This document shows positions 1-55,720 of a stretch of 55,720 nucleotides of DNA, piece by piece (the first letter of the stretch is position 1; every line of letters starts with the position of its first letter). A model generated the notes under the pieces. It ran no database searches and had not been told where the DNA came from. It saw only the letters and a program-made list of their open reading frames with translations. Source of the stretch: an uncultured Kiloniellales bacterium (GTDB lineage Bacteria; Pseudomonadota; Alphaproteobacteria; Kiloniellales; JAKSDN01); NCBI GenBank assembly GCA_947258885.1, contig CAMYKD010000035.1, forward strand, positions 1 to 55,720. Direction: 5' to 3'. The position numbers were made by a program, and so were the translations under genes.

Positions 1-1120
1 CCTGCTGCTGCATCTGCACGAAGGTCGGGCTTGCGCCGAACAAGACTGCACCGCTCTTCTCGACAAGCTTCCACAACGTCTCGCCGTCAGGATGATTCGG
101 ATTGCCGTCGTACAACAGGGGAATTACCCCGAGTAGCAAGGAACTGACCAGGAAATTCCACATCATCCAGCCGAGCGTCGTATAAAAGAACAGGCAGTCT
201 CCCGGCTTCATGTTCATGTGCAATCCGGTGAGCTTCATCTGCTCGAGGAGAATGCCACCGTGGCTGTGCACGATGGCTTTTGGCAGTCCCGTCGTTCCGG
301 ACGAAAAAAGAATCCACAGAGGATGAGCAAACGGCAGCTGGGCGAATTGGATTTCCTCGTCGGGGCCTTCAAGCAACTCGTCCCAGATCAACATGCCATC
401 AACAGGAACATCATAATTGGCGGGCTCGAGCCTGGGCACGAGTAGCAGATTCTCGACGGACGGCAAGCTGGCTGCCAGCTCGCGGATTTCGGCGCGCCGC
501 GAATAGGGTTTGCCGCCGTAGCGATATCCATCGATACAGATAAGAAATCTTGGCTCCAGTTGTGCAAATCGATCCAGAACGCTGGGGGTCCCGAGATCCG
601 GCGAACAGGCCGTCCAGATGCCGCCCGCGCTGACCGTCGCCAGCATCGCGACGACAGCCTCCGGGCAATTGGTGAGATAGGCGGCAACCCTGTCACCGGG
701 CTCGAGGCCGGCGTCCCGCAACCACTTGGCCATGATCCTCACCTGGGCAGCAAGTTCCTGCCAGCTCAATTCAGCCAGATCACTTTCTTCGTTGGCGAAT
801 AGCAGCGCGGTTCCGTCATCCCGGCAACGCCGAAAAATATGCTCCGCATAATTCAGTCGTGCGCCCGGAAACCATTCCGCACCGGGCATGGTCCGCTTGC
901 CCAGGACACGCTCGTAAGGAGTTGATGACTGAACATCGAAGTACTCCCAGATGGCAGTCCAAAACTCGTCAAGCTGGCCGATGGACCACCGTCGAAGCTG
1001 CTCGTAGTCGTCAAACTGGATTGTCTTGGTCCGGAAAAGCCAGCGGCGAAAGGCTGTTATGTTCGCCTCCCCCAGCCACTCTTCCGTTGGCTTCCATAAT
1101 AACTGCCCTTCTTTCACCAT
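1..1120 (-). CDS. acsA: Acetoacetyl-CoA synthetase (AMP-forming), 3' end beyond window
   Basis: Activates acetoacetate to acetoacetyl-CoA with ATP and CoA in the cytoplasm (ANL adenylate-forming superfamily). Reading the minus strand from the ATG at 1118-1120 gives an open frame of 373 codons that runs off the left edge; the family is about 650 residues, so the C-terminal part is missing. The N-terminus (VKEGQLLWKPTEEW) is typical of acetoacetyl-CoA synthetases rather than acetyl-CoA synthetases, and the P-loop signature SSGTTGLPK sits at about residues 273-281, followed by AIVHSHGG. A GGAGGT ribosome binding site lies about 10 bases before the ATG. It is divergent from the PEP-synthase-like and carboxyltransferase operon, which fits a role in trapping a carboxylation product as a CoA thioester. 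Family identification is strong; the symbol is by family convention. Confidence 0.93.
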   Translation of the reverse strand, partial: MVKEGQLLWKPTEEWLGEANITAFRRWLFRTKTIQFDDYEQLRRWSIGQLDEFWTAIWEYFDVQSSTPYERVLGKRTMPGAEWFPGARLNYAEHIFRRCRDDGTALLFANEESDLAELSWQELAAQVRIMAKWLRDAGLEPGDRVAAYLTNCPEAVVAMLATVSAGGIWTACSPDLGTPSVLDRFAQLEPRFLICIDGYRYGGKPYSRRAEIRELAASLPSVENLLLVPRLEPANYDVPVDGMLIWDELLEGPDEEIQFAQLPFAHPLWILFSSGTTGLPKAIVHSHGGILLEQMKLTGLHMNMKPGDCLFFYTTLGWMMWNFLVSSLLLGVIPLLYDGNPNHPDGETLWKLVEKSGAVLFGASPTFVQMQQQ

Positions 1121-1332
1121 GAATTATCAGACCTCCGTCCCGTCATCCTGCTCATGTGCCCGGCCCGTGTGAATATGTCGATCGCATAAACTATCATACT
1201 GATCAGGCTCCGATTGGTAAGTCTTGCATTCGGCCCCATGAGATTTTCATCAGGACACTCATCGTCTAAGAAGATGGAAATCGATTATCATGGGAGGCAC
1301 GATTGCATGGCCTTGTAGATGGAGTTAGCGGT
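1121..1332. promoter_or_regulatory. Divergent promoter region of the AACS and phosphotransferase/carboxyltransferase operons
   Basis: This 212-base spacer separates two divergently read genes and must hold both promoters. A GGAGGT lies before the minus-strand gene, and a GGAG eight bases before the plus-strand ATG at 1333. No clear operator dyad was recognised. The AT-richer centre, roughly 1170-1270, is the likely promoter core. No regulator gene is adjacent within the window. Confidence 0.5.
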
Positions 1333-3156
1333 ATGAGTAGCAAAAATAACGACAGTCCTTTCCCCCTTGCCTCGGAAATCGAAAGCGTACCGGGCACGGA
1401 GGGCTGGGAAGACATGTACCCGTACTTCACCCGCAGACAGCCGGGCGACGACAACATATTCTGGTTTTACAACTCCATGCATTTCCCGGAGCCCATGCCG
1501 GCGTTTGACGCACTCACGGCAGAGATACCCTATACGGCCATGGGCGCAAACACGACGCGTATGTTTGCCTTTCCGGCAACACTGGGCGTGGAGCACCGAA
1601 TCATCAACGGCCGTGTCTATATCACGGCGCATGCCGTCTCCGATCCGGAGGAAATAGCGCGCCGGACGGAAGTATTCAACAAGCGTGCTTCTCATTACTA
1701 CCAGAACTGGGACGAGCTTTTCGAGAAATGGAAGGAGAAAATGCTCGCGCTCATCAATGAGATCGACGGCGTCGAGATTCCCGAATTGCCAGAATTCGAC
1801 GACGAAGAGTCGGTCATGGCTGGCCGTGGAATCAGTCAGAATCACTACGTCCGGGAGCGCTACCATCGTTGCATAGACCTGTTCTCGATCATGTGGCATC
1901 ACCATTTCGAATTCCTGATGCTCGGATACGGTGCCTACCTGGTATTCTTCCAGTTCTGCAAGAAGGCTTTTCCCGAGATCGCCGATCAGACGGTCGCTCG
2001 TATGGTCGCCGGTATAGATATGCTGATGTTTCAGGCCGATGACGCCCTGCGCTCATTGGCGAAGCGGGCGGTCGATCTCGGCATCGCGGATGTATTCGTA
2101 GACGATGTCGATCCACAGATTATCCTGAAGAGTGTCGAGTCCACAGGTGACAAAGGCAAGAAATGGCTGGCAGCATTCGAAGAATTCCGTGATCCCCTGT
2201 TCAACATCACGGTGGGTGATGGCTTCTATCATTACCATCGCAGCTGGAACGACGATCTGACAGTTCCGTTCTCGGCCCTGTCGCATTATGTCGCCCGGAT
2301 CGCGGATGGGGAAAACCTGACTCGGCAGACCGAGGAATTGCGCGAAGAACGCAAGCGTATCGCCGACGAGTACCGGGAATTGCTTGACAACGAAGAAGAG
2401 CGTGGCGCGTTCGATCAGATGCTCGGACTCTGTCACCGCGTATTCCCGTACGTCGAAGACCACAAGTTCTTCTGTGAGCACTGGTTCACGACGCGTTTCT
2501 ACGAAAAGATACGAGAGTTCGGCGATCTGCTGGTGCGTTGTAAGATTCTGAACGACAGGGAAGACATATTTCAGCTTCAGCATGCAGAAGTCGATCACGC
2601 GCTGGCGGACGCCATGCTCGCCTGGGCAGCCGGTTCAGAGCCGCTCGGCGCCGCTCACTGGCAACCGATCGTGGACAAGCGACGCAAGATCCTCGAGAAA
2701 TTTTCGGATTGGGAGGCGCCCATTGCGATCGGGCCGATGCCGGAACACCTCGAGGATCCGGCCGTGCAGATGCTGTGGGGGATTACGTCCGAAACGCTCG
2801 AATCCTGGTCGCGCAGTCCTGACCAGGTCAGTGAAAACGAAATCCATGGCTTTGCAGCCTCGCCCGGCGTAGTGGAAGGCATTGCACGGGTGCTCAAAAA
2901 CGTCAACGAAATCGGCCAGGTCCGCGAAGGAGATATCCTGGTTTCTCCCGTGACCACCCCCAGCTGGGGACCGGTATTTCCCAAGATCAAGGCGGCCGTA
3001 TCGGACATAGGTGGCACGATGTCGCATGCTGCGATCGTCGCGCGCGAATACGGAATGCCGGCGGTGGTCGGAACCGGACGCGCAACCAAACGGATTTCGA
3101 CCGGCCAGAGGCTGCGTGTGGACGGCGACAATGGCGTCGTCACGATCCTCGATTGA
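1333..3156 (+). CDS. PEP-synthase-like phosphohistidine subunit (phenylphosphate synthase alpha-type)
   Basis: A 607-residue protein whose C-terminus is the swivelling phosphohistidine domain of PEP-utilising enzymes (GGTMSHAAIVAREYG, catalytic His near residue 565) and which ends right after that domain. True PEP synthase continues with a PEP/pyruvate-binding barrel, absent here. The roughly 530-residue N-terminal part is not a known catalytic domain that I recognise. Size and layout match the 70-kDa subunit of phenylphosphate synthase, which carries the phosphohistidine and binds the phosphoryl acceptor. The next gene supplies the ATP-binding half. The ATG at 1333 (GGAG eight bases upstream) is preferred over a TTG at 1303. 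Predicted role: transfer of a phosphoryl group from ATP, via His, to an alcohol, phenol or enol. The acceptor is inferred only from neighbours. Confidence 0.85.
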   Translation: MSSKNNDSPFPLASEIESVPGTEGWEDMYPYFTRRQPGDDNIFWFYNSMHFPEPMPAFDALTAEIPYTAMGANTTRMFAFPATLGVEHRIINGRVYITAHAVSDPEEIARRTEVFNKRASHYYQNWDELFEKWKEKMLALINEIDGVEIPELPEFDDEESVMAGRGISQNHYVRERYHRCIDLFSIMWHHHFEFLMLGYGAYLVFFQFCKKAFPEIADQTVARMVAGIDMLMFQADDALRSLAKRAVDLGIADVFVDDVDPQIILKSVESTGDKGKKWLAAFEEFRDPLFNITVGDGFYHYHRSWNDDLTVPFSALSHYVARIADGENLTRQTEELREERKRIADEYRELLDNEEERGAFDQMLGLCHRVFPYVEDHKFFCEHWFTTRFYEKIREFGDLLVRCKILNDREDIFQLQHAEVDHALADAMLAWAAGSEPLGAAHWQPIVDKRRKILEKFSDWEAPIAIGPMPEHLEDPAVQMLWGITSETLESWSRSPDQVSENEIHGFAASPGVVEGIARVLKNVNEIGQVREGDILVSPVTTPSWGPVFPKIKAAVSDIGGTMSHAAIVAREYGMPAVVGTGRATKRISTGQRLRVDGDNGVVTILD

Positions 3157-3168
3157 CGCAGGTGGTCG

Positions 3169-4245
3169 ATGTCACACGGTAGCCGATCATTTATTAGCCA
3201 CTTTGCCGACCTGACACTGGGCGATCGCCACGCAGTGGGCGGGAAAAGTGCCAGCCTGGGAGAATTGACACGAGCCGGTATAGCAGTTCCACCGGGGTTC
3301 GTCGTCACGACGTCGGCGTTCGAAGCATTTCTGCGAGTTTCCGACGCGGCCGGGGGAATCCGTAAAGAAGTCGCCGCCCTCGATCCAGGCGATGCGACCC
3401 GGGTTGCCGCGGCAAGTGAGCGCATACGAAAGCAGGTCCGGGACATGCCGATACCTGCGGCCATCGCAAAAGAAATCCGCAGCAGTTACCAGTCGCTCGC
3501 GGTAGATGCTGGCAGCATGCCGGTCGCCGTGCGTTCGAGCGCAACCTGCGAGGATAGCGAGACCGCCAGTTTTGCCGGATTGCAGGACACCTATCTTTGG
3601 GTTCTCGGCGAAGAGCAGCTCCTGGATCAGGTCCGAGCATGCTGGGCAAGCCTGTACAACAGCGAATCGATCACCTATCGCCAGCGACTCGATTTACCCG
3701 AAGACCAGATAGCGATGGCAGTCGTGGTACAGGAAATGGTGGACGCCGTCTGTGCTGGCGTCATGTTCACACGCAGCCCGACGACCGGAGACAAATCCGT
3801 CATCGTGATCGAAGCAAGCTGGGGGCTCGGGTCGAGCCTCGTAAGCGGCGAAGTCACGCCGGACCGCTTTGTCGTCAACAAGGTAACCGGCGAGATAAAC
3901 AGGCGGGACATTTCTGAAAAAGCCTTGGAAACCGTTCCCAATCCGACGAGCGGAGGCGTGCGCGAGCGCCCCGTCCGGGAAGAACGTCGGCACGCGCCTT
4001 GCCTGGCTGATGAATCGATCAGCCAGCTCTGGCGAATTGCAAGAAAAGTCGAAAAACACTATGGCTCACCACAGGACATCGAGTGGGCCATCCCCCGAGG
4101 CCGGGGACAACAAGAGCAGATTGTCTATCTGTTACAGAGCCGGCCCGAGACGGTCTGGGCGGGCAGGGAGAAGGAACCCGCCGCGAAGCCGACGCCAAAA
4201 GCTTTCGATCACGTGCTGAATCTGATGGGAACCAGAAAGAGCTGA
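3169..4245 (+). CDS. PEP-synthase N-terminal-type ATP-binding subunit (phenylphosphate synthase beta-type)
   Basis: A 358-residue protein matching only the ATP-grasp-like nucleotide-binding half of PEP synthase/PPDK. It has GGKSASLGEL at 24-33, the conserved arginine motif VRSSATCEDS at 121-130, FAGLQDTYL after it, and QDIEWAI followed by LLQSRPETVW near the C-terminus. It has no phosphohistidine domain; that is encoded by the gene 12 bases upstream, so the two form a split enzyme. The about 40-kDa size equals the beta subunit of phenylphosphate synthase, which together with the alpha subunit converts substrate plus ATP to phosphorylated substrate, AMP and phosphate. It is translated from the same message as its upstream neighbour. 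Family is certain; substrate unknown. Confidence 0.87.
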   Translation: MSHGSRSFISHFADLTLGDRHAVGGKSASLGELTRAGIAVPPGFVVTTSAFEAFLRVSDAAGGIRKEVAALDPGDATRVAAASERIRKQVRDMPIPAAIAKEIRSSYQSLAVDAGSMPVAVRSSATCEDSETASFAGLQDTYLWVLGEEQLLDQVRACWASLYNSESITYRQRLDLPEDQIAMAVVVQEMVDAVCAGVMFTRSPTTGDKSVIVIEASWGLGSSLVSGEVTPDRFVVNKVTGEINRRDISEKALETVPNPTSGGVRERPVREERRHAPCLADESISQLWRIARKVEKHYGSPQDIEWAIPRGRGQQEQIVYLLQSRPETVWAGREKEPAAKPTPKAFDHVLNLMGTRKS

Positions 4246-4247
4246 AT

Positions 4248-4433
4248 ATGCAACTGACCCACGAGGACGTAAGCATGATTCTGAAGCTCCTGGACGAGTC
4301 TCCTTACGATGAACTGAAGATCGAGACCGAAGGATTCAGCCTGACCTTGAAATGCAAGTCCGACATGCGCCGGTTGCGGCAGCCCAAACGATCGGGCCGC
4401 CGAGAAAAGATAACGGGAACACGGCATGGCTGA
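4248..4433 (+). CDS. 61-residue protein resembling the N-terminal segment of biotin carboxyl carrier protein
   Basis: Begins two bases after the preceding stop and overlaps the carboxyltransferase start by eight bases, so it is almost certainly translated as part of the operon. Residues 1-36 (LTHEDVSMILKLLDESPYDE, then LKIETEGFSLTLK) resemble the AccB N-terminal region, which in acetyl-CoA carboxylase contacts biotin carboxylase. The rest is a short basic tail rich in Arg and Lys. There is no biotinyl domain and no AMKM-type biotin lysine, so it cannot itself carry biotin. It may be an adaptor recruiting a biotin carboxylase or carrier encoded elsewhere, or a truncated carrier. The similarity is by eye over a short stretch. 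Confidence 0.6.
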   Translation: MQLTHEDVSMILKLLDESPYDELKIETEGFSLTLKCKSDMRRLRQPKRSGRREKITGTRHG

Positions 4434-5607
4434 TATCGATTTGATCGACGTATCCATTCGCGATGGCAATCAGAGTCTATGGGGCGCAACCGGATTGAAT
4501 ACGGCCCAGATCCTCGCAATAGCGCCGGTCATGGAACGTGTCGGGTACCGTGCCATCGATTTCACGTCCAGCACTCACATGGGCATCGCGGTACGGACTT
4601 ACCAGGAAGATCCGTGGCTGATGATTCGATTGATGCGTAAGGCCGTGCCGAATACACCGCTGCAGTTCATCGGCACGGGGTTTCGCTTCATCTCCTGGGA
4701 AACCGCAGCCCAGGATTTCATGAGGCTGGTTTACCAGCGACTCATCGCCAATGGTATTTCACGTTTCATCGTCCTGGACCCCATGCACGATGTCGACGCG
4801 CTGCTCGCAACCGCCAAGATGATCAAACAGGAAGGCGGATCCGAAGTCATGGCTGCGCTGACCTACACACTTAGCGACGTCCACGACGATGCGTTTTATG
4901 CATCGGTGGCTGCGCGCGCAGCAGGGTCGCCGGATGTGGATCTCGGCTATCTCAAGGATCCGTCCGGGCTTTTGACACCGGAACGTGCGAAGACGCTGAT
5001 ACCGGCGATTCAGAAAGAGATGAACGGCAAAGACCTCGAACTCCACTCTCACTGTACGATCGGGCTTGCGCCGCTCTCGTACATGGCCGCCGCCGAACTC
5101 GGTATCGATGGCGTGCACACCGGTGCTGGCGCGCTGGGCGACGGCACGTCGCTGCCGTCCGCAATCCGCACGGTCGCGAATCTCCGCGAAGCCGGACACA
5201 ACGTTGATATCGACGATAAAGCACTTGCGGAGGTTTGCGACTACTTTTCCCGCATGGCCGAGGCCGAAGGTCTGCCGCGCGGCGCGCCCCGTGAGTATGA
5301 TGCCGCGTTCCTGCGCCATCAGATTCCGGGCGGCGTGATGACGACGCTCAAGCGCCAGCTGTCCGAGATCGACATGGAAGACCGCCTGGCCGAGCTGATC
5401 CGTGAGTCCGAGCGCGTCCGGGCGGAGCTCACCGGCAAGCTGGGACGAGACCCGACCTCCCAGGAGCTGGCGCCGGCCCTGGGCAAGGTGTTGGCCCAGT
5501 CCGCCCTCGGCCTTGCCCAGGACGTCGACCTCGCGCCCTACCGCCTCGGCCGCTTTGCCGAGGGCAGGTTGCTGACCGGCGTCTACGGCGTCGGCTCGAT
5601 CTCCTGA
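4426..5607 (+). CDS. Biotin-dependent carboxyltransferase, PycB/oxaloacetate decarboxylase alpha-type, with atypical C-terminus
   Basis: 393 residues with a DRE-TIM carboxyltransferase barrel: D-x3-RDGNQ at residues 8-16, catalytic lysine in LKDPSGLL (K177), metal-binding LHSHCT (H207, H209), and PGGVM at 301-305. Family members exchange carboxyl groups between carboxybiotin and a keto acid or related acceptor. After about residue 330 the usual GYPP-VTP-Q segment is replaced by an unrelated 60-residue tail containing GRDPTSQELAP, and GC content rises there. No biotinyl domain is fused. The start at 4426 overlaps the small upstream gene. With the phosphotransferase pair and the divergent acetoacetyl-CoA synthetase, the inferred role is carboxylation of an activated ketone. 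The alternative is an ordinary pyruvate or oxaloacetate enzyme. Confidence 0.85.
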   Translation: MADIDLIDVSIRDGNQSLWGATGLNTAQILAIAPVMERVGYRAIDFTSSTHMGIAVRTYQEDPWLMIRLMRKAVPNTPLQFIGTGFRFISWETAAQDFMRLVYQRLIANGISRFIVLDPMHDVDALLATAKMIKQEGGSEVMAALTYTLSDVHDDAFYASVAARAAGSPDVDLGYLKDPSGLLTPERAKTLIPAIQKEMNGKDLELHSHCTIGLAPLSYMAAAELGIDGVHTGAGALGDGTSLPSAIRTVANLREAGHNVDIDDKALAEVCDYFSRMAEAEGLPRGAPREYDAAFLRHQIPGGVMTTLKRQLSEIDMEDRLAELIRESERVRAELTGKLGRDPTSQELAPALGKVLAQSALGLAQDVDLAPYRLGRFAEGRLLTGVYGVGSIS

Positions 5608-5665
5608 AGCACGGTAGGCAGCAGAGCATCCGCCCCGGTACGGCAGGGTCGGTCGGTATGCCCGG

Positions 5666-6550
5666 CTACAGTTCCTCGAACATTTCAGCGGCGGCTTGCA
5701 GCTCCTTGTCGAGCGGCGACATCAGCTGTGCCAATCTTTGGATGTCCTCGGGAGCGGGCTTGTCTCCCTCCGCCGGCGATTTGACGAGCGGCAGGAACTC
5801 GTCCCAAAGCCGCTCCACCCTTCTCAATTGCGCCCTGATTTCCGGGTTTGGCGCGGGCAAAAGCTTGCTCTCCGGGTCGCCTTCGATGAGCCCGGCCAGG
5901 CTGCGGGAGAATTCGGCGGAGGTGTCGGACAGATCCTTCCTGTTCCGTTCGACATTGTGACCGGCGGCAATCAGGAGGAATTGCTTGCTCATCTTCTGTA
6001 GCCGCCAGGTCTGGTCCTCGGCTCGCTCTGCGGCCACCTCGAGCATGGAACGGAGCTGTTTCTCGTTGGCATGCTGGTGAAGGGCCGCCGCCATTTCGTG
6101 AGTGGCTTCGAATAGGGGTTCGTTCAGGTTTCCGATGGTCGCCACCTGTTCGGTCGAAAAGTCTCCCGCGTCGAGACCGCTGCGAACAACCGCGTCGAAC
6201 TGGGGCCACAACGCCTCGACTTCAGCGAGCAACTTCAGCACATTCGGCTCCGTTCTCGGCGACAGCCCCATCGCGCTATCGCCGTCGCGAAGAGCCTTGA
6301 ACACGCGGCCGAAGGCTTCCCGGGACTTGCTGAGAGTGCCGAGGTTTTGCGCCTTGTCGATGCCCAGGACGACAAGCAGCGATGCCGTACTCATCCTCTG
6401 GGTCTGCACGGACAGCTGTTCGGCGAAGTGGCTGGCGCGCTTCAAATCCGAGGCGGCTGCGGCAGGATCCGCAAAGCTTGCGATTGCCAAGGCGAGGAGG
6501 GCGCCGACGGCGGCGACGGAGCAGGGGAACGGGCGCGCTTGCCTTGACAT
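5666..6550 (-). CDS. Secreted protein with two PilJ-type (NarX-like N-terminal) domains
   Basis: 294 residues with a cleavable signal peptide (hydrophobic VAAVGALLALAIASFA, cleavage near AAAA). Two repeats follow, each starting with the helix motif typical of the PilJ/type IV pili sensing domain: VQTQRMSTASLLVVLG near residue 50 and TWRLQKMSKQFLLIAAG near 180. Such domains usually form the periplasmic sensor of NarX/NarQ kinases or PilJ chemoreceptors, but here there is no membrane segment after them and no kinase or methyl-accepting part, so this is a free periplasmic two-domain protein. A stretch of low GC and a direct-repeat copy lie upstream. A FixJ-like regulator without a kinase is nearby, but a link is only speculation. 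Confidence 0.8.
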   Translation of the reverse strand: MSRQARPFPCSVAAVGALLALAIASFADPAAAASDLKRASHFAEQLSVQTQRMSTASLLVVLGIDKAQNLGTLSKSREAFGRVFKALRDGDSAMGLSPRTEPNVLKLLAEVEALWPQFDAVVRSGLDAGDFSTEQVATIGNLNEPLFEATHEMAAALHQHANEKQLRSMLEVAAERAEDQTWRLQKMSKQFLLIAAGHNVERNRKDLSDTSAEFSRSLAGLIEGDPESKLLPAPNPEIRAQLRRVERLWDEFLPLVKSPAEGDKPAPEDIQRLAQLMSPLDKELQAAAEMFEEL

Positions 6551-6614
6551 TGTCTTGCTTCCTTTTTCTGAATTATATTACAGCCTGTATAATAACAGAC
6601 CCCGACCGGTTGCG

Positions 6615-6655
6615 AAATTCGGTCGATTGTATAGTAATACTAGGGATTTCCCGTA
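6615..6655. repeat. Direct repeat copy A (about 41 bp, imperfect)
   Basis: Aligned without gaps with 7101-7141 (32 of 41 identical by hand count). Conserved blocks are AAATTCGG-CGATTG and CTAGGGATTTCCC. Copy B covers the last codons of the FixJ-like gene and its trailer; copy A read on the minus strand ends in a similar GNP-stop. The pair flanks the small cysteine-rich gene. Confidence 0.65.
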
Positions 6656-6748
6656 TTAGAGGTGTCGCGTTACTTTGACCGCTGACACGGTCGGAGACCC
6701 CGGTGCCAATATCGGTACGAATCGAGGGGGCCTCAGGCTGAAGCGCGT

Positions 6749-6949
6749 TCAGCAGCCGCCCTTGCACTGGTCGGAGCACTCCGGAGCGTTGCCGGTCGTG
6801 ACTTCCAGGTCGGCCTTGCCGACCCTGAGACAGCCGGAGCTCTTGAACTGAACACAGACCGTAATGCCGTTGTCCTTGCAAATCCGGCCGATTTCCCCCT
6901 TCGGACCGGAGTCCTTGAACTTCACGATATCCCCGACCGCTACGGCCAT
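6749..6949 (-). CDS. Small cysteine-rich protein, SH3-like beta fold possible
   Basis: 66 residues starting MAVAVGDIVKFKDSG. I chose the ATG at 6949 over 6967 because a GGGGGA ribosome binding site lies about ten bases before it. The VGDIVKFKDSGPKGEIGRI opening resembles small KOW/SH3-type barrels. Six cysteines are present, including a C-terminal CSDQCKGGC, which suggests metal binding or disulfides. No signal peptide or membrane segment. I do not recognise the family with certainty. It sits alone between imperfect direct repeats, between the PilJ-domain gene and the FixJ-like gene, all on the minus strand. Confidence 0.7.
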   Translation of the reverse strand: MAVAVGDIVKFKDSGPKGEIGRICKDNGITVCVQFKSSGCLRVGKADLEVTTGNAPECSDQCKGGC

Positions 6950-7100
6950 ATCGAATTCTCCCCCCAAACCAGCGTCGCCGGACCGTGCCCTTGACCGTTA
7001 TCGGCTCGGGGCGGAGGTCCCAAGGTCCGATCCCTTCGCTGCACACGACCGGACCTCACGCAATGTAGGAGGTCATTATAGGCTGATTGCCAAGCCCTGA

Positions 7101-7141
7101 AAATTCGGGCGATTGCCGAGTGGGTCTAGGGATTTCCCTTA
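7101..7141. repeat. Direct repeat copy B (overlaps the end of the FixJ-like gene)
   Basis: Partner of 6615-6655, 486 bases away in the same orientation. The CTAGGGATTTCCCTTA part contains the stop codon and last codons of the FixJ-like gene, which suggests that copy A is a remnant of a duplicated gene end. Confidence 0.65.
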
Positions 7142-7749
7142 CTGATCGCGCAACTCCCGGCGATCCGCACCAATTCCGCGAGAGATTCCGCTTGCATCTT
7201 TACCATGACGTGTGAGCGGTGAACCTCTACGGTCTTGGGACTGATGTCCAGCGCGCGGGCGACTTCCTTATTGGACTTGCCCAGGATCACCAAGTCCATG
7301 ACCTGACGCTCGCGCGGGGTCAAGCTCTTCAGACGGGCTATCGTCCTTTCGCGCGCAGACCGCTCCTGGCGTAGGCGGGCGTCCTCCAAGATGGACAACT
7401 GGATGCGTTCGAGCATCATCTGTTCGTCGAACGGCTTCTCGACGAAATCTATTGCGCCCCGCTTCATGGAGCGCACGGCGGTCGGCACGTCGGCGTATCC
7501 GCTGACGACGATAATCGGAAGCGTCACTTCCTCGGCCGCCAGCTTGCTTTGCAGCTCGATCCCGCTCATGCCCGGCATCCGCACGTCGGTTACGAGGCAT
7601 CCTGGCCGGCTCGCATCGTAGGCGTTCAAGAACTCCTGGGCCGATGCAAAAGTCTCGATCTTGAGGCCGACCGACTCCACGAGCCACCTCAATGTATCGC
7701 GTACTCCCGAATCGTCATCCACGACGAAAACTGTGGGTTCAGCCGACAA
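7126..7749 (-). CDS. FixJ-family two-component response regulator
   Basis: Receiver plus LuxR-type helix-turn-helix transcription factor. Starting at the TTG at 7749 it is 207 residues, the usual FixJ length: acidic pocket VVDDD at 9-13, phospho-acceptor D55 in LVTDVRMPGMSG, VVSGYAD, the conserved Lys in EKPFDEQ, and a C-terminal LTPRERQVMDLVILGKSNKE recognition region with KTVEVHRSHVM. The TTG is chosen because AAGGAG lies ten bases before it, and because translation from the upstream ATG at 7917 would add a 56-residue basic tail foreign to the family. No histidine kinase is nearby, so its partner must be elsewhere. Confidence 0.9.
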   Translation of the reverse strand: MSAEPTVFVVDDDSGVRDTLRWLVESVGLKIETFASAQEFLNAYDASRPGCLVTDVRMPGMSGIELQSKLAAEEVTLPIIVVSGYADVPTAVRSMKRGAIDFVEKPFDEQMMLERIQLSILEDARLRQERSARERTIARLKSLTPRERQVMDLVILGKSNKEVARALDISPKTVEVHRSHVMVKMQAESLAELVRIAGSCAISKGNP

Positions 7750-8062
7750 GCTCGGAATTCTCCTTGAGAGCGGGGTTGTCTTGCGCCGCTGGCGTCTTCT
7801 TTTTCCCGATTCCTCCAACCCGCAGCGGACCGCCCTGGACGAGCGTTCCACGGGTCGACGGCTCCATGCCCATGCGTTTGGCTCTGACCATGACAGGGCA
7901 TCGAATATCACATCCAAGCGCCCCTTAGCAAAGCCTAGTCGGGCCGCCCGGATGCTGTAGTCGAACTGTTGTTAGGGAGCCGTTAACGCTGCCAAGGTGT
8001 CAGGCGCGGCGAGCGGCCCCGCGCCGGAAGGCGCAGGGTCGGCCGGGGGGCGTCCGGTCGGT

Positions 8063-8569
8063 TCATGCGGCGGATTGCCGGGGGAGTGCTGTCTGCTTGT
8101 GGGTGACCGGGACGAGCGCGCCGATCAACATGTCGATCTCTGCGCCGTTGCTGGCGAGGGGACAGACCAGCCGGTCGACCGTAAGGTACCATTTCTTGGA
8201 AACCGGCATGGGGGTGCTGCGGTAGACCGGCTGCGTCGCGGCCATCGCGCGGGCATAATCGGCGTTGAGTTCGGCCGCCTGTTGGGGGAAAGCCTCCTCG
8301 ACGGTCCGGCCGGTGATCTCGAAGTCGAACAGATCGACGATCCCCGTGCCGGCCAGACGATAGCGGAACAGGGGCCCTGGCAGCGGTCTTTCCACATCGA
8401 CCATGAAGAGCCACGGCAGGAGCGTATGAATGGCCGCCGGATCGACATGCTGGCGGCCCGGCAGGCCGTTCTCCGCCGGCAGAGTCCGCCAATAGTCGTA
8501 GAAGGCCCGCATGGTCGGGTGGGTCAGTTCCGTTTCCAAGTCCGCGCGCCTGTCTTCGAGGTCCAGCAT
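8063..8569 (-). CDS. PAS_5-family PAS domain protein
   Basis: 168 residues without a signal peptide. The pattern FYDYWRTLPAENGLPGRQHV, then DPAAIHTLLPWLFMVDV, FRYRLAGTGIVDLFDFEITG and a final YLTVDRLVCPLA is that of the single-domain PAS_5 proteins abundant in Rhodospirillales, where they are thought to act as small ligand- or redox-sensing modules; no output domain is attached. A GGGGGGA ribosome binding site precedes the ATG. It is transcribed in the same direction as the FixJ-like gene but over 300 bases away. Family assignment is good, function unknown. Confidence 0.82.
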   Translation of the reverse strand: MLDLEDRRADLETELTHPTMRAFYDYWRTLPAENGLPGRQHVDPAAIHTLLPWLFMVDVERPLPGPLFRYRLAGTGIVDLFDFEITGRTVEEAFPQQAAELNADYARAMAATQPVYRSTPMPVSKKWYLTVDRLVCPLASNGAEIDMLIGALVPVTHKQTALPRQSAA

Positions 8570-8910
8570 GTCGGATCCCCCCGTACAAATGCCACAGTGG
8601 TTACGAGAACCTTAATTCTGCCACCCGGCGACGGGTCCCGGGTGGGCCATTCGTGTGACTTGGCTGTGTCCTTGTTGTGATAAACCGTTGGCGCGAGACA
8701 AGTTTCTTTAACATTGGGCCGCGCGCGGCGCCAAGGCGAGAGGCCTTCGAAGGCGACTGAAGAAATGAGAATGAAATCAGTAGAATGCCAGTACAGCGTC
8801 GGTCTCTGGCTCACAGAGATCTCGGCACATCACACCAAGCGATAGATTTGAGCGGCGACCGCAGAAGGAATTAACCTTGAGCCGCCGCCCTCGATTACCA
8901 GTATGGAGAC
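8570..8910. other. Gene-free interval between PAS_5 gene and ABC transporter operon
   Basis: No convincing gene. A GC-rich inverted repeat (CCACCCGG...CCGGGTGG) lies near 8620-8646, upstream of the PAS_5 gene. The remainder shows no recognisable regulatory motif. A 26-codon frame at 8765 lacks a ribosome binding site. Confidence 0.5.
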
Positions 8911-9678
8911 TCAAAGAATTTGGCTCAGAAACTCCTGGGTGCGGGGATCCTTGGCCTCGGCGAAGAAGCTGGCCGGCGGGCCGTGCTCGACGATCACGCC
9001 GCGGTCGGTGAAGTAGATGTGGTTCGCCAGTTCGCGGGCAAAACCCATCTCGTGGGTCACCAGGATGCAGGTCATGCCGTCTTCGGCCAGCTCCTGGATG
9101 GTGACCAGGACTTCCTTGACCGTCTCGGGGTCGAGCGCGGCGGTCACCTCGTCGAACAGCATGACATCGGGGTTCATGGCCAGCGAGCGGGCGATCGCCA
9201 CGCGCTGCTGCTGTCCGCCCGAAAGCTCGCCCGGATAGCTCGTCTCCTTGCCCTCCAGGCGCACCTTCTTGATCAGCCGGTAGGCGCGCTGCTCGACGTC
9301 CGCCTTGTCCTGCTTGAGCACGTGGATCGGCGCCATCATGACATTCTCGAGCGCCGTCTTGTGGGGGAAGAGGTTGTACTGCTGGAAGACCATGCCAACC
9401 TTCTTGCGCAGCTCGAGCTTGTCCAGGTCCGGGTCGTTGACCTCGATGCCCTCCACCTTGATCGAGCCTTTCTGGATGTCGTTGAGGGCGTTGATGCAAC
9501 GAATCAGGGTCGACTTGCCGGATCCGGACGGCCCGATGATGCAGATCACCTCACCCTTCATGACGTCGAAGGAAATGCCCTTAAGTACCTCCAGGTCACC
9601 AAAGGACTTGTGCACGTCCTTGATGCCGACCATCGGCCGATCGGGGGTCCAGGGGCCGTTCTTGGGTGCTTCGCTCAT
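8911..9678 (-). CDS. Polar amino acid ABC transporter ATP-binding protein (AapP/GlnQ type)
   Basis: 255 residues powering uptake of the substrate delivered by the operon's binding protein. Walker A GPSGSGKST follows CIIG near residue 53, then the Q-loop in MVFQQYNLFPH, the signature LSGGQQQR, Walker B VMLFDEVTAALD, and the switch histidine in LVTHEMG, all intact. Highest similarity by pattern is to the GlnQ/AapP/HisP group. Last gene of a four-gene minus-strand operon (binding protein, permease, permease, ATPase); AAGGGG eight bases before the ATG. Confidence 0.95.
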   Translation of the reverse strand: MSEAPKNGPWTPDRPMVGIKDVHKSFGDLEVLKGISFDVMKGEVICIIGPSGSGKSTLIRCINALNDIQKGSIKVEGIEVNDPDLDKLELRKKVGMVFQQYNLFPHKTALENVMMAPIHVLKQDKADVEQRAYRLIKKVRLEGKETSYPGELSGGQQQRVAIARSLAMNPDVMLFDEVTAALDPETVKEVLVTIQELAEDGMTCILVTHEMGFARELANHIYFTDRGVIVEHGPPASFFAEAKDPRTQEFLSQIL

Positions 9679-9694
9679 CTCCGGTGCCCCTTCT

Positions 9695-10618
9695 TCAAAT
9701 CTTCACCGCGAACTTGCGCTCGAGATGAATGGTCCAGCGCGCGATCGGGTAGATGTAGACGAAGAAGACGACCAGCACGAAGGTATAGAAGGGGGCGACG
9801 AGCTCGGGTTTGTCGCCGAGCGCGTTCAGCGCCTCGCGGGTCGACTTCATCATCTCCTGGACCTCCAGGATCGAGCACAGCGGCGTTGCCATGGTGAGAA
9901 TGGCGTACCAGTTCATCCACGGCGGGATCATGCGCTTGAAGCATTGGGGCAGGATGATCATCCACATCGTCTGACGGCGCGAGAAGGCCAGGCTTTCCGC
10001 GGATTCCCACTGGCCTATGGGGATCGAGAGCACGGCGCCGCGCACGATCTCGGCGATGTTGGCCATGATCGGCAGGCTCAGCGCGAAGGTCGCCTTGGTC
10101 CAGCCGGGGATATCGATCTCGCTGCCGCCGATCTTGACGCGGAACGGAAGCAGCAACATGAAACTGAACAGCAGCACCAGCCACGGCGAGTTGCGGAAGA
10201 ACTGGGTGACCAGCCAGGCGAGCTTGCGCAGCGGATCGAGGACCGAGACCTGCGCGAGGCCGAGCCCGACGCCCATCACGGTGCCCAGCAGCATGGCGAA
10301 GAAGCTGATCAGCAGGTTCAGCACGAAGCCTTCCATGATGAAGGGCAGCCACTGCGGAAAGGCCGTCCAGAAGGTAACCGCGCCGGCGCCGGCCTGGGCC
10401 TGGGCGGCGCCGATGCTGAGCACTAGGGCGATCAAGGCGAGTCCCACCATCCAGGCCGGGATGATGAGCCTCGGCACGCCGGCGATGGTCGGCCACGTCC
10501 AGGCCTCACGCGAGCTCTGGAATACGGGTTTCAGGACCGGAAGGTCGGTCGCCGGACAGGCACCCGTGTCGAGCCCAGGAATCGCTCGCTTGAAACGGGT
10601 CTTTCGATGGCTCCGCAT
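9695..10618 (-). CDS. Amino acid ABC transporter permease (AapM/HisM type)
   Basis: 307-residue inner-membrane permease with an extended N-terminus, a first membrane helix near residue 50, and several helices carrying the permease loop motif EIVRGAVLSIPIGQWESAES before LAFSRRQTMW. The length and the large loop after helix 1 resemble the longer permeases of the Aap/Bzt group more than minimal HisM. Its start is one base from the stop of the preceding permease, so translation is likely coupled. Forms the heterodimeric channel with the 10620-11363 product. Confidence 0.92.
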   Translation of the reverse strand: MRSHRKTRFKRAIPGLDTGACPATDLPVLKPVFQSSREAWTWPTIAGVPRLIIPAWMVGLALIALVLSIGAAQAQAGAGAVTFWTAFPQWLPFIMEGFVLNLLISFFAMLLGTVMGVGLGLAQVSVLDPLRKLAWLVTQFFRNSPWLVLLFSFMLLLPFRVKIGGSEIDIPGWTKATFALSLPIMANIAEIVRGAVLSIPIGQWESAESLAFSRRQTMWMIILPQCFKRMIPPWMNWYAILTMATPLCSILEVQEMMKSTREALNALGDKPELVAPFYTFVLVVFFVYIYPIARWTIHLERKFAVKI

Positions 10619-10619
10619 A

Positions 10620-11363
10620 TCAGCCGTACCCCGGGATCTTCATCTTGCGTTCCCACCTGTGCATGCCCCAGACCAGGACGGCGACCAGCCCGACATAGTA
10701 GACGAAGAGCACGATCATCATCTCAGGTACGTTGACGTTGTCGGACCACACCTGGTTCAGCGTATAGAGCATCTCGGGCACCGCGATGGCGTAGGCTTGC
10801 GTGGTGGTCTTCAGCAGATTGACAAGGTTGTTGTTCAGGGACGGCAAGCAGACCCTGAACGCCAGGGGCAGGATCACGTAGACATAGGCCATGAGCCGCG
10901 AATAGCCCAGGGATTCGGCAGCCTCGCGGGTTGATTCCGGCACCGCCTCGATGCCGGCGCGGAAGATCTCCACGTTGAAGGCGCCGGCGAAGAAACTGAG
11001 CGAGATCACCGCCCAGCCGAAGCTGGTGATCATCGGCTCGTAATAGCCGCCCATGTCGACCTTGGGCGTGAAGTTGCCGAGCACGAAGAAGAAGAACAGC
11101 AGCTGCACGTAAGGCGGCGTATTGCGGAAGAACTGGATATAGCCGCTCATGAACAGGCGCACGGCCCTGATCGGCGAGCCCTGCAGCCAGGCGCCGACAA
11201 TGCCCACGACGAGCGAGAAGAACAGGCTCGCCACGATCAGCTCGAGCGAGACCCATATCGCCGCGACGAAACGGTCCCATTCGTACTGCTCGTAGAAGAT
11301 GACGAAGTTCCAGCCGGTTTCGTCGTAGAGCCGGCGGAAGAACGGCGTCAATAGGTCGAGCAC
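10620..11363 (-). CDS. Amino acid ABC transporter permease (AapQ/HisQ type)
   Basis: 247-residue inner-membrane permease. It shows hydrophobic helices (LELIVASLFFSLVVGIVG, ISLSFFAGAFNVEIF) and the EAA-type loop IEAVPESTREAAESLGYSRL followed by VILPLAFR that docks the ATPase, plus FFRNTPPYVQLLFFFFVL characteristic of polar amino-acid permeases. Lies directly downstream of a strong hairpin that separates it from the binding-protein gene, which typically lowers permease output relative to the periplasmic protein. Confidence 0.93.
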   Translation of the reverse strand: MLDLLTPFFRRLYDETGWNFVIFYEQYEWDRFVAAIWVSLELIVASLFFSLVVGIVGAWLQGSPIRAVRLFMSGYIQFFRNTPPYVQLLFFFFVLGNFTPKVDMGGYYEPMITSFGWAVISLSFFAGAFNVEIFRAGIEAVPESTREAAESLGYSRLMAYVYVILPLAFRVCLPSLNNNLVNLLKTTTQAYAIAVPEMLYTLNQVWSDNVNVPEMMIVLFVYYVGLVAVLVWGMHRWERKMKIPGYG

Positions 11364-11418
11364 GACCAGCCCCCCTGTCAGCCCCGGCGGACCCTACTGG
11401 CCCGCCCCCCGAAGGAAA

Positions 11419-11449
11419 GCGGCGCGGCCCCGCCCGGGAGCCGCGCCGC
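11419..11449 (-). terminator. GC-rich hairpin between binding protein and permease genes
   Basis: Perfect 10-bp stem (GCGGCGCGGC with its complement) and an 11-base loop, no U-run. It lies in the 97-base gap between the two genes; a partial terminator or mRNA-stabilising structure that boosts the binding protein is the usual interpretation. Confidence 0.6.
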
Positions 11450-11460
11450 GCCTCGGCGGG

Positions 11461-12297
11461 CTACTGCGCCTCGTAGGCCTTCATGCGCTCGTGCATGTTG
11501 GCGAGATACTGGGTCGGTTGGATGCCCCACTTCTTCTCGAGCTCTATGAGGCGGCCCGAGGCGTGCCAGTTGTAGGTCATCCCGGACATGAAGTTGCCCC
11601 AGATGCCGCCGTGTTCCTCCAAGGGAACCGCCAGCGCCCAAGGGGTGTCGTCCTCGGTGTTCAAGGGCATCTCGAAGCCCTCCCAATCGCCGGAGGCCAG
11701 ATCGGCCATGATCGAGGAGTCGTCGTAGACCCAGCCGATGCATTTGCCGTCGCGCAGCGCCTGCTTGGCCTCGGCGTTGCCGACGAAGGCGACGATCTTG
11801 GCGCCGTAACGCTTGGCGACGACCTTGTTGTAGAACGCGCCCTGCTTGCCGCAGACCGGCTTGCCTTCGAGTTCGGTCCAGGCCTTCACCGCGCCCGTCT
11901 TGGCCAGCAGGTTGGTGCCCGAGGTGTAGTAGTTGGGTTGCGGCACGCCGACGACCTTACGCCGGTTGGCCTTGTCGGACATAGTGGCGATCATTAGGTC
12001 GATCTTGCCCTGCTCCAGAAACTGCATGCGGTTCGACGACTGCACCGGCACGAGCTCGAGCTCGACGCCGAGCGCATCGGCCACGTCCTGGGCCATGTCG
12101 ATTTCCATGCCGACCAGCTTGCCCGAGGGATCGCGGAAGCCCCAGGGCTTGTAGTCGGCTTTCACGCCGACGACCAGCTTGCCGCGCTCGAGCACCTGCT
12201 TGAAGCGCTCGTTGGCCGCGTCGGCCTGTGTGGCGGCAAAGGTGAAACCCAGCGCGACGGCCGTGGCCAGCGCGCCCAAAAGCGTACGTTTCAGCAT
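11461..12297 (-). CDS. Amino acid ABC transporter substrate-binding protein (SBP family 3)
   Basis: 278 residues with signal peptide (KRTLLGALATAVALGFTFAA then ADA). Mature part shows the family 3 pattern: RGKLVVGVKADYKPWGFRDP, GMEIDMAQDVADALGVELEL, a DLMIATMSDKANRRKVV stretch, and a hinge region ending in LIELEKKWGIQPTQY. GGGAGG precedes the ATG at 12297 and rules out the longer frame. It captures a polar amino acid in the periplasm. The divergent demethylating oxidase genes (dimethylglycine dehydrogenase-like, sox) suggest an N-methylated glycine or related amino acid as ligand, but the sequence alone does not show this. Confidence 0.92.
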   Translation of the reverse strand: MLKRTLLGALATAVALGFTFAATQADAANERFKQVLERGKLVVGVKADYKPWGFRDPSGKLVGMEIDMAQDVADALGVELELVPVQSSNRMQFLEQGKIDLMIATMSDKANRRKVVGVPQPNYYTSGTNLLAKTGAVKAWTELEGKPVCGKQGAFYNKVVAKRYGAKIVAFVGNAEAKQALRDGKCIGWVYDDSSIMADLASGDWEGFEMPLNTEDDTPWALAVPLEEHGGIWGNFMSGMTYNWHASGRLIELEKKWGIQPTQYLANMHERMKAYEAQ

Positions 12298-12580
12298 AGT
12301 AACCTCCCTGCGGTTGAAACTTCCCCGATGGCAGTTCTCAAGATGTCCGCCCATCGCTGGTCGGGCTCCGGTCTGCCCAATTCCTCTTTATGCGACAAAA
12401 GCATAGCGAAAATTCAGGAGCCTGGGAACCTTTGCATGACACGCCGCGGGCCGGTCCGAGCCAGCTCTGGGCCGCAACTACGGCCGGGCTTGTTCCTGCG
12501 AGGCGGGCAGGACTATGGTCCGTTCTTAAGTGCCGCTGGTGGCGTCGGGTCGATGATGGCGAAAACCGTGCGGGGGAACG

Positions 12581-15021
12581 ATGACCGCTGATTTGCCGTC
12601 CCATTCTTCTGTCGTCGTGATCGGCGGCGGCGTCATGGGCTGCAGCGTGGCCTACCATCTGGCCAAGCTCGGCTGCCGCGACGTGGTCCTCCTGGAGCGC
12701 CACAAGCTGACCAGCGGTACGACCTGGCACTCCGCCGCCCAGGTGCGCCAGCTGCGCTCGACCCGCAACCTGACCCAGCTGATCCAGTACAGCACCGACC
12801 TCTATGCGGCCTTGGAGGCCGAGACCGGCCAGGCGACGGGTTGGACCCGGACCGGGAGCCTGTCGATCGCCACGAACCCGGACCGGCTCACCCATATCCG
12901 GCGCCAGGCGGCGCTGGCCAGCGCCTTCGGGGTCGAAGCCCATGAGATCAGCCCCCGCGAGGCGCGCGAGCTGTGGCCGATGATGAACGGCAAGGACGTG
13001 ATCGGCGCGGTCTTCTCGCCCGGCGACGGCCGGGTCAACCCGAGCGACCTCTGGTCAAGGGCGCCAAGGCCGGCGGCGCGCGTATCCTCGAGGGCGTGAG
13101 GGTCACGGGTTTCGAGGTGAAGGCCGGCCGCGTCGCGGGCGTCGAGACCGACCAAGGCTCCGTCGCTTGCGAGACCGTGGTCAACTGCGCGGGCCTCTGG
13201 GGTCGGCAGGTGGCGGCGCTGGCCGGCGTCGCCGCGCCGCTTTATGCCTGCGAGCACTTCTACCTGCTGACCAAGCCGATCGAGGGTGTCACGGCCCATC
13301 TGCCGACCCTGAGCGACCACGACGGCCACCTCTACCTCCGCGACGAGGTCGGCGGCTTGCTGGTTGGCTGCTTCGAGCCCTGGGGCAAGCCGCTGGCGCT
13401 GGAGCGGTTCCCCGCGGACTTCGCTTTCGACCTCCTCAACGAGGACTGGGACCACTTCGAGCCGATGATGCTGAACGCGCTCAAGCGCATACCGGCGCTG
13501 GAGACCGCCGAGGTGCGCATGCTGCTGAACGGCCCGGAGAGCTTCACCCCCGACGGCCTGTTCCTGCTGGGCGAGGCGCCGGAGCTGCGCGGCTTCTTCC
13601 TGGGCTGCGGCATGAACTCGGTCGGCATCGCGACCGGCGGCGGCGCCGGCCGGGCGCTCGCCGAGTGGATCGTCGAGGGCCGGCCGACCATGGACCTCTG
13701 GCCGGTCGATATCCGCCGTTTTGCACCCTTCCAGAACAACCTGCGGGCGCTCGCCGAACGCATTCCCGAGGAACTCGGCCTGCACTACGCCATCGCCTAT
13801 CCGGGTCGCGAGCCGACGACCGCCCGCAATCTGCGGCGCAGCCCGCTGCACGACCGCCTCGCGGCCAAGGGCGCCCGCTTCGGGACGCGCATGGGCTGGG
13901 AGCGGCCGAGCTTCTTCGTCCCGCCGGGGGACACCGTTTCGAGCGAGCTGACCTTCGGCCGCCCCGCGTGGTTCGACCGCGTAGCCGCCGAGCACCGGGC
14001 GGCGCGCGAGGCCGTCGCGATCTTCGACCAGTCGAGCTTCGCCAAGTTGCTGGTTCAGGGCCGCGATGCCGAGCGGCTGCTGCAAAGGCTCTGCGCCAAC
14101 GACCTCGCGGTGCCGGCGGGACGGGCAGTCTATACCGGGATGCTGAACGAGCGGGGCGGCATCGAATCCGACCTCACGGCCCTGCGCCTGGCCGACGAGA
14201 CCTACCTGATGGTCACCGGCACGGCGCAGCCGACGCGCGACGCCGACTGGATCCGCCGCCACATGGCCGAGGACGAACACGTCGCGCTGAGCGACGTGAC
14301 CTCGGCCAGCGCCGTCCTCGGCGTGATGGGACCCCGCTCGCGCGCTTTGCTTCAAGAGCTGACCTCGACCGACCTTTCGAACGAGGCCTTCCCATACTTC
14401 ACCTGGCAGGACATCGACCTCGGCCATGCGGTGGTCCGGGCCGCGCGCCTGTCCTACGTCGGAGAACTGGGCTGGGAGCTTTACGTGCCGAGCGACTGCG
14501 CGGCCTACGTCTACGACCTGATCGTGGAGGCCGGTGCGAAGCATGGCCTGGCGGACACAGGGACCTACGCGCTCACCTCGCTGCGGGTCGAGAAGGCCTA
14601 CCGCGCCTGGGGTCAGGACGTTGGGCCCGAGGACACGCCGCTCGAGGCCGGGCTTGGCTTCGCCGTGCGCTTCGCCAAGGCAGAGCCCTTTATCGGCCGC
14701 GAGGCCCTCTTGGCCCAGCGCGAGAAGGGGGTGGAGAGGCGCTTGGTCGTCTTGACCCTCGAGGATCCCGAGGCCCTGCCGCTGGGCGACGAACCGATCC
14801 TGCACGACGGAACGATCGTCGGGCAAGTGACCTCGGCCGCCTTCGGGCATTCGCTCGGCCGCGCCGTCGCGCTCGGCTATGCCCGGCTGCCCGAGGGGAC
14901 CGCCGTCGAAGACATGATCGCGGCGGGCGGTTTCGCGCTGGACATCGCCGGGCGGCGCTTTGCCGCCGCCGTCTCGCTCGAGGCGCCCTGGGACCCGAAG
15001 GGCCGGCGGCCGCGGAGCTGA
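12581..15021 (+). pseudogene. Dimethylglycine/sarcosine dehydrogenase-family FAD protein, frameshifted
   Basis: N-terminal FAD-binding DAO domain (VVVIGGGVMGCSVAYHLAKL near residue 10, then LTSGTTWHSAAQVRQLR) followed by FAO_M and folate-binding GCV_T domains, ending near KGRRPRS. Members oxidatively remove N-methyl groups from dimethylglycine or sarcosine and pass formaldehyde to tetrahydrofolate. The frame is broken near 13050: up to GDGRVNPSDL it is read in one frame, and from LVKGAKAGGARILEG in another. Family members have a few residues between these segments, so a deletion of about ten bases fits. Good ribosome binding site (GGGGGAACG) before the ATG. Either a recent pseudogene or an assembly error. 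Total intact length would be about 815 residues. Confidence 0.85.
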
Positions 15022-15147
15022 TGATCGCCGCTTGTTCGGCTCCGAGGCGGCCATTATCGTCTTCCGGGGCGCCCTGACGCGTCCAGGCGGGTTTAGGTCG
15101 AACCGCGGCCAGCCCTAGGGCGCGGGCTAGTCTAACCGGGGGGTGCC

Positions 15148-16389
15148 ATGCCTTGGGGATTGCTCAAATACGGCCTCGGCCGCCGCTATCCGGCGGGCCC
15201 GGACTTCCCGGCCCGGCCGGAGTTCAAGCCGCGCTACGACGTCGTCATCATCGGCGGCGGCGGACACGGCTTGGCAACCGCATATTATCTGGCCAGGGAC
15301 TGGGGAATCACGAATGTTTGCGTGCTTGAGAAGGGCTATCTCGCCGGCGGCAATACGGCGCGCAACACCGCTGTCATCCGCTCCAACTACATCACCCCCG
15401 AATCGGTCCGCTTCTACAAGGAATCGGTCGATCTCTTCAACGACCTGTCGGGCGAACTCGGCTACAACATTCTCTACAGCCAGCGCGGCCAACTGACGCT
15501 CGCCCATTCGGACGCCACGGTCCGCACCTTCCGCATGCGCGCGGAGGTCGGCAAGCTGGTCGGCACCCGCATAGAGATGGTCGATCGCCGGCAGATCCGC
15601 GAGATCGTGCCCTGCCTCAATATGGACGAGAACGCGCGCCAACCGATCCTGGCCGGCCTCTGGCACCGGGACGGCGCGACCGGACGCCACGACGCGGTCG
15701 CCTGGGGCTATGCGGCGCGCGCGGCCGAGTATGGCGTCGAGCTGCACCAGCGCACCGAGGTCACCGGCCTCGAGGTAGAACGGGGGCGGATCGCGGCGGT
15801 CGAGACCAACCGCGGCCGGGTGCGCGGCGGCCACGTGATCCAGGCGGTCGCCGGCATGTCGTCGGTGGTCGCCGCCATGGCCGGGATCCGACTGCCGATT
15901 CGCAGCTACCCCCTGCAGGCCATGGTGACCCAGCCCGTGAAGCCCTTCCTGGACCCGCTGGTCTCGTCGTCCGGCCTGCACACCTACGTTTCGCAGTCGT
16001 CGCGCGGCGAGCTGGTGATCGGCGGCGGCTCGGACCCCTACGAGCTCTATTCGACCCGCGCGACCCTGGAGCTCAAGGAGAGCCTGATCGCGCATACCCT
16101 CGAGCTGTTTCCCTTCCTGGCCAACCTGCGGCTGATGCGCCAGTGGGCCGGCATCACGGATATGACCCCGGACTACAGCCCGATCATGGGCGAGAGCCCG
16201 GTCAGGAACTACTGGCTGGACGCCGGCTGGGGCACCTGGGGCTTCAAGGCGACGCCGGTCAGCGGCAAACGCATGGCCGAGACCATCGCCCGCGAGCAGG
16301 TACCCGAGATCCTGCGGCCCTTCCGCCTGGACCGCTTCAAGACCTTCGACCTAGCGAACGAGATGGGCGCCACCGCGGCGAGCCACTAG
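15148..16389 (+). CDS. soxB: Sarcosine oxidase, beta subunit
   Basis: 413 residues. FAD dinucleotide motif VVIIGGGGHGLATAYYLARD near 32-51, GGNTARNTAVIRSNY shortly after, and the C-terminal DYSPIMGESPV plus GWGTWGFKATPVSGKRMAE typical of SoxB. This subunit binds the covalent FMN and non-covalent FAD and, with alpha, gamma and delta, oxidises sarcosine to glycine with transfer of the methyl group to tetrahydrofolate. First gene of soxBDAG; GGGGGG five bases before the ATG. Intact. Confidence 0.96.
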   Translation: MPWGLLKYGLGRRYPAGPDFPARPEFKPRYDVVIIGGGGHGLATAYYLARDWGITNVCVLEKGYLAGGNTARNTAVIRSNYITPESVRFYKESVDLFNDLSGELGYNILYSQRGQLTLAHSDATVRTFRMRAEVGKLVGTRIEMVDRRQIREIVPCLNMDENARQPILAGLWHRDGATGRHDAVAWGYAARAAEYGVELHQRTEVTGLEVERGRIAAVETNRGRVRGGHVIQAVAGMSSVVAAMAGIRLPIRSYPLQAMVTQPVKPFLDPLVSSSGLHTYVSQSSRGELVIGGGSDPYELYSTRATLELKESLIAHTLELFPFLANLRLMRQWAGITDMTPDYSPIMGESPVRNYWLDAGWGTWGFKATPVSGKRMAETIAREQVPEILRPFRLDRFKTFDLANEMGATAASH

Positions 16390-16401
16390 GAGAGCGCGGC
16401 G

Positions 16402-16698
16402 ATGAAAGTCATGCCCTGTCCCTTGAACGGCCCGCGCAACATCTCGGAGTTCGCCTGCGGCGGCGAGGTCGCCGAGATGCCGGAGCCGGGCCGGACCGGC
16501 GACGAGGACTGGGCGGACTTCATCTGGATGTCGAACAACACCGCGGGCGTGGTGCGCGAGTGGTGGTGCCACGTTCCGACCAACTATTGGTTCATCGCCG
16601 AGCGCAATACGGTGAGCGACGAGATCCTCAAGACCTATCCGGCCGACGAGGTGTTCACGGCGCGGCGCGAGTTTCAGGGCCGGGACGAGGGCTCATGA
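16402..16698 (+). CDS. soxD: Sarcosine oxidase, delta subunit
   Basis: 98 residues, the usual SoxD size, 12 bases after soxB. Zinc-binding subunit. The N-terminus reads CPLNGPRNISEF where the family normally has CPxCGxR, so the second cysteine is replaced by asparagine. The later FACGGEVAEM and WWCHVPTNYWFIAERNT parts are conserved. Its stop overlaps the soxA start (ATGA). Whether zinc is still bound is open. Confidence 0.93.
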   Translation: MKVMPCPLNGPRNISEFACGGEVAEMPEPGRTGDEDWADFIWMSNNTAGVVREWWCHVPTNYWFIAERNTVSDEILKTYPADEVFTARREFQGRDEGS

Positions 16699-19616
16699 GA
16701 GCCGGCACCAACCGCCTGCCGGCGCCGGCCGGCCTGCTGGTCGACCGCGACCGACCCGTCTCCTTCGCCTGGGAGGGCGCGCGCTACCAGGGCTTGGTGG
16801 GCGACACCCTGGCCAGCGCCCTGGCCGCCAACGACGAATGGATCCTGTCACGCTCCTTCAAATACCACCGGCCGCGCGGCGTGCTCACCATGGCGGGGCA
16901 GGACGCCAATACCCTGGTCCAGCTGAAAGGCGCCCCCAACGTGCCCGCCGACCGCCTACCGATCGTCGAGGACCTGGAGACCTGGGGCCAGAACTACAGC
17001 GGCAGCCTGAAGCGTGACCGGAACGCCGTCCTGGCGCGCCTCGGCCGCTTCATGCCGGTCGGCTTCTACTACCGAGCCTTCTACAGGCCGCGGGGCATCT
17101 GGCAGGCCTTCTGGGAGCCGATCGTGCGCCGCAGCACGGGGCTGGGCAAAGTCGATCGCGCGACCCCGCACGGCCATTTCGACAAGGCCTACGGCTTTTG
17201 CGACCTGGCCGTGATCGGCGGTGGTCCGGCGGGCGTCTCCGCGGCGCTCGCCGCGGCCGGGGCCGGCGCCGAGGTGCTGCTGGTCGAAGAGAACCCGGTC
17301 CTGGGCGGCTCCCTCGCCTATGCCCGCTTCGATGCCGAGGGCAAGCTGGCGGCAGAGCGCCGCGAGGCCCTGGCGGCCGCGGTCGAGGCGGACCCGAAGA
17401 TCGAGGTCATGACCGACGCGGTCTGCAACGGCTGGTTCGCCGACAACTGGCTGCCGGTGATCCGCGGCAACCGCATGTATAAGATCCGGGCCAAAGAGGT
17501 GGTCCTGGCGACGGGTTCGATCGAGCAGCCGGCGATCTTCCGCAACAACGACCTGCCCGGGGTCATGCAGGGCTCGGCCGCGCAGCGCCTGATCCGGCTC
17601 TACGGCGTCCGGCCTGGACGGCGGGCCGTGGTGCTGGCCGGCAACGACGACGGCTACGGCGTGGCGCTCGACTTGGCCGAGGCGGGCGTCGAGGTCGCGG
17701 CCGTGGTCGACTTGCGCCCGGAGCCGGCGCCCTCGGCGCTGACCGAGGCCGTGGTCGGGCAGGGCATCGAAGTTCTCGCCGGCCACTGTGTCGCCGAGGC
17801 GCGCGCCGGCCCCGGCAACCGCCACGTCACGGGCGCTCTCGTGAGCCGGCCGGACGGCCAGGGCGGGGCCGTGCCTGGCGGAAGGACGATCGCCTGCGAC
17901 CTGCTCTGCATGTCGACCGGCTACATGCCGACCTATCAGCTGGCGCTGCAGGCCGGCGCCAAGCTCGGCTGCGACGACGCCGGCGCGCACTTTTCCATCA
18001 CCGGTCTGCCGGACCACCTGCGGCTCGCCGGCTCGGTGGACGGCGCCTACGACCTGGAGGCGGTGCTGGCCGAGGGCCGACACGCCGGCTGGCGGGCCGC
18101 CGAGGCGCTGGGCCTGACTGTGGGGTCCGAGCCCGAGGCGCCGGCGGATAGGGGGGAGGCGAACGCCAACCATCCCTGGCCGATCTTCCCGCATGCCAAG
18201 GGCAAGGACTTCGTCGACTTCGACGAGGATCTCCAGGTCAAGGACATCGTGAATGCCGTGGCCGATGGCTACGGCGAGATCGAGCTGGTCAAGCGCTTCT
18301 CGACGGTCGGCATGGGACCGAGCCAGGGGCGCCACTCGGCGCTGGCCACGGCCCGCTTGGTCGCGCGCGCGACCGGGCGCTCGGTCGCCGAGACCGGTGT
18401 TACCGCGGCGCGGCCGCCCTTCACCGGAGAGAAGCTCGGCGTGCTGGCCGGGCGCGGCTTCGAGCCGGAGCGCCTGACCGCCATGCACCACCGTCACCTG
18501 GAGCTGGGCGCACAGATGATAACGGCGGGCCTATGGTGGCGGCCGGCCTATTACGGGACCAAGGACCGGCGCGAGGACTGCATCCGCGAGGAGGTCCTGG
18601 CGGTGCGCCGGAACGTCGCGATGATCGATGTCTCGACCCTGGGCGGGCTCGAGGTGCGCGGCCCCGACGCGGCCGAGTTCCTGGAGCGCGTCTACACTTT
18701 CGCCTATATGAAGCAACCGCTCGGCCGGGCGCGCTACGCGCTGATGACCAACGACACCGGCACGGTGATCGACGACGGCGTCGCCTGCCGCCTGCGCGAC
18801 GACCACTTCTACGTCACCGCCACGACGGGCGGGGTCGACCGGGTCTACCGCACCATGCTTTGGTGGAATGCGCAGTGGCGTCTCGATGTCGACATCGCCA
18901 ACGTCACCGCGGCCATCGCCGGGGTCAATGTCGCCGGACCGAACGCGCGCGCCGTCCTCGCGCCCCTGGTCGAGGGCGCCGACCTCTCGGCCGAGGCCTT
19001 TCCTTACATGGGCCTGCGCGAGGCGAGCGTGGCGGGCATCCCGGCGCGGCTGATGCGGGTCGGCTTCGTCGGCGAGCTGGGCTACGAGGTCCACGTCCCG
19101 GCCGCCTTCGGCGAGGCGTTGTGGGACCGCCTGCTCGAGGCCGGCGACTCCCACCGCATGACTCCCTTCGGCGTCGAGGCGCAGCGCGTCCTGCGGCTCG
19201 AGAAGGGCCACATTATCATCGGCCAGGACACCGACGCCATGACCACGCCGGACGAGGTCGACATGGCCTGGGCGATCGCCAGGAAGAAGCCGTTCTTCGT
19301 CGGCGGCCGATCGATCGAGCTGAGGCGCCGCCATCCCTCCAAGCGCAAGCTGGTCGGCTTTACTCTGGAGGGCGCGGACGCGGCGCTGCCCAAGGAGTCG
19401 AACCTGGTGCTGCGCGAAGGCGAGATGGTCGGGTTTGTCAGCTCGGTGACGCGCTCGCCCGCCTTGGAACGAGTGATCGGCCTGGCCTACACGGCGGCGG
19501 ACGAGGCGCAGGAGGGCGCCTCCCTGCGCATCAAGCTGACCTCGGGCCGGATGGTGGAGGGCCGGGTGGTACCGCCGCATTTCTACGATCCCGACAACCA
19601 GCGCCAGGAGATGTGA
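16695..19616 (+). CDS. soxA: Sarcosine oxidase, alpha subunit
   Basis: 973 residues, normal for the family. N-terminal 2Fe-2S-like small domain (VSFAWEGARYQGLVGDTLAS, SRSFKYHRPRGVLTMAG), then an NAD-binding domain (LAVIGGGPAGVSAALAAAGA, LLVEENPVLGG), and a C-terminal folate-binding GCV_T domain (RVGFVGELGYEVHVPAAFGE). The chosen ATG overlaps the soxD stop by ATGA; the longer open frame reaching back to 16143 is only an extension through soxB and soxD. Full-length and intact, unlike its neighbours soxG and the upstream dehydrogenase. Confidence 0.95.
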   Translation: MRAGTNRLPAPAGLLVDRDRPVSFAWEGARYQGLVGDTLASALAANDEWILSRSFKYHRPRGVLTMAGQDANTLVQLKGAPNVPADRLPIVEDLETWGQNYSGSLKRDRNAVLARLGRFMPVGFYYRAFYRPRGIWQAFWEPIVRRSTGLGKVDRATPHGHFDKAYGFCDLAVIGGGPAGVSAALAAAGAGAEVLLVEENPVLGGSLAYARFDAEGKLAAERREALAAAVEADPKIEVMTDAVCNGWFADNWLPVIRGNRMYKIRAKEVVLATGSIEQPAIFRNNDLPGVMQGSAAQRLIRLYGVRPGRRAVVLAGNDDGYGVALDLAEAGVEVAAVVDLRPEPAPSALTEAVVGQGIEVLAGHCVAEARAGPGNRHVTGALVSRPDGQGGAVPGGRTIACDLLCMSTGYMPTYQLALQAGAKLGCDDAGAHFSITGLPDHLRLAGSVDGAYDLEAVLAEGRHAGWRAAEALGLTVGSEPEAPADRGEANANHPWPIFPHAKGKDFVDFDEDLQVKDIVNAVADGYGEIELVKRFSTVGMGPSQGRHSALATARLVARATGRSVAETGVTAARPPFTGEKLGVLAGRGFEPERLTAMHHRHLELGAQMITAGLWWRPAYYGTKDRREDCIREEVLAVRRNVAMIDVSTLGGLEVRGPDAAEFLERVYTFAYMKQPLGRARYALMTNDTGTVIDDGVACRLRDDHFYVTATTGGVDRVYRTMLWWNAQWRLDVDIANVTAAIAGVNVAGPNARAVLAPLVEGADLSAEAFPYMGLREASVAGIPARLMRVGFVGELGYEVHVPAAFGEALWDRLLEAGDSHRMTPFGVEAQRVLRLEKGHIIIGQDTDAMTTPDEVDMAWAIARKKPFFVGGRSIELRRRHPSKRKLVGFTLEGADAALPKESNLVLREGEMVGFVSSVTRSPALERVIGLAYTAADEAQEGASLRIKLTSGRMVEGRVVPPHFYDPDNQRQEM

Positions 19617-19620
19617 AGTC

Positions 19621-20282
19621 ATGACCGTGCCCGGCGACTTTCCGCGTCGCAGCTTCGTCGCCCGCAAGCTCGCCGAGGCGGGGGCCGGCTTCGTGGCCCT
19701 GGGCGACGCCGCCGTCGCGCTCGACTTCGGCGATCCCGCGGCCGAGGCCGAGGCCGCCCGGCGCCTGGGCCTGGCCGACCTTTCGCCCGTGCCGCGCACC
19801 GGCTTCAAGGGCGCGGGCACGGTCGAGTGGTTGGCGGAGCAGGGGGTCGAGGTGCCGGCCGAGAGCAACAGCGCGGCGCGCCAGTCAGGTGGCGAGCTGG
19901 CCGCGCGTTTGGCCCCCGGCGAGGTCTTGGTCCTGGGTACTCCGGAGCGCGCGGCCGAGGGCCTGCCGGCGGCGCTGGACCGCGCCGCGACAGCCACGCC
20001 TGGTTCCTGGTGAGCGGTAGCGAGGCTGCGGCCATGTTCGCCAAGCTCTGCGGCGTCGACCTGCGGCCGGCCAAGTTCCCGGACCTGTCGATCGCCCAGA
20101 CTTCGGTCGCGCGGATCTCGGCCATCGTCGTGCGCCACGACCGGGGCGGCACGCTCGCCTATCACCTGCTGACCGACAGCGCCTCGGCGGAATACCTCTG
20201 GGATTGCCTGCTGGACGCCATGGCCGAATTCGAGGGAAGGCCGGTGGGGCTCACGGCGGTCAGGGCGCTCGGCGGCGACTGA
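19621..20282 (+). pseudogene. soxG: Sarcosine oxidase, gamma subunit, frameshifted
   Basis: Starts four bases after soxA. The first frame encodes the N-terminal half up to about base 19990; the second frame resumes with RDSHAWFLVSGSEAAAMFAK and ends LTAVRALGGD at 20282, the expected end of SoxG (about 220 residues). The break lies in GACCGCGCCGCGACAGCC, near 19980-20000, and is explained by a single-base indel in a GC-rich stretch. The gamma subunit is needed for the stable tetramer. Sequence error or true mutation cannot be separated here. Confidence 0.85.
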
Positions 20283-20662
20283 CGGCCGCCCCGCTTGCGC
20301 GGGGGACAGACGGCGGCAGGGTGGCCGCTATGGCCAGGATTTCTGCGGCCGTCCCTGCCGCCGTCGCGCCGCGATCAAGACCGCGGCGCATCGAGTGGGG
20401 CTGTCTCACGCTGGCGCGCAGGCGCTGATGTCGGACCGTTTCCTCTTCCAACCCGGACTGCCCTGTGCCGAATCCGGGAGGCTCCATTCGCACCTTAGCC
20501 GCGGGATGCGCGGCGACCATTGACTTAGATCAAAAAAGCGTCGGGTCCTGTTGGCAGACCTCCCGGCGGCTTGGTAGAGTTGAGAGTCTTGGTGTCATTG
20601 GGGAGGAAGGGCAAGCCTATGGGGATGAACGATCCGTACCCCTGCCGTGCGAGACAGAGTCC
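20283..20662. other. Gene-free interval with FNR-like box
   Basis: No credible gene. Contains the FNR/FixK-like dyad at 20520-20533. A GGGGAGGAAGG run near 20600 precedes an ATG in the wrong frame for the next gene. Confidence 0.6.
20520..20533. promoter_or_regulatory. FNR/FixK-type binding site
   Basis: TTGAC-TTAG-ATCAA, nine of ten positions of the TTGAT-N4-ATCAA consensus for CRP/FNR-family oxygen regulators (FNR, FixK, Anr). Lies about 130 bases upstream of the lipoate-ligase/DUF116 gene. Suggests low-oxygen control; position relative to the promoter unknown. Confidence 0.65.
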
Positions 20663-22210
20663 GTGCTCTCGGTGATCGACAGCGGCCTGTGCCAGGCTGC
20701 CGAGGTGCAGGCGCGCGACTTGGCGATGTTGCGCGCCGTAGCGGCCGGTGCGCGGGGGCCCCTGCTGCGCTTTTATCGCTGCCGGCCCACGGCGTTGCTC
20801 GGCCGTCACCAATGGGCGGATAAAGAGCTCCGGCTCGACTATTGCCGCGACCAGGGCATCGCCGTGGTCCGGCGGCCGAGCGGCGGTGGCGCGCTTTATG
20901 CGGACGAGGGGCAGCTGGCCTGGAGCCTGATCCTGCCCCGCACGGCCGATGACGGCCGGCCGAATCTCGAGGCGCTCCTGGAGCAGGCCTGCCGGGCGGT
21001 GGCGCAAGGGCTGGCGCGCCTTGGCGTGGAGACCCGCTTCAAGGCGCCCAACGACCTGGAGGTGGCGGGCCGAAAGCTCGCCGGGTGCCACGTGGCGGTG
21101 GACCCGGGCGCGGTGCTGCTGCACGGCACCATTCTGCTGAGCGTGGACGTGGAGCGCATGCTCCATGCATTGCGCGTACCCACCGAGAAGCTCTCGCCCA
21201 AGGGTCTGGACGGGGCCCGCCAACGGCTCGTCACCCTGGCCGAGTTGCTGGGAGCGCCGCCCGCCGTGGCGGCCGTGCGGGAGGCGCTGGTCGCGGGCAT
21301 GTCCGGCGTCTTCGGACTGGCTCGAAAAGCGGCCCGGGCGGACTTTCCGGCCCGGTCGGTCCCGGTGGCGGAACCCACTGCGGCGGCTGACGCGGCCGCC
21401 CTGCCGGAGGGGGAGGAGGTGGCGGAGAGCTTCTGGGCCTCCGGCGGCGGACTGCTGCGCGCGCGCCTCTCCTTCGATGCCGGGAGGACCCGTATCGCGC
21501 GCGTGGCGCTCGCCGGCGACGTGACGGTCCATCCGGCCGACCTCTTCGACCGTCTGGCACGCCGGCTGGAGGGCCTCCCGGTGGAGGCGCTGCGCCCCCG
21601 CCTGGCCTCCTTCTTCGCGGTGGAGGAGGTCGAGCTCCTGGGCTTCGGGCCGCAGGACTTGGCCCACGTTCTGCAGCGCGCCCTTGACCGGCTGGACGAG
21701 CAGCGGGCCTTCGGGATCGCGCCCGGACAGGCCAACAGCCTGATGGTCCACGGTCCCGAACCGCTTTCCGCCGAGGAGATCGCTCGGCGGGCCAGCGTCA
21801 TGCTGGTCCCCTACTGCGCCAAGATGCCGGCCTGCAAATGGCGCCGCCGGAACCGCTGCACCGAGTGCGGCCTGTGCGAGGTGGGCGAGGCCTACCGCTT
21901 GGCGCGCGAGCGGGGGCTGCGGGTGATCTCCATCAACAACTACGAGCACCTCTGCCGCGCACTCGACGAGCTCAAGCGCGACGGTGTCGAGGCCTACCTC
22001 GGCATGTGCTGCTCGCAGTTCTACGTCAAGCGCAACCGGGCCTTCCGCGAGGCCGGCATCCCGGCCGTGCTGATGGACGTCAGTGGCGCCAACTGCTACG
22101 AGCTGCACCAGGAGGAGCAGGCCTACGCCGGCACCTTCGAGGCCAAGTCCGAGCTCGACATCCCGCTGCTGGAACGGATCGTGGCGGCGGGCAGGGACGA
22201 GACCCGTTGA
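20663..22210 (+). CDS. Lipoate-protein ligase A-like domain fused to DUF116
   Basis: 515 residues from a GTG at 20663 (an upstream in-frame start at 20465 would add about 66 residues lacking homology; choice uncertain). N-terminal part is a biotin/lipoate ligase catalytic domain: LGRHQWADKEL, VRRPSGGGALYADEGQLAWS (RRxSGGGxVxHD-like, with Tyr-Ala where Val-x-His is usual), FKAPNDLEVAGRKLAGC. C-terminal about 150 residues match DUF116 with many cysteines: CAKMPACKWRRRNRCTECGL, then YLGMCCSQFYVKRN. The cysteines suggest an iron-sulfur or metal site. Fusion of lipoyl attachment to DUF116 is uncommon. No lipoyl-domain partner is visible nearby. An FNR-like box upstream suggests anaerobic control. 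Confidence 0.85.
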   Translation: MLSVIDSGLCQAAEVQARDLAMLRAVAAGARGPLLRFYRCRPTALLGRHQWADKELRLDYCRDQGIAVVRRPSGGGALYADEGQLAWSLILPRTADDGRPNLEALLEQACRAVAQGLARLGVETRFKAPNDLEVAGRKLAGCHVAVDPGAVLLHGTILLSVDVERMLHALRVPTEKLSPKGLDGARQRLVTLAELLGAPPAVAAVREALVAGMSGVFGLARKAARADFPARSVPVAEPTAAADAAALPEGEEVAESFWASGGGLLRARLSFDAGRTRIARVALAGDVTVHPADLFDRLARRLEGLPVEALRPRLASFFAVEEVELLGFGPQDLAHVLQRALDRLDEQRAFGIAPGQANSLMVHGPEPLSAEEIARRASVMLVPYCAKMPACKWRRRNRCTECGLCEVGEAYRLARERGLRVISINNYEHLCRALDELKRDGVEAYLGMCCSQFYVKRNRAFREAGIPAVLMDVSGANCYELHQEEQAYAGTFEAKSELDIPLLERIVAAGRDETR

Positions 22211-22377
22211 CCCGCTGCCCGGCCCGGGTTCCGCGACACCGGGAAAGGCCGGACACGGCAACGCGATGGCCTTGACCCGCGCCTCGGCCTCCGGCGGGCA
22301 CCCTCACGCCGAGTTGCTAGGACCGCAGCGGCGGCGCGGCGCAGAATGGCGTTTGGTTCAGCTCGCGAGGCCCCGCC

Positions 22378-23199
22378 ATGTGTGAGCTCTTCGCCATGTC
22401 GAGCACCGTGCCGGCCACGGTCAACTACTCGCTCGAGCGCTTCGCCCGGCACGGCGGCCTGACCCACGCCAACCGCGACGGCTGGGGCATCGGCTACTTC
22501 GAGGGGGGCGACGTGCGCCTGATCAAGGAGCCGGAGCCGGCCAGCGACAGCCCCTGGGTCCGCTTCATCGCCGAGCGCGAGCTGGAGAGCCACTGCGTGA
22601 TCGCCCATGTCCGCTGGGCCACGCACGGCGGAGCCACGCTCGAGAACACGCATCCCTTCGAGCGCGAGCTGGCCGGCCGGCGCCACGTCTTCGCCCACAA
22701 CGGCAGCCTGGACGACGTCGAGCACACGCTGCCCTTCGAGTCCGACCGCTTCCGCCCGATCGGCGACACCGATTCCGAGCATGCCTTCTGCGTCCTGCTG
22801 CAGCAGCTCGAGCCGCTCTGGTGCGGCGCGACGGAGCCGCCGCCACTGGAGGCACGGCTCGAGACCGTCGCCCGCTTCGCCGCCGAGGTCCGGTTGCTCG
22901 GCTCGGCCAACTTCCTCTATTCTGACGGGGAGGTGCTGTTCGCCCACGGCCACCGACGGCGCTACGAAGAAGGCGGGCGGATGACCGAGCCCAGGCCGCC
23001 GGGCCTGCATATGCTCAGCCGGCGCTGTGCCGGCGCGGCCCCAGAGGTCGACTGCGACGGCCTCACGGTTTCTGTGCCCAAGCAGAAGGTCGCGTTGCTG
23101 GCCAGCGTGCCGTTGACCGAGGACCCCTGGGTCGCCCTGCCCGAGGGCGCCGTGGTCGCGCTCAGGGCCGGACGGGAGGTGGCGCGGATCGGGCCGTGA
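22378..23199 (+). CDS. Class II glutamine amidotransferase (YafJ-type)
   Basis: 273 residues starting MCELFAMSS, where Cys2 becomes the N-terminal nucleophile after Met removal. HANRDGWGIGYFEGG, HVRWATHGG, HPFERELAGRRHVFAHNGSL and GDTDSEHAFC are the conserved glutaminase-pocket motifs of the YafJ/EgtC/DUF4 group. No synthase domain is attached, so the acceptor of ammonia is unknown. GAGG lies eight bases before the ATG. It follows the lipoate-ligase gene by 167 bases and may be independent. Confidence 0.92.
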   Translation: MCELFAMSSTVPATVNYSLERFARHGGLTHANRDGWGIGYFEGGDVRLIKEPEPASDSPWVRFIAERELESHCVIAHVRWATHGGATLENTHPFERELAGRRHVFAHNGSLDDVEHTLPFESDRFRPIGDTDSEHAFCVLLQQLEPLWCGATEPPPLEARLETVARFAAEVRLLGSANFLYSDGEVLFAHGHRRRYEEGGRMTEPRPPGLHMLSRRCAGAAPEVDCDGLTVSVPKQKVALLASVPLTEDPWVALPEGAVVALRAGREVARIGP

Positions 23200-23259
23200 G
23201 GGGCCTCCCACGGATAAGAATCGGAACGAGCCCATACAAAGGGCCGAAACGGGCCCGTC

Positions 23260-23628
23260 TCACTTGGGCTTCAGGGTCTCGACGAAAGCAATCAGGTCCT
23301 CGATGTTGCGCGGCGTCACCGTGAACTCCGCGACGGGAGAGGGCAGGTCGGTCAGGCGCGGCGTGTCGGGCACCCGCACGTAGACCGGATGGGGACGCCG
23401 CTCGAAGAAGGTCTGGAAGCGCTCCAGGTAGTCCGCGCGCCGGGCCAGCAACTGGAACGATGGCGTAGAGCCGATACCGCCGTAGGGGTTGTGGTCGCCG
23501 ACCACGTGGCAGCGCGCGCAGTGCTGGACCGCGAGCCTGCGTCCCGCGGCGGCATCGCCTTGGGCGCGCGGGGCGGAGAGGGGAAGCATCAGGCCGAGGA
23601 CGAGCGCGGCGGCGGCTGACCGGTTCAT
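23260..23628 (-). CDS. Small periplasmic c-type cytochrome
   Basis: 122 residues: signal peptide (AAAALVLGLMLPLSAPRAQG), one haem-binding CARCH motif near residue 37, and a C-terminal NIEDLIAFVETLKPK helix typical of monohaem cytochrome c. Methionine, the usual distal ligand, is not present in the mature protein after the haem motif, so the sixth ligand may be His or absent; HNPYGG follows. It probably carries electrons for a periplasmic or membrane dehydrogenase. Convergent with the amidotransferase gene. Confidence 0.88.
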   Translation of the reverse strand: MNRSAAAALVLGLMLPLSAPRAQGDAAAGRRLAVQHCARCHVVGDHNPYGGIGSTPSFQLLARRADYLERFQTFFERRPHPVYVRVPDTPRLTDLPSPVAEFTVTPRNIEDLIAFVETLKPK

Positions 23629-23821
23629 GCCGGAAGATTAGCGCGTTCGGTACCGTTGGGGGAAGGTGGGCCGTCTGCCACGCCCGATCTCGATTTGGCT
23701 CTACATATAGTGTATGCTTTCAACGTTACCGGCGATATGTTGTTGGTATCGGGCTGGATCGAGGGGGTGCGGAAACGGCACGAAAGGCTAAGGGAGATTT
23801 CGAACGACTGGGCGGCAAGAC

Positions 23822-24355
23822 ATGTCCACCAAACACCGAAACGGTCCCCAAGGGACCTGCAACGGCCAGGGCGCGCGCGCGACGCGCCTCCGGCGCAAGA
23901 GGGCGGATCTCGTACCGGGTGGGAATCGGAATGCCCGGGCGCTGCAGGGGGCGTTGCTCGAGCACGGCCCCGAACCCGCCATGATCCTGGTGATCCTCGC
24001 GCTCATGGGCGCCAGCGGCACCGTGCGAATCCGCCGTAGTCGCCTCGACGGCTTCGACCGGCCGCTGCGGTCCCCGGCCGTGCAGGCGGTCTTCGCGAAG
24101 TACCGGCGCCGCTTCGCGGGCTGCCTCGACGGGCCCGAGTCCGGTAAAGGTCCCCTGCGGCTGCGCTACTGGGAAGACGGCTGCCAGGCCCGGGCCTTCG
24201 AGGTGCTCTGCGATATGGACCGGCGCGAGGTCCACGAGCTCTTCACGGCCATGGTCGCCAGCAACCTCGCATGCGGCGCCGGCCGCGGCCCCGCTCTCGG
24301 CGACACGCCGCTCGCCGTCGCACTGGCCCGCGAGCTGGGCGCCGGATCCGCGTGA
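23822..24355 (+). CDS. Hypothetical protein, 177 residues
   Basis: I do not recognise the family. The N-terminal 40 residues are basic and of low complexity, followed by a hydrophobic helix (PAMILVILALMGASGTVRI) near 52-70 and a globular part with YWEDGCQARAFEVLCDMDRR. High GC at third codon positions on this strand supports it over the antisense frame. GGGCGG nine bases before the ATG. Convergent with the GDSL gene; no functional context. Confidence 0.6.
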   Translation: MSTKHRNGPQGTCNGQGARATRLRRKRADLVPGGNRNARALQGALLEHGPEPAMILVILALMGASGTVRIRRSRLDGFDRPLRSPAVQAVFAKYRRRFAGCLDGPESGKGPLRLRYWEDGCQARAFEVLCDMDRREVHELFTAMVASNLACGAGRGPALGDTPLAVALARELGAGSA

Positions 24356-24371
24356 TCCGGCGCCCTTTCGG

Positions 24372-25337
24372 TCAATCGTCGGCCGCCACCTCAAAGGCCC
24401 GCGCGGCCGACAGCGTGGTCTGCGCGACCAGGGCCAGGAGCGCGTGGGCGGCCGCGGTCGGGTGGATCAGGTCCCAGAACAGCACGCCCGTCGCATCGTA
24501 GCTGTCGCCCTCCGGCGGGCAGGCTCCGCTTGGGATACGGCTGCCGTCGGGTTGCTGGATCAGGCAGGGCACGGTCACGTTGATGAAGCCGAAAGCCGTC
24601 GGATTGGTCCGGATCGCGCGAAAGGCTTCGTTTATATCGACCAGCACGATCTCGATGTCGAGATCGTCGCTCAGCTCGATCATGGCGCCCGCCAGGATCG
24701 CGTTGTGCCCGGCGGTCAGCGCGTTGAGACCGGCCGCGGCCTCGGGACCCAATACCAAACCGCCCAGCGGCGTGTCGCCGAGGTTGGGCAGGTTGGGCAC
24801 GAGGAACCAGCGGGCGCCGAGGTCGTAGAGCTCCTGCACGGCCGTCACCAGGTCGTCGACCACCAGGACGGGATCGCTGTCCCCGCCGAGGTAGTTGTTG
24901 GCGCCCGCCCAGACCACGACCAAGTCCCTGTGCTTGATCTTGCCGCCGGCGGCCGCGAAGTTCGCGATCTGGCTCAGCACGCCGGTCCCGGGAAACGGCC
25001 CGCGCGTGTCGGTGAAGGCCCCGGCGATCGCGTGGTTGTTGGCCAGTGGGTCGATGACGACGGGCGTCGTGTCGAAATCGCGCTTCGGGTCCAGAAACGG
25101 CTCGAAGACCTCGATCCAAACCGGACCGTTGGAGAAGCGGCCCGCGAAATAGGGCGGGCTCGGCGGCTCGAAGCCGCCGGTCATGGCGAAGAGGTTGCCA
25201 GTATCGCTCAGGCTGTCCCCGAAGACATAGAGGCTCTTGAACTTCGAGCCTGATCCACCCTCTGCCCAGGCGCCGGGGCCTGCCGCGCCCAGCAGCAGAG
25301 TGACGAGCGCCAATGCGCCCAGAAGTCGCTTGGTCAT
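24372..25337 (-). CDS. Secreted GDSL-family lipase/esterase
   Basis: 321 residues. Signal peptide (LLGALALVTLLLGAAG), block I with the nucleophile in LYVFGDSLSDTGNLF, block III NNYLGG (after WAGA), and block V DLIHPTAAAH carrying the catalytic Asp and His. These are the family's SGNH hydrolase landmarks, so the protein is an exported esterase or lipase. The ATG at 25337 is preferred over 25451 because GGGGAAGG precedes it and the signal peptide begins there. Divergent from the PAP2 gene, about 280 bases apart. Confidence 0.92.
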   Translation of the reverse strand: MTKRLLGALALVTLLLGAAGPGAWAEGGSGSKFKSLYVFGDSLSDTGNLFAMTGGFEPPSPPYFAGRFSNGPVWIEVFEPFLDPKRDFDTTPVVIDPLANNHAIAGAFTDTRGPFPGTGVLSQIANFAAAGGKIKHRDLVVVWAGANNYLGGDSDPVLVVDDLVTAVQELYDLGARWFLVPNLPNLGDTPLGGLVLGPEAAAGLNALTAGHNAILAGAMIELSDDLDIEIVLVDINEAFRAIRTNPTAFGFINVTVPCLIQQPDGSRIPSGACPPEGDSYDATGVLFWDLIHPTAAAHALLALVAQTTLSAARAFEVAADD

Positions 25338-25617
25338 GTGCCTTCCCCTGTGTTGCACGGCCGTAGTCTTGCCGGATTTTGTATTGCAGTGGCTGGATGA
25401 ACTATGACATCCGGAAGCATTAAGTACAATCGATAACCTATTGTAAGTCATAACATTTCACATGGCTGCAGGTTGTGTTGCCCGATTTATTCTCCGGATC
25501 GGGCCGCTAGCCGGTGCGGGCAGGCGTGCCTCGCTAATCGGATGTTAAGCCGGTTCCGTCACCATGACGACGCCCGACCGAAGCCCTGCGGTGCCCGGGT
25601 GGGAGCGAACCGCCGAC

Positions 25618-26163
25618 ATGTTCAAACACCTGACGATCACGGCGCTTGCCGCCGCCGCCCTGGTCCACCCGCGGCCCGCGGCCGCCGGCGCGGCGGCCTT
25701 CGAGACCTACGGCGACATCAGCCAGTATGCGATCCCGGGCATCGCCATGCTCTTCACCATGGCGCGCGGCGACGGCGAGGGCCTGGTCCAGCTGGGTGCC
25801 AGCACGGCCGCCACCTTCAGCACGGTGCAGGGCGTGAAGCGCGCCGTCGACCGTGAGCGTCCCGGCGGCGGCAGCCTGTCGTTCCCCTCCGGGCACACCT
25901 CGGGGGCCTTTTCGGGGGCCTCCTACCTGCATTACCGCTACGGCTGGGAATACGGACTGCCCGCCTATCTCGCCGCGGCCGCGGTCGGCTACAGCCGTGT
26001 CGAGGCGGACAAGCACTACTGGAGCGACGTCGTGGTCGGCGCGGCGATCGCCAACCTTTCCGCGTTCTTGTTGGACGATCCGATCGACGAGCGCATCACC
26101 GTCCTGCCGATGCTCGACGTCCGCAAGCCCAGCTTCGGCATCGTCGCCTCGATCCGGTTCTGA
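25618..26163 (+). CDS. PAP2-family membrane/secreted phosphatase
   Basis: 181 residues with an N-terminal signal peptide or anchor (KHLTITALAAAALVHPRP). The three phosphatase motifs are present: KRAVDRERPGGG (KxxxxxxRP), SFPSGHTSGAF (PSGH) and SRVEADKHYWSDVVVGA (SRxxxxxHxxxD). The family removes phosphate from lipid phosphates such as undecaprenyl pyrophosphate or phosphatidate. GGGAG lies 11 bases before the ATG at 25618; an upstream start at 25564 is possible. Confidence 0.92.
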   Translation: MFKHLTITALAAAALVHPRPAAAGAAAFETYGDISQYAIPGIAMLFTMARGDGEGLVQLGASTAATFSTVQGVKRAVDRERPGGGSLSFPSGHTSGAFSGASYLHYRYGWEYGLPAYLAAAAVGYSRVEADKHYWSDVVVGAAIANLSAFLLDDPIDERITVLPMLDVRKPSFGIVASIRF

Positions 26164-26351
26164 TCCGGAGGTCCGGAAGACAGCCGGCCGGCGGGCGAGG
26201 TCGGGGTTCGGCTCCCGTGTCGGCGAGGCGGCGGTCGGGCAGGCTACCCAGGCGCGAATGACAGTATCATAATAGATGGCACTTAGTGTCTACCGGGCGC
26301 CGTTTTCGGTATGTCGGGGCGGCTTCCCTATTCAAGGCGGAGGAGAGGACG

Positions 26352-27146
26352 ATGAGCAGCAGGACATGGACCGCGTTGGCCGCGGTCTGAGCGATTTTCA
26401 TGGCCGCGCCTGCGGGCGCCGCCGAGATCAGGCACACGCTCTCGAACGGCGCGACTCTGATCACGGACGAGGCCGACGAGGTCCTCACGGACCGGGCCGC
26501 GCTCGACGAGATCTCCGCCCAATCGCAAGGCGAGCCCGACCCGACGCTCGAGGCCTATTGGGGCAGCCCCGAGTTCGAGGTCTACTTCAACCACGAGGCC
26601 GTCGGCTACGTCGAGATGGACGACTGGGACGAGCTCGACGCGGACGACCTCTGGGAGTCCTACGTGGAGGGGGCGAAGGAGCAGTCGAAGCTGTTCGGCC
26701 ACGAGATCCGGCCGTTGCGCTGGGTCGTCGAGCCGACCCTGGACCGCAAGAGCGCCGTGGCCTACTACGCGCTCGAGGTGCAGTTCGGCGAGGAGGAGCC
26801 GTTGATCAACCTTGTCGTCTACGATTTCGGGCGCTACGGCTACGAGGAGATGACCCTGGTCCAGAGCTCCGGCGCCTTCCCCGCGGCCGGGGCCGGGGGC
26901 ATCGCCACGCGGATCGCCGCGGCCTACGAGTTCGGGCCCGAGAGCGACTACGGCGACTTCACCGAGGGCGACACGATCGCGGCCGTGGGCGCCGGCGGGC
27001 TGGTCGCCGCGGCGCTCGGCGCCAAGTTCGGCAAGGGAATCCTGGCGGTCGCGCTGATCTTTGCCAAGAAGTTCTGGTTCCTCTTCCTGATCGTCCCGGC
27101 CGCCATCTGGAAGTTCCTCAGCGGCCGCTCGAAGAAAGAGGCGTAG
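26352..27146 (+). pseudogene. DUF2167-family membrane-anchored protein with in-frame stop in signal peptide
   Basis: A strong GGAGGAGAGGACG ribosome binding site precedes the ATG at 26352. That frame reads MSSRTWTALAAV, then TGA at 26388-26390, then AIFMAAPAGAAEIRHTL in the same frame: a signal peptide cut by a nonsense codon. The rest (from 26400, 248 residues) matches DUF2167 proteins: DWDELDADDL, YEFGPESDYGDF, a glycine/alanine-rich VAAALGAKFGKG and a C-terminal hydrophobic anchor (FWFLFLIVPAAIWKFL) followed by basic residues. Reinitiation at the ATG at 26400 would yield a protein without its export signal. Sequence error is possible. Confidence 0.8.
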
Positions 27147-27199
27147 GCGTAGGGCGCTGCCGAAGGCCGATAGCTCGAAAACGTCGGAAGACAGCACCA

Positions 27200-27290
27200 C
27201 AGGTCATCACCGGGCGTGACCCGGTGATCCAGAAGAGCAGCGAGACCGCGGCCTTCCCGGATTGCCGGGTCAAGCCCGGCAACGACACGT
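27200..27290. repeat. Intergenic palindromic repeat unit (two hairpins)
   Basis: Contains ATCACCGGG-CGTGA-CCCGGTGAT at 27206-27228 and TTGCCGGG-TCAAG-CCCGGCAA at 27262-27282. This pairing is the familiar form of dispersed palindromic elements in alphaproteobacterial intergenic regions. Confidence 0.7.
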
Positions 27291-27317
27291 CGGGCCGGGC
27301 GTTGCACCCGCCCGCGG

Positions 27318-27521
27318 TCAGTCGCAGTTCTCGCAGTATACGTGCAGCAGCTCGCCGAAGCCGTTGGTTCTGGTCTTGAGGTTGGTGATCATGACCTTCT
27401 GCCCTTCGCCATAGCCGACGGCCTCGGCGCGGCCGACGAGGCCCAGGTCGTGCGATGCGATCACCGCGAGCGCGAGCGCGATCACTGTCAGGACGGTCTT
27501 GGTGTAGAGATCGGTTTTCAT
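27318..27521 (-). CDS. Small exported or membrane-anchored protein, 67 residues
   Basis: Starts MKTDLYTKTVLTVIALALAV at 27521, with GGGAG upstream. One N-terminal hydrophobic helix, then a short polar part ending ELLHVYCENCD with a CxxC pair. The ATG at 27590 would put 23 residues without a recognisable signal before it. This short-helix pattern occurs in many small uncharacterised bacterial proteins; no function can be given. Confidence 0.7.
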   Translation of the reverse strand: MKTDLYTKTVLTVIALALAVIASHDLGLVGRAEAVGYGEGQKVMITNLKTRTNGFGELLHVYCENCD

Positions 27522-27613
27522 CGGTGGTCTCCCGTTCTTGGCCGAACGAGCGCCTCGGCTCTCGAACGTATTACGGGTGATAGCGATCATTCGTTTAAGC
27601 TGGCAACCGACCG

Positions 27614-27652
27614 GGATGAATTAAATAGGGTCTGACCCTATTTAATTCATCC
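27614..27652. repeat. Perfect 39-bp palindrome downstream of hutU
   Basis: Two 19-base arms (GGATGAATTAAATAGGGTC and its complement) separated by a single T. The stem is AT-rich at its open end and lies seven bases past the hutU stop. It may act as a bidirectional terminator-like structure or be a dispersed repeat; it is not followed by a U-run. Confidence 0.75.
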
Positions 27653-27658
27653 TACGCC

Positions 27659-29335
27659 TTAATCCCCCACCATAGGCAGGTTGAGCCCCTGCTCCTTGGC
27701 ACACGCGATCGCCTCCTCGTAGCCGGCGTCGGCGTGGCGCATGACGCCGGTGGCCGGGTCGTTGGTGAGGACGCGCTCGAGGCGCCGGGCCGCTCCTTCC
27801 GTGCCGTCGCAGACGATGACCATGCCGGCGTGCTGGCTGAAGCCCATGCCGACGCCGCCGCCGTGGTGCAAGCTGACCCAGGTGGCGCCGCTGGCGCAGT
27901 TGACGAGCGCGTTCAGGAGCGGCCAGTCGGAGACCGCGTCGCTGCCGTCCTTCATGGCCTCGGTCTCGCGGTTGGGGCTCGCGACCGAGCCGGAATCCAG
28001 GTGGTCGCGGCCGATCACGATGGGCGCCGTCAGCTCGCCTTTCGCGACCATCTCGTTGAAGGCGAGGCCGAGACGGGCGCGCTGGCCGAGGCCGACCCAG
28101 CAGATCCTGGCCGGCAGGCCCTGGAAGTGGATGCGCTCGCGGGCCATGTCGAGCCAGGTGTGCAGGTGCGCGTCGTCGGGGATCAGCTCCTTGACCTTGG
28201 CGTCGGTCGCGAAGATGTCCTGCGGGTCGCCCGAGAGCGCGGCCCAGCGGAAGGGGCCGATGCCGCGGCAGAACAGCGGCCGAATGTAGGCCGGCACGAA
28301 GCCCGGGAAATCGAAGGCGTTGGCCACGCCCTCCTCGAGGGCCACCTGGCGGATGTTGTTGCCGTAGTCGAAGGTCGGCACGCCGCGCTTCTGCAGCTCC
28401 AGCATGGCCTCGACGTGCACGGCCATCGACCGCTTGGCGGCTGCGACGACGGCGTCGGGGTCGCGCTCCTGCTTGCGCTCCCACTCGTCCAGGCTCCAGC
28501 CGGCCGGCAGGTAGCCGTGCAGCGGGTCGTGCGCCGAGGTCTGGTCGGTCAGCAGGTCCGGCTTGACGCCGCGCTCGACCAGCGCGGGCAGCACTTCCGC
28601 GGCGTTGCCGATCAGGCCGACCGAAACCGCCTCGCCCTCCCGGCAGGCCGCCTCGATCAGCGCCAGGGCTTCGCCCAGATCCGCGGTGCTGGTGTCCAGG
28701 TAGCCGGTCTCGAGGCGCTTTTCGATGCGGCTCGGCCGGCACTCCACGGCGAGCAGGCAGGCGCCGGCCATGGTCGCGGCCAAGGGCTGGGCGCCGCCCA
28801 TGCCGCCCAGGCCGGCGGTCAGGATCCACTTGCCGGAGAGGTCGCCGCCGTAATGCTGGCGGCCGGCCTCTACGAAGGTTTCGTAGGTGCCCTGGACGAT
28901 GCCCTGGCTGCCGATATAGATCCACGAGCCGGCGGTCATTTGGCCGTACATCATCAGGCCCTTGCGGTCGAGCTCGTTGAAATGCTCCCAATCGGCCCAG
29001 TGCGGCACCAGGTTGGAGTTGGCGATCAACACCCGCGGCGCGTCCTCGTGGGTCTTGAACACGCCGACCGGCTTGCCGGATTGCACCAGAAGGGTCTCGT
29101 CGCCCTCCAGCCGCGTCAGCTCCCGGACCAGGGCGTCGTAGCAGGCCCAATCGCGCGCGGCCCGGCCGATGCCGCCGTAGACGACAAGCTCCTGGGGCTT
29201 TTCGGCCACCTCGGCGTCCAGGTTGTTCATCAGCATCCTGAGCGGCGCCTCGGTCAGCCAGGACTTGGCGGTGAGCTCGGTGCCGCGCGGCGCGCGGATC
29301 TCGCGCGTGTTGTCGAGGCGGGGATCTTGAGTCAC
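27659..29335 (-). CDS. hutU: Urocanate hydratase
   Basis: 558 residues from a GTG at 29335, chosen because GAGGAG precedes it by seven bases and the length equals the family norm. Second step of histidine degradation: urocanate plus water to imidazolonepropionate, using NAD. Conserved stretches: [64 protein letters not shown], and FDYGNNIRQ. The catalytic motif [20 protein letters not shown] holds the active cysteine. Transcribed with hutC upstream, with a repeat element between them. Confidence 0.96.
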
Positions 29336-29382
29336 GGCTCGGCTCCTCTGGCTGACGTTCACAAGGTCATCGGTTTCAACGT

Positions 29383-29585
29383 CGGTTCGCCACAGAGGCG
29401 CAGAGGCACAGAGAACCAATCGGTCCCACCACAAAGCCACGAAGGACACCAAGAAAACCAAAGGCGGTTTCGCGTATGCGAACGCGCCAAGGACTCAGTC
29501 TTCGAGCCCTTCTTCGTGTCTTGGTGGCTTCGTGGCGAACCCCTGTTTTCCGTTTCTCTGTGCCTCTGCGCTTCCGTGGTGAATT
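29383..29585. repeat. Large imperfect inverted repeat of the CACAGAGGCACAGAG / CACGAAG type
   Basis: Left arm 29386-29460 (CAGAGGCGCAGAGGCACAGA, then CCACGAAGGACACCAAG) is complementary, with gaps, to the right arm 29508-29585. Similar units are common dispersed intergenic repeats in bacterial genomes. Located between hutC and hutU, so it is transcribed in that operon. Confidence 0.75.
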
Positions 29586-29651
29586 CTTCTTGGTTCTCCG
29601 ACGGACGAGCCGGCCATACCTGGGCCGCCGTGCCGGCTAGGTAGCGCCTGG

Positions 29652-30407
29652 TCATTGCGGTGTTCCCTTGCCTACGGCGTTGGCGAGATAGTCCTGCCGG
29701 CCGGCGAGGCGGTAGCGGCTGCCCGGGTGGCTGAGCCGTGCGCGCGAGACGACCAAGCCGTTCGACCAGGTGCGTCGGGTCACCAGCAGGCAGGGTTCGG
29801 CGGGACCGAGGCCGAGCAGCTCCCGGACCACGGGGCCGGGCAGCTCCGCCTCGATCACGTGCTCGGCGGCGTCCATCGGCCCGAGCCCGCCCAGATACTC
29901 GAAGGCGGTGGTGCGGGTGAAGTCCTGGTCCAGGTAGCCGGGTGCGAAGGCCGGATTGACGTGGCGCTCCTCGACCTGGACCGGCGTGCCGCCCTCGCGG
30001 TGCAGGACGAGCGAATGGAGTACCGGCGCGCCGGGCGCGAGCGAAAGCGCCCGGGCGACCTCGGCGGTGGCGCCCTGGCGGGCCAGATGCACGACCCGGC
30101 AGTCGTGCGCGCGGCCCCGTTCCGCGATCTCGTCGCGGATGTCGCGGATCTCGAGCAGGGCCGACTGCGGCTTCACCTCGGCCACGTAGGTGCCGTCGCC
30201 CTGAACCCGGGTCAGCCAGCCCTCGACGGAGAGCTCGCGCAGCGCCCTGTGCGCGGTCATGCGGCTGACGCCGAGGGCGCGGGTCAGCTCGTTCTCGGAG
30301 GGCAGGCGTTCGCCTTCGTGCCAGTCGCCGGCCAGGATACGGCCGACGATGTGGTCCTTGACCTGGCGGTAGAGCGGCGCGGTTTCGTGACGTCTGATCG
30401 CGGCCAT
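29652..30407 (-). CDS. hutC: Histidine utilisation repressor, GntR/HutC family
   Basis: 251 residues. Winged helix at the N-terminus (YRQVKDHIVGRILAGDWHEG, LPSENELTRALGVSRMTAHR) and a UTRA ligand-binding domain (VLHREGGTPVQVEERHVNP, RTTAFEYL, VSRARLSHPGSRYRLAGR). HutC represses hut genes and is released by urocanate or formiminoglutamate. A TTGTATAGACAA site lies 43 bases upstream of its start, which fits autoregulation. Start at 30407, first ATG in frame. Confidence 0.95.
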   Translation of the reverse strand: MAAIRRHETAPLYRQVKDHIVGRILAGDWHEGERLPSENELTRALGVSRMTAHRALRELSVEGWLTRVQGDGTYVAEVKPQSALLEIRDIRDEIAERGRAHDCRVVHLARQGATAEVARALSLAPGAPVLHSLVLHREGGTPVQVEERHVNPAFAPGYLDQDFTRTTAFEYLGGLGPMDAAEHVIEAELPGPVVRELLGLGPAEPCLLVTRRTWSNGLVVSRARLSHPGSRYRLAGRQDYLANAVGKGTPQ

Positions 30408-30449
30408 GGGGTTTCGCGGGGCCGGCCCCGCCTCGCTGCGGTCTCGCCA

Positions 30450-30463
30450 CTTGTATAGACAAC
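30450..30463. promoter_or_regulatory. HutC operator
   Basis: CTTGTATAGACAAC matches the HutC recognition dyad (TTGTATANACAA) with a near-perfect palindrome. Sited between the hutC start and the divergently placed upstream region; the other hut loci in the window show no such site. Confidence 0.75.
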
Positions 30464-30515
30464 TTCGACGGGCGAGGCCAGTCCCCGCCTCGGGCCGCGT
30501 AGCCCGGGTTCGTTC

Positions 30516-31009
30516 TTAAGCGGCCCGCACGGCCCGCTGCGTCTCCGCGGTTTTCTCCCGCGCGTCCGGCCCGCGAAGCAGCGGTCCAGCAGCGCGAAGA
30601 GCTCTTGCGGATAGAAGGGCTTGGTGGGGATATCCCATGCGCCGCCGCGCTGCGCCGCCAGGGCCGCCTGCTCCCTCCTGTAGGCGGTGACGACCACGGG
30701 AACGAGCCCGGGGCGCAGCTACTGCAGCGTGCCGATCAGGTCGAGCCCTTTGCTCAACCGACCGAGCTTCATGTCGACCAGAGCAACCTCGGCGTCGAAA
30801 TCCCGTGCGGTCGTCAAGGCGGCCCGGGCGGTGAGGGCGATCGCCACCGAATAGCCGGCCTCGCGCAGGACCTCGGCGGTCCCGTCGGCCACGTCGGTGT
30901 CGTCATCGACGATCAGGATGTTGCCGCGGGCGGCCGTCGTGGCCGCGGGGTCCGCTTGGCGGGGTGTCGGGGCGGCTCTATTCCGGAACTCTTCCGAGGC
31001 CTTCTCCAC
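30516..31009 (-). pseudogene. Single-domain response regulator receiver, interrupted by amber codon and frameshift
   Basis: From ATG 31009: GNILIVDDDTDVADGTAEVL (acidic pocket), LVDMKLGRLSKG (phospho-acceptor Asp), then LIGTLQ and TAG at 30719-30721. The same frame continues LRPGLVPVVVTAYRREQ (switch Thr) and IPTKPFYPQELFALLDRC (conserved Lys), so the amber codon lies inside the domain. Near RCFAG another frame is needed to reach the natural end PDAREKTAETQRAVRAA and TAA at 30516. With both lesions it is likely a decayed gene rather than a functional receiver, unless the sequence has errors. Confidence 0.75.
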
Positions 31010-31197
31010 AGGTTATCCGAGCCGTAGGATCGGTCCAGCAACCTCCCGTTCGAGATAACGCGCTTGTGGCGGCCTTAGGTTGGCCGGCTCTTCGGCCGGG
31101 TCGATTGGCCCCGGCGGGCCGGTCTTCCACCTTGAATCTTCCCTGCTGTGCGAAGGATCCTTTCGCCCCTCGTTGCGTCGCGGCTGCGGCTTGTTCC

Positions 31198-31437
31198 CTA
31201 GGCGGCTGCTTCCTCGGTTCGGCTTCTGTGCTCGCGCACCAGGTCGAGGGTCCGCCCGACCGCCAGCGTCGCTGCCAGAATGAAGGCGGCGACCAGGAGC
31301 GGGTCATAGGTCAACTTGGTGCTGGCGAGCCAAACGGACTCCAGCACGTTAGGCAGCGCTTGCGCCTTGGCGGCGGAGAAAATGAGGGTGGACCCCGAAG
31401 CGACTGCGGCCGCCAGGAAAGCCGAATTCGATTTCAT
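31198..31437 (-). CDS. Small membrane protein, paralog of the 31864-32115 gene
   Basis: 79 residues from ATG 31437, with GAGGAGG ten bases upstream. N-terminal signal-like segment (FLAAAVASGSTLIFSAAKAQ), then a second hydrophobic helix (YDPLLVAAFILAATLAVGRT) and a charged tail (DLVREHRSRTEEAAA). Strongly similar to its neighbour (LPNVLESVWLASTKLTYDPL versus LPTVLQSVWIASTRLSYDPL). Family unknown. An AT-rich island (about 31500-31680) lies immediately upstream. Confidence 0.72.
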   Translation of the reverse strand: MKSNSAFLAAAVASGSTLIFSAAKAQALPNVLESVWLASTKLTYDPLLVAAFILAATLAVGRTLDLVREHRSRTEEAAA

Positions 31438-31499
31438 GACGTTCCTCCTCGATCTGAACCGTTCCCGTTCGAATGCCAAGGGTCCGTTGACCCCGCTTG

Positions 31500-31680
31500 A
31501 GTTGCATTAGTAGATATAATGACATAAAAGTAGAAAAAAAGCAAAAATTTTTTTTCCAAATATTAACCAAAAAACTTTTTGTCTTGCAAAGAAATAGGCA
31601 ATCTTGTATATAAAATTCTTTATACTATCGTTAATAAAATATTTATCGTCGCAATATTTTCGGCAGGGGCCTGTTTCGGA
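31500..31680. promoter_or_regulatory. Very AT-rich island upstream of small membrane protein gene
   Basis: By eye over 75% A+T in a roughly two-thirds-GC region, with A-runs and T-runs (for example AAAAATTTTTTTTCC). Probable promoter and curved DNA; one of several such islands in the window. Confidence 0.5.
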
Positions 31681-31691
31681 GCCTTGTCTGG

Positions 31692-31736
31692 CCGCAGCAA
31701 AACCGCCGGCCAGAGTGGCCGACGGTTTTGCTGCGG
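31692..31736. terminator. Long hairpin downstream of the second small membrane gene
   Basis: 20-base arms with one mismatch (CCGCAGCAAAACCGCCGGCC with its complement) and a five-base loop AGAGT. No U-run follows on either strand, but the stem is strong and sits 128 bases past the 31864 stop, so it likely blocks readthrough from that gene. Confidence 0.55.
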
Positions 31737-31863
31737 TTCTGCGTTCGGCTGACGGCGGAAGTCCGCCCACGATGATAGTCAGATCAAGATCGGTTCCGGA
31801 GCCTGCGTATCGGGTGCGGCCGGAAACTAGCCGCTCACCTCCAAGTCGTGAGTTGGCGTCCTC

Positions 31864-32115
31864 CTAGGCCGACAGCGCGCTCCGTTTGTGGTCGTGTTCG
31901 CGGACGAGGTCGACCGTCCGGCCGATCGCCAGGGTCGTCGCAAGGATGAACGCGGCCACGAGCAGCGGATCGTAGCTCAGCCTGGTGCTGGCGATCCATA
32001 CGGACTGCAGCACGGTGGGCAGCTCTTGCGCCTTGGCGGCCGAGAACACGAGGCTGGTACCGGCGGCAATTGCGGCGGCTAGAAACGTCAAGTGCGATGT
32101 CAGGTGCGATTTCAT
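31864..32115 (-). CDS. Small membrane protein, paralog of the 31198-31437 gene
   Basis: 83 residues from ATG 32115, with AAGGAG upstream. Layout is the same as its neighbour: signal-like N-terminus (FLAAAIAAGTSLVFSAAKAQ), LPTVLQSVWIASTRLSYDPL, a second helix (LLVAAFILATTLAIGRTVDL) and the tail DLVREHDHKRSALSA. The two are clear tandem duplicates. Upstream lies another AT-rich island (about 32165-32340). No known family could be assigned. Confidence 0.72.
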   Translation of the reverse strand: MKSHLTSHLTFLAAAIAAGTSLVFSAAKAQELPTVLQSVWIASTRLSYDPLLVAAFILATTLAIGRTVDLVREHDHKRSALSA

Positions 32116-32490
32116 CGTGGTTCTCCTTGATCCGAGCCGTCCCCGTTGATTTCCCCAGGTCGCCCGGGTTTGTATGTAGTTTATAATCTCATAATATTCA
32201 AGAGAAAACAATAGAAATCTTCATGTTATATTAACCATATAAAATCTATATGAATCGTTATACATTGATTATCGTAAGCAAAATATGATTATTACATGAT
32301 TAAAATTACGTTTTAATTCAATTTAGATATAAATGCGAAGCGATATTTCTGTAGAGCCACGCTGACTCCGCCCGTGTCGGCCCTCGGCCGGGCACGGCTG
32401 CGCCAGGCAGGCAGAGTGTGCTAGATTTGTCCCGGAAGAGACAGAACCGGGGAGCGAACGCGCCCCTTGGCTAGCGCGAGGCAGGCCGCG
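32116..32490. other. Gene-free AT-rich interval before hutG
   Basis: Bases 32165-32340 are over 75% A+T by eye, with short repeated TATA-like words, and the rest is GC-rich like the genome. The island faces the small membrane gene; hutG begins about 150 bases to its right. No operator recognised. Confidence 0.5.
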
Positions 32491-33300
32491 ATGGATCCCT
32501 ACCGATACCGCCCGGGACGCTCCCCCTTGCTGGTTTCCATACCGCACGCGGGCACCCAGGTGCCGCCGGAATTGGCGGCGCGCATGACAGAGGCGGCCCA
32601 GGCGCTGCCGGACACCGACTGGCACGTCGACCGGCTCTACGACTTTCTCGAGGCTCTGGACGTTTCGGTGCTGGCGGCGACCCAGTCGCGCTTCGTCATC
32701 GACCTCAACCGTGCCCCGGACGGCGCGCCGCTCTATCCCGGCGCCAGCAATACGGAGCTTTGCCCGACCACCACCTTCGACGAGCAACCGGTCTATCGGT
32801 CCGGGGAGGGCCCGGACGAGGCCGAGGTCGCGGCCCGGCAGGCCGGGGTCTGGCGGCCCTACCACGAGCGATTGCAGGCCGAAATCGAGGCGCTCAAGGC
32901 GCGCTACGGCGTCGCCCTGCTGTGGGACGCACACTCGATCCGCAGCCGCGTGCCGCGCTTCTTCGAGGGCCGTCTGCCCGACCTCAATTTCGGCACCGGC
33001 GGCGGCGCGACGGCGGACCCGGGGCTGGTCGCCCGGCTGGCGGATGTCGCGACCGCGTCGGGATATAGCTATGCCGTCGACGCCCGCTTCAAGGGCGGAT
33101 ACATCACCCGGGCTTACGGCCGGCCTGCCGAAGGGGTCCACGCGGTGCAGCTCGAACTGAGCCAGATCATTTATATGGACGAGGCGCCGCCCTATGGTTT
33201 CCGCGAGGACTTGGCGGCCGGCATCCGCCCCACGTTGCGGCGGCTGCTGGAAAGCGCTCTCGACTGGGCGCAACGCCGGGGGCGACTTGCGCGCGGATAA
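32491..33300 (+). CDS. hutG: N-formylglutamate deformylase
   Basis: 269 residues from ATG 32491 (GAGGCAGG before it; a TTG at 32467 is an alternative). Metal-dependent amidohydrolase fold: LLVSIPHAGTQVPPEL, DTDWHVDRLYDF, VIDLNRAPDG, LWDAHSIRSRVPRFFEGRLP and HAVQLELSQIIYMDE. Last step of the five-step histidine pathway: formylglutamate to glutamate and formate, which matches HutF further downstream. Located apart from the other hut genes. Confidence 0.94.
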   Translation: MDPYRYRPGRSPLLVSIPHAGTQVPPELAARMTEAAQALPDTDWHVDRLYDFLEALDVSVLAATQSRFVIDLNRAPDGAPLYPGASNTELCPTTTFDEQPVYRSGEGPDEAEVAARQAGVWRPYHERLQAEIEALKARYGVALLWDAHSIRSRVPRFFEGRLPDLNFGTGGGATADPGLVARLADVATASGYSYAVDARFKGGYITRAYGRPAEGVHAVQLELSQIIYMDEAPPYGFREDLAAGIRPTLRRLLESALDWAQRRGRLARG

Positions 33301-33441
33301 ATGGTATTGTGAGTTGAATGGTTGATCGAGACAGCGGCTCGCTCGCAATGTGGCGCGCGTTGGAGCGGCCAAGGCGTGCGTGTTCGTGCAGCGTCCCTGC
33401 TGGTCGGACACTGCACTTTTTAGTTGAATGAGTACCGTGCG

Positions 33442-34767
33442 ATGATGACTGACGCAGCACGATTTGTTAGCCTCCTCACCCACGATACCCTGGCCTTGAT
33501 TCTCGCCGGGGGACGGGGCAGCCGCCTTGGCGTTCTGACCGACTGGCGGACCAAGCCGGCGGTGCCTTTCGGCGGGAAATTCCGCATCATCGATTTCAGC
33601 CTCTCCAACTGCCTCAACTCGGGTATCCGCCGGATCTGCGTGTTGACCCAGTACAAGTCCCATGCGCTCATTCGGCATATCCTGCAGGGCTGGAACCACC
33701 TTAATGTGGAGCACGGCGAATTCATCGATATCGTGCCGGCGCAGCAATGGCTGGATGAGGAATCCTGGTACCTGGGCACCGCGGACGCGGTCTACCAGAC
33801 CCTGGACATCGTCGAGAGCTACACTCCGAAGTACGTGCTAATATTGGCCGGCGACCACGTCTACAATATGGATTACGGCGAACTGCTGGCCGCGCACGTC
33901 GAAGGCCAGGCCGATTTCACGATCGCCTGTCATACCGTGCTGCGGGCGCAAGCCTCCGGCTTCGGGATCATACAGGTCGACGATTCGGACCGTATCGTCG
34001 ATTTCGAGGAGAAGCCGGCCGATCCCAAACCCATCCCCGACCGTCCGGATATGTCGCTGGTCAGCATGGGGATCTATGTGTTCTCGATGGACTACCTGCG
34101 CACGCATCTCGATCGAGACGCCGCGGACACGACCTCGAGCCACGATTTCGGAAAAGACGTCATTCCCTATGCGATCGGCCGCGGCGACGACGTTCGCGCG
34201 TACAGGTTCGGAAGTCCGGCCCGCGGCAGCGCGAGTTATTGGCGCGACGTGGGAACGGTCGACGCCTTCTACGAGGCCAACCTCGAATTCCTGTCCCCGC
34301 GGCCGCCGCTGGATCTCTACGATCCGTCATGGCCGGTCATGACCTACCAGCCGCAGCTTCCGCCGGCCCAATTCATAGGCGGCGAGAGCCGTTGCCAGGT
34401 GGTGGATTCTATGGTCAGCGGCGGCTGTATGATCCAGAGATCCAATCTGGACACCACGCTCCTGTTCTCCAACGTCAAGGTCCAAGAAGGCTGCAGCCTG
34501 GAGGGCGTCTTGGCCTTGCCCGGCTGCGAGATCGGGGCGGGATCGAGATTGAAAAACGTGATCCTCGACAACGAATGCCGAATCTCCGAAGGCTCGGTGA
34601 TCGGCGAGGACCCGCAAGACGATAGCCGGCGCTTCGATATGACCGAAAGCGGCTTGGTCGTCGTCAATCGCAAGATGCTCGGTCAGGGAAGGCAATACAG
34701 GCCTGGCGCTACCCGGGAGCCCCACTGCGCACCGCGCCTACCCGGGCGACCGGATCCGCTCCCATGA
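33442..34767 (+). CDS. glgC: Glucose-1-phosphate adenylyltransferase
   Basis: 441 residues. Nucleotidyltransferase motifs LILAGGRGSRLG, TKPAVPFGGKFRIIDFSLSN, LAGDHVYNMDYG and a C-terminal left-handed helix-type repeat region with SRCQVVDSMVSGGCMI. Makes ADP-glucose for glycogen or other glucans. The C-terminal 25 residues are unusual (GRQYRPGATREPHCAPRLPG) compared with typical enzymes. The start at 33442 is the first of two adjacent ATG codons; an upstream TTG at 33424 is possible. Ends 28 bases from the convergent glycosyltransferase. Confidence 0.95.
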   Translation: MMTDAARFVSLLTHDTLALILAGGRGSRLGVLTDWRTKPAVPFGGKFRIIDFSLSNCLNSGIRRICVLTQYKSHALIRHILQGWNHLNVEHGEFIDIVPAQQWLDEESWYLGTADAVYQTLDIVESYTPKYVLILAGDHVYNMDYGELLAAHVEGQADFTIACHTVLRAQASGFGIIQVDDSDRIVDFEEKPADPKPIPDRPDMSLVSMGIYVFSMDYLRTHLDRDAADTTSSHDFGKDVIPYAIGRGDDVRAYRFGSPARGSASYWRDVGTVDAFYEANLEFLSPRPPLDLYDPSWPVMTYQPQLPPAQFIGGESRCQVVDSMVSGGCMIQRSNLDTTLLFSNVKVQEGCSLEGVLALPGCEIGAGSRLKNVILDNECRISEGSVIGEDPQDDSRRFDMTESGLVVVNRKMLGQGRQYRPGATREPHCAPRLPGRPDPLP

Positions 34768-34795
34768 AATGAGTCCCTATCGGCGACCTTTGGTG

Positions 34796-36211
34796 TCAAC
34801 CGTGCTGGAGGTGGTCCGCGATCAGCCTGCCCGCGTCGAGCCGGGGTATGGCCCGTCCACGATCGTGAACAGCCTTGACGCCGTCCCCTATGACCGAGAG
34901 ATAGCCCTGGGCGGTCTTGCGCCATGTGTAGACCGCGGACACGCGCCGGCCGGCCCGATCCGACAATTCCGCATGCGCTGCCAGGGCCTGCAATAGCCCC
35001 CGCGCGATATCGCCACTGTCGAAAGGATCGACGAGAATACCCGAACCATCCGCGAAGATCTCGGACGGGCCGCCGTTGCGGGTCGCGACGCAGGCCAGAC
35101 CGCAGGCCGCGGCCTCGATGGGTGCCAGGCCGAAGGGTTCGTAAAACGCCGTCAGCGCGAAGACCGAGCCGTGCTCCGCGAAAAAGCGATACGTCGCCGC
35201 GAGCTGAATCTGGGACCGGATATTCAGGAAACGGACCCGGGCCCGCAGACCGGCCTCGTCTATCGTCGCCAGAATCGACTGCAGAACAGACCTTTCGGCC
35301 TCCGGCAGGCGATCGATCTCTTCGAAGGGATTGTCGATGCCGCGGATGCAGATCACCAGCCCGGCGCGTTCGCGCAGTTGGCGGCTCTCGGCAAAGGCCC
35401 TGACCACGCCCAGGGTGTTCTTCTTCTTGTCCAGCCGGCTGGAGACCAGGACGAAGGGGCCGGACAGGCCGTCGAGCGTCGCAAGGAGCATCTCCCGGGT
35501 GGCCGCGTCGCGGTCGCCTCTATCCACAGTGAAGACGCGGGTGTTGACGCCCGGCGGGATGACCGAAAACCTGTCGTCCGCCTGAACATCCACTGCGCCG
35601 GCGTAAAGCGGGTGTGCGTACTGCTCCAAACGTTCCTGCTCGGTGGATGTGACGATCCGGAAGGCCCGGCTCATGCTCAGGCGCTCGGCCGCGATGCGCC
35701 GCGAGAAGCGGTAGCGCGCCTCCATCTCTTCCAGGTTTTCCGGGCTCGTGCCGAGCTTGTCGAGCTTCTGCGCGCCGAGCGAATGACCCGTGAAGGTAAA
35801 TCCGATCCCGGTCAGATTCCGTGTCAGGGCCGCGCAATATCCGCCGTCCGCGTAATGCGCGGTCGCGAACTGCGGCGGTTCGTCGCCGTAGAAGGCGAGC
35901 ATGTTGTGCACGAATTTATCCAAGTGGTCCCAGAGGTGCTCCTTGTTCAGAAACCCGGGTCCGCCGCACGACACCCGCACGATCCGCAGATTGTCCTCGT
36001 AGCCCGGATAGCGATCGATCTCCGAGGCGAATTCGGGCCAATCCGGATCGTCGATCCTGCGGGTGACGATATCGACCCTGTGCCCCATCTCCGCCATGGC
36101 CATGGCGAGCTCCTTGACATAGACCAACTGGCCCCCGAAATCGGGGTGCTCGGTGAGATGGGAGTCGCCCGCGTCGAAATTTCCCTGAGGATTCAGGAAT
36201 ACGATATGCAT
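34796..36211 (-). CDS. GT4 glycosyltransferase related to sucrose-phosphate synthase
   Basis: 471 residues. MHIVFLNPQGNFDAGDSHLT, DFGGQLVYVKELAMAMAEMG (GGQxVYV donor-site motif of sucrose/sucrose-phosphate synthases), TGHSLGAQKLDKL, VIPPGVNTRVF, VSRLDKKKN-like VLVSSRLDKKKNTLGVVRAF and FYEPFGLAPIEAAACGLACV. This is the glucosyltransferase core of SPS or mannosylfructose-phosphate synthase without a phosphatase domain. Likely makes a phosphorylated disaccharide from an NDP-hexose and a hexose phosphate. No sugar-phosphate phosphatase is next to it. Confidence 0.88.
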   Translation of the reverse strand: MHIVFLNPQGNFDAGDSHLTEHPDFGGQLVYVKELAMAMAEMGHRVDIVTRRIDDPDWPEFASEIDRYPGYEDNLRIVRVSCGGPGFLNKEHLWDHLDKFVHNMLAFYGDEPPQFATAHYADGGYCAALTRNLTGIGFTFTGHSLGAQKLDKLGTSPENLEEMEARYRFSRRIAAERLSMSRAFRIVTSTEQERLEQYAHPLYAGAVDVQADDRFSVIPPGVNTRVFTVDRGDRDAATREMLLATLDGLSGPFVLVSSRLDKKKNTLGVVRAFAESRQLRERAGLVICIRGIDNPFEEIDRLPEAERSVLQSILATIDEAGLRARVRFLNIRSQIQLAATYRFFAEHGSVFALTAFYEPFGLAPIEAAACGLACVATRNGGPSEIFADGSGILVDPFDSGDIARGLLQALAAHAELSDRAGRRVSAVYTWRKTAQGYLSVIGDGVKAVHDRGRAIPRLDAGRLIADHLQHG

Positions 36212-36252
36212 GTCTGGCCCTGCCCGGTGGGATTCGAGATGGAGTGGACTAG

Positions 36253-36903
36253 CTAGCCGTTCTTCCGCACCGAATAATCCTTGTCGATGACGATGTCCGC
36301 ACGGGATCTGTGCGCGGATATGATGCCGTGTTCGATCCGTAGCACGTCGTCGATGAACGGATCGAGTTCCGATGTGTCCCGTTTTCTCTTTTCCCGGTGG
36401 GCACGGGTATCCAGGTAGTTGCGAGCGATAAAGATCTTCGTGTTTGCATGGCTCAGCAGCGACGTATAGGTGCCTTCCGCGATCGCAACGCGGGCATTTG
36501 CCGTGGCCGCGATTTCCGTGGTGATGCGGTCCTCTTCGTAGATCGCCAGCGGCTTCTCGATGCGCGCGGCACCGTCCAGGAATTCCTGCAGATGTTCATC
36601 GAGGAGATCCAACCTGACCTCCTGCGGACCGACCCAGGCGATGTCTTCCCGCCTCACCCGGTCGTTGGTTTTCGGCGCATGGACGAAATAGTCGTCCTGT
36701 TGGAAGATTATGTTCGGCATGTTCCGGCCTGCGAGCAGCTCTGCGATGGCGGTTGCCGTTTCCGACTTACCGCTGCCCGACTCGCCCGCGACCGCCAGCG
36801 TGTATTTCCCCTTCGACGCCTCGATTTTCGGCAGGATGAGGGGCAGGATCGCCTCGGCGGCATCTCTATGATGGGCCTCAACGATTATCTTGTCACCGCG
36901 CAT
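36253..36903 (-). CDS. Uridine-kinase-like P-loop phosphotransferase
   Basis: 216 residues from ATG 36903 (AGAGGAA upstream). Walker A in AGESGSGKSETATAIAELL near 39, Walker B-like IIFQQDDYFVHAP, IAEGTYTSLLSHANTKIFI, a charged lid region (HREKRKRDTSELDPF) and a C-terminal IDKDYSVRKNG. Architecture is that of the uridine kinase/phosphoribulokinase group. Substrate is unknown; its neighbours suggest a sugar or nucleoside. It follows the glycosyltransferase gene in the same direction with a 41-base gap. Confidence 0.85.
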   Translation of the reverse strand: MRGDKIIVEAHHRDAAEAILPLILPKIEASKGKYTLAVAGESGSGKSETATAIAELLAGRNMPNIIFQQDDYFVHAPKTNDRVRREDIAWVGPQEVRLDLLDEHLQEFLDGAARIEKPLAIYEEDRITTEIAATANARVAIAEGTYTSLLSHANTKIFIARNYLDTRAHREKRKRDTSELDPFIDDVLRIEHGIISAHRSRADIVIDKDYSVRKNG

Positions 36904-37138
36904 GCTACTCGTTCCTCTTCCTCGTTCGAACGGCCGCCTTTGGAGGTTTATCAACCATTTGTATTAATCTATTCTTATAGTGCGATAGTCTATCCTGCAA
37001 TACGATACCTTCTGCTTGGCGACCGTACGGGAAAGCTTGTATTGCATAAGGGGTTCCCGATTTATAATAAAAGATTCTTGCCGTCTGAAGGCGAGCGAAT
37101 TCGACCGTCCGCGATGGGGTCATGAGGCAGGACAAGAG

Positions 37139-38173
37139 ATGTTGAGCGAGTACGATAGCGCGTGGTCCGAGCTGAACGCCAGGCTGCGGGGGATTGAAGA
37201 CGGCGCCGGCCTGGGCGGAGCCTTGGCCGAGCTGCAGGCTCATCAGCAGCGGACCGGGTTCATTAAGGACCATCTCGAAAGCGTCGACCGGCACACCTTC
37301 TACCATCCGCGCGATTCGTCCAGATTCTTCAGGGTCCAATACAATCCGAAACGGGCATTGCGGTTCAATGGCAACGGTATCACGGCACCGCCCTCCGGTA
37401 TCGTGGTGAGCAACGAAGGTTGCTTTCTTTGCCGGGACAATATCCGCTGGCAGCAGGGCGGCAGCCAGCTGGGCTATGAGATCCGTATCGGCGAGACCGC
37501 TTACTACGCCTGGATGAACCCGTTTCCGTTGTTGCCGACCCATATCGTTGTCGCGACGGAGGCGCACACGTCCCAGGAGTGGGGGTTCGAGCATGGCGGG
37601 CGCCGCGGCAAATCCATGTTGCTGAGCGATCTCGTCGCGCTTGCGGCGCGAATGCCCGGCTATGTCGGCTTCTACAACGGCGTGGACGCCGGCGCTTCGA
37701 TACCCGGTCATATGCATCTCCAGTTCTGCCAGCGTCCGGAGGACGACCCCGAGTTCCCCCTCGAGCGGGCAGCTCGGGTTTTCGAGGACTCCGATCAAGG
37801 AGCGAATTTCCTGTCGAGGTACCCGGTGGCGGCCGCGGTCTGGCAAGGTGCGGCCGCGGAGGTGGTCGAAGCGGCATCGAGCTGGATGTCGCAGTGGACG
37901 CATCGGAACCGCGATCGCCTGAACAACCTGACAGCCAACTTCATTGCGTCGAAAGATCAAGCCGGTGACGGCCTTTCGCTCTATTTCGTTCCGCGAGCCC
38001 GAAGCACATCGCGTGTGAACGGACTGCATGGCTTGATCGGCGGGCTCGAGATTCTGGGAGAGGTGGTGTTTTCGAGCCCGGAGGAGAAGAAACTTCTGGA
38101 CGACGGCGCCATCGACTATTTCGCCTTGGCGAGCTATCTTGCACGCGTTCGAACCCCGATGTTCCTGTCTTGA
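37139..38173 (+). CDS. DUF4922 protein, HIT/GalT-like nucleotidyltransferase or phosphorylase
   Basis: 344 residues from ATG 37139, with GGACAAGAG upstream. Cys-rich NEGCFLCRDNIRWQQGG, YYAWMNPFPLLPTHIVVATE, a hydrophobic YVGFYNGVDAGASIPGHMHL (histidine pair in H-x-H before QFC) are the landmarks of DUF4922, related to galactose-1-phosphate uridylyltransferase and GDP-L-galactose phosphorylase. Family members exchange or phosphorolyse nucleoside diphosphate sugars. With glgC next door, ADP-glucose is a reasonable but unproven substrate. Divergent from the kinase gene. Confidence 0.8.
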   Translation: MLSEYDSAWSELNARLRGIEDGAGLGGALAELQAHQQRTGFIKDHLESVDRHTFYHPRDSSRFFRVQYNPKRALRFNGNGITAPPSGIVVSNEGCFLCRDNIRWQQGGSQLGYEIRIGETAYYAWMNPFPLLPTHIVVATEAHTSQEWGFEHGGRRGKSMLLSDLVALAARMPGYVGFYNGVDAGASIPGHMHLQFCQRPEDDPEFPLERAARVFEDSDQGANFLSRYPVAAAVWQGAAAEVVEAASSWMSQWTHRNRDRLNNLTANFIASKDQAGDGLSLYFVPRARSTSRVNGLHGLIGGLEILGEVVFSSPEEKKLLDDGAIDYFALASYLARVRTPMFLS

Positions 38174-38556
38174 GCGGCCGGCTTCATCCCATAGGCGCGA
38201 AGGTCCATTCCGAATTCCCCAAAAGCTCCGGTTCAGAGCGCCCCGTCCTAACGTCGTTATTGAACCGGCCGCACGTCAATTCGGCGGGCTTGACGCGCGG
38301 AAATGGGCTGTGCGAGGGCAGGTTCGATCATCGTGCGCCGCGGGTTTTCTTCGAAACACCCGAAAGGGCGTCTGGCAAACTTCGGGAGACTGCGGTTAGA
38401 TAGATGGCCGTGCGCTCGCGGTGCTCGAAGCGCCGGCCGCGTGCGCCGGCACAGCCGGGCGGCGGCGGATCGGGGAAGGCCTGTCGACCGACCCCGAGTG
38501 TGCGGCTTTGCAGCGGCCACCATGCCTGAACAACGGACTGGCGAGGAGACGGGCAC
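38174..38556. other. Gene-free interval before phosphofructokinase gene
   Basis: Nothing recognisable. GC-rich, no hairpin with a U-run, no dyad noticed. GGAGACGGGCAC directly precedes the phosphofructokinase ATG. Confidence 0.5.
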
Positions 38557-39714
38557 ATGCATTTGGCAGTCTTGACCGGCGGCGGCGACGTTCCCGGCCT
38601 CAATGCGGCGATCAAGGCGATCGCAAACGAAGCAAGCGCCCGGAGCTGGAAGGTGACCGGGTTCCGGCGGGGCTGGAGCGGCCCGCTGAACTACAATCCG
38701 GACGACCCCGAGGGGTCGCGCGATTGGGTCGCGGCGCTGCGGCCGGACGTCGTCCGCCATATCGACCGCACCGGCGGCACGGTCCTCCATACGACGCGCA
38801 CCAACCCGTCGAACGTCCGCGCCGCCGACCTGCCGGCATTTCTGGAGTCGAAATACCGCACGGTCGACGGGACGGACACGGTGGACTGCACGGATCATGT
38901 GCTGGCGGTGCTGAACGATCTGAAGATCGACGTGCTGATCGCTATCGGCGGCGACGACACGTTGTCCTACGGCGCGCGCCTGCATCGCGAGGGAGTGCCC
39001 ACCTTGTGCATTCCAAAGACCATGGACAACGACGTGTTCGGCACCGACTACTGCATCGGCTTCTCGACCTGCGTGAACCGCTCGGTCGACTTCATCAACC
39101 GGCTGCGCACGCCGGCCGGCAGTCACGAGCGCTTCCTGGTCGTCGAGATGTTCGGCCGCAACTCCGGCGAGTCGGCGCTGATCACCGGCTACCTGGCCGA
39201 TGTCGACCGCACCCTGATCGCCGAGGTGCCCTTCGACATCGACAAGGTCGCACGGCTGCTCGCGGAGGATCGGGCGCGCAACAGCTCCAGCTACGCCATC
39301 GTCGTGGTTTCGGAAGGGGCGTCCCTGGAGGGCGGCGAAATAATCGAATCCGGTGAGACGGACGCCTTCGGTCACCGCAAGCTGGGCGGCATCGGACCCA
39401 TGGTGGGCGACGCGCTCAAGGCGCACACCGGGGTCAACGTCATGACCCAGAACCTGGCCTACCTGGTGCGCGCCGGCGCACCGGACGCCATGGACCTCAT
39501 GGTCGGCCGGAATTTCGGCACCATGGCGATCCAGCTGTTCGAAGAGGGCAAGAGCGGCCTGATGACGGCCATTCAGGACGGCCGCTATACAACGGAGCCG
39601 GCCGACATTTGCACCAAGGGCAAGCGCAGTGTCGATGTCGATGCGATGTACGACGTAAACACCTACCGCCCGCGCATCGCCGAAGTGTCCGGCATGCCGA
39701 TGTTCTTGAAATAA
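38557..39714 (+). CDS. 6-phosphofructokinase, PPi-dependent type
   Basis: 385 residues. MHLAVLTGGGDVPGLNAAIK start, IAIGGDDTLSYGA and IPKTMDNDVFGTDY, FVVEMFGRNSGESAL-like VVEMFGRNSGESALI. The Asp in GGDDT and Lys in PKTMDND are the residues that mark pyrophosphate-type enzymes, where ATP-type have GGDGS and PGTIDND. Reversible phosphorylation of fructose 6-phosphate. Fits a sugar-phosphate block with glgC and the sucrose-phosphate-synthase-like protein. Start at 38557 supported by its ribosome binding site. Confidence 0.93.
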   Translation: MHLAVLTGGGDVPGLNAAIKAIANEASARSWKVTGFRRGWSGPLNYNPDDPEGSRDWVAALRPDVVRHIDRTGGTVLHTTRTNPSNVRAADLPAFLESKYRTVDGTDTVDCTDHVLAVLNDLKIDVLIAIGGDDTLSYGARLHREGVPTLCIPKTMDNDVFGTDYCIGFSTCVNRSVDFINRLRTPAGSHERFLVVEMFGRNSGESALITGYLADVDRTLIAEVPFDIDKVARLLAEDRARNSSSYAIVVVSEGASLEGGEIIESGETDAFGHRKLGGIGPMVGDALKAHTGVNVMTQNLAYLVRAGAPDAMDLMVGRNFGTMAIQLFEEGKSGLMTAIQDGRYTTEPADICTKGKRSVDVDAMYDVNTYRPRIAEVSGMPMFLK

Positions 39715-39774
39715 CCAGCCGGCATTGCCTGTGGCAGGACCGGACCCTGCAACGATGCGTCGGCCTGCAACGGA

Positions 39775-40986
39775 TCAAAGGCGCCGGCCGGCCTTGACCA
39801 CGCCCGACAAGGGGTTGAAGCCGATCCTATAGGCCAGCTCGGCCGGCCGCTCGATCTCCCAGATGGCGAAGTCGGCGGCCTTGCCGGCCTCCAGCGTCCC
39901 GTGGCTCGCGGCCAGGCCAAGCGCGCGGGCGCCGTTCTTCGTCACCCCCGCGAGCGCCTCTTCCGGGGTCATGCGGAACAAGGTGCAGGCCATATTGAGC
40001 ACGGTCAACAGCGAGGTGAGCGGCGCGCTGCCCGGGTTGCTGTCGGTGGCGAGCGCGATCGGGACTCCGGCCGCGCGCAGGCCATCGACCGGCGGCACCT
40101 TGGTTTCGCGCAGGAAATAGAAGGCGCCGGGCAGCAGCACCGCGACGGTGCCGGCCGCGGCCATGGCGGCGATACCGTCTTCGTTCGTGTATTCCAGGTG
40201 GTCGGCGGATAGCGCGGCGAAGCGGGCGGCGAGCGCCGCGCCGCCCAGGTCCGACAGCTGGTCGGCGTGCAGCTTGACCGGCAGGCCGTTTTCGACCGCG
40301 GCCTCGAACACCTGGGCCGTCTGCTCGAGGCTGAAGGCGATGGTCTCGCAGAAGGCGTCGACCGCGTCGGCCAGGCCGGAGTCCGCGATCTCGGGCATCA
40401 TGGCGGCGACGGCTTCGACATAGTCGTCGGCGCGGCCGGCGTATTCCGGCGGCGCGGCGTGCGCGCCCAGAAACGTCGTCCTGACCGTCACCGGCAGGGC
40501 CTCGCCCAGGCGGCGCGCCACGCGCAGCTGCTTCAGCTCGGTCTCCAGGTCGAGGCCGTAGCCCGACTTGATCTCGACCGTGGTGACGCCTTCGGCGAGC
40601 AGGGCCGACAGGCGCCGCCGGGCACTTGCGAAAAGCGTCGTCTCCTCGGCCGTACGGGTCGCCGCGACGGTCGAGACGATACCGCCGCCGGCCCGCGCGA
40701 TCTCCTCGTAGCTGGCGCCTTCCAGGCGCAGCTCGAACTCGCGCGCCCGGTCGCCGCCATAGACCAGGTGGGTGTGGCAGTCGACCAGGCCGGGCGTGAC
40801 CCAGCGTCCGCCCAGGTCGTGGCGTTCGCGCGCCAGATCGTCCGGCCGGCCCGGCAGCTCGGCGGCCGGCCCGACCCAGGCGATCCGGCCGCCCTCGACC
40901 GCGATGGCGCCGTCCTCGACCGCGCCATAGGGCGCGGCGCCCGCCATCGTCGCCAGCCGCCCCCCGGTCCAGATCGCGTCCCACAT
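39775..40986 (-). CDS. hutI: Imidazolonepropionase
   Basis: 403 residues from ATG 40986, with GGGAG upstream; a longer frame to 41025 adds no homologous residues. Metal amidohydrolase: [85 protein letters not shown] and [20 protein letters not shown]. Opens the imidazolone ring to formiminoglutamate, third step of histidine breakdown. Divergent from hutF with a 160-base gap that lacks a clear HutC site. Confidence 0.96.
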
Positions 40987-41146
40987 CGGCTCGGCTCCCG
41001 CTGGCCGGGCAAGGCCGGCTTCCACCGGATCATAGCGGCTGGGCCGTTCCGGTCAAAAGCCATCCCATGGCAGATGGACGGTGAAGCCGGCATTGTTTTG
41101 CCGTAACCTTTCGACTCCACACCACCAGAGCCGGCGCGATGGGTTC

Positions 41147-42529
41147 ATGACCGAACGCTTACTTTTCGCCGAACGGGCCCTGCTGCCCGACGGCTGGTCG
41201 CGCGACGTGCTGATCGCGATCGGCGCGGACGGCGGCCTTGCTTCGGTGACGCCGGGCGCAGCGGCCGGCGCCGCGGCGCACGCCGAGGGGCCGGTCGTAC
41301 CCGGCGTGCCCAACCTGCACAGCCATGCCTTCCAGCGCGCCATGGCGGGGCTGGCCGAGCGCGCCGGCCCGGGCGACGACAGCTTCTGGACCTGGCGCGA
41401 GGTCATGTACGAATTCCTGCGCAGGCTCACCCCGGACCAGGCCGGGGCCGTCGCCGCGCAGCTCTATGTCGAGATGCTCAAGGCGGGGTACACCGCGGTG
41501 GGCGAGTTCCACTATCTGCACCACGCTCCCGACGGCAAGCCCTACGGCGACCTGGCCGAGATGTCGCGGCAGGTGCTCGCCGCCGCCCGGCGCACCGGCA
41601 TGGGCCTCACCCATCTGCCGGTGCTCTACGGCTTCGGCGGATTCGGCGGCCAGGCGGCGGGCGAAGGCCAGCGCCGCTTCCTGAACGACCCCGAGCGCTT
41701 CCTGCGGCTGGTCGAGGCGGTCCGCGACGAGGTCCGCGGCGACCCGCAGTTCGGGCTCGGCATCGCCCCCCACTCTCTGCGCGCCGTGACGCCAGAGACG
41801 CTCAGCGCCGCGCTGGCGGGCCTGGAGGCCCTGGAGACCGGCGCACCGCTGCACATCCACGTCGCCGAGCAGCAGAAGGAGGTGCGCGACTGCATCGAGT
41901 GGAGCGGCCAGCGCCCCGTGGAGTGGCTGCTGGGCAACGTCGACCTGGGACCGCGCTGGTGCCTGGTGCACGCCACGCACATGACCGAGCAGGAGACCGC
42001 GTCGCTCGCCGGATCGGGCGCGGTCGCCGGTCTCTGCCCGACCACCGAGGCCAACCTCGGCGACGGCGTGTTCCCGGCGCCGGCCTACTTGGCTGGGGGT
42101 GGCGCCTACGGCATCGGCTCGGACAGCCACATATCGGTCAGCCCGATCGAGGAGCTGCGCTGGCTGGAATACGGACAGCGCCTGACCCAGAGGCGCCGAA
42201 ACCTGCTCGCCCGCGGCGACACGGAGCCGTCCGTCGGCGCGGTGCTGTACCAGGGCGCCCTGGCCGGCGGCGCGCAGGCCCTGGGCCGACCGCTCGGCGA
42301 GCTGACGCCGGGTTGCCGCGCCGACCTGCTGGTGCTCGACGTCGACTGCCCGGCCCTGGTCGGCAAGCCGGACGACCGGCTGCTCGATGCGATGATCTTC
42401 GCCGGCAACGACAACCCGGTCCGCGACGTCATGGTCGGCGGCCGCTGGGTGGTGCGCGAACGCCACCACGCCGAGGAAGCCGCCGTCCTGGCCGCCTACA
42501 AAGCGGCGCTCGCCGAACTGACTGCCTAA
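41147..42529 (+). CDS. hutF: Formimidoylglutamate deiminase
   Basis: 460 residues from ATG 41147. Metal-dependent deaminase: GVPNLHSHAFQRAMAGLAER, FWTWREVMYEFLRRL, VGEFHYLHHAPDGKPYGDLA, GIAPHSLRAVTPETL, PLHIHVAEQQKEVRDC, and GSDSHISVSPIEELRWLEYG. Removes ammonia from formiminoglutamate, leaving formylglutamate for HutG; together they define the five-step route. Downstream a 17-codon frame and a methyltransferase follow closely. Confidence 0.96.
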   Translation: MTERLLFAERALLPDGWSRDVLIAIGADGGLASVTPGAAAGAAAHAEGPVVPGVPNLHSHAFQRAMAGLAERAGPGDDSFWTWREVMYEFLRRLTPDQAGAVAAQLYVEMLKAGYTAVGEFHYLHHAPDGKPYGDLAEMSRQVLAAARRTGMGLTHLPVLYGFGGFGGQAAGEGQRRFLNDPERFLRLVEAVRDEVRGDPQFGLGIAPHSLRAVTPETLSAALAGLEALETGAPLHIHVAEQQKEVRDCIEWSGQRPVEWLLGNVDLGPRWCLVHATHMTEQETASLAGSGAVAGLCPTTEANLGDGVFPAPAYLAGGGAYGIGSDSHISVSPIEELRWLEYGQRLTQRRRNLLARGDTEPSVGAVLYQGALAGGAQALGRPLGELTPGCRADLLVLDVDCPALVGKPDDRLLDAMIFAGNDNPVRDVMVGGRWVVRERHHAEEAAVLAAYKAALAELTA

Positions 42530-42541
42530 AGGGGAAATGCC

Positions 42542-42592
42542 ATGGCGGCGATCGAGTTCACCGCCCGGGACGTGCATGAGCGAGGGACATGA
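42542..42592 (+). other. 17-codon frame overlapping the methyltransferase start
   Basis: AGGGGAAATGCC precedes an ATG; the frame (MAAIEFTARDVHERGT) ends in TGA overlapping the next gene's ATG as ATGA. It may translationally couple the downstream gene or be a deletion remnant. No homology recognised; could be chance. Confidence 0.35.
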
Positions 42593-43431
42593 GCGATCTC
42601 ACCCGCTTCTACGACCAGCTGGCTCCGCACTACCACCTGCTGTTCGAGGACTGGGACGCGGCGGTCCGATGGCAGGGCGCGGTGCTGAACCGTCTGCTTG
42701 GGCGCCTCGCGGGCCCCGGCCCTAAGCGCGTGCTCGACGCGGCCTGCGGCATCGGCACCCAGGCGCTTGCCCTGGCGCTCGAGGGCCACGCGGTCACCGG
42801 CAGCGATCTGAGCCCGGCCTCGGTCGAGCGGGCCCGGCGGGAGGCGGAGCGCCTCGGCGTCGAGGTCGCATTCGAAGTGGCCGACTTTCGCGACCTCTCG
42901 CGGACGCTCGCCGAGCCGTTCGACGTCGTCTGTGCCCTGGACAACGCCCTGCCGCACGTGGAGAGCGACGCGGAGCTGGCGGCCGCGCTCGTGCAGATGG
43001 CGGGCCTGCTCGCGCCCGGCGGCCTGTTCCTGGCCTCGACCCGCGACTACGACGCGCTCGCCCGGAGGCGGCCGGAAAGAATGTCGGAGCGCGCCTATCC
43101 GGACGGGCGGGGGCGCCGGCGGGTCTATCAGCTCTGGGGCTGGGACGAGAACGGCGCCGGCTACCAGGTCCGGCAATACATCGTTCGGGAAAGCGGCCCG
43201 GCGAGCGAGACCCTGGTCTTCACGGCCCACTACCGGGCGCTGACCCGGGCGCAGTTGAGCGCGGCCCTGGAGGCGGCCGGCCTGGGCGAACCGGAATGGC
43301 TCATGCCGGAAGACAGCGGATTCTACCAGCCGGTCGTGGCGGCTCTCTTGGCTCAGGCGACCTCTTCGCCTGCCGCGACGGGCCTCGGGTCGTTGGCGAC
43401 GTGCAGGCGGGCGAAGGACGGGGCGTGGTAG
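42589..43431 (+). CDS. Class I SAM-dependent methyltransferase
   Basis: 280 residues. Motif I VLDAACGIGTQALALAL near residue 47, motif II-like SDLSPASVERARREAERLG, then FDVVCALDNALPHVE and LLAPGGLFLASTRDYDALAR. Resembles small glycine/sarcosine-type N-methyltransferases, but the acceptor is unknown. Its last 79 bases overlap the convergent desaturase gene, so its C-terminal ALLAQATSSPAATGLG tail may be a recent extension. Close behind hutF, possibly in the same transcript. Confidence 0.85.
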   Translation: MSDLTRFYDQLAPHYHLLFEDWDAAVRWQGAVLNRLLGRLAGPGPKRVLDAACGIGTQALALALEGHAVTGSDLSPASVERARREAERLGVEVAFEVADFRDLSRTLAEPFDVVCALDNALPHVESDAELAAALVQMAGLLAPGGLFLASTRDYDALARRRPERMSERAYPDGRGRRRVYQLWGWDENGAGYQVRQYIVRESGPASETLVFTAHYRALTRAQLSAALEAAGLGEPEWLMPEDSGFYQPVVAALLAQATSSPAATGLGSLATCRRAKDGAW

Positions 43432-44348
43432 AGGGGATGGACCGGGGGCTCCTTGGGCGTGAGCAGATAGCGCGCCGCAATCTCGAGATAGCCCGCGAAG
43501 CGGTAGCCGCCGTTGCCGGCCAGCAGGTCCTCACGCCGCGCGCGGAAGCGCGCCGGCAGCCGGTACCAAGGAAGGCCGGGCTCGGCGTGGTGCAGGGCGT
43601 GCAGGTTGTTGTTGAGGTACAAGAGCGACATCACCGGGCCCGCCTCGACCACGACGCTGCGCTCGCCGGGCGCCTCGTGCGCCTGGTGCTCCAGGAAGGA
43701 GCGGAGCAGGGTCAGCGAGAGGCCGGGATAGGCGAAAAGGGCCAGATAGCCGGCCAGGGGAACCTCGCAGACCCCGATCACCCAGGTGAGCGTGAGCGTG
43801 GCCGCAGCAAGGTGCAGCAGCCATGCGCCCAGGTCCCGGGTGTCGCCGCGGGCGAGCGCGGCCGCCGCGGACCCGTAGAGTCGCAGGGTGCAGACGGCCG
43901 GGCCCAGCAGCAGGCGGCCCGACAGGGTGTTCAGGCTCCAGGCCAGGGCGCGCCTCAGAGGCCCGCAGCGCGCCCAGGCCGCCGGGGTCATGTAGAAGGA
44001 TTCCGGATCGCCCAGGGGGTCGGTGAGGTAATCGTCCCGGTGGTGCAGCAGGTGGGTCTTCCGGTAGATCCGGTAGGGCATCCACAGCCACAGGCTCGGC
44101 CAGACCAGCAGCTCGTTGACCCGGGGCCAGGGCGTCGGGTGGCCGTGGGCCGCCTCGTGCTGCAGCGAGCCGTGCAGGGCCACCAGGTAGCCGCCCAGCG
44201 GCAGCAGCAGCCACCAGGGCAGGGAGTCGTAGTTCCAGGTCAGGAGGCCGAAGGCGGCATAGGTGGCGGCTCCCAACAGTACGGTGGGCCACTCGATGCT
44301 CTCCGCCGCGCGTCCTCCCGCGGCGTTTCTCCGCTGCTTGTCCGTCAT
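43353..44348 (-). CDS. Fatty acid desaturase
   Basis: 331 residues from the ATG at 44348 (GGAG 12 bases before; 44360 also possible, but GGAG abuts it). Integral-membrane di-iron enzyme with the three histidine boxes: GSLQHEAAHGHPTPW (H-x3-H), HLLHHRDDYLTD (H-x2-HH), and LHALHHAEPGLPWYRL (H-x2-HH). Several hydrophobic helices (AATYAAFGLLTWNYD, LLPLGGYLVALHG). Introduces a double bond in acyl chains; position unknown. Gene end overlaps the methyltransferase. Confidence 0.9.
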   Translation of the reverse strand: MTDKQRRNAAGGRAAESIEWPTVLLGAATYAAFGLLTWNYDSLPWWLLLPLGGYLVALHGSLQHEAAHGHPTPWPRVNELLVWPSLWLWMPYRIYRKTHLLHHRDDYLTDPLGDPESFYMTPAAWARCGPLRRALAWSLNTLSGRLLLGPAVCTLRLYGSAAAALARGDTRDLGAWLLHLAAATLTLTWVIGVCEVPLAGYLALFAYPGLSLTLLRSFLEHQAHEAPGERSVVVEAGPVMSLLYLNNNLHALHHAEPGLPWYRLPARFRARREDLLAGNGGYRFAGYLEIAARYLLTPKEPPVHPLYHAPSFARLHVANDPRPVAAGEEVA

Positions 44349-44467
44349 GTACAGGTCCATCTCCGGTTCGGGTCCCTGCCGAAAACCCCCATCAGGAACC
44401 CAATTTCATGATACCGGCGAATATGACCCAATCCAATGTGGGACTGCGCATAAGATGAAGCACTCAG

Positions 44468-44490
44468 TCACCAAAAAACCCTATTGGTGA
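44468..44490. promoter_or_regulatory. Candidate operator for the adjacent HTH regulator
   Basis: TCACCAA-N9-TTGGTGA, perfect seven-base arms, followed by an AT-rich TTTTATTCAAC. It sits in the divergent gap between desaturase and regulator, 64 bases before the regulator start, as expected for autoregulation. No experimental link. Confidence 0.5.
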
Positions 44491-44553
44491 TTTTATTCAA
44501 CATTTGTTAACATAGCGAAATAGACCGTAGACAGGATCGGGAAAGGGGTGAAA

Positions 44554-45450
44554 ATGAATCGACGGGAAACGGTCGAGGTCTTCCGCCGAAACCTGACCGA
44601 GGTGATCGCGCGCTCCGGGCTGAGCCGCTCGGCCTTCGCGGCGCGGTTGGGGCTCGACCGCTCGACCCTCTCCCAGCTGCTGTCGTCCGCGAACCTACGG
44701 CTGCCGCGCGCCGAGACCATCGCCGCCATGGCCGCCAGCGAGCAGGTCAGCGTCGACTGGCTGCTCGGCCTCAGCCAGGAAGGACAGCTCGGCCCCGACA
44801 TGGTCCGCCAGGACCTGGAGATCGCCGCCGGGGCCGCTTCGCCGGCCGACGAGCGCCTGCTGGGCTGGCACGCGGAAGCGGCGGGCTACAAGATCCGCTA
44901 CGTCCCGGCGACGCTGCCCGACCTGTTGAAATCCGAGGAGGTCATAGACTTCGAGTTCCGCGAGCAGGGCAGCCAGGTCCCGCAGGCGCGCCTGCAGGTG
45001 GCCGAGGAGCGGCTGGCCTACAGCCGCCGGCCCGAGACCGACATGGAGGTCTGCTGTTCCTTCCAGTCGGTCGAGTGCTTCGCCCGCGGCGAGGGAATCT
45101 GGCGCGCGCTGCCGATCGAGAGCCGCAGTCGCCAGATCGAGGCTATGATCGGGCTGCTCGACGAGCTCTACCCGACCCTGCGCTGGTTCCTGTTCGACGG
45201 CCTGCGGCACTACTGCGTGCCGCTCACGATCTTCGGCCCGCAGCGGGTCGCGGTCTACTTTGGCAACATGTACGTCGTGTTCAACTCGACCGAGCACATA
45301 CGCGAGCTCACCAAGCACTTCGACAACCTGATCCGCGCGGCGGTGGTCCAGCCGCCCGACGTCGGCGGATTCCTGAATGGCCTGCTGGCCGAACTGAACC
45401 ATGAAGACGGCATCCGCGGCGCGGTGGGCGAGCGGCGTGCCGGCGCCTGA
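44554..45450 (+). CDS. XRE-type helix-turn-helix transcriptional regulator
   Basis: 298 residues from ATG 44554 (AAAGGGG upstream; a GTG at 44548 is alternative). HTH near residues 13-45: LTEVIARSGLSRSAFAARLG then LDRSTLSQLLS. The 200-residue remainder (HAEAAGYKIRYVPATLPDLL, RWFLFDGLRHYCVPLTIFGP) is probably a ligand-binding or effector domain that I do not recognise. Divergent from the desaturase gene with a dyad between, and 21 bases before the PhnD-like gene, so it may control either. Confidence 0.85.
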   Translation: MNRRETVEVFRRNLTEVIARSGLSRSAFAARLGLDRSTLSQLLSSANLRLPRAETIAAMAASEQVSVDWLLGLSQEGQLGPDMVRQDLEIAAGAASPADERLLGWHAEAAGYKIRYVPATLPDLLKSEEVIDFEFREQGSQVPQARLQVAEERLAYSRRPETDMEVCCSFQSVECFARGEGIWRALPIESRSRQIEAMIGLLDELYPTLRWFLFDGLRHYCVPLTIFGPQRVAVYFGNMYVVFNSTEHIRELTKHFDNLIRAAVVQPPDVGGFLNGLLAELNHEDGIRGAVGERRAGA

Positions 45451-45471
45451 GCGGACGGCCGGGACTGGGCC

Positions 45472-46278
45472 GTGGTGATCGCCAGCCTGCCGATGTACGA
45501 CCTGCCCGAGCTGCGGGCGGCGACGGACGCGTGGTGGCGATGCCTGGCCCGGGCGTTCCGGCGCGCCGGGCTCGCCGAGGTGCCCGATAGTCTGAGCGGC
45601 GACCGGGGCACCGAGGCCGTCTGGCGCGATCCCAGGCTGCTGTTCAGCCAGACCTGCGGCTATCCCCTGACCCACGCCTTCAAGGGCGTGCTGCGGCTGG
45701 TCGCGACACCGGCCTACGCCGCGGCGGGCTGTAGCGGGCCCTACTATTCGAGCGCGATCGTCGTGCGCGAGGACGATCCGGCCCTGGAGCTCGGCGAACT
45801 CGCGGGGCGGGTCTGCGCCGTCAACAACCGGGCGTCCCAATCGGGCTGCAACGCGCTGCGCCACGCCGTGGCACGTTACGCCGTGCAGGGCCGGTTCTTC
45901 GCCAGGGTCGTGGAAACCGGCGAACACCTGGCGTCGCTGGCCGCTGTCGCCGGGGCTCGGGCCGACGTGGCCGCGATCGATGCCGTCACCTTCGCGCTGG
46001 TGACGGCTTGCCGCCCGTCGGCGGTTTCGGGCCTGCGGATCCTGGGGTGGAGCGAGCAGGCGCCGGGGCTGCCCTATGTGACTCGGGCGGATGTCGGGGC
46101 CGACCGGGTTGCACGACTGCGCGAAGGCCTGCAGGCCGCCTTTGCGGACCCGGCCTCGAGACCGGCGCGCCAGGTCCTCCTGCTGACCGGCGCGCAGCCG
46201 CTGCCGGCGGCGGCCTATGACGGTATCGACGAAATGGAGGCGGAGGCGGCGGCCGGGGGCTATCCCGATCTCGCCTGA
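45472..46278 (+). CDS. PhnD-like periplasmic-binding-fold protein without signal peptide
   Basis: 268 residues from a GTG at 45472. The sequence (LPMYDLPELRAATDAWW, LLFSQTCGYPLTHAFKG, GPYYSSAIVVREDDP, LAGRVCAVNNRASQSGCNAL, ADVAAIDAVTFALV) matches the PhnD/phosphonate-binding family. There is no signal peptide or lipoprotein cysteine, so it probably stays in the cytoplasm. Co-transcribed with the HTH regulator, it may be a sensor for it or a small-molecule binder. Terminator follows. Confidence 0.8.
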   Translation: MVIASLPMYDLPELRAATDAWWRCLARAFRRAGLAEVPDSLSGDRGTEAVWRDPRLLFSQTCGYPLTHAFKGVLRLVATPAYAAAGCSGPYYSSAIVVREDDPALELGELAGRVCAVNNRASQSGCNALRHAVARYAVQGRFFARVVETGEHLASLAAVAGARADVAAIDAVTFALVTACRPSAVSGLRILGWSEQAPGLPYVTRADVGADRVARLREGLQAAFADPASRPARQVLLLTGAQPLPAAAYDGIDEMEAEAAAGGYPDLA

Positions 46279-46317
46279 AGCGGCGACGGCCGGAAACGGG
46301 ATCTGGTGCGGAAAGCG

Positions 46318-46349
46318 GAAAGGGCCGGGGCAATAGCCCCGGCCCTTTC
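46318..46349. terminator. Rho-independent-like hairpin after PhnD-like gene
   Basis: Perfect 14-base stem (GAAAGGGCCGGGGC with its complement), AATA loop. The left arm carries A-runs and the right arm ends in CCTTTC, so it can act in both directions. Confidence 0.7.
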
Positions 46350-46411
46350 GCCGCGATTACCCCGGGAAGGTTTCGGAGAGGGACAGACTTCCCGGAGCCC
46401 CCTTTGACAGC

Positions 46412-46558
46412 TTAGCCGGCCGAGATCACGGCGGCTGAGAGCTCGGCGGACACCGTACCGAACAGGTTCGACAGGGACTCGCCCATGCCGCGCAGGGCGG
46501 CGATGGCGGCGACCGATACCAGAGCGGCGATCAGGCCATACTCGATGGCCGTGGCGTT
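46412..46558 (-). pseudogene. Flp/Fap-type pilin remnant, leader missing
   Basis: On the minus strand the frame begins NATAIEYGLIAALVSVAAIA, the conserved core of Flp pilins, and ends LSAAVISAG with TAA. The first codon is directly preceded by TGA; upstream is AT-rich sequence with no short basic leader, start codon or processing Gly. The leader was deleted or replaced. Homologous pilins are about 55-65 residues and form the Tad pilus; TadE/TadG genes lie 2-9 kb away, supporting the assignment. Confidence 0.7.
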
Positions 46559-46559
46559 T

Positions 46560-46680
46560 CACATCGTCAATAAAAAAAGTACGATCCAGAACATAAAATA
46601 ATAAAAATCGGATCATTAGTTAATAAATAGAAATAATTACATTTGGTTTGAATGTGTATCAAATTGTATATTCTGTAGCG
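46560..46680. promoter_or_regulatory. AT-rich island upstream of the Flp pilin remnant
   Basis: About 70-75% A+T by eye, abutting the pilin fragment where the leader should be. Probably the original promoter region brought close by a deletion. Confidence 0.45.
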
Positions 46681-46806
46681 CAGTTCGACGTTTCGCGTCA
46701 GGTCTTTCCATGCAACGCCCGGGCCGGCACGCGCGCTGCGTTGCCGCGGGAGCGGACTCGGCTCTTCTGTTTGGGTGACCAGTGAAGGCCGCTCCGGCGC
46801 CGCCGT

Positions 46807-47550
46807 CTACTGCCGGGCCAAGCCGACCTGGAGCGGCGAGCCGGAGGAACCCATGAAGGAAACCAGCATCCAGGCCTTGGCCGAGGGGTCGGACATGGCC
46901 TGCGCCGGTCCGGACCGCTGGGCCCGGTTCAGGGCGTTCGCCCGCATGGCCTCGAGCAGGCCCTCGAGGCCGAGCTTCCTGGCGGCCGTTACGAACTCTT
47001 GGCGTTCGGTCAGGGCCAGGCTGATACCGTTGACCGTGACGTCGACGATCCGGTGCCGGCCGCCGCCGCCGCGCACCCGCCAACCCGTGACGAGCGGGCC
47101 CTCAGTGCTTTCGACCCGGGTCTCGACCAGGACATCCTTGGTGCCGACCGGACGGCTGTCCACGACGGCGAGCGTCTCGGCCCGATAGCGATCGAGCTGG
47201 CGCGCATAGCTGTTCACCAGGTGCTCGGCGAAGAGGTCCTGGAACTGCGCGCGCTGTTCTCCGTCCGCTTGGCGCCAGAACCTGCCGAGCACGAAACGGC
47301 CGATCAACGGGAGGTCGAAGCCTTCGCGAACCAGGGCTTTCAGGCGCTCGTGCCGCCCCTGGGGGTCCCGCGGCTCGGCGGCCGCGATGACCGAAGCTTG
47401 CTGCCCGAGCCGTTCGACGAAACCCGGCGCTCCGGCCGTGTCTGCGAGCCTCGAGCCGGGGCTGTCGTCCGCGCGCAGGGGATTGGGCCCGACCAGCGCC
47501 AACGCCAAGGCGAAGACGGCGATCGGACGGCAGATTTTCGCGCTTTGCAT
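46807..47550 (-). CDS. MlaC-like phospholipid-binding periplasmic protein (Ttg2D family)
   Basis: 247 residues with signal peptide (IAVFALALALVGPNPLRAD). LIGRFVLGRFWRQADGEQRA and FAEHLVNSYARQLDRYRAE, VETRVESTEGPLVTGWRVRG and IVDVTVNGISLALTERQEF are MlaC landmarks. Shuttles phospholipids between membranes with the Mla complex; no MlaBDEF genes are adjacent. AGGAGG precedes the ATG by seven bases. The C-terminus extends beyond the usual MlaC end with a hydrophilic tail. Confidence 0.87.
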   Translation of the reverse strand: MQSAKICRPIAVFALALALVGPNPLRADDSPGSRLADTAGAPGFVERLGQQASVIAAAEPRDPQGRHERLKALVREGFDLPLIGRFVLGRFWRQADGEQRAQFQDLFAEHLVNSYARQLDRYRAETLAVVDSRPVGTKDVLVETRVESTEGPLVTGWRVRGGGGRHRIVDVTVNGISLALTERQEFVTAARKLGLEGLLEAMRANALNRAQRSGPAQAMSDPSAKAWMLVSFMGSSGSPLQVGLARQ

Positions 47551-47742
47551 GACATCTCCTCCTGATCGGTCAGCCTGGGCGTTGACCGCCCTTTCGGCTT
47601 GGCTGCTCCGATGTGATTAAGTCTACGTCAAGAGGACTTAACGATTCGTTACGCGACCCGGTCCAACCGGGAAAAACGATGCTTGGCTCCGAGAGGACGT
47701 ATTCTGGTCCTGCGGACTTGCGCCGGCCCGGGGCCTCCGGGC

Positions 47743-48612
47743 TCAGGTGATATCTTCGCCCAGTGCGGTGCCGTTGTGGGGGGGATCGGCCAGACGGCGC
47801 GACAGTTGGCTGAGCATGTGCTCGAGGTCCTCCGGGCAGACCTCCTCGTACTCGTTGACCAAGCGCGAGATGATCGCGTCGGTAGATGCGCGCTGCCAGT
47901 CGCGCGCCTCTTTCGGCGGCAGGCAGCGGACCACGTCCAGGGCGGCGCGGAAGGCCCGGAACAGGCCGGGCGGCAGCCCGGACGTCTCATAGAGCGCGAT
48001 AAATTCATCCGGTCCGCCGTCGAGTATCCGATACCCTGCCTCGTCGAGCGGCAGTCTGGCTAGGTGGGCCATAGCGGCCCAGAAGAAGTCGAGGCGGCCC
48101 AGACAGAGGCCGCGCAGCAGGAGGGTCGGGGTCAGCATGGCCTCCGCCGCCAGGCCGGCCACGAGCCTCTCGATCTCGGCTTTCGGGTCGTCAGAGGCCA
48201 TGGCCCGGGTCAGCGCCCGCTCGCGTCCGTGCAGGACCATCTCGTCGGCCAGCTCGGGCGGCAGGTCGTGGTGTTCGACTAGATGCTCGCGCAGTTCCCC
48301 GGAGACCCGGAAGATCACCTGTCGGGTGGTACACAAGGGAAGCCGTGTGCGACGGGGCGCGGCGTGGTCGTTGCCGTCCTGTCCTGTCGGGTCGTCGCCG
48401 GCGGGTAGAGCGGTCGACAACACGTCGGCCGCCAGGGTGGCGGCGAGCGCGGGCGGCAGGTAGGGACAGCGTCTTAGGTGCTCGGCGAGGGCCTCGCGGG
48501 CCTCCTGCTCCGCCACCGCCAAGGGAGTTCCCGGGCCGTGCGCGTCGACTGGCTCGACGGCGGTTTTCCGGCCGTCGGCGGACTCGGGCTCGCTCTGCCT
48601 CGGGACCTGCAT
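47743..48612 (-). CDS. DUF2336 domain protein
   Basis: 289 residues, no signal peptide. TPTLLLRGLCLGRLDFFWAA, MAHLARLPLDEAGYRILDG, GLPPGLFRAFRAALDVVRCL match the DUF2336 helical repeat found in alphaproteobacteria. Function unknown; mostly soluble helical proteins. GGAGAGCGTTC precedes the ATG. Upstream is an AT-rich interval, then the TadE array. Confidence 0.83.
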   Translation of the reverse strand: MQVPRQSEPESADGRKTAVEPVDAHGPGTPLAVAEQEAREALAEHLRRCPYLPPALAATLAADVLSTALPAGDDPTGQDGNDHAAPRRTRLPLCTTRQVIFRVSGELREHLVEHHDLPPELADEMVLHGRERALTRAMASDDPKAEIERLVAGLAAEAMLTPTLLLRGLCLGRLDFFWAAMAHLARLPLDEAGYRILDGGPDEFIALYETSGLPPGLFRAFRAALDVVRCLPPKEARDWQRASTDAIISRLVNEYEEVCPEDLEHMLSQLSRRLADPPHNGTALGEDIT

Positions 48613-48913
48613 GAACGCTCTCCGGTTGAGGGGTAAGTAGACACGGGCGGGGTTAAGAACAGGTGAACGGTACGACCCGCAGGACCGGGAGGATCACGTG
48701 GACGTACGGTTGCACCTATGGGAATATACTAGAAGCAATAGATTAAATATATTCTCTAGTGCATTGTATTAGCGTATATTTTTGGCCACTTTCCGCAGGA
48801 TGAGGAGGCGGCCCAGCGGCCCGAAGAGAGGTTGGCCGCGCCCAAGGCGGGCTCCCCGCGATGCCGACACCGGATCCCGCGGCGGGCGCGCGAAACAGGC
48901 ACCCAAGGCATGG
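48613..48913. other. Gene-free interval with AT-rich core
   Basis: 48715-48785 is AT-rich, with a GAATATA...TATATTC dyad at about 48722-48754. It lies between the TadE gene end and the DUF2336 start and probably holds the latter's promoter. No gene seen. Confidence 0.5.
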
Positions 48914-49522
48914 CTAGGGAAGGAGCGTGTGGAGAGGTCTCAATCTTGGATAGTGAAGCCCGGAATGCCGGATCACTTTCGGCGAGATGACCTTGCTGAA
49001 AAAGAACGGCTGATAACTGAAGAATACCTCGGCGATGATGATGTTCTGGTTCTCTTCCATCGCAAATCCGGCAGGCAAGTTGGCCGACGCCCCGATTGTG
49101 GTGCCCACTGCACTCGTGAACGTTCCTGTGCCGCCGCCGCTCATCTGCCAACTGATCGTCGGGGACACCGGCAGGGTATCGTCCGTGCTCACCGAGGTGA
49201 TGAAAACGATCCCGTCCACGCCCAGGTCGAAAGGACGCATGGAGTACTCGGCGGCCGCGAAGACCTGGTTGATGTCGGCGGTTACGGCGTGCTTGGCCCG
49301 GCTCACCAAATCGGAGCTGCTGATGGCGACGCGGCTGAGCTTCTGGTTCAGCAGTACATAGCGTCCGACTTCCATCGAGCCGAGCAGGAGTAGTACGAGT
49401 ATGGGTACGACCAAGGCGAAGTCCACGATGGCCACACCCTCGCTGCCGCGAATGAACCGGCGCAGCCTGCTGGCCGGACCGCAACCGAAGTTTCCGCAGT
49501 TCTGCAAACCGTGCTTCAACAT
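48914..49522 (-). CDS. TadE-like pilus assembly protein
   Basis: 202 residues. N-terminal helix with the TadE pattern: GSEGVAIVDFALVVPILVLL followed by GSMEVGRYVLLNQK, then SSSDLVSRAKHAVT and a C-terminal FSYQPFFFSKVISPKVIRHS. Minor membrane component of the Tad pilus or secretion apparatus. Overlaps the preceding TadE gene by seven bases (translational coupling). C-terminal PRLRPLHTLLP ends the gene. Confidence 0.88.
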   Translation of the reverse strand: MLKHGLQNCGNFGCGPASRLRRFIRGSEGVAIVDFALVVPILVLLLLGSMEVGRYVLLNQKLSRVAISSSDLVSRAKHAVTADINQVFAAAEYSMRPFDLGVDGIVFITSVSTDDTLPVSPTISWQMSGGGTGTFTSAVGTTIGASANLPAGFAMEENQNIIIAEVFFSYQPFFFSKVISPKVIRHSGLHYPRLRPLHTLLP

Positions 49523-50112
49523 GCCGGGTCCCCGTCGTCAAAGGGCTCGTTGCGCACGACCACCGAGGCGGCCAGCGGGAATTTGCCGTCTTTCCCCATC
49601 ATCGGGGCGAGCAGCCCCGTCATCAGCTGCAGCTCATAGCTGACGGTGTACAGCACGACCTCGCCGCCGTGCCCGAGCCCGGACTTGCCCATATCCGGGT
49701 CCCACACGGTATTGCAGTTGATATCGGTGAAGGGCTCGCCGGAGTCGTGAGAGCCGTTGCCGTTGGTATCGGTATAGGGCTCCGGTTCGCCGACCGAGGT
49801 GAAGTTCGGATAGACAAGGGTGGTGATGTTGCTGGCATCGATCTCGACCACGCCGGCGCCATTCTGGTTGACGACCTGGACGATGTAGTCCTCGCGAGTC
49901 CCCGAGGGTGGCGGCGCACCGGTAAGGCCGAAACGCGAGGCTTCGCGCAGCCCGCCTTCGAGCAGACTGTCCGCGAAGAAAATCATGCCGACTTCCATGG
50001 TTCCGAAGAGGAGCAGTATGAGGACGGGAGCGACAAAGGCGAACTCCAGTACTGTCGATCCGTCGGTACGGCGTCTCAGGCGGCCGAGCCTATGGCGAAG
50101 AGCGTCGATCAT
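49516..50112 (-). CDS. TadE-like pilus assembly protein with calcium-like insertion
   Basis: 198 residues from ATG 50112, overlapping the vWA gene stop (ATGA). N-terminal TadE helix: GSTVLEFAFVAPVLILLLFG then EVGMIFFADSLLEGGLREAS. A later segment (DTNGNGSHDSGEPFTDINCN) resembles an EF-hand-like or dockerin-like metal loop, unusual for TadE. Part of the vWA-TadE-TadE operon. Confidence 0.87.
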   Translation of the reverse strand: MIDALRHRLGRLRRRTDGSTVLEFAFVAPVLILLLFGTMEVGMIFFADSLLEGGLREASRFGLTGAPPPSGTREDYIVQVVNQNGAGVVEIDASNITTLVYPNFTSVGEPEPYTDTNGNGSHDSGEPFTDINCNTVWDPDMGKSGLGHGGEVVLYTVSYELQLMTGLLAPMMGKDGKFPLAASVVVRNEPFDDGDPAC

Positions 50113-51539
50113 TTTGAAATCCTCAAGGCTGACAGATCGTCTGCGATTTCCTTGAACACCTTCTCCAAGGCGGCGCCATCCGGCGCGAAGTGGTAGAAGG
50201 GCGCATTCGGCTCGGTGGCGACCTCCTTCAGCAGCGCCTGCAGCGGTCCGGAGCTGTGGAAGAACTGGATGACGTAGATCTTGATGCCCTCGGCCTTGGC
50301 GCTCGCCGCGACCGCGCGCAGGCGATCGTCCATGCCGGCGGCGCCGGCGCCCGAACCGGTCCCGAAATAGTCGTTGTAGCCGTCGTTGTCGCCGCCCGTT
50401 TGTTCGCCGTCGGTGAGCAACACGATGGCCCGCTCGTGAAGGCCCTTGGGGAAGGGATTGGCGTCGTCGAACGGCTCGCCCGGCGAGACCACGCGCCAGG
50501 CCCAGGCCAGGCCCTGGGAAATGTTGGTGTGCCCCCTTGGGTTGGTCAGATCGTCGATCGCGCTCTCGATGATCGGCCTCTGGTCGTTCAGACGCGTAAT
50601 GCCGTGGCTTAGACACCGGTTGTACTGATCGGAACTGTCTTCCCAAGCCAGCCAATCGGTACTGTTGGAGGTGGTGACGGGACCGAGCAGATGGTCGGCG
50701 AGACCATCCGGGGCGAGAGGTGGCCTGTAACGGGCGAAGACGCAACCTTCCCAATTGGCGTCCGGGTTGTTCAGAAAGGGCACCGGTGTGTTGGGCGTGT
50801 GATAGATCACGGACTGGGGATTGCCGGTCCAGGGGTTGGTGAAGCTGGATACCGCCGTGGTGGTGGTCAGGGAATTGTCGTAGGTGGTCGTTCCGTTCAA
50901 CCACACGTTGACGGCGCCGTTCCATGGTACCAGTCCGATCAAGAGCGTGCTCTTGGCCGATTTGTTGCCATAGAGAATGTCGACCAGGGTGTGCGCCGCC
51001 GTCCGGGCCGAGGCGATACGCGTGCTGCCGCTGCCGTCGGACCAGGCCATCGAGCCGGACATGTCCATGGACAGCACGACGTCCATGCTGATGGTCTGGC
51101 GCGTCACCTCCGTCGCCGTGCCGATGTTCAGGCTCTGGTAACCGAAGAGCCGCATGAACGTGGTGTTCATCGCCGCCGATGCGGTTATGTTGATGATCTC
51201 GTCGTCGGCACCGCTCAAGGCCACCGGGTTCAACGTCACCGTTGCGCCCATGTAGCCGGGCGGAAAGTTGGCCTGGAAATACTTCTGTATTTCCGTCTGC
51301 AAGTTCGCCGGGTCCACCACATGGGCACCGGCCAGCACCGCCGCGTCCAGGGCATCGCCGAGCCGGGCCTTGACCAGGTAGCCCCGGGCGGCATCGGTCC
51401 CGAGGCCGATGAACCCCAACAGCGGTATCAGCACCGCCGCTGTGAGCGGGAGCGACGCCCCGCCCTCGTCCGTCAGGAACCGGTGGCATTTGGCCCTTAG
51501 TCCATCCGCAAGGCGCGGTGGATCATCGAACGGTCGCAT
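50109..51539 (-). CDS. TadG-like protein with von Willebrand A domain (copy 1)
   Basis: 476 residues. N-terminal membrane helix of TadG/TadE type (GGASLPLTAAVLIPLLGFIG then DAARGYLVKARLGDALDAAV), then a vWA domain with metal site DMSGSM (DxSxS) near residue 157, and GEPFDDANPFPKGLHERAIV, LLTDGEQTGGD. Likely an envelope-anchored adhesive or assembly subunit of the Tad system. AAGGAG precedes the start at 51539. First gene of the vWA-TadE-TadE operon. Very similar (about two-thirds identity by eye) to the 52049-53473 gene. Confidence 0.9.
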   Translation of the reverse strand: MRPFDDPPRLADGLRAKCHRFLTDEGGASLPLTAAVLIPLLGFIGLGTDAARGYLVKARLGDALDAAVLAGAHVVDPANLQTEIQKYFQANFPPGYMGATVTLNPVALSGADDEIINITASAAMNTTFMRLFGYQSLNIGTATEVTRQTISMDVVLSMDMSGSMAWSDGSGSTRIASARTAAHTLVDILYGNKSAKSTLLIGLVPWNGAVNVWLNGTTTYDNSLTTTTAVSSFTNPWTGNPQSVIYHTPNTPVPFLNNPDANWEGCVFARYRPPLAPDGLADHLLGPVTTSNSTDWLAWEDSSDQYNRCLSHGITRLNDQRPIIESAIDDLTNPRGHTNISQGLAWAWRVVSPGEPFDDANPFPKGLHERAIVLLTDGEQTGGDNDGYNDYFGTGSGAGAAGMDDRLRAVAASAKAEGIKIYVIQFFHSSGPLQALLKEVATEPNAPFYHFAPDGAALEKVFKEIADDLSALRISK

Positions 51540-52048
51540 GCCCAGGTCTCCTTATCAGCGATCGTATTTCGAAGATCGATTGATCATATTAATGTCTGGT
51601 TGATAACACGTGAACAAATCGGAAATTTATTGTTATAATATTGTTGGAATTGTAATATATATTGACTATTGCGTTTGTGTTTACCTGAATTGCGGTGTGA
51701 GTTCTGTGCCTGCACAGGATCCGTTCCACGGCGGTCGTTGTATTGCCGAGCGACTCGAAACGTCGAGGGGGGGCGCTGTCCGTCGTGATGGTTTACGTTC
51801 CCCAACGATCGGCATTATCTCGCCGGCCGCCGACGGCCTGACTACGGGGTTGCCATGGACACCGTCACCGATGGCGCCACCGCGCGCCGCCGTTGGCGGA
51901 TGGGCGCATGCCGTCTTCCGGCGTTTGCCAGGCCGCTTCGATCGCGCGACGGTTGGCCCGATCCCGGTGTGCGTGGAACCGCTACCGATCCTCGACCCGG
52001 CCGCGTACAGCCTGGAATTTCATGGCGGGCCGGCCGGCGGAGCGGTCG
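51540..52048. other. Interval between the two TadG-like genes
   Basis: Bases 51560-51690 are very AT-rich (promoter island for the operon on the left). 51700-52048 is GC-rich with no credible gene on either strand; no TadE gene follows copy 2, unlike copy 1. Possibly a duplication remnant. Confidence 0.5.
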
Positions 52049-53473
52049 TCATTGGGAAACCCGCAATTCCGACAAGGCGCCGGCGATCTCCTTGAACACG
52101 CCGTTCAAGGCGTCGCCGTCGGCTGCGAAATAGTAGTAGGGCGCCCGCGGCTCGCTGGCGACCTCCTGCAATAGCGCCTGCAGCGGTCCCGAATCGTGGT
52201 AGAACTGGATCACGTAGATCTTGGTGCCCTGGGCCTTGGCGCTCGCCGCGACCGCGCGCAGGCGGTCGTCCATGCCGTTGGCGCCGGCGTTCGAACCGGT
52301 CCCGAAGACGGCATTGTAGCCGTCGTGGTCGCCACCGAATTGCTCGCCGTCGGTGAGCAGGACGATGGCCCGTTCGTGAAGGCCCTGGGGGAAGGGGTCT
52401 GCATCGTCGAACGGCTCGCCCGGCGAGACCACGCGCCAGGCCCAGGCCAGGCCCTGGGCGATGTCGGTGACCCCATCCGGGCTGGTCAACTCGTCGACCG
52501 CGCTTTCGATGATCGACCTCTGGTTGGTCAAAGGCGTGATGCCGTGGGTCAGACAATCCCCATAGTCGATACCGCTGTCCATCCAGGCCAGCCATTCGGT
52601 ACCGTCGACCGTGGTCGCCGGGCCGAGCAGATGATCGGCGTCGTCATCGTTGGTGGCGCTGTCGCTGTAGCGGGCGAAGACGCATCCGTTCCAACCGGCG
52701 GGCGGAGTCCTCAATAAGGGCACAGGCGAGTTGGCCGCGAGATAGGTCTCGGACTGCGGGTTGCCGGTCGAGGGGTCGGTGAAGACCGGCGTCGGCACCG
52801 TCGTGACCAGTCCGGGATCGTAGACGGTTCCGTTCAGGGTGACGTTGACCGCGCCGTTCCACGGCACCAGTCCGATGAGAAGCCCGTCCTTGCTCGCCTC
52901 GGTGCCAAACAGGATGTCGAGCAGGCTATGCGCCGCCGTTCGGGCCGCGGCGATACGCGTGCTGCCGGCGCCGTCGGAATCGTCCATCGACCTGGACAGG
53001 TCGATCGACAGCGCGACGTCCATGTTGATAGTCCGGCGTGTGACCTGGGTTGCCGATCCGATCCTCAAGGTGTTGAAACCAAACAGCCGCATGAAAGTGG
53101 TATCGAGATCCGCCGAGGCGCTTACGTTGATCACCTCTTCGCTGGGGCTAACCGTCGCCGGGTTCAATGTCACTGTTGCGCCCATGTAGCCGGGCGGAAA
53201 GTTGGCGTTGAAGTACTTGCGCATCTCCGATTGCAGGTTCGTCAGGTCGCTCACATGGGCGCCGGCCAGCACCGCGGCGTCCAGGGCGTCGCCGAGCCGG
53301 GCCTTGACCAGGTAGCCCCGGGCGGCATCGGTCCCGAGGCCGATGAACCCCAGCACCGGAATGACGATCGCGGCGACCAGCGGGAGCGACGTCCCGCTCT
53401 CATCCGCCAAGAAGCGGCGACACGTGACCTTCAATCCGCACCCCCAGAGTCCGAGATCCGCCAACGAATTCAT
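52049..53473 (-). CDS. TadG-like protein with von Willebrand A domain (copy 2)
   Basis: 474 residues, the same architecture as the neighbour: GTSLPLVAAIVIPVLGFIGL membrane helix, DLSRSM metal site at the same position, GEPFDDADPFPQGLHERAIV and LLTDGEQFGGD. Tandem duplicate; the metal site keeps DxSxS, with Arg in place of Gly. TTGGGAG precedes the ATG, and an AT-rich island (53505-53635) lies upstream. Not followed by TadE genes, so it is a single-gene unit. Confidence 0.9.
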   Translation of the reverse strand: MNSLADLGLWGCGLKVTCRRFLADESGTSLPLVAAIVIPVLGFIGLGTDAARGYLVKARLGDALDAAVLAGAHVSDLTNLQSEMRKYFNANFPPGYMGATVTLNPATVSPSEEVINVSASADLDTTFMRLFGFNTLRIGSATQVTRRTINMDVALSIDLSRSMDDSDGAGSTRIAAARTAAHSLLDILFGTEASKDGLLIGLVPWNGAVNVTLNGTVYDPGLVTTVPTPVFTDPSTGNPQSETYLAANSPVPLLRTPPAGWNGCVFARYSDSATNDDDADHLLGPATTVDGTEWLAWMDSGIDYGDCLTHGITPLTNQRSIIESAVDELTSPDGVTDIAQGLAWAWRVVSPGEPFDDADPFPQGLHERAIVLLTDGEQFGGDHDGYNAVFGTGSNAGANGMDDRLRAVAASAKAQGTKIYVIQFYHDSGPLQALLQEVASEPRAPYYYFAADGDALNGVFKEIAGALSELRVSQ

Positions 53474-53788
53474 GCCTCAACTCCCAAGATTGTGCGCAGG
53501 TCTCAAATAGTTAATAATTCGTGAAATATTATAAGCATTAAAGTTTTATTAGCAATATTTTAATCGTAAAAATATTGTAAAAACTAAGTATTATGATGAA
53601 TTAAAATCTATTTTATTTAAAATATTTTATAAGCTGGCGCACCTGTTTCCCGCTGATCGTCCTGCCGCCCCAAGGACCGGGGGTCGAGCGGCGACCCGAT
53701 GCGCATTCGACGTCGTGTAAATTGGAAATTAACACCCGTCCTGTCTAATCGAAACGATTGAGCCGCAAGTCCTCGATGGATTAGGACC
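53474..53788. other. AT-rich interval upstream of TadG copy 2
   Basis: 53505-53635 is among the most AT-rich stretches in the window, over 80% by eye, with poly-A and poly-T runs. It is likely the promoter island of the minus-strand TadG gene; the plus-strand neighbour begins at 53789. No gene. Confidence 0.5.
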
Positions 53789-54271
53789 ATGGACAAGACA
53801 GTGACGGATTGTGCTGGCAAGCCGGCAGAGCCGGTCGAGCAGACCTCGGACGCACGTTCCCCGGACAGTGCCACGGCCGTGGCGGTTCCCCCCGCCCGCG
53901 AGGAGGGTAGCTCTCGTAGCGAGTGGACAGGCCATCCGGTCAACATCAGGCTCACCATTCCTCTACCGTTCCGCAGCTACTACCTCACGATCGTCGCCGG
54001 GCCGGAACGGCGCAGCAAGGAACGGCGCGGCGACGAGCGCAAGAAGCATCCGCTGCTCACGATCGGCAACGTGATCGTCTATCTCGCCGCCGGAAGCCTT
54101 TGCGGTCTTGCCGCCTTGGCGCTCATTCAGGTGGTGTCTGCTCATGCCTTGAGCAGTGGAAGCCTGGCGACCGGCCTCTTGGTGGGGCTGTTTCTCCTGG
54201 CCGTCGTGGTCGCCTACCTTTGGCTGTTCGTTCGGCGACTGTTGGATTTCGCGCACAGGGTCGAGCGCTAG
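53789..54271 (+). CDS. Membrane protein of unknown function, 160 residues
   Basis: Hydrophilic N-terminal third (residues 1-50), an amphipathic SYYLTIVAGPERRSKERRGD region, then two transmembrane helices (LLTIGNVIVYLAAGSLCGLA, TGLLVGLFLLAVVVAYLWLF) and a basic end. I do not recognise the family. AGGACC precedes the ATG. The only plus-strand gene in the Tad array region, divergent from TadG copy 2. Confidence 0.78.
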   Translation: MDKTVTDCAGKPAEPVEQTSDARSPDSATAVAVPPAREEGSSRSEWTGHPVNIRLTIPLPFRSYYLTIVAGPERRSKERRGDERKKHPLLTIGNVIVYLAAGSLCGLAALALIQVVSAHALSSGSLATGLLVGLFLLAVVVAYLWLFVRRLLDFAHRVER

Positions 54272-54482
54272 TCGGTGCCAGCCGTATCTGACTGTATCGA
54301 ATGCACGACGGTTGGCCGCCGAAGGCGCAACGTGTCGCAGATCAGGATAACACGGCGGCTTGCCGGGCTTTCAGGCCGACATTCCGACACCCATCGTGAC
54401 TTTCGAGACGGACGGTGCGCTAGAGGCCGGTCGGAGAAGGGGGCGCAGGGGAGGCGAGCGGATAAGATGTCCGCGGCCGAGG

Positions 54483-54968
54483 TCATTTGTCCCTGACAAC
54501 GAAGCCCGAGGACGTTGCGGTGAGGCGCGTTTTGCCGTCGCTGACAAAGGGCAGGGTCCACTTGAAATCGTAGACGATCTGGACATCGACCTCTGTCGCA
54601 TTGTTGGCAGCGTCCGCTATGGGCGTTGCAGTGACGCTGACGATGTTGGCGGGTGAGACCAGCGCCAGCTTGCTTCGGGCAAAGGTCTCTATTCGCGTCT
54701 TATACGTCGCCAGCGATTCACTGCCGGTTACGTCTCTCGGGTTGACCACGACCCAGCGCGTCGTCTGTGCGGCGGCACGGTTCAGGACCGCCAGGGAGAA
54801 ACCGGCGCGACCCATTTCCATGGCGCCCAGGAGCAAGCCGAGAATGATCGGCGCCACCAATGCGAATTCGACGGCGGTCATTCCTGCATCGCACCCGAGG
54901 CCATTGACCAGCCTGGTCAGGCCGTGCCGGGAGCGTCGGGTCCGAGACTTGCCAAGTCGCCTTCTCAT
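54483..54968 (-). CDS. TadE-like pilus assembly protein
   Basis: 161 residues from the ATG at 54968, chosen because GAGAGG lies six bases before it (54983 is an alternative). TadE helix GMTAVEFALVAPIILGLLLG then AMEMGRAGFSLAVLNRAAAQ, followed by a beta-rich C-terminal part ending TATSSGFVVRDK. Downstream partner of the 55024 gene on the same strand, with a 55-base gap. Confidence 0.87.
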   Translation of the reverse strand: MRRRLGKSRTRRSRHGLTRLVNGLGCDAGMTAVEFALVAPIILGLLLGAMEMGRAGFSLAVLNRAAAQTTRWVVVNPRDVTGSESLATYKTRIETFARSKLALVSPANIVSVTATPIADAANNATEVDVQIVYDFKWTLPFVSDGKTRLTATSSGFVVRDK

Positions 54969-55023
54969 GTCTGACCTCTCCATGTTGGCGTCGGTTCAGC
55001 GATCACTTCGATGCCAGGACGCT

Positions 55024-55578
55024 TCACCTCAGCCGCAACACCCCAGTCTTGGTCAATGTGAGCGGGTTACTGAACCCGGGGTAGGACAGGATCAGCGGGA
55101 ACTGCTCGGTCAAAGTGATTTGAAGATAGACCAGTTCTTCGCAGCCGCCACCCGTACCACAGACGAAGAACGTCGTGTCAGTCGGATTACAGGCACAAAC
55201 CGTCCCGACATCCGGATCGTGCGTGCCGATCTTCGCTGTCGGCGCGGCATCCAGAACCGTTTGACGGATTCCCGTGAGATTCCCCCCCATCAACGGCGGA
55301 CGGGCCATGGCGTACTGGATGCCCGCGTGTACCGCGTTGCCCAGGGCCATGCTTCGGACGAAGGCGGTGCCGTAATCGAGCATTCCTACGATCAGCAGCG
55401 CCAGAAAGGGCATGGCGAAGGCAAGTTCGACGGCAGATACGCCCTCGGTCCCGCGCCATAGGCTGAACAGTCCATCGCGGAGCCTAAGCAGCGGCGGCGA
55501 GTGCCGCTTTTTCAGACCCATAGGTCGGTTACGCGATCGCTCTTGCGCAAACCCAACAGAATGCTTTTGCATGTTCAT
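55024..55578 (-). CDS. TadE-like pilus assembly protein
   Basis: 184 residues (starts at 55578 or 55572, both ATG; GAGGT nearby). Helix GVSAVELAFAMPFLALLIVG then MLDYGTAFVRSMALGNAVHA. A cysteine-containing segment (GTVCACNPTDTTFFVCGTGG, GCEE) may form disulfides in the periplasm. Member of the TadE/TadG array; upstream genes, if any, lie beyond the window. Confidence 0.85.
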   Translation of the reverse strand: MNMQKHSVGFAQERSRNRPMGLKKRHSPPLLRLRDGLFSLWRGTEGVSAVELAFAMPFLALLIVGMLDYGTAFVRSMALGNAVHAGIQYAMARPPLMGGNLTGIRQTVLDAAPTAKIGTHDPDVGTVCACNPTDTTFFVCGTGGGCEELVYLQITLTEQFPLILSYPGFSNPLTLTKTGVLRLR

Positions 55579-55720
55579 CTACCTCGATCTCCAGACTTCG
55601 AACTCCGGCCGGGTCCGTTGCCGAGCGCTAGTGCACCAAGTGACCGCAAGTCCCTTTCAGTGCGCAGTGGACTGCGGGCACGCTACTGGCGGCGAAGTTG
55701 CTGTTCATGGATACCGTCGC

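Follow-up and report, generated by a model that had tools for sequence, protein, structure and literature searches.

The closest described system is the Hpe pathway of Rhodococcus rhodochrous GD02 (hpeHICBADEF). According to the accessible part of PMC9618137, its two-subunit dikinase HpeHI phosphorylates the phenol hydroxyl of 4-hydroxyacetophenone and acetovanillone, the ketone is carboxylated only when it carries this ring phosphate, and a phosphatase, a separate enzyme, comes into play after that. Work with purified GD02 enzymes showed the phosphorylation, carboxylation and phosphatase steps, and ligation and cleavage were proposed (PMC9618137 and PMC12167813, accessible parts). The Acv pathway of Sphingobium lignivorans SYK-6 is homologous to Hpe. 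A Novosphingobium aromaticivorans pathway with the kinase MarK is presented, in the accessible part of PMC13101465, as closely similar except in its kinase.

The DNA analysed here, referred to as the window, is a stretch of 55,720 nucleotides from an uncultured Kiloniellales bacterium. Judging from homology, its first 5607 positions most probably carry a partly degraded, likely horizontally acquired Hpe/Acv-type cluster for the catabolism of 4-hydroxyphenyl methyl ketones. The resemblance to GD02 covers the two-subunit dikinase, the carboxyltransferase, the start of BCCP and the acetoacetate-type CoA ligase, and the gene order H, I, C corresponds. Unlike in GD02, neither a biotin carboxylase nor a phosphatase gene was found, BCCP and carboxyltransferase are truncated, the ligase gene is divergent from the operon and the H protein, 47% identical, belongs to a separate clade. 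From the MarK pathway the window differs in having a two-subunit instead of a single-component kinase.

The kinase pair and its phylogenetic position

The H gene (1333-3156, forward strand) encodes an HpeH-like kinase subunit of 607 aa, counted from the ATG at 1333, in a frame that opens upstream at the TTG at 1303, and the I gene (3169-4245, forward strand) encodes an HpeI-like ATP-grasp subunit of 358 aa. Pfam returned only the phosphohistidine swivel domain PF00391 for H (3.5e-24) and only PF01326 for I (5.8e-107), with no PEP/pyruvate-binding barrel in either protein; PEP-synthase family matches on H fell mostly in its C-terminal part. The preliminary description, a split PEP-synthase-like enzyme with a phosphohistidine domain and no barrel, laid out like phenylphosphate synthase, was therefore accurate. 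Both subunits of this two-component dikinase are full length, and His565, within the GGTMSH motif of H, is the candidate catalytic histidine of the swivel domain. Scanning of positions 1050-1450 for promoters and terminators gave one match each, close to the shuffled expectation.

H joins a substrate-binding domain like that of rifampin phosphotransferase (RPH) to the swivel domain. Its structure model superimposed on the RPH fold with a Z of 18.8 and an rmsd of 4.2 over 474 residues, the lowest model confidence being at 540-574, the region of His565. RPH itself is a single chain with 17% identity and a different substrate, and apart from RPH a PDB sequence search with H returned swivel-domain matches only. 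The top PDB sequence match of I was 9GOJ, which is GD02 HpeI and nearly identical to the I protein of a Rhodococcus JS3073 cluster also carrying BCCP, biotin carboxylase, carboxyltransferase, phosphatase, ligase and amidohydrolase genes; the 47% identity of H refers to this GD02-type locus. By sequence comparison the H and I pair is homologous to the HpeHI dikinase, and the carboxyltransferase, the BCCP remnant and the acetoacetyl-CoA-synthetase-like ligase correspond to further Hpe/Acv parts as set out in the accessible text of PMC9618137.

In the kinase trees, built by quick searches without bootstrap, lacking SYK-6 AcvAB and showing long branches among the reference rows, the window clade excluded GD02 HpeHI, the JS3073 rows, PpsAB and a pair that we take to be of the CreHI type because P450, ferredoxin and aldehyde dehydrogenase genes lie next to it. 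The carboxyltransferase tree, obtained in the same way, likewise separated the window clade from the GD02 type. Since both clades stand apart from GD02, the substrate is deduced indirectly, and that of the window pair could be a phenol other than 4-hydroxyphenyl methyl ketones. Phenylphosphate synthase was considered as an identity for the pair, because PpsAB of an Azoarcus KH32C plasmid has the same two-subunit dikinase layout and an H protein 45% identical to that of the window. It was rejected on the trees and on the neighbours: after the PpsAB genes come ppcBDAG and UbiD/UbiX genes and none for a biotin enzyme, whereas Pfam detected no ppcABDG (UbiD-type) neighbours in 1-5607.

Related loci and the probable substrate

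Gene content was counted in the best 80 of 349 confirmed loci. A carboxyltransferase occurred in 80/80, BCCP in 78/80, biotin carboxylase in 77/80, a phosphatase in 72/80 and a ligase in 25/80. A kinase was present in 75 of these 80 loci, as a two-subunit enzyme in 44 and as a UPF0261 gene occupying the kinase position in 31; from PDB 9mpy we infer that the latter are of the MarK type. Under other counting criteria, kinase and carboxylase genes were clustered in only 52/836 cases (PMC13101465, accessible part). A Rhizobium leguminosarum plasmid carries a full cluster, comprising an IclR-type regulator, H, I, BCCP, biotin carboxylase, carboxyltransferase, HAD phosphatase, acetoacetate-CoA ligase and amidohydrolase. 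Among the same 80 loci the closest relative of the window cluster is L051, from the MAG Gammaproteobacteria 4_1_Oct_SF_Bin22, for which no publication was found as far as we searched.

Homology and gene order suggest how the intact relatives in the window clade would operate at every step. The I subunit would bind ATP and phosphorylate the histidine of H corresponding to His565, and H would transfer the phosphate to the phenolic hydroxyl of a substrate of the 4-hydroxyacetophenone type. BCCP, biotin carboxylase and carboxyltransferase would then add CO2 to the acetyl group, the HAD phosphatase would remove the phosphate, and the ligase would form a beta-ketoacyl-CoA to be cleaved subsequently.

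The preliminary description had instead proposed that the pair phosphorylates the enol of an aliphatic ketone, acetone or butanone, that the phosphoenol is carboxylated and that the ligase traps the resulting acetoacetate. A phosphotransfer pair, a carboxyltransferase and an acetoacetate-type ligase do adjoin, and the idea that a methyl ketone is processed successively by a kinase, a carboxyltransferase and a beta-keto-acid CoA ligase coincides with the published Hpe/Acv pathway. The enol mechanism and the aliphatic substrate, however, fail against the characterised homologues, which in the accessible part of PMC9618137 phosphorylate the ring hydroxyl of a phenolic ketone and carboxylate that phosphorylated ketone only. 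Furthermore, the phosphatase found in most of the 80 loci would be needless had carboxylation released the phosphate; with a phosphatase reserved for this purpose, the phosphate should still be in place once CO2 has been added, and this speaks against an enol mechanism. The neighbours in other genomes, proposed at the outset as a refuting check, also point to another substrate: some relatives come from strains with names referring to bisphenol degradation, a route yielding 4-hydroxyacetophenone (PMC9862853, accessible part), and a LigAB-type ring-cleavage dioxygenase gene lies near the L051 cluster. The aliphatic-ketone proposal thus appears scarcely credible, and our literature search found no paper on an acetone-carboxylating system of such genes. 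The acetone carboxylase AcxABC is defined by hydantoinase-like subunits, for which the proteins of 1-5607 gave no Pfam match. Being an incomplete copy of a known pathway with key carboxylase pieces absent, the cluster is not a new acetone-fixing system.

Carboxylase remnants, junction and origin of the cluster

The BCCP remnant (4248-4433, forward strand) encodes 61 aa with N-terminal similarity to the L051 protein. Over its first 94 nt it aligns with the beginning of the intact L051 BCCP gene at 74% identity, and the remainder is unalignable; no Pfam domain and no biotin site were detected, so the earlier term "BCCP-like stub" was apt, the biotinyl domain being absent. A second frame at this position is Ala/Pro-rich, which made us consider a frameshift in BCCP, but we do not claim one. 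The carboxyltransferase ORF (4426-5607, forward strand, 393 aa) is a fusion: the barrel part (4426-5430) is 78% identical to L051 over residues 1-335, likeness to relatives ends at 5430, and about 155 C-terminal residues are missing, while by frame length the protein has at least 489 residues in 79/80 relatives among the best 80 of 349 loci. Residues D13, K177, H207 and H209, which we take to be the metal site, are retained. The segment 5431-5464 (34 bp, forward strand, delimited by the ends of the flanking alignments) matches neither side and was not found elsewhere in the genome, and 5465-5607 (forward strand) belongs, in the same frame, to the 3' end of a gene for an FAD-dependent oxidoreductase. 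From 5465 the DNA is 95.6% identical to genome G002 (5465-10219) and 94.7% identical to genome G001 (5465-6269), in which the counterpart gene is PF01266. The biotin-dependent carboxyltransferase had been recognised correctly, but its fusion to the oxidoreductase tail overlooked; its role in adding CO2 is supported by pathway homology, although the carboxylase itself is not intact in this genome.

At the other end, the HpeE-like acetoacetate-CoA-ligase-like gene (2-1120, reverse strand) is cut by the end of the contig, whose first base is also that of the window, leaving the first 373 aa. This truncated fragment matched NF002937 with 488.9 bits over 4-371, below the cut-off of 639, and is 55% identical to the ligase of a Pseudomonas putida plasmid cluster. 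The divergent acetoacetyl-CoA synthetase reported earlier is therefore present as a partial gene adjoining the operon. Its second half had no match in the assembly; a separate full-length homologue on contig C5 is 43% identical to the same P. putida ligase.

GC content is lower in 1-5464 (57.7% vs 66.1%), no such cluster was found in two same-genus genomes, and near-full-length H occurred in only 1/57 other genomes (45% identity). The lower GC and the absence from the same-genus genomes indicate that the cluster was either imported or mis-joined. Mis-assembly or mis-binning, with 5.4 kb of another organism joined at 5430-5465 and the BCCP deletion perhaps also an assembly error, would leave the pathway identity unchanged. 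It would account for both observations, for the cut ligase gene with its unmatched half, for the 34 bp matching neither side and for the presence on contig C7 of a second, whole oxidoreductase gene copy. Against it, horizontal transfer would equally give a 5.4-kb low-GC insert, the H, I and carboxyltransferase frames are open with no stops, and the absence of biotin carboxylase is common to the independently assembled L051. Thus the junction and the deletion may be assembly errors, but we judge a mis-joined cluster rather unlikely.

Biotin carboxylase supply in the window and in L051

The biotin carboxylase was expected from the preliminary description to come from elsewhere, and none indeed adjoins the cluster. 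A dedicated enzyme was absent from the window, and genome matches, at most 51% identical, were accC-like or parts of other carboxylases. Matches fell in six stretches. The top one, at 51%, is accC-like and adjoins accB- and aroQ-like frames, the aroQ-like one recognised by eye; accB and accC are thus present. The other five were a 676-aa frame, a pyruvate carboxylase frame, two pieces on contig C168 and one weak match, and a dedicated biotin carboxylase elsewhere in the genome was rejected on this outcome. The L051 phosphatase as query gave no match in the genome, in a search run without a positive control.

L051 resembles the window in H (79%), carboxyltransferase (78%) and I (65% identity) and in lacking a biotin carboxylase gene. 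Unlike the window, it has a BCCP with a biotin site, a full carboxyltransferase and a phosphatase; no ligase gene was found in its 12.3 kb. The single full-length biotin carboxylase found in its genome is accC-like. That L051, otherwise intact, is without a biotin carboxylase gene is mildly new. Among the papers listed by a limited literature search, none had a title describing an hpe operon of this kind.

The truncated window carboxyltransferase might still work with AccB/AccC of acetyl-CoA carboxylase in trans. Consistent with this are the accB and accC genes, the retained putative metal site and the example of L051, with its intact BCCP and carboxyltransferase. The missing biotinyl and C-terminal domains and the phosphatase that was not found speak against it, as do the private changes in the carboxyltransferase, 18-32 in the window vs 14-19 in L051 (six outgroups), an excess that H and I do not show. 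We consider such activity very improbable. In the decayed Hpe/Acv-type cluster preferred here, the biotin carboxylase gene was probably already lost in the ancestor common to the window and L051, and the window copy would later have lost the BCCP biotinyl domain, the carboxyltransferase end and the phosphatase. The kinase pair alone is intact, and the cluster as assembled probably supports phenol phosphorylation at most, and no carboxylation.

These data assign what had seemed a new acetone-fixing route to an already published pathway that acts on hydroxyphenyl ketones derived from lignin and bisphenols, and reveal a large two-subunit kinase clade outside the GD02 HpeHI type, swapping with UPF0261-type kinase genes before one carboxylase family. 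More speculatively, and with doubts on our part, the lineage to which the window and L051 belong may have a phospho-hydroxyarylketone carboxylase charged by AccC in place of its own biotin carboxylase, the window being a later stage in which the kinase alone was kept, possibly trapping or detoxifying phenols. If carrier and carboxyltransferase were charged by AccC, aromatic-ketone breakdown would share a subunit with fatty-acid synthesis, and that bacteria like L051 use one biotin carboxylase for more than one pathway is a testable idea.

Pathway assignment of the cluster

The window begins with base 1 of contig C35 in its genome, and the genes named in the preliminary description were confirmed as real. 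A ligase frame (2-1120, minus strand), truncated by the contig end, is followed by the two dikinase genes H (1333-3156) and I (3169-4245), by a BCCP-like stub of 61 codons (4248-4433) showing no Pfam domain match, and by a carboxyltransferase frame (4426-5607). Since the swivel domain PF00391 and the ATP-grasp domain PF01326 were the sole Pfam matches of H and I respectively, no PEP/pyruvate barrel was seen in either protein by Pfam, as had been described.

Among PDB sequences, the best match of I was HpeI from Rhodococcus rhodochrous GD02 (9GOJ). As outlined in PMC9618137, the GD02 Hpe pathway comprises the kinase HpeHI, the biotin-dependent carboxylase HpeCBA, the phosphatase HpeD, the CoA synthetase HpeE and the hydrolase HpeF, the last two assigned by homology; assays on purified enzymes showed HpeHI to act as a kinase on 4-hydroxyacetophenone and acetovanillone, HpeCBA to accept only the phosphorylated ketones for carboxylation, and HpeD to remove the phosphate. 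HpeH is described as similar to rifampin phosphotransferase and as losing activity on substitution of the swivel His (PMC12167813). The predicted structure of H (mean pLDDT 80.7 from an 18-row alignment, weak at 540-574, the stretch containing His565) matched the fold of rifampin phosphotransferase with Z 18.8 and rmsd 4.2 over 474 residues; other matches reached Z 6.9 at most, many spanning the swivel domain only. The acetone-type ketone carboxylation proposed earlier is not supported, as the homologous Hpe enzymes phosphorylate hydroxyaryl ketones on the ring hydroxyl and carboxylate the phosphorylated form only.

In trees of H (49 rows), I (51 rows) and carboxyltransferase (88 rows), built by a quick method without bootstrap and with long reference branches, the window and L051, a locus of MAG Gammaproteobacteria 4_1_Oct_SF_Bin22, were sisters with SH-aLRT 100. 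GD02-type HpeHI, Azoarcus PpsAB and a CreHI-type pair (L143, a label we presume from its P450, ferredoxin and aldehyde dehydrogenase neighbours) fell outside the window kinase clade, and the carboxyltransferases of the GD02 type and of a Rhizobium cluster outside the window carboxyltransferase clade. Because these clades exclude the GD02 type, we infer of the substrate only that it belongs to the hydroxyaryl methyl ketones. Near the L051 cluster, one protein with LigB and LigA domains (ring-cleavage dioxygenase; 8342-9724, minus strand) is encoded, fitting an aromatic substrate.

Related loci and the missing biotin carboxylase

Scanning genome contigs with the carboxyltransferase alignment confirmed 349 loci, and the best 80 of these were scored for gene presence by tblastn with score cut-offs. 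Carboxyltransferase was found in 80, BCCP in 78 (77 with the biotin-site motif), biotin carboxylase in 77, phosphatase in 72, ligase in 25 and amidohydrolase in 8. The kinase was of the two-subunit type in 44 and of the UPF0261 type in 31, with neither in 5, and its type switched at least four times on the carboxyltransferase tree, two switches being forced by starred branches; different phenol kinases therefore appear to serve one carboxylase family. In L051-L130 and L026-L029, the unrelated types (two-subunit H+I and UPF0261/Tm-1-like protein) alternate before the same carboxylase family. Among the eight loci lacking the phosphatase, L078, L088 and L093 are cut short, and L055, L082, L092, L096 and L097 show no obvious shortening. 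L096, a complete H-I-BCCP-BC-CT cluster on a contig titled Klebsiella pneumoniae MAG, groups with the gammaproteobacterial MAG L092, and its bin may be mislabelled.

The relatives include Sphingomonas bisphenolicum, Sphingobium bisphenolivorans and Croceicoccus bisphenolivorans; in PMC9862853, 4-hydroxyacetophenone is presented as the principal intermediate in one bisphenol A pathway. Six records from different genera (L027, L066, L067, L068, L070, L071), several named for bisphenol degradation and one on plasmid pBAR1, share an identical carboxyltransferase protein, which indicates very recent spread.

Biotin carboxylase was absent from three of the best 80 loci. In L061 and L064 the contig ends immediately before the carboxyltransferase; in L051 the BCCP gene, whose last base is 4698, is followed directly by the carboxyltransferase gene from 4703 on. 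The window's own genome holds an accC-like frame adjoining accB and further carboxylase frames, none of those found resembling a dedicated HpeA. The L051 genome (completeness not given) returned two matches: a weak one, and a full-length one that is accC-like and has accB- and aroQ-like frames adjoining it. As neither yielded a dedicated enzyme, loss of the gene probably predates the separation of the two lineages; AccC may substitute for it.

Damage to the BCCP and carboxyltransferase genes

The stub resembles the start of the intact L051 BCCP gene over 94 nt (74%), with no likeness further on. Likeness of the carboxyltransferase to L051 ends at 5430, bases 5431-5464 resemble neither flanking side, and the DNA from 5465 onward aligns with G002, a genome of the same genus, at 95.6% identity across 4,755 bases and with G001 at 94.7% across 808 bases. 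The counterpart of 5465 lies inside a FAD-dependent oxidoreductase gene (403 aa) in G001 and inside a 407-aa frame in G002, indicating that the last ~47 residues of the "carboxyltransferase" are, on sequence, oxidoreductase. The PYC_OADA domain spans 43 residues in the window versus 119 in L051. The frame measures 489-531 residues in 79 of the best 80 of the 349 loci, some lengths including a few extra upstream residues from frame extension, and 326 in L093, where it runs to the locus end.

A whole copy of the oxidoreductase gene interrupted in the window (5465-5607) lies on another contig of this genome, C7 (G000:C7:1-2000, L032). Compared with the copies G001:C1 (L030) and G002:C224 (L031), its body is ~94% identical to G001 and its final part lower; C7 continues into diverged copies of the window genes at 6749-7476. 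This pattern may mark the edge of an insertion or of a recombined segment, or stem from a bin that mixes two strains.

Origin and selection

The GC content is 57.7% at 1-5464 versus 66.1% in the remainder. Among 58 genomes including its own, H had a near-full-length match in one other, G015 (45%); some match occurred in 56, those other than near-full-length lying in the swivel region. Carboxyltransferase matches of 40% were found in G045 and G049, the remaining ones being pyruvate-carboxylase-like, shorter, or confined to the oxidoreductase tail. Recent import of the cluster or a mis-join fits. Elsewhere in the window, a 41-nt imperfect direct repeat (78%; 6615-6655 and 7101-7141, spacing 486 bases) flanks a small gene, and two genes at 49516-53473 (minus strand) carry TadE and Tad (pilus-assembly) domains.

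Between the window and L051, dN was 0.14 for H, 0.26 for I and 0.17 for the carboxyltransferase (to residue 336), at dS of 1.4-1.6, close to saturation; such low dN indicates a long history of purifying selection on all three. In mutually non-independent raw counts against six outgroups, private changes in the carboxyltransferase numbered 18-32 in the window versus 14-19 in L051, and no excess was seen for H (30-36 versus 29-39) or I (18-28 versus 22-33), weakly suggesting recent relaxation of the carboxyltransferase only. With the missing biotin carboxylase gene, common to the otherwise intact L051, as a mild variant feature, the window cluster is a damaged representative of a pathway type already known.
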